Source: a virus. Taken from it: 26,087 bases of DNA. A model generated the notes under the pieces. The model had not been told where the DNA came from. It saw nothing but the letters and a program-made list of their open reading frames with translations, and did not search any database. The position numbers were made by a program, and so were the translations under genes. Where the stretch lies: positions 1-26,087 of IMG/VR virus record IMGVR_UViG_3300020439_000067; one strand, 5' to 3'. How positions within the stretch are numbered: position 1 is the first letter of the stretch; each line of letters begins with the position of its first letter. Shown here piece after piece: positions 1-26,087 of the stretch.

Positions 1-31
1 CTTTCTAATCATTTCTCTTTGGTGTTAAAGG

Positions 32-169
32 TTACCTTCCTTGTCCTCTGTATTTCTTTCTGTAGTTCTTCGATGTCTTCGTTCCGGAGTTTCTTGTTTT
101 TGCATGTACTCCGGGGCGAGACTTCTTAGACTTTTTCAGATACACTCTTGCTGATTGCTTCTTAGCCAT
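32..169 (-). CDS. Small, very basic protein, 45 aa
   Basis: A short ORF starting ATG at 169 and ending TAA at 32. The product begins MAKKQSARVYLKKSKKSRPG and ends KKYRGQGR; about 40% of residues are Lys or Arg and there is no acidic residue. It starts 4 bases after the stop of the next gene upstream, so it belongs to the same minus-strand unit. Such Lys/Arg-rich peptides may bind nucleic acid, but I recognise no domain and assign no function. A further ATG at 12 (MIRK, running off the left edge) sits 8 bases behind the purine-rich AAAGAGAA and may be the start of the next gene; four codons are too few to call. Confidence 0.6.
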   Translation of the reverse strand: MAKKQSARVYLKKSKKSRPGVHAKTRNSGTKTSKNYRKKYRGQGR

Positions 170-173
170 TTCT

Positions 174-500
174 TTATGTATTTTCTATCTCGTTGATTTC
201 CAATGCGTTAGCTCTGTTTTCTTCAACCGCTAGTTTAAGTCCCCCTATCTCCTCCAGCGTCATGTCTAGGATGACGTCTACTTTAGATTTTATCTCGTCA
301 AAGAGATTGGAGTCCGTCATGTCGAGGGCAACAACCTTATCGTTGATTGTTTGCTCTATGGATTTCTCTAGGTTGTTGATCTTATTCTTTAGGCTGTGCT
401 TGTAGATGTTTGTGCCTTTGACGTCGTCCATTGTCTCGAGCGTGCTCTGTAGCAGTACCGTTGTTTTTACCAGTGTCTTAAAAAGATTTTCGTCTATCAT
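174..500 (-). CDS. Helical hypothetical protein, 108 aa
   Basis: An unrecognised protein, predominantly Leu/Glu/Lys/Asp and likely all-helical, with heptad-like spacing in LKNKINNLEKSIEQTIND (about residues 37-54) that suggests a short coiled coil. No Cys, signal peptide or membrane segment is seen. Its ATG overlaps the stop of the preceding gene in an ATGA arrangement (497-500), so the two are probably translationally coupled. Gene order and strand place it in the minus-strand cluster with the GroES-like gene. Function unknown; reality as a gene is well supported by the overlap. Confidence 0.7.
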   Translation of the reverse strand: MIDENLFKTLVKTTVLLQSTLETMDDVKGTNIYKHSLKNKINNLEKSIEQTINDKVVALDMTDSNLFDEIKSKVDVILDMTLEEIGGLKLAVEENRANALEINEIENT

Positions 501-790
501 CTTGAAAACTTCTCTGCGAACCCACCGGAAAAATCCGACTGTTCTGTTATACCTCCCGTTTGTTTCAGCTCTTTGACCATCTGCTCGAGTCGCTGTCTTT
601 CCTGCAGCAGCTCTCTGGCGTCGGTAGCTGTAATCTTTATCGCTTGTAGCTCAGCCTTGCGTTGTGACCCGCCGGCCTCTGGATCGACGGGCTTTTTTAT
701 TTCGTCGATCATATTATTGATAGCCACTTCCATGGAGGCCATCAGCCTTTCAGCTGCATCAAGCGTTGTGAACTTCTTCGATTTCGACAT
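497..790 (-). CDS. Helical hypothetical protein, about 97 aa
   Basis: The product from the third in-frame Met begins MSKSKKFTTLDAAERLMASM and is rich in Ala, Glu, Gln and Lys, with a long helix ending in RELLQERQRLEQMVKELKQ that looks like a coiled coil. I chose ATG at 790 because MSKSKKF is a natural N-terminus and this start shortens the overlap with the upstream gene to 32 bases; ATGs at 802 and 805 would add MMICF. No enzymatic motif is seen. It could be an assembly or scaffold-type helical protein, but that is only a guess from composition. Confidence 0.65.
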   Translation of the reverse strand: MSKSKKFTTLDAAERLMASMEVAINNMIDEIKKPVDPEAGGSQRKAELQAIKITATDARELLQERQRLEQMVKELKQTGGITEQSDFSGGFAEKFSR

Positions 791-1355
791 AAAGCAAATC
801 ATCAAATCTCATTCTCCAGTATTTCTCTCCGTCGATTTCTATTTCGTAGTCGGAATTCTTTGAAAACCCTACGGTATCGCCTACCCTAATTCCAGCCTCC
901 TCCAGAACCTTATTTGTAAACGCAACCTTGCCGCGCTTATTTTCTTTCTCTTCAAAGCTTATGATTTGGATGGTGTTGCTCTTGAGCTCTTCTTCCTCTT
1001 CAATGGGGTGGAGCAGTACCCATCCCGATAGTGCTCGGATGCCGTTTTCATCTTTCACGGCGAATGCCTGGGATGAATATGGGGTATCGGGGTGGTATCT
1101 TACTATGAATAGTTTTTCATCTTCATATACTAGCCCTTGGCCTTTGTCCATTACCACGTGGTGGTGGAAGTATAGTGTATCGCCTTTGTTTGCGATATTT
1201 TCATCGCGCATGGGTACGGAGACGATCTCGCCTTCCATCACCCGGTGTTCAAACTCATTGTATTTTGAAGCTAGATAAAGCTCCTCCCCGTTCACCTCTA
1301 TGGTGTCTTTAAATCTCTTGGATAGACGCACCAAGAAATTCTCTACCATTTTCAT
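759..1355 (-). CDS. GroES/Cpn10-like co-chaperonin with two lobes, 198 aa
   Basis: The pattern of GroES-type beta barrels appears twice. Around residues 38-90 there is a MEGEIVSVP strand, then KGDTLYFHHHVV, then EDEKLFIVRY. The second copy starts at SGWVLLHPIEEEEE (about 110) and continues with KRGKVAFTN, AGIRVGDTVGFSKNSDYEIE, and ends with RMRFDDLLYVEIEE, which closely matches the C-terminal half of Cpn10 (VGDxVxFxxxxxxExxxxxxxYxxxxxxDILAxxE). Cpn10 is normally about 95 residues, so 198 fits a fused or duplicated form. Phage co-chaperonins such as T4 gp31 act with host GroEL to fold virion proteins; a similar role is inferred here. It lies 3 bases after the preceding gene in a compact unit. 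Confidence 0.65.
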   Translation of the reverse strand: MKMVENFLVRLSKRFKDTIEVNGEELYLASKYNEFEHRVMEGEIVSVPMRDENIANKGDTLYFHHHVVMDKGQGLVYEDEKLFIVRYHPDTPYSSQAFAVKDENGIRALSGWVLLHPIEEEEELKSNTIQIISFEEKENKRGKVAFTNKVLEEAGIRVGDTVGFSKNSDYEIEIDGEKYWRMRFDDLLYVEIEEVHNA

Positions 1356-1358
1356 ACG

Positions 1359-1592
1359 CTAGAAATTTAAGTCATATTCAATTAAGCAGGGTACGTTCTC
1401 TACTGTTTTCCACAGCATCAAACCTTCCTCCCCTTTCAAATATACTAAATATCTTTTGATTGAGTGTTTTGCGAGATGTCTTTCGTCCAATATAATGGAG
1501 TCTACTTTCATTTGCCCTACGCGCATACCTACGTAATACGCCATGGCGTCCTTGGGATTTTGCCCAATGACAACTTTTCTAATAAGATTCAT
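1359..1592 (-). CDS. Small conserved-looking hypothetical protein, 77 aa
   Basis: The product starts MNLIRKVVIGQNPKDAMAYY and ends NVPCLIEYDLNF. It appears to be a compact alpha/beta protein with alternating hydrophobic strands (KRYLVYLK, LMLWKTVE) and no transmembrane segment. I have the impression of having seen this N-terminus in other marine phage genomes, but know no function. The leader AAATTAAAATG is typical of Bacteroidetes starts, and the gene follows the preceding stop with a single base between. It could interact with the GroES-like product encoded just downstream; only adjacency supports that. Confidence 0.65.
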   Translation of the reverse strand: MNLIRKVVIGQNPKDAMAYYVGMRVGQMKVDSIILDERHLAKHSIKRYLVYLKGEEGLMLWKTVENVPCLIEYDLNF

Positions 1593-1593
1593 T

Positions 1594-1878
1594 TTAATTT
1601 AATCTGTTTATCCACCAGTCTATTGTTCCGTTTGGGGGATCGTCTTTATTTTCCTCCCAAGCTTGCATCATAAAGTCGGTAACCTCATCGAATTCATCGT
1701 CGTTGTCAAACACAAAATCATACACTGCATTGAGCTTGTTTGTCTCGGACTCATCATCGATAATGCCCACGAAACAAGAGAGCACGAGTCTGTCATCGAT
1801 ACCGATTTCGTATGCCATTTCTTTTATGGTGGCAAGAACCGTGGCAACAGTCTCCAAAAACTCTTGGTCGCTGGTCAT
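1594..1878 (-). CDS. Acidic hypothetical protein, 94 aa; first gene of the minus unit
   Basis: A strongly acidic protein (repeated Asp/Glu in FDNDDEFDEVTDF and WEENKDDPP), with an N-terminal helical segment MTSDQEFLETVATVLATIKE and a C-terminal DWWINRLN. It has no recognisable catalytic motif or membrane segment. It is the first gene of the minus-strand cluster, with an A-rich leader directly before the ATG and a TAnnTTTG promoter element 25 bases upstream at 1903-1910. Small acidic phage proteins are sometimes DNA mimics or host-protein inhibitors, but nothing here specifically shows that. Confidence 0.65.
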   Translation of the reverse strand: MTSDQEFLETVATVLATIKEMAYEIGIDDRLVLSCFVGIIDDESETNKLNAVYDFVFDNDDEFDEVTDFMMQAWEENKDDPPNGTIDWWINRLN

Positions 1879-1902
1879 ATTATTTTTAATTTAGCTGTTA
1901 AA

Positions 1903-1910
1903 CAAATATA
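1903..1910 (-). promoter_or_regulatory. Bacteroidetes-type -7 element, TATATTTG
   Basis: Read on the minus strand this is an exact match to TAnnTTTG, placed 25 bases before the ATG of the acidic gene at 1878. I find no convincing TTG/TTTG -33 partner at the usual 19-21 base spacing, so the promoter is only half supported. The intergenic gap is just 52 bases and divides oppositely oriented genes. Confidence 0.4.
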
Positions 1911-1930
1911 ATTTAAAATCTAAGGCGCCG

Positions 1931-2461
1931 ATGAAAGCTTCCAGATCTTTACCACCAATTATTTATTCACAGCATATGGCCGCAGCTCAACTCTGGAGGG
2001 ACATTATTGATGAATACCAAATAAAAACCAACCGGGAGCGCCGAAATGTTAGGGTGCGTCAAGCTTTTGCGGTAGCCTTGACAAACGAGACGAATCTCAC
2101 CTATGCTATTATCGGCTCGGTCATGAATAAAGATCACTCTACCGTTGTCCACTGCCGCAGATGCCACGAATCAAATATGTTGTATGACGACGAATATCCG
2201 GGGGTATATGATTTAATGACAAATAGAATAACTGAGATGGTCGTAGAGCACAGCGAAAAAACTATAGATACGGCCAAGAGAAAAAATTTCTTCTCTGGAA
2301 AGACCATCGACAACTATGTCGCATCGATAGAGCGCAAGTATCAAAGAAAGATTGAGCACCTCGAGCTGGGGAATAAGATGTTGGCGAAGTCCTTAAAAGA
2401 CATGCAGTCAAGATATGATAAGCTAGAGAGTGAATACTCTAGGATAAAAAACCTATTGTAA
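1931..2461 (+). CDS. DnaA domain IV-like protein with C-terminal coiled coil, 176 aa
   Basis: Residues about 38-80 match the DNA-binding domain IV of DnaA: a basic helix RRNVRVRQAFAVALTNETN, then LTYAIIGSVMNKDHSTVVHC, the counterpart of the DnaA signature (IGxxFGRDHSTVxHA), with D68-H69-S70-T71 and H74. In DnaA the DHST turn contacts the DnaA box. There is no AAA+ ATPase domain. Residues about 125-176 are a heptad-rich coiled coil (IERKYQRKIEHLELGNKMLA and on to SEYSRIKNLL), suggesting dimerisation. It could bind the phage origin, repress, or compete with host DnaA. It overlaps the next gene as TAATG, implying coupled expression. Confidence 0.75.
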   Translation: MKASRSLPPIIYSQHMAAAQLWRDIIDEYQIKTNRERRNVRVRQAFAVALTNETNLTYAIIGSVMNKDHSTVVHCRRCHESNMLYDDEYPGVYDLMTNRITEMVVEHSEKTIDTAKRKNFFSGKTIDNYVASIERKYQRKIEHLELGNKMLAKSLKDMQSRYDKLESEYSRIKNLL

Positions 2462-2892
2462 TGCCGCGGAGCCAGGTTCCTAAGTCTAAGATGTTTCGGG
2501 AGTTCTCCAAGCAACCGGAGCGGTATATCAAAAGTAATTATGCGAAGCACATCAAGAATGCCTTCCGAGTTATGTCTGAGAAGCATGAGATTTCGCGCAC
2601 CGAGATGGAGTTTATGCTTTTTGTGTACGACTTAGAGTTCTTTACTATTGACTGGGTGGCTGACCAGATGGGTCTGTCTAGAAAAAAACTTGGCCCCCGG
2701 GTGGTATATCCTTTAGTCAAGAGGGAATATATATACAAGCACTTTGATAAGCTGTCACCAAAGACGGAGCTCGATCAGATGTTCCATGAAAATAAATACA
2801 ATTATCGGGTGAGGTATGCTTTGTCCCAGAGGGGACGTTTGAACGTACAAAGATTCTACCGCAAGCTAGAGGCTCCGGATAGTATCATCTAA
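2461..2892 (+). CDS. Winged-helix-like DNA-binding protein (MarR-like), 143 aa
   Basis: After a basic N-terminus, residues about 45-125 look like a winged helix: ISRTEMEFMLFVYDLEFFTI (first helix), TIDWVADQMGLSRKKLGPRV (helix-turn-helix), YPLVKREYIYKHFDKL, then a strand with NYRVRYALSQRGRLNVQRFY. The ending 'YxLSxRGxxxVxRFY' is typical of MarR-type proteins. It is likely a transcriptional regulator, perhaps of the nearby control region, working with the DnaA-like product with which it shares an overlapping TAATG junction. The last 8 bases overlap the convergent gene on the other strand. No ligand site or acidic effector domain is evident. Confidence 0.6.
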   Translation: MPRSQVPKSKMFREFSKQPERYIKSNYAKHIKNAFRVMSEKHEISRTEMEFMLFVYDLEFFTIDWVADQMGLSRKKLGPRVVYPLVKREYIYKHFDKLSPKTELDQMFHENKYNYRVRYALSQRGRLNVQRFYRKLEAPDSII

Positions 2893-3127
2893 ATCTTTTT
2901 ACAATCTTTTGGATGTCGGCAGAGTACCTGGCGAATTGCTTGCCCTTCTTGGTGGCTTTTCTTTTCTGCCTCATGGCCTTAGCATAGAGCCCCGCCTTTT
3001 TTAGGGCGGCTACTGCCGCTGCAGGAAAATACGGCTCCCCGGTTTTTGAGCTTTTCTTACCGCTGGCTGTTTTCCAATTTTGCTTGGTCCAGTTCTTTAA
3101 CGACTGTTGTGGTTTTTTGAGGGCCAT
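2885..3127 (-). CDS. Small basic protein, C-terminal half of a DUF5872-like family, 80 aa
   Basis: A Lys/Arg/Ala-rich product starting MALKKPQQSLKNWTKQNWKT, with SGKKSSKTGEPYFPAAAVAA, then RKATKKGKQFARYS and a basic tail. This resembles a segment I recall from single-chain proteins of giant viruses and marine phages ('SLKxWxxExWxTxSGKxS...GERYLP...KKGKQF'), labelled DUF5872 from memory. Those proteins carry a second upstream block that is encoded here by the preceding gene. The start shares a base with the stop of that gene (TAATG), so translation by termination-reinitiation is likely. Role unknown; the charge suggests nucleic-acid or virion-DNA association. Confidence 0.65.
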   Translation of the reverse strand: MALKKPQQSLKNWTKQNWKTASGKKSSKTGEPYFPAAAVAALKKAGLYAKAMRQKRKATKKGKQFARYSADIQKIVKRFR

Positions 3128-3393
3128 TAGTTCTTATACCCTCCCCCCGCGGCTTTATATCGTTTGGCTAGCATTTGAGCTTTTCTAGCAGACCACTGAC
3201 CAGCGCGCCCACCTTTAGTGCCACGCATGATCGCCTGGAATAACCGCTTCCTCAACCCGGGTTTTGTATAGTTACCAGATTCATTGACACGCGATTTTAC
3301 CTTACCCCCTTTTTTATAGGAAGCAGGTAACTTACCAGCCTTCTTCTTCTTAGCAATTGCTATTGCTGCTTGTTGTGCTCTACTCTTCGCCAT
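3127..3393 (-). CDS. Small basic protein, N-terminal half of a DUF5872-like family, 88 aa
   Basis: The product begins MAKSRAQQAAIAIAKKKKAG and carries the block TKPGLRKRLFQAIMRGTKGG followed by GQWSARKAQMLAKRYKAAGG. The motif KGGRxGQWSARKAQ...YxxxGGGYK is one I associate with DUF5872-like proteins (number from memory). I chose ATG at 3393 rather than an in-frame ATG at 3429, because the longer form adds a hydrophobic stretch with no counterpart and a TATCTTTG promoter element sits in that interval, only 5 bases before this ATG. A transcript from it would be nearly leaderless. Very basic, no Cys, no membrane segment; function unknown. Confidence 0.65.
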   Translation of the reverse strand: MAKSRAQQAAIAIAKKKKAGKLPASYKKGGKVKSRVNESGNYTKPGLRKRLFQAIMRGTKGGRAGQWSARKAQMLAKRYKAAGGGYKN

Positions 3394-3398
3394 CAAGG

Positions 3399-3406
3399 CA
3401 AAGATA
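3399..3406 (-). promoter_or_regulatory. Bacteroidetes-type -7 element, TATCTTTG
   Basis: Exact match to TAnnTTTG on the minus strand, separated from the ATG at 3393 by only 5 bases (CCTTG). If used, the transcript would have almost no leader. A TTG lies upstream but at too short a spacing to be a normal -33 element, so support is from the -7 box alone. Confidence 0.4.
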
Positions 3407-3487
3407 CTAAATAAACAAAATAATATCACCGGACTCTACTTCATCGTAGAACTCGCAGATACAGTAATCAGAATTACATTCACACAT
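3407..3487 (-). CDS. Possible Cys-rich miniprotein, 26 aa
   Basis: A 26-codon ORF with product beginning MCECNSDYCICEFYDEVESG and ending DIILFI, stop TAG at 3407. It has four Cys in the first 11 residues (C2, C4, C9, C11), a spacing that could bind zinc, and an acidic second half. A purine-rich GGGGGGAG lies 3 bases before the ATG, the best Shine-Dalgarno-like sequence in the region and unusual for this genome. The ORF ends 14 bases before the start of the basic gene at 3393 and could be a leader peptide. So short an ORF can arise by chance. Confidence 0.35.
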   Translation of the reverse strand: MCECNSDYCICEFYDEVESGDIILFI

Positions 3488-3546
3488 GATCTCCCCCCAT
3501 TAATAATTAAACACAGCACACCCTTCTTACACTCCTAAGTTAGCAT

Positions 3547-3591
3547 CTCGGGTTTTTAGCGGTTAAAGACCGGGGTCGTCAGAACCCCGAG
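3547..3591. promoter_or_regulatory. Two mutually exclusive hairpins (switch-like)
   Basis: Fold A pairs CTCGGGTT (3547-3554) with AACCCCGAG (3583-3591, one bulged C) and encloses a small hairpin CGGT-TAAAG-ACCG (3560-3572). Fold B pairs CGGGGT (3571-3576) with ACCCCG (3584-3589) around the loop CGTCAGA. The two folds use the same 3' arm, so only one can form at a time. No T-tract follows on either strand, so a simple intrinsic terminator is unlikely. Confidence 0.4.
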
Positions 3592-3863
3592 TCATTATCT
3601 CTCGCAAGCTTAGTGCGAAGTTACACATTTTATTTTATAAAATCAAGCCCCTGCGGCATTTTGTATTACCGAATAATACACGCCAGACTTAAAGCAATAC
3701 TTCAACTTGGCACGGTTAAAATACCCTCAAACAATTTATCAGTAATACGGATCGTGGGGATTATACGTAGTATGACGACGCTGGCAAACAAAACCGGAAA
3801 CGGATTCTGCAACCCAGCCCCCTACATATACACTCAGAACTCGCAAAACTTTCAGCGTTTTAC

Positions 3864-3946
3864 CTACTAACAATCTGAGGTTCAGACTACTAACTATCGA
3901 TACCTATAGCGGTGCATTAACTGAATCCTGCTAACATGTTCAGACT
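3864..3946. repeat. Short repeat cluster, CTACTAAC and TTCAGACT
   Basis: CTACTAAC occurs at 3864-3871 and 3887-3894, flanking a perfect five-base inverted repeat TCTGA-GGT-TCAGA (3874-3886). TTCAGACT occurs at 3881-3888 and again at 3939-3946, and TGAGG accompanies both copies. These could be protein-binding iterons, but the units are short and the count small. Confidence 0.3.
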
Positions 3947-4131
3947 GAGGCAATTACTGAAATGTAACGCAGTCCCCTAGTTACATCTGACAATCCCCAC
4001 CCCCTTTATAGTATGAATAACTCAAATCCACCCTAGGGCACAAACTACCACATTGTCCCACATGCCTTTATGGTACTGCCTTACGGGCGATATTGCACTC
4101 TAAGTATTTAATACCTTTCTCACCCCGCCCC

Positions 4132-4163
4132 TTGACTCGTATCCAATATTGGCTATACATTTG
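4132..4163 (+). promoter_or_regulatory. Bacteroidetes promoter, TTG-N21-TACATTTG, for the early region
   Basis: A TTG at 4132-4134 and an exact TAnnTTTG match, TACATTTG, at 4156-4163 are separated by 21 bases, the spacing expected for the Bacteroidetes housekeeping sigma factor. Transcription would begin near 4170, leaving an A-rich leader of about 20 bases before the ATG at 4189. It heads the long plus-strand run, so it is probably the main early promoter. This is the best promoter in the window. Confidence 0.65.
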
Positions 4164-4188
4164 TGCTTGTAATCAAAAACATAACAAT

Positions 4189-4455
4189 ATGTCTTACAAC
4201 GGATACTCCTCTTACGAGGCATGGAATATCGCTCTATGGATTGATAATACATACGGGCTTCAAAAGACCTTCAACGACCTAGTTGAACTTGCGAATGACG
4301 AAAAAATCACGGGCGCAAAAGGTAACATTGTCACTATAATGATGTCGGAGTGTTTCCGCAAATTCCGCGGGGAATGTAACCCCGATGGAGTCATGGTCAC
4401 ACGAGAGAGAATTGAGGAATACGTTAGCATGTTCCTTGAGTATGAGGGTGCTTAA
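4189..4455 (+). CDS. Small phage/plasmid protein with YNG-YE-WN motif, 88 aa
   Basis: The product begins MSYNGYSSYEAWNIALWIDN. This matches a widespread small family in phages and plasmids with an N-terminal YNGWxNYETWNVxLW motif (DUF7249, number from memory); no function is established to my knowledge. I chose ATG at 4189 because the family motif starts here and the promoter at 4132-4163 lies just upstream; the longer open frame from 4093 would run through that promoter. Residues 20-88 look helical and include a basic ECFRKFRGE. It is the first gene of the early plus-strand unit, a usual place for host-takeover proteins. Confidence 0.75.
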   Translation: MSYNGYSSYEAWNIALWIDNTYGLQKTFNDLVELANDEKITGAKGNIVTIMMSECFRKFRGECNPDGVMVTRERIEEYVSMFLEYEGA

Positions 4456-4459
4456 TCAA

Positions 4460-4834
4460 ATGACTATGAATCAGTACGACTTTGACACAATGCAAAGCAT
4501 CTTGACAGATTATCACGATGCTATGAATGACAAGAGTCCCGACTTGACTTATGTCCCTAAGATGTATGTCAACAAAGACTATTGGGTAACTAAGATATCT
4601 GTACCTCTAGAGGATATGGTAGATATCAACATTGAACTTGATGACAGACCCGATGAACAATATTGGGGATGCATTCAGTATGACGAGATGTCAAAGACGG
4701 GTATAGACTTTTGTGTGTACCAACCCGAAGAGGTTGGCGATACCCCAAGATTATCTTTCTATTTAGTTGTCGATGGTAATATCGACACCACTGAAGAGTT
4801 TGAAGTAGAGTGTCAGATTATAAATAACTTTTAA
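4460..4834 (+). CDS. Acidic hypothetical protein, 124 aa
   Basis: An unrecognised acidic protein starting MTMNQYDFDTMQSILTDYHD. The second half alternates strands and turns (WVTKISVPLEDMVDINIELD, RLSFYLVVDG, EFEVECQIINNF), suggesting a mostly beta fold. I took the ATG at 4460, five bases after the stop of the previous gene; ATGs at 4442 and 4466 are possible. It has no membrane segment and only two Cys. The plus-strand neighbours are similarly small and acidic, typical of early phage genes with host-directed roles, but nothing identifies a partner. Confidence 0.65.
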   Translation: MTMNQYDFDTMQSILTDYHDAMNDKSPDLTYVPKMYVNKDYWVTKISVPLEDMVDINIELDDRPDEQYWGCIQYDEMSKTGIDFCVYQPEEVGDTPRLSFYLVVDGNIDTTEEFEVECQIINNF

Positions 4835-4846
4835 AACTACATCAGT

Positions 4847-5068
4847 ATGGAAAAACTAGAATTGACTTATGCAAGCATAGCCAAAGAAATCCAATGTGAC
4901 TATTTTGGAGAGGGTGACGGCAAGGAAATAACAAGCAGACTGAATTACCTAATCGGGCAACTTGAAGCGTCTGGCCAATACATCCCCGACGCCGGTGCGG
5001 GCACTGAACTAGAATATGCTCTTGGAGATATTGAAAACCTATTGAACACGATACTTTTTAAACTTTAA
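4847..5068 (+). CDS. Acidic hypothetical protein, 73 aa
   Basis: The product starts MEKLELTYASIAKEIQCDYF and ends IENLLNTILFKL; it looks helical at both ends with a Gly-rich turn in the middle (PDAGAGTELE). It is acidic overall, with one Cys and no catalytic motif. The gene follows the previous one by 12 bases with the A-rich leader expected for this genome. Function unknown. Confidence 0.65.
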   Translation: MEKLELTYASIAKEIQCDYFGEGDGKEITSRLNYLIGQLEASGQYIPDAGAGTELEYALGDIENLLNTILFKL

Positions 5069-5084
5069 ATTAATCTAATGCCTT

Positions 5085-6179
5085 ATGTTATCATTTGACA
5101 AAGTAATCAACCTAGACAGCGCTCTAAGCGCTTACAAATCAGCGGCAATAAACCTGCGTGATGAGAACAAAGAACTGCTCGAAAAGAGCCTAACAATATC
5201 CGCAGGGGATTTTGCGAAGGAGTTAAAAGCGACCAACGAACGATTCACCATTGAAGCGCTCGATGGGACCGATAGATTTGGCCGACGAACTACATACGAC
5301 TATACGGACGGAAACAAAATTCTATACTTCCACCACGAAGGCGAAGACGGGAAATTCGTTCGTGTCAATATGTTGCGTGCCACCATCGAACTAGGGTTAG
5401 GTAAATTGACCACCGAACTTCGGTTTGTTCAGTCCAAATCTTACGAAGAGTTTACTGAGGTTACAGCCGATGGATGTCCCCGAGGTGAGCGTAATCATAA
5501 GCAAGGCACACGCAAAGTAACGCCAATCATTGAGTCTCAGATTCACCTTGCTACTAAAATGGACGTGAAGGACGGAGAATACGAAAGCCTCCAATCGCTC
5601 AACGATAATATGGGTATGTTGATGAATCAACTCAATAGAGCGGTTGATGGGCTAAATGAGAAAGACCTCACGCTTCAATTGCACAAGAACTTCACTGAGT
5701 ACAATCAAAAGCAAGAGGAGTACCAAAATCAGTACTTTGGGTTGACAAGACTAGTCGAAGAACGACACGATAAGTTGATGCAGAATATGCGCGCAGAACG
5801 TGACCTACTCATCTCAGAATTCAAATCTAAGTATGCAGAAGGGTGGAGCAGTAAAGACGCTGAGGAGTTTTTTAAGGATACTTTGCCGTGGGATGTAACC
5901 ACCAACCACAAAGGTGAATTCGTAAAAGGTGGATACCCTTTAGGAAAGGCTATCAACTCAATGTTCAAAAATTTCTACGGGGACGTGGTTATCACTATAG
6001 ACCCGCCAAAAAGAAAGAACAGCAAGTACTTGGACGTCACCTACGAGGTAAGCGGAGAAGACGGAGAATACACCCGTAAAAACACCATAGACCACGAGGA
6101 TTGGTATAGAGATTTGCGATGGGGTTGTGAGCATATTGTATGCGGACGCAATTTTGAAATTAACCTAGTAGAGGGATAG
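5085..6179 (+). CDS. Hypothetical protein with central coiled coil, 364 aa
   Basis: Three parts can be seen. Residues 1-60 are helical; 60-150 are beta-rich (DGNKILYFHHEGEDGKFVRV and LGKLTTELRFVQSK); about 165-250 form a long helix with heptad character (NDNMGMLMNQLNRAVDGLNE, then YNQKQEEYQNQYFGLTRLVE, then HDKLMQNMRAERDLLISEFK); the last 60 are beta-rich again with a KRKNSKYLDVTYEV strand. No enzyme motif is seen. It is the largest protein of the first half of the early region. The start lies in the context ATGCCTTATG, with an out-of-frame ATG 7 bases before it, a pattern shared with the gene at 6423. Confidence 0.7.
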   Translation: MLSFDKVINLDSALSAYKSAAINLRDENKELLEKSLTISAGDFAKELKATNERFTIEALDGTDRFGRRTTYDYTDGNKILYFHHEGEDGKFVRVNMLRATIELGLGKLTTELRFVQSKSYEEFTEVTADGCPRGERNHKQGTRKVTPIIESQIHLATKMDVKDGEYESLQSLNDNMGMLMNQLNRAVDGLNEKDLTLQLHKNFTEYNQKQEEYQNQYFGLTRLVEERHDKLMQNMRAERDLLISEFKSKYAEGWSSKDAEEFFKDTLPWDVTTNHKGEFVKGGYPLGKAINSMFKNFYGDVVITIDPPKRKNSKYLDVTYEVSGEDGEYTRKNTIDHEDWYRDLRWGCEHIVCGRNFEINLVEG

Positions 6180-6226
6180 AACTCTGCATATTTAAAGTCA
6201 GTCACCCGAGGGTGCAATGAAATACG

Positions 6227-6406
6227 ATGAAAAAAGAAGAAGCAGATCGATTGAAGGCAAAAAGCCTTGAGGACACCTTGTCCTATGTGGACACCCTTAA
6301 TGAATGCGAAGAGGTCTACGAGAACGAAGAGGGCGAGCAATTCATAGTGCCCTTTGAGATTGTCAGAGATTTCTCTAGAGCAGAAAAGTTAGAACCAAAT
6401 AAATAG
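6227..6406 (+). CDS. Small acidic hypothetical protein, 59 aa
   Basis: Starts ATG at 6227 and ends TAG at 6406. The product begins MKKEEADRLKAKSLEDTLSY, contains the acidic stretch NECEEVYENEEGEQF and ends RAEKLEPNK. It fills what would otherwise be a 240-base gap in a densely packed gene run, in the same orientation. Its composition resembles neighbouring small acidic genes. An ATG at 6217 in another frame stops after 17 codons and is less likely. No function recognised. Confidence 0.65.
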   Translation: MKKEEADRLKAKSLEDTLSYVDTLNECEEVYENEEGEQFIVPFEIVRDFSRAEKLEPNK

Positions 6407-6422
6407 TAAAAATAAATGCCTT

Positions 6423-6626
6423 ATGAAAAAATTCAGATGGACCGACAGAGCCGCAATCGCATTCGTGAATGTGTACAGCGGTAACTTCAACAAAACTACG
6501 CCTACAACATCTACGTACGCAAAGTACGCAGGTTTGAAGATGGAAGAAAAACTAAAAGTATTCAAGCGAGATTGGGTTGAGGCGGAGCCCTTAGTATGCC
6601 CTTGCTGTAAAAATCATGCGGTATGA
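6423..6626 (+). CDS. Small basic protein ending in a CPCC knuckle, 67 aa
   Basis: The product begins MKKFRWTDRAAIAFVNVYSG and is basic in its first two thirds, then ends VCPCCKNHAV. The cluster C-x-C-C-x-x-H near the C-terminus could bind one metal ion, perhaps between subunits; three Cys and one His are present. The start sits in the CCTTATG context repeated at several genes in this region. It overlaps the next gene in the ATGA manner (6623-6626), so the two are likely coupled. No family recognised. Confidence 0.65.
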   Translation: MKKFRWTDRAAIAFVNVYSGNFNKTTPTTSTYAKYAGLKMEEKLKVFKRDWVEAEPLVCPCCKNHAV

Positions 6627-6871
6627 CTAGAGAACATTTTTCAGCCTACATCCTAAAGAAAAAGGGGGATTGCTACTTGACGGAAGACGATAGATGGAAG
6701 TCATTCTGCAATACCACTAGACACTTCACAAGTCTTGAACTCGTGAAGGAAATCAAACGGAAATCCCGGGCCAAGATAAATGTCGTAGCGGTCTATGATA
6801 CCTACGAAGGATTTAACTCTATCACGAAATACGAGAGGGTAGAGCGGGTAATAGAAATAGAGGAAGATTAA
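6623..6871 (+). CDS. Hypothetical protein, 82 aa
   Basis: The product begins MTREHFSAYILKKKGDCYLT and ends VERVIEIEED. It looks like a small alpha/beta protein: helix SLELVKEIKRKSRAKI, strand NVVAVYDTY, strand VERVIEIE. It starts within the stop of the preceding gene. A perfect GC hairpin follows 6 bases after its stop. No domain recognised; the basic centre and acidic tail are all that can be said. Confidence 0.65.
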   Translation: MTREHFSAYILKKKGDCYLTEDDRWKSFCNTTRHFTSLELVKEIKRKSRAKINVVAVYDTYEGFNSITKYERVERVIEIEED

Positions 6872-6876
6872 ATAAC

Positions 6877-6896
6877 GAGGGGGCGAAGACCCCCTC
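6877..6896 (+). terminator. Terminator-like GC hairpin
   Basis: GAGGGGG (6877-6883) pairs perfectly with CCCCCTC (6890-6896) around the six-base loop CGAAGA. It lies 5 bases past a stop codon and is followed by ATAAAAACCATTTT, not a clean T-tract, so it may attenuate or stabilise the mRNA end instead of acting as a full terminator. Confidence 0.4.
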
Positions 6897-6899
6897 ATA

Positions 6900-7118
6900 A
6901 AAACCATTTTAAACATGGATAACACAATAGAAGAACTAAAAGATAAGATAATCTTTGTCTACGATATAGACCTAGATAATTGCACGCTAAGCCACGAAGA
7001 TTGGGCGGGAATATTGTCTGAAGCTTTAGTCAATCCTAGTGGGTTTGTTGAAGACCTCAACAACGATTATCATGAAATGATAGAAGAAAGACTATGACAA
7101 AACCATTTTAAACTTGGA
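6900..7118 (+). repeat. Direct repeat of a gene-start leader, 19 of 20 bases
   Basis: AAAACCATTTTAAACATGGA at 6900-6919 recurs at 7099-7118 as AAAACCATTTTAAACTTGGA, 199 bases apart. In the first copy the ATG starts the 60-residue gene at 6915; in the second it is TTG and no gene of normal length follows. This looks like a duplicated leader that lost its start, and the TTG may now serve as a -33 promoter element. Confidence 0.5.
6915..7097 (+). CDS. Small acidic hypothetical protein, 60 aa
   Basis: The product begins MDNTIEELKDKIIFVYDIDL and ends NNDYHEMIEERL; it is acidic and appears helical, with aromatic residues FVYDIDLDN near the start. The leader AACCATTTTAAAC before the ATG is duplicated 199 bases downstream. 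No function recognised. Position and composition match the small acidic genes around it. Confidence 0.65.
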   Translation: MDNTIEELKDKIIFVYDIDLDNCTLSHEDWAGILSEALVNPSGFVEDLNNDYHEMIEERL

Positions 7119-7144
7119 AGTTATCCAAGATTATATTAACTTTA
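7114..7144 (+). promoter_or_regulatory. Near-consensus Bacteroidetes promoter, TTG-N20-TAACTTTA
   Basis: TTG at 7114-7116 lies 20 bases before TAACTTTA (7137-7144), which differs from TAnnTTTG at the last base only. The spacing is right, and the predicted start near 7150 gives a short leader to the ATG at 7166. The imperfect -7 box lowers certainty. Confidence 0.35.
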
Positions 7145-7165
7145 CAGCAGTAAACAACAAGCCTT

Positions 7166-7816
7166 ATGATAAAATTATTCTTATCCGACTTCGAGTACAA
7201 GGTTACCGAAGTTGATTCAAAACTAGACGAAGCCCTAAACAAAATCACCGACAAAATGTGTAGTGATTTAGAACACGGCGACGAAATCCAACTCAATGAC
7301 ACCTACACATTATACCGCCATTCGGATGAGGACATGTGGGATGTATTCAACACCGCGGAGTGGGAAGAAGTAGCCTCAGTTATGTGGCTAGAGAACTGCC
7401 TTGACATCACCGAGATGGACCCCCCAAACTACGGCGGAGAATTGGTGAGTGACGGAATTGCGTTTGACATTCACGATAAATCCCTAATTAAAGAAGACGG
7501 GAATCATAGACGTATTGATTTAGACAGCTTCAAGCAGAATACTTGTAAAGACGCTGTAGATAAAATCACGCTGAAGATGATGACCACAATGGGTTACGGG
7601 GAAGAAATCAAACTCAACGAGAAGTATTACTTGTACCACTACGCAGAAGACGATTACATTGGACTGCGTCATGTTGATTTTCTTTATGAAGATATCTACA
7701 CAGTCCAATTCGGAATCACTGAAGACGATGGTAAAAGATGCGAATACTCTATTGAATTAACGTGTGAAGATGAGAGCATTGCTGACTTTCTTGACAAAGC
7801 AGAAGCGGCCTTATGA
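7166..7816 (+). CDS. Acidic hypothetical protein with internal duplication, 216 aa
   Basis: Two related segments can be aligned by eye: residues about 20-58 (LDEALNKITDKM, then HGDEIQLNDTYTLYRHSDED) and about 127-165 (CKDAVDKITLKM, then YGEEIKLNEKYYLYHYAEDD). Each gives helix-Gly-strand-strand and is followed by a beta-rich acidic stretch, so the protein is probably two copies of one fold. It is strongly acidic and has no enzyme signature. Its ATG lies in the CCTTATG context and its end overlaps the next gene in ATGA fashion. No family recognised. Confidence 0.7.
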   Translation: MIKLFLSDFEYKVTEVDSKLDEALNKITDKMCSDLEHGDEIQLNDTYTLYRHSDEDMWDVFNTAEWEEVASVMWLENCLDITEMDPPNYGGELVSDGIAFDIHDKSLIKEDGNHRRIDLDSFKQNTCKDAVDKITLKMMTTMGYGEEIKLNEKYYLYHYAEDDYIGLRHVDFLYEDIYTVQFGITEDDGKRCEYSIELTCEDESIADFLDKAEAAL

Positions 7817-7995
7817 GTAAGAGAAGAAAACCAATCGTAACAACGATGTCTCGAGAAGAGATTATGAAGAAGCACATCTGGTTACCAAGGCTGCAGTTCT
7901 GTGCAGCTCTGGTACTAAATAAGAAGTGGCCTCGCTGCAACGAGGATGAGCAGTATCAAGTAAGAAAATATATCATTGAGAACTATGAGGTCTGA
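7813..7995 (+). CDS. Small basic hypothetical protein, 60 aa
   Basis: The product begins MSKRRKPIVTTMSREEIMKK and ends VRKYIIENYEV; it is basic at the N-terminus and helical afterwards, with two Cys and two Trp. It starts inside the stop codon of the previous gene and its last 11 bases overlap the next start, so it lies in a chain of coupled genes. Function unknown. Confidence 0.6.
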   Translation: MSKRRKPIVTTMSREEIMKKHIWLPRLQFCAALVLNKKWPRCNEDEQYQVRKYIIENYEV

Positions 7996-8125
7996 AGAAA
8001 TATATCAGAAAATCGATAGCGTAAAGTTTATGCTGCGATTAAGAGAGAATGTACTTGGAGTACATTACCTCGAAGCGGTGGAACAATACATCGCAGAGTT
8101 AGAAGTTAAATTAAATAATAAATAG
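7985..8125 (+). CDS. Small helical hypothetical protein, 46 aa
   Basis: ATG at 7985, TAG at 8125. The product begins MRSEEIYQKIDSVKFMLRLR and ends QYIAELEVKLNNK, a likely pair of amphipathic helices. It overlaps the end of the previous gene by 11 bases and is followed one base later by the next ATG, so it fills the space exactly between two well-supported genes. This packing is the main evidence that it is real. No function recognised. Confidence 0.6.
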   Translation: MRSEEIYQKIDSVKFMLRLRENVLGVHYLEAVEQYIAELEVKLNNK

Positions 8126-8126
8126 T

Positions 8127-8885
8127 ATGCCGAATTGGGTAAGTAATGTAATGCATGTTGTTGGAAGGCCCGACAACATAGAAAAATTCAAGCTAGCCTT
8201 GAGAGAGAAAGACGGGGGAGAGAATGTGTTTGATTTCAACCGCTTCATAAAAATGCCTAGTCAGCTAGAGAACACAGCAGCGCCATCTTTAACCGAGCAG
8301 ATTGAGTTCGCAAAGAAGAGCGGCGTTGACCCAACAAAAAACATGACCGAGTTGGAAGTGGAAGCTCAGCTAGATAAAGACGCTGAGCTCAGAGAAAAAT
8401 TTGGAGCTGACAATTGGTACACATGGAGACTCAAAAATTGGGGGACCAAGTGGAATTCTTGTGATGCTGAAATCGTTGAAGAGATAGTTCAAAGTAACGG
8501 GATAGTCAACCTAACCTATCACTTCAGCACACCATGGAGCACTCCCAATGGAATCATTGATGCCCTTGCGCCCATGGCCAAGGCTATGAGACTTACAATT
8601 GATATCTACTCCGAAGAGGAGGGAATGTACTTCGATTGTGTAACTAGGATTACTCCAAATTCTTACGAGAAAAACATTGGACAACCATTCTATTACCTAG
8701 AAGGAGATGACGGGAATCTATATCAAGTTGATGGACTCGAAGATGATGAGATTAAAGAGTTGGGTCTAGATCCCGACGATGTGACAGCAAGTCAGCGTGG
8801 ATTTGTGTGCGACAACACGGGAGATTTGTTTATTGATTTTGAACGCACCGATAAAAAAGTAGTATATGCAAAAGAAAAATCTTAA
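8127..8885 (+). CDS. Api92/YubB-like ferredoxin-fold protein (DUF1281 family), 252 aa
   Basis: The N-terminus MPNWVSNVMHVVGRPDNIEK and the motifs KNWGTKWNS (about 103-111) and FSTPWSTPNG (133-142) are hallmarks of the family found in plasmid YubB and phage Api92 proteins, described as having a ferredoxin-like fold; the family is of unknown biochemical function. The stretch FDFNRFIKMPSQLE (35-48) corresponds to the usual FNxxxPMPxEL motif. The C-terminal 60 residues are acidic and less family-like. It is in a run of small early genes and overlaps the next gene by 20 bases. A regulatory or host-interaction role is possible but unproven. Confidence 0.8.
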   Translation: MPNWVSNVMHVVGRPDNIEKFKLALREKDGGENVFDFNRFIKMPSQLENTAAPSLTEQIEFAKKSGVDPTKNMTELEVEAQLDKDAELREKFGADNWYTWRLKNWGTKWNSCDAEIVEEIVQSNGIVNLTYHFSTPWSTPNGIIDALAPMAKAMRLTIDIYSEEEGMYFDCVTRITPNSYEKNIGQPFYYLEGDDGNLYQVDGLEDDEIKELGLDPDDVTASQRGFVCDNTGDLFIDFERTDKKVVYAKEKS

Positions 8886-9243
8886 TGTAACGCAGAAGGT
8901 TCTTAGGTTTATCAAGAACGAAAAACCCGAGCACCTGCATCAAGTACAATCGTTTGTGAGAGCGGTTAGTAATGCGAAGAGTGACAGCAACGAAGGCTTT
9001 TACTCTAGCAATATCAAGAGGCTCCTTGACCGGGGGTTGATTAATAGAATCCACACTGGGAAGTATATTGTGACTGAGCTGGGGGAGCTCTATATTGAAG
9101 ACCGAATGGCGGCTAATAGAATCATAATTCAAGAGCACCAAAAAATCAAAATCAAAGATGCTTGTGAGCTACTTGATAAGATAAAGCAGCAGCTCATTGA
9201 TGGAGAGTATGAGGAAGGAGATACGATAACAATAAAGGTTTAA
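8866..9243 (+). CDS. Possible winged-helix protein, 125 aa
   Basis: Residues about 6-75 resemble a winged helix: NVTQKVLRFIKNEKPEHLHQ, a second helix VQSFVRAVSNAKSD, then FYSSNIKRLLDRGLINRIHT as recognition helix, and GKYIVTELGELYIE as the wing (compare xxYxLTExGxxxxE of MarR/PadR-like proteins). The C-terminal half is helical and acidic. It could regulate early genes. ATG at 8866 gives a 20-base overlap with the preceding gene; no closer start exists. Certainty is moderate because the helix-turn-helix is judged by eye. Confidence 0.55.
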   Translation: MQKKNLNVTQKVLRFIKNEKPEHLHQVQSFVRAVSNAKSDSNEGFYSSNIKRLLDRGLINRIHTGKYIVTELGELYIEDRMAANRIIIQEHQKIKIKDACELLDKIKQQLIDGEYEEGDTITIKV

Positions 9244-9245
9244 TC

Positions 9246-9554
9246 ATGAAGTATTATATAGTTTATAATCCCGACACCGAGCAGTTTGACCTGCGCGACA
9301 AAGAACTATGCAAGACGATATTCTCGTCTTCATCACGAGGAAGATGCGAAGCTCGCCTCGAAGAGATTGTAAGAGAAAGTTACAAGCCCGACATGGAGAA
9401 GATGTACTACTTGATGGATAGGATGGGTGAGACTTTACAATGTATCAAAGAGTGGGAAGGACAGCGCAAAGGTGTGCAAGATTTCGATCTCACAAGAGCA
9501 CTACATTTGCACGCTCAAATGCAAATCGCTCTTGGTTTACCGCTCAAATATTAA
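9246..9554 (+). CDS. Hypothetical protein, 102 aa
   Basis: The product begins MKYYIVYNPDTEQFDLRDKE, which suggests a beta hairpin, then becomes helical with many Arg and Glu (GRCEARLEEIVRES) and ends HAQMQIALGLPLKY. No motif recognised. It lies 2 bases after the preceding gene and directly before the ERF gene; the end of its coding sequence contains a TTG that could be the -33 element of that gene's promoter. Confidence 0.6.
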   Translation: MKYYIVYNPDTEQFDLRDKELCKTIFSSSSRGRCEARLEEIVRESYKPDMEKMYYLMDRMGETLQCIKEWEGQRKGVQDFDLTRALHLHAQMQIALGLPLKY

Positions 9555-9562
9555 TAACTTAG
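9532..9562 (+). promoter_or_regulatory. Near-consensus promoter before the ERF gene, TTG-N20-TAACTTAG
   Basis: TTG at 9532-9534, a 20-base spacer, then TAACTTAG (9555-9562), one mismatch from TAnnTTTG. Transcription would start near 9569, just before the A-rich leader of the ERF gene at 9583. The same octamer TAACTTAG occurs on the minus strand at 3535-3542 in the control region. Confidence 0.35.
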
Positions 9563-9582
9563 CACTAATTAAATTCAATCTT

Positions 9583-10143
9583 ATGAGTAAATTAAACTCC
9601 GCACTCGTAGCAGTGCAGTCAGCGTTGAAGGCGCCTAAGGGTCAGTTCAACAAGTTCGGTAACTACAACTACCGTAGCGCCGAAGATATCCTAGAGGCAG
9701 TCAAGCCTCTACTCGCAAAGAATGGTTTGTCTATGACCATATCTGATGAAGTGAAAGAGCTTGCCGGAATACTATTCATTGAGGCCGTGGTTCAAGTAAC
9801 TGATGGCGATTCCATAGCAGCAGTTTCAGCGCAAGCAGGTATCGACCCTAACCGAAAGGGGATGGACATAGCTCAGTGCTTTGGAGCTTCAAGTTCATAC
9901 GCTAGAAAGTATGCACTCAACGGCATGTTCTTGATAGACGATACTAAAGATGCAGACGCAACCAACACGCACGGCAAGAGAACGTCTTCACCTGCGGCAA
10001 AGGATGGCGAGTGGTTTACTAAAGCGGTAGACTACATCAAGAAAAGCAAGGACAAAAACCAAGCGTTTGAAATGGTCCTTAGCAAGTACAAAGACAGCGC
10101 CAGCGAAAAGCAGATTGAAGCACTCAAAAAGTTTGTGCGATAA
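9583..10143 (+). CDS. erf: ERF-family single-strand annealing recombinase, 186 aa
   Basis: ERF proteins anneal complementary single strands and support phage recombination and genome circularisation. Here GQFNKFGNYNYRSAEDILEA (about residues 18-37) followed by VKPLLAKNGL is the typical ERF N-terminus, and GMDIAQCFGASSSYARKYAL (about 90-109) with LIDDTKDAD is its conserved core. The C-terminal third is basic and less conserved, as is usual. I chose ATG at 9583 because the family start aligns there and the frame upstream overlaps another gene. It is followed, sharing a base, by an exonuclease gene, the classical pairing of annealing protein and 5'-3' exonuclease, then an SSB-like gene. Confidence 0.85.
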   Translation: MSKLNSALVAVQSALKAPKGQFNKFGNYNYRSAEDILEAVKPLLAKNGLSMTISDEVKELAGILFIEAVVQVTDGDSIAAVSAQAGIDPNRKGMDIAQCFGASSSYARKYALNGMFLIDDTKDADATNTHGKRTSSPAAKDGEWFTKAVDYIKKSKDKNQAFEMVLSKYKDSASEKQIEALKKFVR

Positions 10144-10910
10144 TGGAGTTCGCCACCTTACTACAAGAAAAGGTAGGCAAAGGATACTTGTCTTACAGCA
10201 GTATAAAGCATGCTCTTAGCGACATAAGGCTATGGGAAATGTATATGGCTGGGCAACTGAAGAGAGAGTCGCAGGCTCTAAGCTTTGGAAGCGTGTACGA
10301 CACACTATTATTTGAACCCGCCGAATATACTAACCGCTTCTTTACCTTTGACGACAAAGAGATTTGTGATGAAATCGGAGGCAAGAACCCACGGGCCACA
10401 AAGAAATACAAAGAGTGGCGCGATGATCTAATAAGCCAAGCAGAGAAAGAAGATAAGCGGATAGTTTCTGAAGATGATTACATCATGGCAATCGACATGA
10501 TATCTAGGCTCGATGATTGTGGTCTGCTTGACAGCCACCTCAGCGGAGAAGTGCAGCTAGAGTTTAACAGCTGGATTGAAGATGTTCCGGTCCGTGGTTT
10601 TTTGGACTGCAAGATTCCTAACGTAATCATTGATAGCAAAAGCACCCGTAGTATCGGAGGCTTTAAGCGTGATGTGTTTTCTTTTGGATACGACATACAA
10701 GCATACATCTACACTTCGGTATTTCCGGACAATGAGTTTGCTTGGGTTGCACAAGAGAAAGCATACCCGTATCTTCCTGCACTAATTCATGCCAGCGAGG
10801 ATACACTTCGTAGTGGAGAGTTTAAGTTTTGGAAAGCGGTTGATACTATCAAGAACCACTTTGCAATTGACCGACCCGCCACTACCTTTTATAAAGAATT
10901 CTATGTTTAA
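10143..10910 (+). CDS. PD-(D/E)XK exonuclease, RecE/YqaJ type, 255 aa
   Basis: The nuclease core is clear: LSYSSIKHALSDIRLWEMYM at the N-terminus is the usual SxSxLK helix, RGFLDC places D155, IIDSKST places D164 and K166, and YDIQAYIY gives Q186 and Y189, the QxxxY motif of RecB/RecE/Cas4-like nucleases. About 255 residues suits a phage exonuclease of the DUF3799 type. Such enzymes resect double-stranded ends to give the single strands used by the annealing protein. The start shares a base with the ERF stop (TAATG), pointing to coupled synthesis of the two partners. Confidence 0.8.
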   Translation: MEFATLLQEKVGKGYLSYSSIKHALSDIRLWEMYMAGQLKRESQALSFGSVYDTLLFEPAEYTNRFFTFDDKEICDEIGGKNPRATKKYKEWRDDLISQAEKEDKRIVSEDDYIMAIDMISRLDDCGLLDSHLSGEVQLEFNSWIEDVPVRGFLDCKIPNVIIDSKSTRSIGGFKRDVFSFGYDIQAYIYTSVFPDNEFAWVAQEKAYPYLPALIHASEDTLRSGEFKFWKAVDTIKNHFAIDRPATTFYKEFYV

Positions 10911-10925
10911 TTTAATATCTATATC

Positions 10926-11234
10926 ATGAACCAAAACGAGAATGTTTTAGCAGGTTACTTCAACGAGATGAAAGTTTGGAGTGACACGGACAGCAAGTTT
11001 GTCCCATTTACCACCGGAGTTAGTGGAGAATTTAGCTTCACCTTAGAGGAGCTTGAGGATGTGAAGAAGTTCGCAACCCATAACGCAAAGACACCACGAG
11101 TTTACTTTGAGCTCAAGATGTCTCGCAAGACCGGGCGTCCTTACGCTATCGTAAAAGACCCGAGCACCTGGGGGAAAAAGCAAGACAATAAATCAGCACA
11201 AACTGCTGAGGCGTCTGATGATCTCCCGTTCTAA
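10926..11234 (+). CDS. SSB-like protein with acidic C-terminal tip, 102 aa
   Basis: The product ends SDDLPF, matching the acidic tip (DDDIPF) by which bacterial single-strand-binding proteins recruit partners. A disordered, polar linker (GKKQDNKSAQTAEA) precedes it, as in SSB. The first 80 residues contain strands NVLAGYFNEMKVW, EFSFTLEEL and RVYFELKMSRKTGRPYAIVK that could form an OB fold, though sequence similarity to SSB itself is not evident. Position after the annealing protein and exonuclease and before the primase-helicase supports a single-strand-binding role. Confidence 0.55.
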   Translation: MNQNENVLAGYFNEMKVWSDTDSKFVPFTTGVSGEFSFTLEELEDVKKFATHNAKTPRVYFELKMSRKTGRPYAIVKDPSTWGKKQDNKSAQTAEASDDLPF

Positions 11235-11556
11235 GATAGAAGATACCTTGTACCTTTTGTTATGTTTTGCGTGGGGGATGGAGAGAGTCAGCTCTGTCCC
11301 CCCAATATACAGCGCCAAAAGGGCAGGCAAGGAAGTGTCGTTTACCATAGACATCATAGAACATGACGACAAAACAATAACGCTCAGTAAAAAAGGAGAA
11401 TCTGATTACCGGATAATCATAATACCTAACAAAGTTGGAGACAACCTAATCTTGCTAGAAAGCAAAGATGTTAGGGGCAGAGATGCCATGACCTTTCAAG
11501 AGCTTGCACCACTGATTAAGTACAAAGAAAGAATCGAATTTAAAGATGGAGTATAA
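11218..11556 (+). CDS. Hypothetical beta-rich protein, 112 aa
   Basis: From about residue 35 the product alternates hydrophobic strands (KEVSFTIDIIEHDDKTITLS, YRIIIIPNKVGDNLILLE), suggesting a small beta-barrel. The start is uncertain. ATG at 11218 overlaps the SSB-like gene by 17 bases and gives a hydrophobic N-terminus LYLLLCFAWG; ATG at 11278 follows GTGGGGG and gives a 92-residue protein beginning MERVSSVPPIYSAKRAGKE. The shorter form looks more natural for a soluble protein, the longer fits the gene packing. No family recognised; it lies within the replication block. Confidence 0.55.
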   Translation: MISRSKIEDTLYLLLCFAWGMERVSSVPPIYSAKRAGKEVSFTIDIIEHDDKTITLSKKGESDYRIIIIPNKVGDNLILLESKDVRGRDAMTFQELAPLIKYKERIEFKDGV

Positions 11557-11896
11557 TTTAGAAGACACCCCCGAATACTACATAGGAGAGCATAAGGGTA
11601 TTGAGGCTATGGATGTGGTCTTAGATTTTCAGAGGAATAATTATAATATAGGGACAGCACTTACCTACTTGATGAGGGCTGGGAACAAGCCCGATAATCC
11701 AATGAAACAAGACATCATAAAAGCAATAGTACACCTAAAAAAAGAACTCGACCTTATCGACTATGAAAGTAACAATATATCAATCAATAACAGACACCAA
11801 GAATCCATTTCATATCCCTATTGGTACAGCACTCGAACGGATAAAGCACGGGAAGAGCAAGGACATAATAGAGAAGATAAGGGACACGGGGAATAA
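11546..11896 (+). CDS. DUF3310-family protein with unusual overlapping tail, 116 aa
   Basis: Residues about 10-72 match DUF3310 of phages: EYYIGEHKGIEAMDVVLDFQ, then NIGTALTYLMRAGNKPDNPM, then QDIIKAIVHLKKELDL (compare WxLxxxxGNAIKYLxRxGxKxxxxxDLxKAxxYLxR). The family is often found next to replication genes and sometimes labelled a nucleotide kinase-like or replication-associated protein; the function is not known. Family members usually end soon after the last helix. Here the frame continues for about 44 polar residues, all of which overlap the start of the primase-helicase gene, so the tail may be the consequence of a lost stop codon. Confidence 0.7.
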   Translation: MEYNLEDTPEYYIGEHKGIEAMDVVLDFQRNNYNIGTALTYLMRAGNKPDNPMKQDIIKAIVHLKKELDLIDYESNNISINNRHQESISYPYWYSTRTDKAREEQGHNREDKGHGE

Positions 11897-13598
11897 AGAT
11901 TATAAGATATCCCTGCCAGCGGTATTGTTTAGTGGTGTGTTTGAAGAGCGCAAAGACGCGGGCATAAAGCAACACAGCGGGTTCTTGGTCCTAGACATTG
12001 ACGACCTCAGCGATCCTGCTGAAACAAAAAACACTTTGTCTCTAGACTCATACACTTATGCATGCTGGATATCACCTAGCGGTAAGGGGGTTAAATCACT
12101 AGTAAGAATCAACGACAGCGCCCGTCATCGGGAACACTTCTTTGCCATAGAGAAATACTACCAAAAGAATTACTTGATTGATGTTGACCCCACCGGCAAG
12201 AATATATCAAGAGCCTGCTACGAAAGCTATGACCCCGAGCTGTATCTAAACGAAGACAGCGAAGTCTTTACCGCTTTTGTTAGTGAAGAGAAAAAAGAAA
12301 CCAAGCCCAAGCAAGAGGTAGTAAAGCCTCAAGAGTATACTGACTACAACAAGCTGAACATTGCAGCGTCAATGATTCGTAATGCTGCGGACGGCGAGAA
12401 GCACCATGCCCTTTACAATGCCTCGAGATTATGTGGTGGCTATATCGCAGGCGGGAGGATGCTTGAGGATGAAGCAATTCGGGTGTTGGAATATGAGATA
12501 TCTCTAAGGGACATCAAAGATTTCGAGCATGCAAAGAGGACTATAAAAGATGGCATCAACGAGGGCAAGGGCATGCCTATCCACGAGGTGCTTACCTTTG
12601 AGAAAACCGAGCAAAGAAAGCAGCGCATAAAGGATGGGGACATGAAGTTCATAGCCCCTACTGACGATGACTTTAAATGGATTGAAGACTTTGCTAACGG
12701 CAAGATCGAGCTGGGCCTCACAACGGGGAGCGAAACACTAAACAAATTCTTTAGATACAAGAGAGAGTTTACTATACTCAACGGGCACAGCAACGTGGGT
12801 AAGACAACATTCTGCTTGTTCCTAATGGCTAACGCCAGCATACAGCATGATTGGAGATGGTGTGTGTATAGCTCAGAGAACACTACAGCCAGCACGAAGA
12901 TGAGGCTGATGGAGTTTGTTACCGATAGGAAAGTACATCGGATGAACAACAAGGAGCTAGCAAGCGCATACAGCTGGGTGAACAAACACTTCATCTTCTT
13001 TAGCAATAGAGACATGTATTCTTTCCACGACATTCTAGCTTTCACTGACAAGGTGCGTGAGAGCCAGCACATAGATGCCCTATTCATCGACCCCTACAAC
13101 TCACTAAAGATTGAGATGGGTCAGCACTCTAAGATAGGTGTTCATGAGTACCACTACGAAGCGGCATCAGAGCTATTAAATTACAGCGTCAATAATGAAC
13201 TCGCAATTTGGTTAAACACTCACGCTGTAACTGAGGCGCAACGACGCAAGGACCCGGAAGGATATCCTATCGCGCCTTATGCTGAGGACAGTGAGCACGG
13301 TGGCAAGTGGGTCAACCGCTGTTCCTGCTTCCTCACGATACATAGAAAGGTCCAGCACCACGACCCTATAGTACGCAAGACAACGGAGCTGCATGTGCGG
13401 AAGGTTAGGATTGTTGAAACCGGAGGTGCACCTACCCCTCTTTACGAGCCCATTGAATTCCAAATGAACATCACCAACACCGGATTCTATTGCACGAAGG
13501 ATAACGGCAAAAAAATATTCAAGCCTATCAGCGAGGAATTCGAAACGTACATTCCTCCAAGTAGCAGTGAGGAAGCATTTGATTTATCAGACATATGA
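11763..13598 (+). CDS. Primase-helicase: BT4734/PrimPol-like N-terminus fused to DnaB-type helicase, 611 aa
   Basis: The N-terminal 150 residues match BT4734/VirE_N proteins, thought to belong to the archaeo-eukaryotic primase group: ITDTKNPFHIPIGTALERIK, FSGVFEERKD, HSGFLVLDIDDL with D78 and D80, SPSGKGVKSLVRI (104-116), and DVDPTGKNISRACY. Residues about 195-280 are a helical primase C-terminal-like linker. Residues 310-560 are a RecA-fold motor: Walker A GHSNVGKTT with K347, Walker B ALFIDPYN with D443, and LNTHA with H487, as in DnaB/Twinkle helicases. It therefore probably opens the fork and makes primers. The start overlaps the DUF3310 gene by 134 bases; the family motif begins immediately, so this start is secure. 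Confidence 0.85.
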   Translation: MKVTIYQSITDTKNPFHIPIGTALERIKHGKSKDIIEKIRDTGNKDYKISLPAVLFSGVFEERKDAGIKQHSGFLVLDIDDLSDPAETKNTLSLDSYTYACWISPSGKGVKSLVRINDSARHREHFFAIEKYYQKNYLIDVDPTGKNISRACYESYDPELYLNEDSEVFTAFVSEEKKETKPKQEVVKPQEYTDYNKLNIAASMIRNAADGEKHHALYNASRLCGGYIAGGRMLEDEAIRVLEYEISLRDIKDFEHAKRTIKDGINEGKGMPIHEVLTFEKTEQRKQRIKDGDMKFIAPTDDDFKWIEDFANGKIELGLTTGSETLNKFFRYKREFTILNGHSNVGKTTFCLFLMANASIQHDWRWCVYSSENTTASTKMRLMEFVTDRKVHRMNNKELASAYSWVNKHFIFFSNRDMYSFHDILAFTDKVRESQHIDALFIDPYNSLKIEMGQHSKIGVHEYHYEAASELLNYSVNNELAIWLNTHAVTEAQRRKDPEGYPIAPYAEDSEHGGKWVNRCSCFLTIHRKVQHHDPIVRKTTELHVRKVRIVETGGAPTPLYEPIEFQMNITNTGFYCTKDNGKKIFKPISEEFETYIPPSSSEEAFDLSDI

Positions 13599-14047
13599 GA
13601 AGGAAAAAGAGAACGGGCGCAGTAAAGAATGTCCGCAAAGCAACATATGACGGCATAACATTTCAGTCTAGACTAGAGCTTTATTGTTACAAGAAGCTGA
13701 AGTCTGCAAAGATTTCTTTTAAATATGAGGGGCAAACCTTTGAGGTGCTCGAACCTTTTAGACACGAGGGGTTCTATGGAAAGAAAGCATCTAGAGGGTT
13801 CAGCTTGAAAGAAAACAAACTGATCAGAGCGGTCACTTATACACCAGACTTTGTCTCTCACGATCATGGGTTTGTCATAGAAACTAAGGGGTTCGTGCCA
13901 TCGAACCACAGCTTTACGCTTAGATTCAAGATGTTTCTTTATTGGCTGAAGAACAATTCCATGGGGGGATATGATGTTTACATACCCCGAAACCAGAAGG
14001 AAGTAGACGAGGTTATACAACACATTGTTAATAAGATATCGAGTTAA
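13595..14047 (+). CDS. PD-(D/E)XK endonuclease (DUF1064/T7 endonuclease I-like), 150 aa
   Basis: The product carries ITFQSRLELYCYKKLKSAKI with E28, YTPDFVS with D85, and FVIETKGF with E96 and K98, the E...PD...ExK layout of PD-(D/E)XK endonucleases such as DUF1064 proteins and T7 endonuclease I. The basic N-terminus MRRKKRTGAVKNVRKA should bind DNA. A junction-resolving or debranching role in recombination and packaging is inferred. Its ATG overlaps the helicase stop (ATGA, 13595-13598), so it is coupled to the replication gene. Length is close to that of T7 gp3 (149 residues). Confidence 0.75.
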   Translation: MRRKKRTGAVKNVRKATYDGITFQSRLELYCYKKLKSAKISFKYEGQTFEVLEPFRHEGFYGKKASRGFSLKENKLIRAVTYTPDFVSHDHGFVIETKGFVPSNHSFTLRFKMFLYWLKNNSMGGYDVYIPRNQKEVDEVIQHIVNKISS

Positions 14048-14097
14048 ACAGAGGGATGGTGCGCGGTTTGTTTTAATTTAAGGAAAACGAAACAGCC

Positions 14098-14307
14098 GTG
14101 GATTCGAAAGAACTTTCCAGATTATATTACAACGCTTGTGAAAATGCTCATAGAGAAATCGATGAGTTGTACGAAGCCTGCCATTCGGCTCAAGGAAAAC
14201 CAAATGTAGATACAGAAAAAATAATACAACTTCTACAGAGAGTAAATCAAAAGGTAAGGATAGAACTTGATTTAATAAAAACGGCTGTCATAGAATATCA
14301 CGAATGA
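14098..14307 (+). CDS. Small helical hypothetical protein, 69 aa, GTG start
   Basis: Starts with GTG at 14098 after a 50-base gap containing TTTTAATTTAAGGAAAACG, a purine-rich leader. The product (MDSKELSRLYYNACENAHRE onwards, ending IKTAVIEYHE) is a helical, acidic protein with heptad-like IIQLLQRVNQKVRIELDLIK. No motif recognised. Its end overlaps the GIY-YIG gene start in ATGA fashion, so the two may be expressed together. Confidence 0.6.
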   Translation: MDSKELSRLYYNACENAHREIDELYEACHSAQGKPNVDTEKIIQLLQRVNQKVRIELDLIKTAVIEYHE

Positions 14308-14657
14308 CAGACGACGCCACACACCGCTGCAGTAAATGCAAGGAAGTTAAACCTAAACATCAATTCCATAAAAGCAACACCCACTCTGCGGGAGTTCAGC
14401 GGTATTGCAAGGGGTGTAAGAAAAAGATAGACAGCAAAGGGCACGGGAAGTATAAGGGTAAATACGCCGTGTACTACCTACCAAAACACAACTACATTGG
14501 AATGTCAAAGAACTTGACAAAGAGAATGCAGAAGCATAGAAAGCGTGGCAAAAATACCACGGGATTCAGAGTGTTAATCGCAACAAAAAATGCAAAACTT
14601 GCACATACAATAGAAAGTCTTTTTCATATTCTAGGTTTTAAAGGTTTTAGATATTAA
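14304..14657 (+). CDS. Zinc-ribbon GIY-YIG endonuclease, 117 aa
   Basis: The N-terminal 40 residues are a zinc ribbon of the kind found in phage HNH proteins: C9xxC12 and C35xxC38 with KEVKPKHQFHKSN between. The rest is a compact GIY-YIG nuclease: YAVYYLP (the GIY strand, Y57-Y58), YIGMS (64-68), R74 with H78 in KRMQKHRKRG, and catalytic E104 in HTIESLF. All the core residues expected for activity are present. Such enzymes act in homing, recombination or host DNA breakdown; no intron or intein is evident nearby, so it may be free-standing. Its stop codon shares TTAA (14654-14657) with the convergent lysis gene. Confidence 0.75.
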   Translation: MTDDATHRCSKCKEVKPKHQFHKSNTHSAGVQRYCKGCKKKIDSKGHGKYKGKYAVYYLPKHNYIGMSKNLTKRMQKHRKRGKNTTGFRVLIATKNAKLAHTIESLFHILGFKGFRY

Positions 14658-15121
14658 TCATAATCAATGTAAGTAATACTTACTTCTCCCCCTTCTTCAA
14701 GTTCCTTAGCAATCGCCGGATAGATTCTTTTATACGCACTAACGCTAGAGCCAATGAATCCATCACTACTACCAAAGTTTGTTTTCTGAGTATCACCAAC
14801 AAGAAGACACCCAGCAGTGTGCTCATCAGTATTACCAGTGTGAATAAGAATGTACTCAAAGTTAGGTACATCACGAACCCATAGCATTCCCTTGTGCATC
14901 TCGCCATACTTAGCTGTATATCTGCTATGAAATCCTCCAGTAGTACGAAGCGTAACCTTGTAAGTTCCTGCCGGGACTCTAGTCTCTGACATAACCTTTA
15001 CACTTCTGTGCTCATCCTCTAACGTATAGCATAAGAACTTACGCTCCCCACCGCTAACATCAAACAACAATCCGTTTGTGCTGTCTGATTCACTACTAAA
15101 TCTTAAAACTTCTAGCTCCAT
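14654..15121 (-). CDS. DUF5675 protein, probable lysis enzyme with L,D-transpeptidase-like motif, 155 aa
   Basis: The core MSETRVPAGTYKVTLRTTGG, then GMLWVRDVPNFEYILIHTGN, then HTAGCLLVGD is that of DUF5675, found in many Bacteroidetes phages next to holins. H94-T-G96-N97 and G104-C105 recall the H...GC signature of YkuD L,D-transpeptidases, so C105 may be a nucleophile acting on peptidoglycan cross-links. No signal peptide is present, so release through the adjacent holin is expected. It is the last gene of the late unit and its start overlaps the holin-like stop as TAATG. Endolysin function is inferred from context and motif. Confidence 0.7.
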   Translation of the reverse strand: MELEVLRFSSESDSTNGLLFDVSGGERKFLCYTLEDEHRSVKVMSETRVPAGTYKVTLRTTGGFHSRYTAKYGEMHKGMLWVRDVPNFEYILIHTGNTDEHTAGCLLVGDTQKTNFGSSDGFIGSSVSAYKRIYPAIAKELEEGGEVSITYIDYD

Positions 15122-15573
15122 TATTTATCACTTTTAACTGCTGCCCCAAAGTAATATCCAAAGATCGAAAGGGCAACCCCCTCAACAATACCTATGAGGT
15201 GAATGAATATCTCTTTGTTTGTAGCGGGGACTTCCAGGAAAACAATTGATAGCACCAAGAACCCAAACGCCGCCAAGCCGACAAGGCCAGTAACATTGAA
15301 CAACCAATCCTTAGCTCCAGCCTTGATCATGTCTGACTGACGCTTGCGTGCGCTATCACGATCCGCAACTTCTAGCTTATAGATATCCATCAGTTGATTG
15401 TTCAACTCTTGCTTTTCCTCTGGGCTTATCGGAGTTATATCTGGGTCATCAATCAATCTCTTAACGATGCCCAACGCTCCTTGATCTGGGAGTAAATCAC
15501 CTACTACATCTAAAACCTTTGGGGCCTTTTCTTTTAGAAGCTTCCCCAGCTTCATGTTCTTAATCTTATCCAT
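15121..15573 (-). CDS. Holin-like membrane protein, 150 aa
   Basis: A helical, charged N-terminal part contains KLEVADRDSARKRQ (about 66-79), the ExxDRxSARxR motif common in GTA/3TM holins. Two membrane segments follow: about 91-114 (LFNVTGLVGLAAFGFLVLSI and on) and about 122-144 (IFIHLIGIVEGVALSIFGYY). The tail is AAVKSDK. Holins permeabilise the inner membrane so that lysis enzyme reaches the wall; here the likely partner is the next gene. The start follows the giant gene's stop by a single base. Only two clear transmembrane segments are seen; a third could lie at about 20-40 but is weak. Confidence 0.7.
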   Translation of the reverse strand: MDKIKNMKLGKLLKEKAPKVLDVVGDLLPDQGALGIVKRLIDDPDITPISPEEKQELNNQLMDIYKLEVADRDSARKRQSDMIKAGAKDWLFNVTGLVGLAAFGFLVLSIVFLEVPATNKEIFIHLIGIVEGVALSIFGYYFGAAVKSDK

Positions 15574-15574
15574 C

Positions 15575-18500
15575 TTAGTTATCTTCTAAATCCAAAAAAT
15601 AATTTCTAACAATACCGTCTCTATATGCTCTCCAAGGATAGACACCGCCGGTATAAGTTCCGCGAGAGTGTCTGTTGTATATGGACTTGAGCGCAGATAT
15701 TTTCTGAGAGTTGTTCATCTTTTGATAAGCGGGGCTAGTAACAAGTCTTTTTACATCTTTATACCGAGCTTGACCAAATGATTTCATCATAGCATGAGCG
15801 TCCTTAGGCATTATAGATATGTAGTTAGGCTCATTAACATTAAGCCCATAGTAAGCAGACTCCTGCTTGGTAAGTAATATTTTTAGTTTACCTACCGCTG
15901 AAGGGTATCCCGGGATTACATCAGTATCTCCCGTCTCTTTAAACAAGTTGTATATGTCGATCTTAACCGGGTCTTTTGAGCTTATTCTAGATTTGAATAC
16001 TCCAAAAGTATTGTACAACCAAGGGTACTCTTTGTCGCTATCAAAGAAAAGAGAACCTCCGCCTTCTGGAGTTTGAGTTATAGACTCACCCCAAATGTTT
16101 ACTCTAGGCACAACGGACTCTCCTAGACCAAAGAAGTTGAAGGTCTTATCTCGGAGTATGTTTTCCATTGAGTTGTCAATACCCGGGTTCGGATCTCTAT
16201 AGTCGGGCAAGTACTCGCGTCCAGAGCGGTAGAATGCACTGAGTGAGTTAGGCAATACAACTGAGAATCCTGCACGCATGATGTTGTCTAAGTACTTGGT
16301 TAGCTGTCTCTCATTCGGGTCAGCCAACAACTTAATAACCCCATCAATACCAGTCAAGAACGACTGGTCCATCATAGACCCCAAGACCCCGGGGACAACG
16401 CCCGTGATATCGGAAATGAAGTCCATAAAGTTATCAGAGCGGTTCAGTACCTTGGCGTCCATTTGAGCGTCACGCATCACAGCCTTAATACCTACAGCTT
16501 GAGCAGCTATAACAGCACCGCCCAGACCAAGCTTCTGATAGTTAAACCAAACATCATCTGCTTGAAGCGTTGGGTCTTCACCATTAATCAGCCTCTTGAC
16601 ACCGCTAATATTTATAGAGTTCGGAGGAGCAGTACTATACTTCATGTCTCTTTCCTTCTTTCCGTCCGCATCTATAGGGGTTGTGATCAACCCATCCTCC
16701 ATCAACTTTTGAGTTGTTTTGTAAAGCAACCAGCTGATAAATGATTTGGCAAGAAGCTCAGAAAGCTCTCGGTCAGAAACCTTTTTCCCGCCTCTAATAG
16801 TTTTCTTTAGAACTAACGATAGCAATGGCATAACCGGATGAGCAAGCTGTATACTCTGAGACAAGATATTCGCTGGTGTTTTTATATAAGGGATGTGCAT
16901 ACGCACCATAACACGGAAAGCGTTTTCCAAAAACGTACTTCTCTCGCCAAGAATATCAGATGCTTTAGCTATAGACTTATTTATAGCTGTGGCAAATTGG
17001 TTATCCTCTTGGAAGGTAACTCTTAGTCCTGCCTTTTCAGCTCTAGCCTTATACTCTTCATTAGGATATTTTAAGAATCTGTTTAGCTCTTCACCCTTCA
17101 GACCCAAAGACTTTCCTATACGATGAAGCTCATAGCCCTCCATTAATCTATAGAAAGGCATATCACCAAACGCAAGCAGTCTAAACATGATATTAGCGGG
17201 ACCACCGCCAACAGCCTCTAGGAATTTCTTAGCACGGAAATTAATCTCGTTTAACTTTGTGCCGTTCTTGACTGAATCCGGGAGCCTATCGCTGTTAGCT
17301 AGAATCATACCGAATGCTTTGATAGGAGCCAGCTGAAGCTGCATGTTGTATTCAAACTTATCATTAGCAATCGCCCTACCAATAGCACTTAGATAAGCTT
17401 CTCGAGCGCCAACTCCAAATTGCTTAGCCGCGTGTATTGCTGCTGGTATAGAAGGTGGCAGTGTAGCAAGAGAAGGGTCGACTTCTCTGCCCATAGATTT
17501 CTTAATGCCTCTGATAAGAACCTCAGCACCATAGCCCAATGTCTTGTCAGCCAACATTATAGGAAGTGTAGCAAGGTTAGCGGTAATGTTAACCAACTGA
17601 GAAACCGGGGTAAGAAGATTCCCTTGGATTATCAACCCAATGAGCCTGCCCCAAGTCGTAGCAAAGTTTGTATTGAAGTCGTTAAGTTTACTGGTAGCTT
17701 CAGAAACTCTGTTTCTAGCATCTTCCAGTCTGTCTTCAATAGCTGGTATCTTGTTAGTCTCTGAGGTTTCTGACAGCTCCTTAATCAAAGACTGAACGTC
17801 TTGTTGCGCGTCGAACAACTCATCAACAATACCCCCCATGGTTTCATACTCAGAATCAGATAGAGTTGTGCCGTTAGCCTCGTAGATATTGTCTACTAGA
17901 TCTTTCATGCCTGCCGGAGTTTGCCCTTTAACCTCAGCAAACTGGCGGAGCAACTGCCCCACAGCAGTACCCGTCTCAAAGAAACGCTTCAAGACAGCTC
18001 TGTATTCTTTTGTCTTCCCTTGATTCTGTAATCTTTTTAAATATTCAAGTGTCGCTAGCACACGGAAGTCTCCACCAGCTAAAGAGCTCATCGCGTCGTT
18101 GATTACAGAAGGATTATCGCCATCAGAAATAGCGATATCTTTCATCTCAGCAAGCAACTCCTCAATAGACATTGTCTCTAGCTCAGATTTAATCTGATCG
18201 ATCTTCTGAGGCTCATAGAACCTAGACATATCTTCAGCTAAATCCTTTCTGATTGACGCCTCAAATGGGACGTTAGGGTCTAAGCTCTTGAACATCTTGC
18301 GAGCATGACGTCTTTCTTTTGTCTCTAGCCTAGCTCGATCACCGCTATCTACATACCATTCTGGGTAGAAGATACCGCCGGCTCTCTCAAATACTTGATC
18401 TTGAGCTTCATCGAAAGAAATGTTTCCGTCAGCATACTCTTGCCATATAGCACGAACGTCAGACTTGTTTTTCTTCTGAGCCTTAAATCCAGGCGTGAAT

Positions 18501-21500
18501 AAAGTCCTAACGGCTTCCCAAGTAATAGACTGCATCTCTCTTGCGAGCAAGCCTTTTTGTTCTGCAGCATTACGATAAGCCTCAGCGTAAGCAAAGTATA
18601 CACCTTTGATTCCAAGGTTAGAGCTACCAGCTTTAACATCGATAGCCGCAGTACCACCACCAAAGTTATGGAAGACCTCAGCGTCTGAGCCCGATAGAGG
18701 GAGAAGTTCTGCAGCAGCTACAGCATGAGTGTCTATGGTTACGTCTCCCGTGTCTGAGTTCGGGTCGTTGATGTTGTTAAAGAATGATCTCACTTTGTGC
18801 TGATCGCCTACTTTAGAATCAATGTTTTCCATCGTGCCATCGATAGCGATAGAGGTAGCAGAGGAAATCTCAGCATAAGAACCCCAGGCCATTGTCTTCA
18901 TCTCTCCATTAGCCTTCTTGCCATATCCAATGCGCTCGCCAATAGGGCTGACGATGTGATAGTTGCGGTCCTCAAACATCTCGTTATATGTACGCACGAA
19001 CATCGCAGACTCCAAAGCAGCGTTATCGCCTTCAATTATTTCTCTTAGAGACTTGCCCACCATGCCTTGAAGCACAGCCTTTCTTTTTAAGTATGATTTG
19101 TAAGCCTCTTTAGTGGCCTTTCTTTTAAAGTCTTGCTGGTTTAGAATTTTATTCTTGACCTTCCGCATATTTCTCAGAGCGGTATTATACATAGACTTGC
19201 TAAACTCAGTGTCTTTCTGATTGCTCATCACGCGCATCACTGACTCGCCAAGGGCGATGTTCTGATACCAATCCTTCTGAGGAGAAAGCGCAGCCAAGAT
19301 ACCCGCAGCCTGCTCTTGAGTATAGCCATAGCGAACAGCTAGGTCTTGAGCGGTAAGGTTTGCACCTACGTACCAAAGCTTTGAGTACTTCCTTACATCT
19401 TCGCTAAACGAATCATGAAGTTTGATTAAGTTTCTAGTAGCTCGGTCAACAAAAGTTTTGTAGATTTCATCTGCTCTGGTAATCTCTGCATCAGTGGGCT
19501 CGCGTTTGATGTCTAATTTTTTAGCATCCTTAATGTCCGACATGAAAGTGTGTGTAGACAAAATATAAGCACCACGAACATATACCTTAGGAGCAAACTC
19601 TCTGGTATACTCCATTGTAATTTGTCGAGAGCCGTCAAAGTTAGTGGTATTGTCAGCTGACGCAGAAGTGTTTCTAGCTGGTGATACTCTGCTTCCAGCC
19701 CCAACCTTATCTACAGCTTGTGCTACAATCTTATCATCTAGACGCGCGCGATTGCCGTTCTGCATGTAGTCAAGCTTATCTTTAAGAGACTGCAATATCT
19801 CTGCCTCTTGCTTAGCTCTTTGCTCAAATATCCCTTGGAATCTAGTCTGAACGCTTTCGGGTTCAAACACCGGAGTCTCAAATCTAGAAATCATATCCTT
19901 GAGTCCAGCCTCGTCTATGTTTTTAGTAAGCTCTTCTGCTATGACTCCAGCAGAAAAAGGTATAGATGAATTGTCTCTATATGCGGCGAACAAACTGGTT
20001 CCGTCAACATAAGGAATCTGTATGCCATATCCGGACTGCGTCACTAAATCTCTAGCCGGATCTACTTCGATAGAGATAGGATTCACATCGGGCAGCCTTA
20101 GGTCTTCACGAAGATCATATACATCTTTAGGCTTATGCAAAACATCATACTGTGTTATTATCGCCTCGTCTTTTATTGTGGTATATTGAGGGATAAACTT
20201 GTTCTTTATTCCCTCGCTGACTTCGTTCTTAAAGAAAAGATTTCTAGCAATGGTACTTTCATTACCCATTAACATGTGGTTTCTTTGCTGACCGTCTATA
20301 TCAAACACCTCGAACATCGGGAATCCGTTAATGGTAGTTTGAGTTTTTGAGAAACCCACATTAAAGTCATGAAGATCTGGAGCAGCAATCCCGAGCTTTG
20401 CCATTGAACCAGTCATCTGCCAAATGTTCATCGCATACCCTACGAGATCATCAATGGTCATTCTACCATCGCGCTCTGCTCTACCAATAGGATTATCAGC
20501 AGATCTTGTAAATCCATCTTTTTCAAGGATATCGTTGAGTGCTCTAGAGGCCTCTTCGTCTTGCATCACTGCTAACAAATGCAAAGCAACATTTTCGGTT
20601 TTTGCTATATCTATAGCGGTTTCGTAGATGTCTCCTGGACTTGGACCAATAGTCTCTACTAGACTAAATGACTTGTCGTAAACATCATGAATAGCTCTAA
20701 CAATAAGCCTATAAATATCTTGAGCAGTAACATCTACGCCTCTATCAAACTTATCTGTTTTAATATCTACGTAATCCTTTGTAACAAACACGTGAGAGCC
20801 AGTGCCCATAAACGTATTAGCAGCATCTAAGAACATCGCGCCCATCCCATGATACTTAGCAAGCCCAGGGAGCTTTCCATTATACTTGTTTAAGTATATG
20901 GCCGATATCTGAGACTCTCTTAAACTCCTTGTTTGTTTAACTACTGTTTTGCCGTCAAGTGTTTCAACCTCATAGGCGACTCCATAAGCACCATCACCGA
21001 GCCTTCTAACCTTAGAGATAGCCATGCCTTGAGACAGCATATACTCTTCAAGCCTAGCTCTATTAGCGGTAGTTGGAGTGCTCTTTTGTTCTGCTGATTG
21101 AGCGCTTTCAACACGGTACTCATTTATAATTTCTTGTATTTTTTCATTAACCCGCCCTCGATAATCTATAAAATCGTCGGCGTTTACAGCGAGTCTAAAA
21201 GCCTTGGATGAGGTTGACTCATCAACAAAGAAAAGCCTATTGTGCATTACCCGCATGAAGCTATTGTCTTGCTCAGAGTGCATAAGATTAACAACACCCA
21301 GGGTGTCTAGTATTTTTCTTATGGCATCTGAACCCGGCTCACCAACAGACTCAGCATCCGCTATAGATACACCTTCGGCGTCAAGGATAGACTTTATCAT
21401 TGTTGGTGTGATAATATCCAATCCCGCCTGCTCGTAAAAATATTTTGCTGAAAACTTGTTCTCGCTAGGACCATCTGAATAATAGACATCTGTTGATGAC

Positions 21501-24500
21501 TCGGAGCGAATGTTTCTTGATGCAGTCTTAATGTTGTCTCGATAAATTTTAACAACACGGGCTTGATGCTCGGTAGGCTCTAAATCGTCGGATCGCTTTA
21601 GCTCATTTACAAGTTGGCCGTCTATATCAAACAACTTGTACTGAGAATACTTCTGAAACTTATCAGTGCTTTGAGGCTGAGCAAATCCAATGTTGCCGTA
21701 GTGCACATCTGGAAAAATAAAACCAATCTTCTCTAAACTCTCACTCATTTGATAAGCATTATCTAAATAAGCTAATGCAAGATCAAACATCTCGAGTTTT
21801 GTAAATGGTATTGTAGAATCATATACCTCAGAATAATCATCTGGGAAATTAATTTCTGTGAATGTTCGCGCACCGCTTTCTATTATGTCTGCTAGATAAG
21901 TATACATAGATTCACTTACAACGCCAGGAATGGTACTGTCTGATCCAATATATTCTTTTAAAAAATTGTTTATTATTTCCCCAATTTCAAGAGGCGTGAC
22001 AGTGCTCCCTTCTTCAGCAGTCATAATTGTCGGTACAAACTCTTTAATCTGATAAATCAAAGGCTCTGTCTTGCCGGTAGCAGAAACAGCAACATCGTAA
22101 TACTCTGCAAGGCCGGGGAGGTTTCCGTTAAACTCACGCACATACACAGCGGAAGCTATTGTTTCTGTAACAGATTGAGCCTCTTTAACTACCACGTTGT
22201 TACCGCTAGCGTCTTTAACCAAGAATGCATATCCAAAAGCTCCAGACCCTAGGACCTTCATCTCTGATAGGTCTAGGTTTCTATCTAAGGCAAAGTCTAC
22301 CAGTCGAGCTCTGTCTCCATCATTAGCATCGCGCTCTTGACGCATTGCCTTGCCCGGATTATTGTTCGGGTTTTCTTTGATTCGTTTAGCGATATCAAGG
22401 ATATATATCTTCTGACCGCTACGATATCCCTGCGTTACTCTTTCTACTAAGTTTACGAGCTCATTCTCGCTCTTGAGTTTGAAACTAGAGAGCTTGCCAG
22501 ATAATATTTTATTTATAGCACGTCTAGACTTGCCCTTAAATGTTGCATCAAGCTGATTTAAGTTGTCGTTTATGTCTGCTATAATACCAACGATCACCTC
22601 TTCCTCCGCAACAGCTATGGCGTGTTGTTCGGAATGCCCTCTTTCTATATAAAATGTAACGTAGTCATTGAATCGCTCATCCATTTTTTGACGAAGAGAT
22701 TCATTATTGATGCTTTGTAAATCGTTGTATAAAGAAGTGCGAACCCTTGGCTCTAGAACCATGATATTACGCAGTCCTGCGTGAGCAAATTCCTCGCGGA
22801 TCGCCGCAGTAGTTGCGTTGAACATAACGTGAATAGCTGGTCCACCTTCTCTTTCGTGCTCATAGAACGCTTCATAAGGGCCTCCAGTAGCACGCTGTAA
22901 AGACTGTTTTGTTCTATGAATGATAACACGGGGGGCTTCAGTGTACTTATCTGTAAACGCATTGTATGCGCTGTTAAGCATCTTTGCTATACGAGGGGTA
23001 ACTCCGTGACGTCTTGGATTTACCGCACCACCACGAATCTCTATAGAATTATCTATCTCCTCAGAAGCTTCTCTTGCTTGTTCTAGAGATGACGCTGCCT
23101 CCTCCGCGGCGCTTGGCGCTACTCGCTGGGCTGGCCTAGGAGCTGGCTCAACACTTGGTTGCGCTTCTGTTGCGGCAGGTTCATCAACCTCTGGTATAGA
23201 TCGTTCTGCTGTTTGCTCTGCTGCGAACTCTCGTTCGGCTTGCTCAATGGCTTGTCTTGCTGTTTCATTGTTCTCAATTATTTGGTTAACTTTTGCTCTA
23301 TCTGATGGGTTTTCTCTAGCTGATAATAATATTTGATATGCAGCATCCATAGCATCTTGCCCGTATAGCTCAACTACTGCACCGCTTTCGTCTTTCATTT
23401 GCACACGAACACCGCGCTCTGCCTCTGCAGAAATAGCGGTTGGAGTTTCTAATGGTACAAACTGACCCCCACCAAATATAGATATCGCGTTTACCCCAAC
23501 CTCTGGGTCAATGCTAAGTCTTGTGCCTTCTGCTATGTTCGGGTTATCTGGTTTTTGGTACAAGAAAGTACCGTCTTCTTGAACCGCTAATGTCTGACGT
23601 TCAGCAATCGCAGGCTCAAACATTCTAATAGTAGATGGGTCCACCTCGCTGCGCTGCCCAAGTTCTACTTTTTCTGTTTCAGTCTCAACCACCAATGTAG
23701 GATTCTCTGGAGTACCCTCAAGGCGGAGAGTACCTTGTACCTCTGTCCCGTCTATAGGTCTTTCTGCGATAACCTCAGTGCCATCTTCAAGTGTATTGAT
23801 AGTTATAGGGTCTACTGTAGAAGCGCCTTCTGCTACGGAGCGAGCTTCAGTAGGAACGACTGGTGTAGCCAACTGGTCCATGTCAATTGGGTCAATAGCT
23901 GGGGCAACTTCCTCAACTTCAAAGACACCAAAATTATCCATTAGGGTTACAATCTCAGCACCTAATCTTGATTTAAGTTTTGTATCTGTGGCCTCCCGCA
24001 TTTCTTGTTGGAGGGAAAATATTTTTTGACTCTTGTCAATTAAATCTAATTGTTGATCTTGAGTCAGTTCTTCGAAAGCTCTAATGTTTGCATTGAGCAT
24101 TTCGTATTTTTTATTTCTAAACTCTTTTAGGTCGTCTTTTAGGGTTTGCTTAGCTTCTTTGCCCCTTACTTTTTTAAGCTGGTCTTTAGTCTCTTGTATC
24201 TTTTGTTCTACTACTTGTACTTGACCATCACCCATAAGTGAAGCAGCGGTTGTTATACTACTTCCGTTGGCTTTGTTTTTTTGCGCCCACTGAACATAGG
24301 TTCTCTCTGAAGTAGGTGTCATAAGCTCGTTATAGCGCGAGCTTACAGCTCGAGTAGCTGCCGCAGGAGCTGCCATCACTGGCCCCCCGAGCGCTTCCAT
24401 AACAATATCAAGACCCGAGGTGACTTCCCCTTCTTCAGCAATCTGACCGGCAGTTTCACCTAATGCACCACCAGTAGCGTCAACTAATATTTCTGCTCCT

Positions 24501-25549
24501 GCAGCCTTCATTACGCTACCGCCAGCTTTTCTTACAGCTTGTGCGGTTGTCCCCCCAGCTCCGGCCAATAATGCGTCAACAGAAGCAATAATAGCTGCGC
24601 GCACTTTCCTGCGCTCCATTGCATCATGAATTTTTTTTAAGCCCTCTTCTGACTCAAATGTCTTTGCGATTTCTTCGGGGTCGGTTGTGTCGATATGTAG
24701 TTCTTCCATTGCCATACTTATGGCCTCAGACATCTCAAGGGCATAAGACCCTGCAAATGCTGTCCCCGTGGCCAAGCCAACACCAGTACCTATAAGATAA
24801 CCCGCGGGTACAGTAATCTCAGCAAGTGGACCACCAGCAAGACCACCAGCAACTCCAACAGCCTGGCCTTCGGCAACACTAGCAGATACTGTTTTAAGCG
24901 CCCCCTCACTAGCAAAGCCCGAGACTACAGAAGAGAAAAAATTACCAAGCAATTCTGGGAGAACAACATTTGTAATTCCGGGCACAGTACCAAAAGAAGC
25001 CCAAGTCAATGGATCTTTTTCGTTTCTGTATTTTTCTTGAAGCTCGTTGTAATAAGCTAATCGCTCAGCAGCATCTATATTATTTTCTGGATCGCCATCT
25101 AATAAATCCTCTTTAGCACCAGTAGCCAATCCAGTGGCTACAAAGTTATTATACCATCTAGCAGCGCTGCCAAACCAGTCGTCTCTTTCTACAAACCAGT
25201 CGTCAGCAATCAGTGCATGACGATATTCTCTATCGTTTATTTCTTGGGGCTTATTATTGGGGGCTGAGCTTTGTACAAACCTTTCTTCTAAAAGGTCATC
25301 CGAGAAATTTGTAAAGTCAGACTTTTGCTCGTATGATAAATCCAAACCAGTATCTTCCAATCCAAAATCCGTAGTAGGAGTGACTTGGGGCGGTGGTTGA
25401 GTTTGAACTTTTTTTTTACTAAAAGATTCTAGGGCACGAGTTACTTCATCATAAGAAAACCCATTATCAATACCCATTGCGAACAAGCGGTCCTCGCTGT
25501 GTCCACTATCAAAGCCGCTCTGCAATAACTGCAGTAATTCCTCGTTCAT
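15575..25549 (-). CDS. Giant large-polyvalent-type virion protein, 3324 aa
   Basis: A single intact frame encodes a multi-module protein. In order: 1-180 polar, acidic N-terminus; about 185-410 Ala/Gly-rich hydrophobic segments (GVAGGLAGGPLAEITVPAGY, VDALLAGAGGTTAQAV), as in proteins that cross membranes; about 440-545 coiled coil; about 560-880 acidic, Pro-rich; about 880-1000 peptidase-like domain with REEFAHAGLR (918-927) and AEEEV (981-985); kinase-like domain 1 (G-loop 1101-1106, K1122, D1281, D1308); kinase-like domain 2 (1518-1523, K1538, D1725, D1750); about 2000-2390 DUF7178-like module (ILAALSPQKDW, IDTHAVAAAELL); about 2400-3324 C-terminal module with hydrophobic stretches, KTPANI (2890-2895) and PPNSINISG (about 2973), resembling the LPD38 region of phage polyvalent proteins. 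A [GA][DN]RARL motif stands before each of the last four modules. Known relatives are thought to be packaged and injected with the DNA. It lies between a partial late gene and the lysis genes. Confidence 0.8.
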   Translation of the reverse strand: MNEELLQLLQSGFDSGHSEDRLFAMGIDNGFSYDEVTRALESFSKKKVQTQPPPQVTPTTDFGLEDTGLDLSYEQKSDFTNFSDDLLEERFVQSSAPNNKPQEINDREYRHALIADDWFVERDDWFGSAARWYNNFVATGLATGAKEDLLDGDPENNIDAAERLAYYNELQEKYRNEKDPLTWASFGTVPGITNVVLPELLGNFFSSVVSGFASEGALKTVSASVAEGQAVGVAGGLAGGPLAEITVPAGYLIGTGVGLATGTAFAGSYALEMSEAISMAMEELHIDTTDPEEIAKTFESEEGLKKIHDAMERRKVRAAIIASVDALLAGAGGTTAQAVRKAGGSVMKAAGAEILVDATGGALGETAGQIAEEGEVTSGLDIVMEALGGPVMAAPAAATRAVSSRYNELMTPTSERTYVQWAQKNKANGSSITTAASLMGDGQVQVVEQKIQETKDQLKKVRGKEAKQTLKDDLKEFRNKKYEMLNANIRAFEELTQDQQLDLIDKSQKIFSLQQEMREATDTKLKSRLGAEIVTLMDNFGVFEVEEVAPAIDPIDMDQLATPVVPTEARSVAEGASTVDPITINTLEDGTEVIAERPIDGTEVQGTLRLEGTPENPTLVVETETEKVELGQRSEVDPSTIRMFEPAIAERQTLAVQEDGTFLYQKPDNPNIAEGTRLSIDPEVGVNAISIFGGGQFVPLETPTAISAEAERGVRVQMKDESGAVVELYGQDAMDAAYQILLSARENPSDRAKVNQIIENNETARQAIEQAEREFAAEQTAERSIPEVDEPAATEAQPSVEPAPRPAQRVAPSAAEEAASSLEQAREASEEIDNSIEIRGGAVNPRRHGVTPRIAKMLNSAYNAFTDKYTEAPRVIIHRTKQSLQRATGGPYEAFYEHEREGGPAIHVMFNATTAAIREEFAHAGLRNIMVLEPRVRTSLYNDLQSINNESLRQKMDERFNDYVTFYIERGHSEQHAIAVAEEEVIVGIIADINDNLNQLDATFKGKSRRAINKILSGKLSSFKLKSENELVNLVERVTQGYRSGQKIYILDIAKRIKENPNNNPGKAMRQERDANDGDRARLVDFALDRNLDLSEMKVLGSGAFGYAFLVKDASGNNVVVKEAQSVTETIASAVYVREFNGNLPGLAEYYDVAVSATGKTEPLIYQIKEFVPTIMTAEEGSTVTPLEIGEIINNFLKEYIGSDSTIPGVVSESMYTYLADIIESGARTFTEINFPDDYSEVYDSTIPFTKLEMFDLALAYLDNAYQMSESLEKIGFIFPDVHYGNIGFAQPQSTDKFQKYSQYKLFDIDGQLVNELKRSDDLEPTEHQARVVKIYRDNIKTASRNIRSESSTDVYYSDGPSENKFSAKYFYEQAGLDIITPTMIKSILDAEGVSIADAESVGEPGSDAIRKILDTLGVVNLMHSEQDNSFMRVMHNRLFFVDESTSSKAFRLAVNADDFIDYRGRVNEKIQEIINEYRVESAQSAEQKSTPTTANRARLEEYMLSQGMAISKVRRLGDGAYGVAYEVETLDGKTVVKQTRSLRESQISAIYLNKYNGKLPGLAKYHGMGAMFLDAANTFMGTGSHVFVTKDYVDIKTDKFDRGVDVTAQDIYRLIVRAIHDVYDKSFSLVETIGPSPGDIYETAIDIAKTENVALHLLAVMQDEEASRALNDILEKDGFTRSADNPIGRAERDGRMTIDDLVGYAMNIWQMTGSMAKLGIAAPDLHDFNVGFSKTQTTINGFPMFEVFDIDGQQRNHMLMGNESTIARNLFFKNEVSEGIKNKFIPQYTTIKDEAIITQYDVLHKPKDVYDLREDLRLPDVNPISIEVDPARDLVTQSGYGIQIPYVDGTSLFAAYRDNSSIPFSAGVIAEELTKNIDEAGLKDMISRFETPVFEPESVQTRFQGIFEQRAKQEAEILQSLKDKLDYMQNGNRARLDDKIVAQAVDKVGAGSRVSPARNTSASADNTTNFDGSRQITMEYTREFAPKVYVRGAYILSTHTFMSDIKDAKKLDIKREPTDAEITRADEIYKTFVDRATRNLIKLHDSFSEDVRKYSKLWYVGANLTAQDLAVRYGYTQEQAAGILAALSPQKDWYQNIALGESVMRVMSNQKDTEFSKSMYNTALRNMRKVKNKILNQQDFKRKATKEAYKSYLKRKAVLQGMVGKSLREIIEGDNAALESAMFVRTYNEMFEDRNYHIVSPIGERIGYGKKANGEMKTMAWGSYAEISSATSIAIDGTMENIDSKVGDQHKVRSFFNNINDPNSDTGDVTIDTHAVAAAELLPLSGSDAEVFHNFGGGTAAIDVKAGSSNLGIKGVYFAYAEAYRNAAEQKGLLAREMQSITWEAVRTLFTPGFKAQKKNKSDVRAIWQEYADGNISFDEAQDQVFERAGGIFYPEWYVDSGDRARLETKERRHARKMFKSLDPNVPFEASIRKDLAEDMSRFYEPQKIDQIKSELETMSIEELLAEMKDIAISDGDNPSVINDAMSSLAGGDFRVLATLEYLKRLQNQGKTKEYRAVLKRFFETGTAVGQLLRQFAEVKGQTPAGMKDLVDNIYEANGTTLSDSEYETMGGIVDELFDAQQDVQSLIKELSETSETNKIPAIEDRLEDARNRVSEATSKLNDFNTNFATTWGRLIGLIIQGNLLTPVSQLVNITANLATLPIMLADKTLGYGAEVLIRGIKKSMGREVDPSLATLPPSIPAAIHAAKQFGVGAREAYLSAIGRAIANDKFEYNMQLQLAPIKAFGMILANSDRLPDSVKNGTKLNEINFRAKKFLEAVGGGPANIMFRLLAFGDMPFYRLMEGYELHRIGKSLGLKGEELNRFLKYPNEEYKARAEKAGLRVTFQEDNQFATAINKSIAKASDILGERSTFLENAFRVMVRMHIPYIKTPANILSQSIQLAHPVMPLLSLVLKKTIRGGKKVSDRELSELLAKSFISWLLYKTTQKLMEDGLITTPIDADGKKERDMKYSTAPPNSINISGVKRLINGEDPTLQADDVWFNYQKLGLGGAVIAAQAVGIKAVMRDAQMDAKVLNRSDNFMDFISDITGVVPGVLGSMMDQSFLTGIDGVIKLLADPNERQLTKYLDNIMRAGFSVVLPNSLSAFYRSGREYLPDYRDPNPGIDNSMENILRDKTFNFFGLGESVVPRVNIWGESITQTPEGGGSLFFDSDKEYPWLYNTFGVFKSRISSKDPVKIDIYNLFKETGDTDVIPGYPSAVGKLKILLTKQESAYYGLNVNEPNYISIMPKDAHAMMKSFGQARYKDVKRLVTSPAYQKMNNSQKISALKSIYNRHSRGTYTGGVYPWRAYRDGIVRNYFLDLEDN
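18326..18343 (-). other. GDRARL boundary motif 4 (residues 2403-2408)
   Basis: Fourth copy, at the junction between the DUF7178-like module and the C-terminal membrane/ejection module. Spacings between successive copies are 417, 437 and 471 residues. Confidence 0.5.
19739..19756 (-). other. GNRARL boundary motif 3 (residues 1932-1937)
   Basis: Third copy, at the start of the stretch leading into the DUF7178-like module. Codons CGC GCG CGT CTA differ again from the other copies. Confidence 0.5.
21050..21067 (-). other. ANRARL boundary motif 2 (residues 1495-1500)
   Basis: Second copy, 18 residues before the glycine loop of kinase-like domain 2, the same distance as for copy 1. The codons differ from copy 1 (AGA GCT AGG CTT against AGA GCT CGA CTG), so the peptide, not the DNA, seems to be conserved. 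Confidence 0.5.
22301..22318 (-). other. GDRARL boundary motif 1 (residues 1078-1083)
   Basis: First of four [GA][DN]RARL hexapeptides in the giant protein, 18 residues before the glycine loop of kinase-like domain 1. Candidate processing site. Confidence 0.5.
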
Positions 25550-25557
25550 CTAGTATG

Positions 25558-26087
25558 TTATTGTGGGGGCATCGGAGGTCCCGGAAGCGAAGACTTTTCT
25601 TCGTCAACCAATTCTATCTTAGCCCCTTGGTTTAACGCATTTTGTTTTTTAAGTGCATTTACATAAGCGGCGTATTCTTTACGCCCCTCTGTCCCAATAG
25701 GTCTGATAACTCTACTTACGTTCTGATAACGAGTTTTCTCGTCCCAACCCATCACTGGAGTATTGCTTATTTCTCCGGTGCTAGGGTCTTGATAATATGT
25801 AGTTCCGACATTTTCCTTAACAACAATCCCCGTTTCACCCTCAAGTCTTGCTGCGCCTAGCACAACTCTTTGGTAAGTAGGGGTGGCTTCTTGTCCTGGA
25901 TCAGCCTCAATCAATACCTTAATTGGTTTTTCAAAGGTAGGGATTTTTGCTTTTAATTCTGTGGTAGTCTTTGTTTTAGAATCATAGTCATAATCCTCTT
26001 TGACAAATGTCACCGTGTCAGAGCCATCATAGCTTACACCAGCATTTTCTTGATCTCTTCTTCGTGCGTTAATAGAACTAGCCTGGC
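25558..26087 (-). CDS. C-terminal part of a late gene, runs off the right edge
   Basis: The frame is open from the right edge to a stop at 25558; the first residues in the window read QASSINARRRDQENAGVSYD. A GTG at 26013 could start a 151-residue protein, but the frame continues upstream without a stop, so a longer gene entering the window is more likely. The visible part is polar with strands (KPIKVLIEAD, YQRVVLGAARLEGETGIVVK), a helix RKEYAAYVNALKKQNALNQG and a Pro-rich end SSLPGPPMPPQ. It ends 8 bases before the giant gene, so it is probably co-transcribed with it and may be another internal virion protein. No family recognised. Confidence 0.65.
   Translation of the reverse strand, partial: QASSINARRRDQENAGVSYDGSDTVTFVKEDYDYDSKTKTTTELKAKIPTFEKPIKVLIEADPGQEATPTYQRVVLGAARLEGETGIVVKENVGTTYYQDPSTGEISNTPVMGWDEKTRYQNVSRVIRPIGTEGRKEYAAYVNALKKQNALNQGAKIELVDEEKSSLPGPPMPPQ

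Follow-up and report, generated by a model that had tools for sequence, protein, structure and literature searches.

A BT4734-type primase domain fused to a DnaB-type helicase core, a predicted replicative primase-helicase of Bacteroidota phages

A primase-helicase fusion gene lies within a replication and recombination module

We analyzed a viral window of 26,087 nt, the whole stretch from position 1 to 26,087 of IMG/VR record IMGVR_UViG_3300020439_000067; all genes, domains and motifs given here with coordinates lie on its plus strand. A fusion of a primase with a helicase had been predicted at 11763..13598, and the reading frame is open at exactly those coordinates, with both domains scoring above their Pfam cut-offs. 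In the 611 aa product, a helical middle domain links a BT4734-like archaeo-eukaryotic primase (AEP) domain to a DnaB-type helicase core; the protein matches PHROG 18375 at E 1.3e-124. The best matches of phrog_18375 and phrog_28855 fall in different halves of the protein.

A scan of IMG/VR yielded at least 589 relatives of the fusion protein, and 80 loci were kept for an architecture count. Domain order, which the original prediction had proposed comparing across relatives, proved constant in that the full architecture is present in all 80 kept loci. When the gene was compared with four near relatives (85–90% identical), dN was 0.05–0.13 and synonymous sites were near or at saturation, which holds for all three parts of the protein. 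The low dN alongside saturated or nearly saturated synonymous sites, together with the architecture of the kept loci, indicates that this ORF is not a chance occurrence. Additionally, each of the residues singled out beforehand (D78, D80, K347, D443 and H487) is present and invariant in the 51 aligned family members.

The fusion gene belongs to a replication/recombination module. Upstream of it are an Erf-like single-strand annealing protein (9427..10143; phrog_155, E 1.1e-40), with relatives in 27 of 43 loci, an exonuclease VIII-like protein of the PDDEXK type (10143..10910; phrog_412, E 9.2e-34; relatives in 36/43 loci) and a 102 aa protein occupying the SSB position (10926..11234), whose C-terminus is SDDLPF. 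The 102 aa protein has no PHROG match; its position and acidic tip suggest that it is an SSB. On the other side, at 13595..14047, is a DUF1064/Holliday-junction-resolvase-like nuclease (phrog_190, E 3.3e-10; relatives in 27/43 loci). The window bridges the ends of a 55.5 kb relative, G001. Pfam families identified in G001 include those of the crAss muzzle protein, an SU10-type capsid and Cpn10, which bear on a possible place in the order Crassvirales. A DnaA-box origin near a DnaA-domain-IV-like ORF was not supported, as TTWTNCACA matches the window three times against 2.45 expected. Direct repeats in positions 1–5000 comprise just six two-copy families, and the window contains no Rfam matches and no tRNAs.

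The N-terminal domain carries the motifs and predicted fold of an AEP

The AEP catalytic domain spans residues 1–175 (11763..12287) and matches PF08800 (BT4734-like_N) at residues 48–161 with an E-value of 2.4e-23 and 83.2 bits, against a cut-off of 22.4. In the predicted model of residues 1–170, pLDDT ranges from 88 to 96 by blocks. Among the matches listed, the top fold match of the modelled N-terminus is the AEP domain of S-2L PrimPol (Z 8.4, rmsd 3.8 Å, 129 residues), although a Z near 8 may reflect a common arrangement. On the predicted model, the AEP-like N-terminal fold on which the original prediction had staked its primase therefore stands unrefuted. AEP enzymes make up 19 of the 50 listed rows of the fold comparison, interspersed at Z 5–7 with ferredoxin-like folds that are unrelated and with small proteins made of helices; absence of a family from such a list does not exclude that family. 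Foldseek alone matched the N-terminus to an AEP only at E 0.021.

AEP motif I, defined as hhhDhD/E in the available part of PMC5862659, corresponds to D78-x-D80 (11994..12002). These two putative metal ligands occur in 51/51 phage relatives and in all 27 BT4734 proteins that we scanned from bacterial genomes. Motif II is S104-P-S-G-x-G-x-K111 (12072..12095), in which S104, G107, G109 and K111 are conserved in each of the 51 aligned phage relatives; S104 is likewise found in 27/27 of the bacterial proteins and K111 in 14/27. K111 occupies the position of H118 in S-2L PrimPol. Motif III, D142....N147..R150 (12186..12212), was recognized from conservation and position, and would supply the third metal ligand and a phosphate contact. 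D142 is present in all 51 phage and all 27 bacterial sequences, and R150 in 51/51 and 18/27, respectively. By position, D142 and R150 appear to pair with D146 and R157 of S-2L PrimPol, which would make D142 the motif III acid. D142 adds to the residues of the original prediction, as do the motif II sequence, the helical middle domain and the K547/R549 pair described below. The protein combines several features expected of a BT4734-like AEP: a score above the curated Pfam cut-off, motif I with the motif III acid, and an AEP fold, the last in the predicted model only.

The middle domain, residues 190–275 (12330..12587), is modelled as four or five helices. Pfam returned no match, PriCT included, for this region of the 611 aa protein; in a distant relative, L009, the corresponding region gives PriCT_1 at E 1.5e-8, which makes the middle domain a candidate PriCT-like domain.

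The C-terminal domain is a DnaB-type helicase core

The RecA-fold helicase core comprises residues 301–593 (12663..13541). PF03796 (DnaB_C) matches residues 318–448 at E 7e-7, narrowly passing its cut-off (29.3 bits versus 27). In Foldseek searches, the predicted helicase model matched DnaB at E 1.7e-14, the G40P ATPase domain at a TMt of 0.78 and the T7 gp4 helicase at 0.76. Its conserved elements are the Walker A sequence GHSNVGKTT containing K347 (12783..12809), the end of Walker B at I442-D443 (13086..13091) and H487 (13221..13223) at the sensor position, which is H in T7 gp4 and Q in DnaB. A candidate arginine-finger pair, K547-x-R549 (13401..13409), is conserved in 51/51 (K547) and 50/51 (R549) members; R549 is replaced by K in L009, and K likewise stands there in the rows aligned for Panino, phi38:1 and the elemovirus. 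By analogy with DnaB and T7 gp4, K547 and R549 probably occupy the arginine-finger place of ring helicases. The sequence and model features expected of a DnaB-type helicase are present: the (narrow) DnaB_C score, the Walker A lysine, the Walker B aspartate, an H/Q sensor, the K/R finger by analogy and, in the predicted model, the ATPase-core fold.

Across the C-terminal tails of 51 family members and three named phages, we found no common motif for clamp binding or polymerase recruitment. A few tails, among them those of L009, L082, L086, L104, phi38:1 and the elemovirus, terminate in acidic residues with an F, and most do not.

The fusion partner is DnaB-like and the primase is not of the TOPRIM type

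The original prediction described helicases, VirE-type or other, as the usual fusion partners of BT4734/VirE_N domains in Bacteroidetes elements. Our sample did not bear this out: a VapE/VirE-like domain was found in only one of the 27 scanned BT4734 proteins, all of them from Bacteroidota genomes, a single phylum reached through an Ekhidna MAG. The other domains in these proteins were PriCT-2 (11), DUF3987 (4), DUF5906 (4), PriCT-1 (2) and D5_N (1), and DnaB_C occurred in none of the 27. Because 8 of the 27 frames are cut at the end of the locus, some fusion partners may have been missed. In the 611 aa protein itself, we looked for a VirE (VapE) helicase and found none; the Pfam partner is DnaB_C.

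That an AEP stands in place of a T7-like TOPRIM primase was upheld. Pfam matched no TOPRIM in the protein at E-values up to 10, and the N-terminus belongs to PF08800, which sets it apart from the T7 gp4 family. TOPRIM and DnaG families were also absent from a Pfam scan of the 41 ORFs of at least 100 aa in G001, so the fusion protein is the only primase recognized in that relative; it is also the only DnaB-type helicase that Pfam recognized there. The homologue in the elemovirus, a phage with a Flavobacterium laboratory host, has a different helicase half and is annotated as containing a TOPRIM domain. Since Pfam instead gives BT4734-like_N (E 6.9e-14) and, up to an E-value of 0.05, no TOPRIM, this annotation looks mistaken.

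Comparison with named systems and distribution

The BT4734-DnaB fusion is the ordinary, standard design of its phage group and is already annotated, so that a specialist would not be surprised by the fusion itself. PHROG 18375 and protein WZE63563.1 of the Maribacter phage Panino are both named "DNA primase/helicase", and both have a BT4734-type N-terminus followed by a DnaB-like C-terminus (32% identity over residues 1–558). Panino also shares the gene order Erf-exonuclease-SSB-primase/helicase. In contrast, its annotation includes a DNA polymerase, a ribonucleotide reductase and, just upstream, a replication initiation protein, families that are absent from the Pfam scan of G001. In Foldseek, our model matches the predicted structure of the "DNA primase/helicase/VirE" of Cellulophaga phage phiST (M4SL79) over 655 columns at E 2.2e-29, the domain content of the latter being taken from its name only; phiST has a dnaE gene according to the accessible portion of PMC8008677.

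T7 gp4 likewise joins a primase and a ring helicase on one chain, with the similar helicase fold noted above, but the 611 aa protein has a BT4734-family AEP rather than T7's own primase type, which consists of a zinc finger and TOPRIM. Cellulophaga phage phi38:1, which is treated as crAss-like, encodes gp016, whose helicase half aligns over residues 293–606 (26.5%); its primase half matches Prim-Pol PF09250 rather than BT4734 and is a different module. S-2L PrimPol (the best listed fold match), NrS-1 polymerase and corynephage BFK20 gp43 are also phage AEP primase-polymerases, but belong to other AEP families. NrS-1 has a ring helicase as well, which the excerpt available assigns to superfamily III, not to the DnaB type.

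The AEP domain further resembles the VirE_N-type CRISPR-associated primase-polymerases (CAPP_B/DbCAPP), sharing the DxD motif and matching NCBIfam PrimPol_Db at E 3.9e-12 (46 bits, below the equivalog cut-off of 200). According to PMC8211822, CAPP_B has no fused helicase and DbCAPP is located among Cas genes; DbCAPP primes and polymerizes DNA experimentally, and mutation of DxD abolishes its polymerase activity. This CRISPR-associated relative was the only source of BT4734/VirE_N biochemistry in the literature searched. The same search, a weak one that covered few subscription journals and no bioRxiv, returned no study of a BT4734 AEP paired with a DnaB ring. As far as the available text of PMC5862659 goes, DnaB is named there for a different AEP family.

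A nucleotide search of a phage collection with the fusion gene gave no match. The protein search matched 72 records, of which only Panino reaches 80% query coverage or more in one place, so close full-length relatives are few among sequenced phages; it is in contigs of IMG/VR that the fusion is widespread. Cyanophages account for three of the 72 records (two Planktothrix, one Synechococcus). Eight plasmid-collection records also matched, none with 80% coverage.

Proposed role in phage replication

Sequence and models make it very likely that a tailed Bacteroidota phage uses this protein as its replicative primase-helicase, with priming and unwinding as predicted activities. The C-terminal RecA-fold domains would form a ring like that of DnaB or T7 gp4, and this ring would translocate on single-stranded DNA at the fork, powered by NTP hydrolysis through K347, D443, H487 and K547/R549. 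The AEP domain, tethered to the ring via the PriCT-like helical domain, would make primers by two-metal catalysis (D78, D80 and D142), with SPSGxGxK and R150 gripping the triphosphate. Host Pol III would then elongate these primers.

The phage group seems to have a primase and a helicase but no recognizable polymerase, and the point of interest is whether the AEP domain primes for host Pol III or itself replicates the genome. Profile searches recognized a family A, B or C DNA polymerase in none of 30 IMG/VR relatives, 23 of which yielded a terminase (TerL); none was recognized in elemovirus MT497078, and the 41 scanned G001 ORFs contain no polymerase family in Pfam. Because PF00136 missed the annotated polymerase of Panino, which phrog_1252 found, a polymerase of divergent sequence may have escaped the profiles; one place for it would be an unassigned protein of 3324 aa. 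RepB' of plasmid RSF1010 is, in the part of PMC4538821 at hand, a precedent for an AEP primase whose primers go to host Pol III. Since no phage polymerase was recognized, host Pol III is the best candidate for extending the primers, and probably does so.

Dependence on host Pol III is common among phages, which also counts against the main alternative, a complete replicase whose AEP domain both primes and copies the genome while the DnaB ring unwinds, as in NrS-1 and S-2L. This alternative draws on the same missing polymerase, including in G001 with its ends bridged by the window, and on the DNA-dependent DNA polymerase activity of VirE_N-type DbCAPP (PMC8211822). Against it, phages with such a protein can also have a separate polymerase (Panino, by phrog_1252; phiST DnaE, from the portion of PMC8008677 available), and we saw no indication of a processivity element. 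We judge a complete replicase to be possible but unlikely. Slightly more doubtful still is the larger claim that a widespread Bacteroidota phage group, lacking a polymerase of its own, copies a genome of ~56 kb with a single BT4734 AEP and DnaB primase-polymerase-helicase.

Two further alternatives to a replicative primase-helicase are very improbable. The AEP domain could be degenerate or regulatory, leaving a helicase for which host DnaG primes, and the lysine at the H118 position in motif II could be read that way; yet D78, D80, D142, S104 and K111 are conserved in all 51 aligned relatives under strong purifying selection, and the same lysine recurs in the bacterial homologues counted above. 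Equally remote is a recombination or repair enzyme that serves the Erf/exonuclease module away from the main fork, as the adjoining Erf, exonuclease and resolvase-like nuclease genes might suggest, given that the protein is the sole primase and sole DnaB-type helicase recognized by Pfam in the scanned G001 ORFs and that, in both Panino and the elemovirus, it is preceded by a gene with the annotation "replication initiation protein".

The primase-helicase gene and its relatives

The open reading frame at 11763-13598 (+) of the 26,087-base virus record encodes 611 residues. Pfam places BT4734-like_N (PF08800), an archaeo-eukaryotic primase (AEP) family, at residues 48–161 (E 2.4e-23, 83.2 bits vs. 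a cut-off of 22.4) and DnaB_C (PF03796) at residues 318–448 (E 7.1e-7, 29.3 bits vs. a cut-off of 27). Additionally, the protein matches PHROG 18375, labelled DNA primase/helicase (E 1.3e-124), and residues 74–191 match NCBIfam PrimPol_Db (CRISPR-associated primase-polymerase type B) at E 3.9e-12, far under the equivalog cut-off. Sequence comparison indicates that this is a real gene under selection. Against four relatives at 85–90% identity (L004, L005, L006 and L008), dN was 0.05–0.13 in each of the three parts of the protein (AEP, middle and helicase), with synonymous sites close to or at saturation. The one opposite-strand frame read contains many stops.

An initial IMG/VR scan returned 9 loci, and one using an alignment of six sequences matched at least 600 stretches, at least 589 of them relatives. 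The best 80 of these were retained for an architecture check; in 80/80 a single reading frame spans query residue 3 or earlier to residue 569 or later; in two cases the frame is still open at the locus end. Protein matches occurred in 72 of 50,697 records of the annotated phage collection, and Maribacter phage Panino was the only one of the 72 with at least 80% of the protein covered. Identical architecture is already annotated in Panino, while Cellulophaga phage phiST provides a full-length structural match named DNA primase/helicase/VirE. AEPs joined to DnaB-family helicases are also described for the PrimQH family (PMC5862659). The fusion is a known kind of protein, with one testable point attached to it: the polymerase.

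Partners of the BT4734 domain

We surveyed 198 genomes from one phylum, that of an Ekhidna MAG which was itself among them, and found PF08800 (E ≤1e-8) at 29 places in 26 of them. We excluded two places, L151 and a contig that carries the fusion described here (L121), and scanned the other 27. Partner domains at E ≤0.001 were PriCT_2 (11), DUF3987 (4), DUF5906 (4), PriCT_1 (2), VapE-like (1) and D5_N (1). The original prediction that such domains are usually fused to VirE-type or other helicases did not hold in this sample, where VapE-like occurred in 1/27 and DnaB_C in 0/27 at that threshold, with 8 of the 27 frames cut at the locus end. Within this sample, the DnaB partner appears solely in phages.

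Phage variants differ in either half of the protein. Behind a region matching our AEP domain, phi46:1 has annotated PriCT-2 and VirE helicase domains; in the homologue of an elemovirus (MT497078), the RecA-like domain has diverged too far to reach a Pfam cut-off; and Cellulophaga phage phi38:1 shares the helicase half, its primase being a PF09250 Prim-Pol instead. Thus, primase and helicase modules are exchanged. The elemovirus protein (L013:7986-9845) carries the note 'contains TOPRIM domain', a probable misannotation: Pfam finds BT4734-like_N there and no TOPRIM.

The middle part of the 611 aa protein (residues ~190–275) is helical in the predicted models, and this domain gave no convincing Pfam match. 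We read it as a putative diverged PriCT domain because PriCT_1 matches the equivalent part of a distant relative (L009, E 1.5e-8) and PriCT_2 occurs in 11/27 of the bacterial-genome proteins.

Active-site residues and predicted fold

Residues D78, D80, K347, D443 and H487, named in the original prediction, are all present and occur in 51/51 members of a family alignment, most rows of which belong to one group at 49–59% identity to the query and are not independent. The same is true of S104, G107, G109, K111, D142, N147, R150 and K547, and R549 is found in 50/51. D142 is a third acid, beyond the two already named. As a more distant check we used the 27 bacterial-genome BT4734 proteins, in which D78, D80, S104, G109 and D142 are present in 27/27, K111 in 14/27 and R150 in 18/27. 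In S-2L PrimPol, equivalent roles are filled by E85, D87, H118, D146 and R157 (PMC8065100); we pair these provisionally, by position, with residues of our protein.

The full-length model had a mean pLDDT of 85.3 and a pTM of 0.54, making the relative placing of its domains unreliable. DnaB chains headed its Foldseek list against the PDB (4esv_K, E 1.7e-14), and the helicase part of the model matched the G40P ATPase domain (TMt 0.78) and T7 gp4 helicase (TMt 0.76). For the N-terminal 280 residues modelled separately (pLDDT 88.6, pTM 0.71), the best PDB match was the AEP domain of S-2L PrimPol (VIA-align Z 8.4, rmsd 3.8 Å, 129 residues; Foldseek E 0.021, probability 0.98), which supports the AEP-like fold first proposed. 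AEP enzymes (S-2L, RepB', PrimPolC, PriS, LigD polymerase, CAPP and NrS-1) account for 19 of 50 VIA rows, those other than S-2L at Z 7.0 to 5.1 and two (3h20, 6jop) with a useless rmsd. Because unrelated ferredoxin-like folds and small helical proteins are interspersed among them at similar Z, the sequence profile and motif pattern outweigh the fold score.

Search for a polymerase and proposed mechanism

A 55,547-base relative, G001, encodes a protein (L003) 100% identical to ours. Its 41 ORFs of at least 100 aa matched 22 Pfam families at E ≤0.01, no polymerase among them, and the first 25 of 84 PHROG families included no DNA polymerase. Ten larger or unassigned proteins scanned singly, a set to which the 1357 aa structural-block protein does not belong, likewise gave no polymerase.

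The wider search set was 33 records: 30 IMG/VR relatives, Panino, the elemovirus and phi38:1. DNA_pol_B (PF00136) and Pol III alpha (PF07733) were each found in 0/33, DNA_pol_A (PF00476) in 1/33 (phi38:1), and phrog_1252 and the Panino polymerase as protein query each in 1/33 (Panino itself); DNA_pol_B_2 (PF03175) was above cut-off in 0/33, with one weak match in phi38:1. Among 14 control genomes, PF00136 was positive in 6, PF07733 in 12, PF00476 in 10, phrog_1252 in 7 and PF03175 in 4, none of these last above cut-off. PF00136 missed Panino's polymerase; a divergent enzyme can therefore escape profiles. A large terminase was found in 26/33 records (23/30 IMG/VR ones), and thus most are more than replication-gene fragments. 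Since some crAss-like phages, namely the epsilon group plus a small number from the environment, have been reported to lack a polymerase of family A or B (PMC7886860), polymerase absence is not in itself new.

Most likely, the protein acts as a T7-like primosome with a different primase, its primers extended by host Pol III. A DnaB-type ring would assemble at the fork, tethered AEP domains would lay primers, and host Pol III would extend them. Published work reports DNA polymerization and primase activity for the VirE_N-type DbCAPP, polymerase activity being abolished by D86A + D88A (PMC8211822), and use of AEP primers of RSF1010 RepB' by host Pol III (PMC4538821). Alternatively, the AEP domain could carry out bulk genome synthesis, making the protein the sole replicase. 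We consider this unlikely but not far-fetched because the examples of S-2L, NrS-1 and GP55 of lactococcal phage 1706 show that an AEP protein can serve as all or part of a phage replicase.

Neighborhood, genome map and host

The primase-helicase is preceded upstream by Erf, by an exonuclease VIII-like protein and, in the SSB position, by a protein of 102 aa (10926-11234, +); downstream is a DUF1064 nuclease. The 102 aa protein ends in SDDLPF, resembling bacterial SSB with its acidic tip. Of 43 loci of at least 12 kb, 36 have a relative of the exonuclease, 27 one of Erf and 27 one of DUF1064. Panino and the elemovirus have a module of the same kind. A DUF3310/nucleotide-kinase-like ORF (11546-11896, +) overlaps the primase-helicase start by its last 134 bases, in a different frame.

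A 176 aa protein (1931-2461, +) has a DnaA domain-IV-like helix-turn-helix (PF08299, E 3.9e-6, under cut-off) and no AAA+ match, with relatives in 13/43 loci. The window shows no enrichment of DnaA boxes.

G001 is 98.6–99.3% identical to most of the window, and 83–91% in three early-gene blocks. Positions 1-2060 match its last 2,060 bases and 2662-4183 its first 1,522, with 2061-2661 bridging both ends. Combining the two records suggests a closed map of ~56.1 kb. G001 also has crAss muzzle protein (PF25731), SU10-type capsid and Cpn10 families (L016–L018), from which its virus appears to be a crAss-like or crAss-related phage. The host is probably a member of the Bacteroidota, because cultured relatives grow mostly on Flavobacterium and Cellulophaga and 4/5 related contigs lie in Bacteroidota MAGs; the fifth is in a Maricaulis MAG. 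Lastly, a single 3324 aa reading frame (15575-25549, −) matches solely PHROG families of unknown function (phrog_3842, phrog_2878), and at the corresponding end of its module the elemovirus has a gene of ~11 kb named structural protein.

Follow-up and report, generated by a model that had tools for sequence, protein, structure and literature searches.

Does a giant protein encoded late in a phage genome carry working kinases into the host cell, and if so, on what do they act? This question is raised by a stretch of viral DNA of 26,087 nucleotides (IMG/VR record IMGVR_UViG_3300020439_000067; the window), in which an initial annotation had described two tandem kinase-fold domains within a virion-type protein. 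The phage is a podovirus related to the Flavobacterium elemo and Cellulophaga phi38:1 phages. On balance, we judge it probable, with considerable room for doubt, that the protein is an injected modular ejection protein with two catalytically competent kinase modules that most likely phosphorylate host proteins.

Results

The giant gene is the last of the structural operon, following a crassvirus-type muzzle gene and preceding probable lysis genes, and it encodes a multidomain protein that combines two kinase modules (K1 and K2) and a DUF7178 module with conserved N- and C-terminal modules. The features of the region are as follows:

25558..26087, minus strand: C-terminal end of the next gene upstream; no family; 460 aa in L001, a near-identical contig
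15575..25549, minus strand: giant modular protein, predicted ejection ('polyvalent') protein; ORF of 3324 aa, 369 kDa
23090..25549, minus strand: N-terminal region, residues 1-820; well conserved, without family
22319..23089, minus strand: possible degenerate zincin region, residues 821-1077; EEFAH 919-923 replaces HExxH; suggestive
22301..22315, minus strand: boundary motif DRARL at the K1 start, residues 1079-1083
21515..22318, minus strand: K1 core, residues 1078-1345; glycine loop 1101-1106, K1122, E1129, D1281/H1283/N1286, D1308
21068..21514, minus strand: K1 tail, residues 1346-1494
21050..21064, minus strand: boundary motif NRARL at the K2 start, residues 1496-1500
20165..21067, minus strand: K2 core, residues 1495-1795; glycine loop 1518-1523, K1538, E1545, D1725/H1727/N1730, D1750
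19757..20164, minus strand: K2 tail, residues 1796-1931; modelled poorly
19739..19753, minus strand: boundary motif NRARL at the start of the DUF7178 module, residues 1933-1937
18344..19756, minus strand: DUF7178 module, residues 1932-2402; PF23802 E 2.3e-23, phrog_3842 E 6e-27
18326..18340, minus strand: boundary motif DRARL at the start of the C-terminal module, residues 2404-2408
15578..18343, minus strand: C-terminal module, residues 2403-3324; 76% identity to relatives
15121..15573, minus strand: small holin-like protein immediately downstream of the giant gene; 150 aa, with a membrane segment seen in the sequence
14654..15121, minus strand: DUF5675 protein, probable lysis gene; PF18925 E 7e-27

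The muzzle gene (PF25731) is present in six of the seven related contigs, structural PHROGs, the portal and TerL are found in the context of the giant gene, and the genes for giant proteins at the same position in phi38:1 and elemoF are annotated 'structural protein'. The designation as a virion-type protein is thus well supported by position and synteny. Packaging of the protein in the particle, and its injection along with the DNA, are probable. A search for mass spectrometry of the giant protein or any true homologue found none; for the syntenic gene of the Cellulophaga phages, it turned up nothing beyond 'structural protein' annotations made by similarity. The holin-like protein had weak PHROG matches, all of unknown function, and the N-terminus of the giant protein contains no long hydrophobic membrane segment exceeding the usual threshold. 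Residues 821-1077 are weakly similar to the HEIFH region of elemoF gp18 (E 0.03-0.17), and it is the position of this HEIFH that EEFAH occupies in the weak match; a zincin-like metallopeptidase domain is a common but non-obligatory trait of phage polyvalent proteins (Iyer 2017).

All kinase motifs of the initial annotation were found at the residues it had given: the glycine loops GSGAFG 1101-1106 and GDGAYG 1518-1523, the VAIK-type lysines K1122 (in VVKEA 1120-1124) and K1538 (in VVKQT 1536-1540), the catalytic loops DVHYGN 1281-1286 and DLHDFN 1725-1730, FDIDGQ at 1307-1312 and 1749-1754, and the shared words NGNLPGLAEY 1141-1150 and NGKLPGLAKY 1557-1566. The pattern G-x-G-x-x-G ... V-x-K ... 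D-x-H-x-x-N ... F-D-x-x-G has exactly two occurrences, which start at residues 1101 and 1518; 3000 shuffled versions of the protein contain none. K1 and K2 align over 268 residues with E 8e-26 (29% identity, 52% positives) and an hhalign probability of 99%, and they are therefore duplicates, as had been proposed. The duplicated unit extends from the DRARL/NRARL motif (1079/1496) to near the FDIDG motif, and the two tails (1346-1494 and 1796-1931) have no detectable relation to each other.

For the analysis of conservation, 11 kinase copies were aligned from related IMG/VR contigs whose giant proteins share 62-77% identity in the parts other than the kinases. The glycine loop, the lysine, the early glutamate, the D-x-H-x-x-N loop and the aspartate of FD-x-x-G are invariant in all 11 copies, and only 34 of the 250 gap-free columns are invariant at all, so that the catalytic residues passed the comparison with homologues that the initial annotation had called for. 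Its assignment of FDIDGQ as metal-binding holds in part: the first aspartate (D1308/D1750) is conserved, but the second is replaced by methionine in K1 of the relatives, where FDIMG is accompanied by an insertion of about 170 residues, and only the first aspartate is therefore a conserved metal-site candidate. With dN/dS values of 0.09-0.31 in their cores, the kinase modules are under purifying selection. Between the window and the related contig L008, dN is 0.55 and 0.52 in the two kinase cores versus 0.16-0.17 in the N- and C-terminal modules, and the C-terminal module is among the slowest-evolving parts of the protein.

Searches of Pfam, PHROG, NCBIfam and PADLOC assigned the kinase modules to no significant family. 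Neither Kinase-PolyVal (PF18762) nor APH (PF01636) matched any of the eight records of the window and its relatives at E 10, and the only Pkinase (PF00069) match, to the K1 N-lobe of a single relative (G006), stayed under the cut-off at E 0.013; the HRD-x-K-x-x-N loop of that family is absent, and both modules have the D-x-H-x-x-N loop of APH type instead. HipA and ABC1/UbiB did not appear in a whole-Pfam scan of the 11 copies up to E 10, and a T7-type kinase PHROG matched weakly (E 0.21). The suggested likeness to APH, ABC1 and HipA kinases thus stands as a catalytic-loop motif, but it has no profile match behind it, and fold matches are mixed. In 50,697 phage records, tblastn found no match to the kinase domain at E 0.01, and likewise none to the N- and C-terminal parts of the protein. 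Genome contigs searched with the kinase and C-terminal alignments yielded no relative, and no host or prophage was therefore identified. Single modules in phmmer searches against the PDB gave nothing or chance matches (a picornavirus capsid, E about 1), and profile matches in the PDB were weak, almost all to kinases, with the N-lobe in register.

AlphaFold modelled the kinase modules with moderate pLDDT (53.6 and 60.8) and a poorly predicted C-lobe part, and placed the N-lobe strands, helix C and the catalytic-loop region in the correct order. Nearly all best Foldseek matches in the PDB were kinases, at TM-scores by query of about 0.15-0.30, and they were divided between APH-type kinases (APH, Mph, FN3K) and eukaryotic-type protein kinases (PKR, JNK, PknB, CDK, GSK3); the rank-1 match of K1 (9fqr, E 1.3e-4) is an axonemal chain rather than a named kinase. 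Viral top matches included T7-type kinases of Pantoea, Pectobacterium, Klebsiella, Enterobacter and Yersinia phages. In the N-lobe and the catalytic region the models show kinase topology, in agreement with the kinase fold that had been read from the motifs, and we propose that the modules form a divergent, new family of the protein-kinase-like fold.

Discussion

In the mechanism that we favor, the giant protein would be a modular ejection protein of a Bacteroidota-type podovirus, synthesized late, then packed into the virion, and would leave it together with the DNA via the muzzle-type tail. It would bring into the cell two tandem kinase modules, each competent for catalysis, and each module would bind Mg-ATP and transfer phosphate, the acceptors being most likely host proteins of transcription, translation or defence. 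Here we infer the use of ATP, the protein nature of the substrates, the packaging and entry of the giant protein and the identity of its targets; it is plausible, as suggested initially, that host targets are phosphorylated as early as the first step of infection.

That the likeness to kinases goes no further than the motifs, with a different fold and chance or convergent motifs, might be suspected from the moderate models and low TM-scores; this is very improbable, as the motifs keep their order and spacing and are jointly invariant in both copies, and nearly all of the best fold matches are kinases. It is also improbable, if less so, that one or both modules are pseudokinases whose role in the ejection machine is that of a folded scaffold or of binding a ligand: their divergence, the missing family match, and the FDIMG and insertion in K1 of relatives would fit this, but the catalytic positions, including the first aspartate of FD-x-x-G, stayed invariant while most others vary. 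The fold matches to YtaA, APH(9), APH(2''), Mph and AmiN, together with the D-x-H-x-x-N loop, would also agree with small-molecule kinases of the APH/choline-kinase type acting on a host metabolite, nucleotide or signalling molecule. However, the eukaryotic-type and viral T7-type protein kinases match equally well and the PF01636 profile does not match, and we give this explanation a rather small chance.

Slightly less likely again is that the kinases, expressed late, act inside the cell that produces them or on phage proteins (of the virion, co-packaged, or the giant protein itself) and not on host targets after entry; they would then serve assembly or the timing of disassembly. The late position of the gene in the operon speaks for this, and so does the case of Gratiaviridae, whose late HipA-like kinase, which is not within an ejection protein, was argued to be unlikely to act early (Benler et al., PMC8008677). 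Against it, the kinase cores have diverged far more rapidly than the terminal modules, which is more typical of host-facing parts than of assembly parts, and the giants at the same position in phi38:1, elemoF and MW202828 have no detectable copy of these kinases, which are therefore an accessory of this clade and dispensable for assembly in such phages.

The (N/D)RAR(L/I) motif is conserved at the four module boundaries and gives a starting point for asking how giant ejection proteins might be cut up or threaded; a role as a linker common to phages was rejected, the motif being absent ahead of DUF7178 in four unrelated phage proteins. A more far-reaching and rather unlikely reading is that of an injected polyprotein, in which these motifs would be processing or docking sites, and the two kinases, which would differ in specificity, would be freed in the cell separately from each other, from a DUF7178 effector and from the C-terminal module, for a kinase-based takeover or anti-defence action before any transcription.

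Kinases within injected 'polyvalent' proteins were already described in 2017, with Kinase-PolyVal (PF18762) ranging over (pro)phages of Verrucomicrobia-Chlamydia and Bacteroidetes (Iyer et al. 2017, PMC5512222). K1 and K2 resemble them as divergent kinase domains in a huge multidomain phage protein thought to be packaged and injected, and in the link to Bacteroidota phages; the C-lobe, lost there, is not recognizable here. Unlike those kinases, they are not matched by PF18762, are arranged in tandem with G-x-G-x-x-G, D-x-H-x-x-N and FD-x-x-G motifs, and belong to a phage with a crassvirus-type muzzle. What is new here is the divergent tandem kinase pair together with the conserved motif at the module boundaries. 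If active and injected, the kinases would be at work from the very onset of infection, ahead of any phage gene expression, allowing a pre-emptive strike against host defence or transcription, and the 2017 prediction would become testable in relatives of cultured Flavobacterium and Cellulophaga podoviruses.

For the phage kinases characterized to date (T7 type, 933W), expression takes place, to our knowledge, within the cell. The autographivirus kinases T7 gp0.7/JSS1_004 target host proteins early in infection. They are among the best viral fold matches of K1 and K2, and their family gave the weak PHROG match, but they are encoded by separate early genes expressed after entry, whereas K1 and K2 lie within a late, probably virion-borne protein. 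A T7-like kinase phosphorylates host defence proteins (PMC12345140). With APH, macrolide and FN3K-type kinases (PF01636 superfamily), K1 and K2 share the catalytic loop and good Foldseek matches, but neither a profile match nor a recognizable substrate-binding C-lobe. In the crassvirus phi-crAss001, the cargo proposed to be ejected through the muzzle consists of gp45, gp46 and RNAP proteins (PMC10172136). The giant gene likewise lies near the muzzle gene, and its product may take the same way through a muzzle-type tail into the cell; the phi-crAss001 cargo differs in comprising channel-type and RNA polymerase proteins and no kinase.

Results

Every kinase motif listed in the initial annotation was found at its claimed residue of the 3324-aa open reading frame at window 15575-25549 (−), and a kinase pattern combining G-x-G-x-x-G, V-x-K, D-x-H-x-x-N and F-D-x-x-G at kinase-like spacing has two matches in this giant protein (residues 1101 and 1518); 3000 composition-preserving shuffles of it gave none. 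The proposed duplication was also borne out, as sequence comparison indicates that the two modules, K1 (core residues 1078-1345) and K2 (core residues 1495-1795), are homologous (29% identity across a 268-residue alignment, E 8e-26; hhalign probability 99% for their small alignments). The duplicated unit extends from a DRARL/NRARL motif to just beyond FDIDG, and the K1 and K2 tails that follow it are unrelated by hhalign.

The giant protein contains four copies of the motif (N/D)RAR(L/I) (0.013 expected by shuffling), at the starts of K1 (residue 1079), K2 (1496), a DUF7178 module (1933) and the C-terminal module (2404). At the kinases it is part of the duplicated unit, and its remaining two copies stand ahead of unrelated modules. 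Relatives retain all four sites wherever covered, and the only further occurrence in the window and contig sequence sampled was in one 73-aa ORF of contig L036. The simplest guess is that it serves as a processing or docking site. Two further features of the protein are:

Window 18344-19756: DUF7178 module
Window 22781-22795 (residues 919-923): EEFAH, aligned with HEIFH of Flavobacterium elemo phage (elemoF) gp18; possible degenerate zincin peptidase, weak similarity

DUF7178 is also present in unrelated proteins of Roseobacter phage CRP-738, phage zth2-2, Rhodobacteraceae phage LS06-2018-MD07 and virus Rctr197k. The region just upstream of K1 shows weak similarity to the zincin region of elemoF gp18 (PRVIIH...IHV...EEFAH versus VKVIIH...IHI...HEIFH; E 0.03-0.17); if this resemblance is real, the first zinc-binding His would be replaced by Glu in the giant protein.

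Kinase-domain searches of 50,697 phage records and of genome_contigs gave no match. Relatives were found in IMG/VR: the giant protein of a nearly identical contig (IMGVR_UViG_3300037961_002849) is 98.9% identical, and 11 further contigs carry the whole or a partial giant protein with 62-77% identity over long aligned stretches. Both kinases are present wherever a contig spans the region. We aligned 11 kinase copies (K1 and K2 of the window, the near-identical contig L001 and the related contigs L007, L008 and L013, plus K2 of L014), in which 34 of 250 gap-free columns are invariant. The catalytic residues claimed from the single sequence are conserved in these homologues: the three loop glycines, the Lys, an early Glu (E1129/E1545) and the catalytic Asp, His and Asn are identical in 11/11 copies, as are the first Asp and the Gly of FD-x-x-G, and the second Asp of FDIDG is Met in K1 of the relatives. 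K1 of the relatives also carries ~170 extra residues, inserted after the N-lobe and ahead of the catalytic loop, that window K1 lacks:

L007 5354-6670: K1 with ~170-residue insertion
L008 5357-6673: K1 with ~170-residue insertion
L013 5273-6592: K1 with ~170-residue insertion

In L013, the giant ORF (2647-12760) lies in two overlapping frames, split near window-protein residue 925, which reflects a frameshift or an assembly error. The kinase cores are under purifying selection, since their dN/dS is 0.09-0.31. Their protein-level divergence is ~3 times that of the N- and C-terminal modules (dN between window and L008, 0.55 and 0.52 versus 0.16-0.17).

A PDB profile search with the 11-copy alignment returned almost exclusively protein kinases among the 60 best chains, in register across the glycine loop and the VAIK lysine, with weak but consistent scores (best E 0.001-0.02). 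AlphaFold2 models built from 11-sequence alignments were of moderate confidence (pLDDT 53.6 for K2, 60.8 for K1), the kinase core being the better part and the tails poorly modelled. They are compatible with the kinase folds assumed in the initial annotation: the strands and helix C are arranged as in kinases, with a long helix ahead of the catalytic loop. With Foldseek against the PDB, all 50 best matches of the K2 model were kinases or kinase-like (including YtaA, APH(9), JNK, PKR, PknB, FN3K and APH(2'')), and of the best 50 for K1, 48 were plainly kinases (chiefly macrolide phosphotransferases, AmiN, CDK4 and GSK3) and the other two were a PAN2-PAN3 chain and the rank-1 match, an axonemal chain. 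Among viral predicted structures, the best named matches of K1 were T7-type phage protein kinases and giant-virus Ser/Thr kinases. TM-scores were low, and the fold call therefore draws on motifs, conservation and fold matches that agree with one another, not on the models alone.

K1 and K2 had no significant match in Pfam, NCBIfam, PHROGs or PADLOC. Direct trials on the window and its relatives gave no match at E 10 for PF18762 (Kinase-PolyVal) or PF01636, and for PF00069 solely the K1 N-lobe of one relative (E 0.013). We therefore assign both modules, by motif and predicted fold, to the protein-kinase-like superfamily, and to no family of these four libraries. The likeness to aminoglycoside phosphotransferase, ABC1 and HipA kinases noted initially holds for the D-x-H-x-x-N loop, which is nearer to these than to HRD kinases, but does not extend to a significant profile match with such families.

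In the near-identical contig (55.5 kb), TerL (phrog_6681) and then portal (phrog_6547) are followed by fibre-like genes, coat and further virion structural genes, a muzzle-type gene and two genes without family; next comes the giant gene, with a holin-like and a DUF5675 gene after it.

L001 443-4516: muzzle-type protein, 1357 aa, matching crassvirus muzzle PF25731 and PF25729

The muzzle, present in 6/7 related contigs, matches Cellulophaga phage phi38:1, and TerL is 42-47% identical to those of Flavobacterium elemo phages and MW202828. Crassvirus muzzle domains occur here in a podovirus group related to the elemo and phi38:1 phages. A 1546-aa protein of contig L032 (11130-15770) with an endosialidase-type chaperone (Peptidase_S74) end is a probable tail fibre. 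The primase-helicase at window 11763-13598, with a BT4734-like N-terminal and a DnaB C-terminal domain, points to Bacteroidota hosts.

Discussion

Elemo phages, MW202828 and phi38:1 have a giant gene at the same position, annotated as 'structural protein' in phi38:1 (gp101, 1691 aa) and elemoF (gp18, 3694 aa), and in phi-crAss001 muzzle-adjacent genes encode virion cargo for which ejection through the muzzle has been proposed (PMC10172136); packaging and ejection of the giant protein are therefore the natural inference. Kinase copies were not detectable in the same-position giants, and thus the position is conserved and the payload varies, which fits the polyvalent-protein idea. Most likely, the giant protein would be synthesised late, packaged in the virion and ejected via the muzzle-type tail, and one or both kinase modules would then transfer phosphate to host proteins in an Mg-ATP-dependent manner.

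The idea of kinases in polyvalent proteins is already known, because Iyer et al. (2017; PMC5512222) described them in Bacteroidetes and Verrucomicrobia phages, with phosphorylation of host proteins as the proposed role. As far as our searches show, novelty lies in the kinase sequence family itself, its occurrence as a tandem pair, the crassvirus-type muzzle setting and the motif at the module boundaries. The T7-like kinase JSS1_004, which phosphorylates and blocks defence proteins (PMC12345140), illustrates well how K1 and K2 may benefit the phage; unlike JSS1_004, an injected kinase would need no gene expression.
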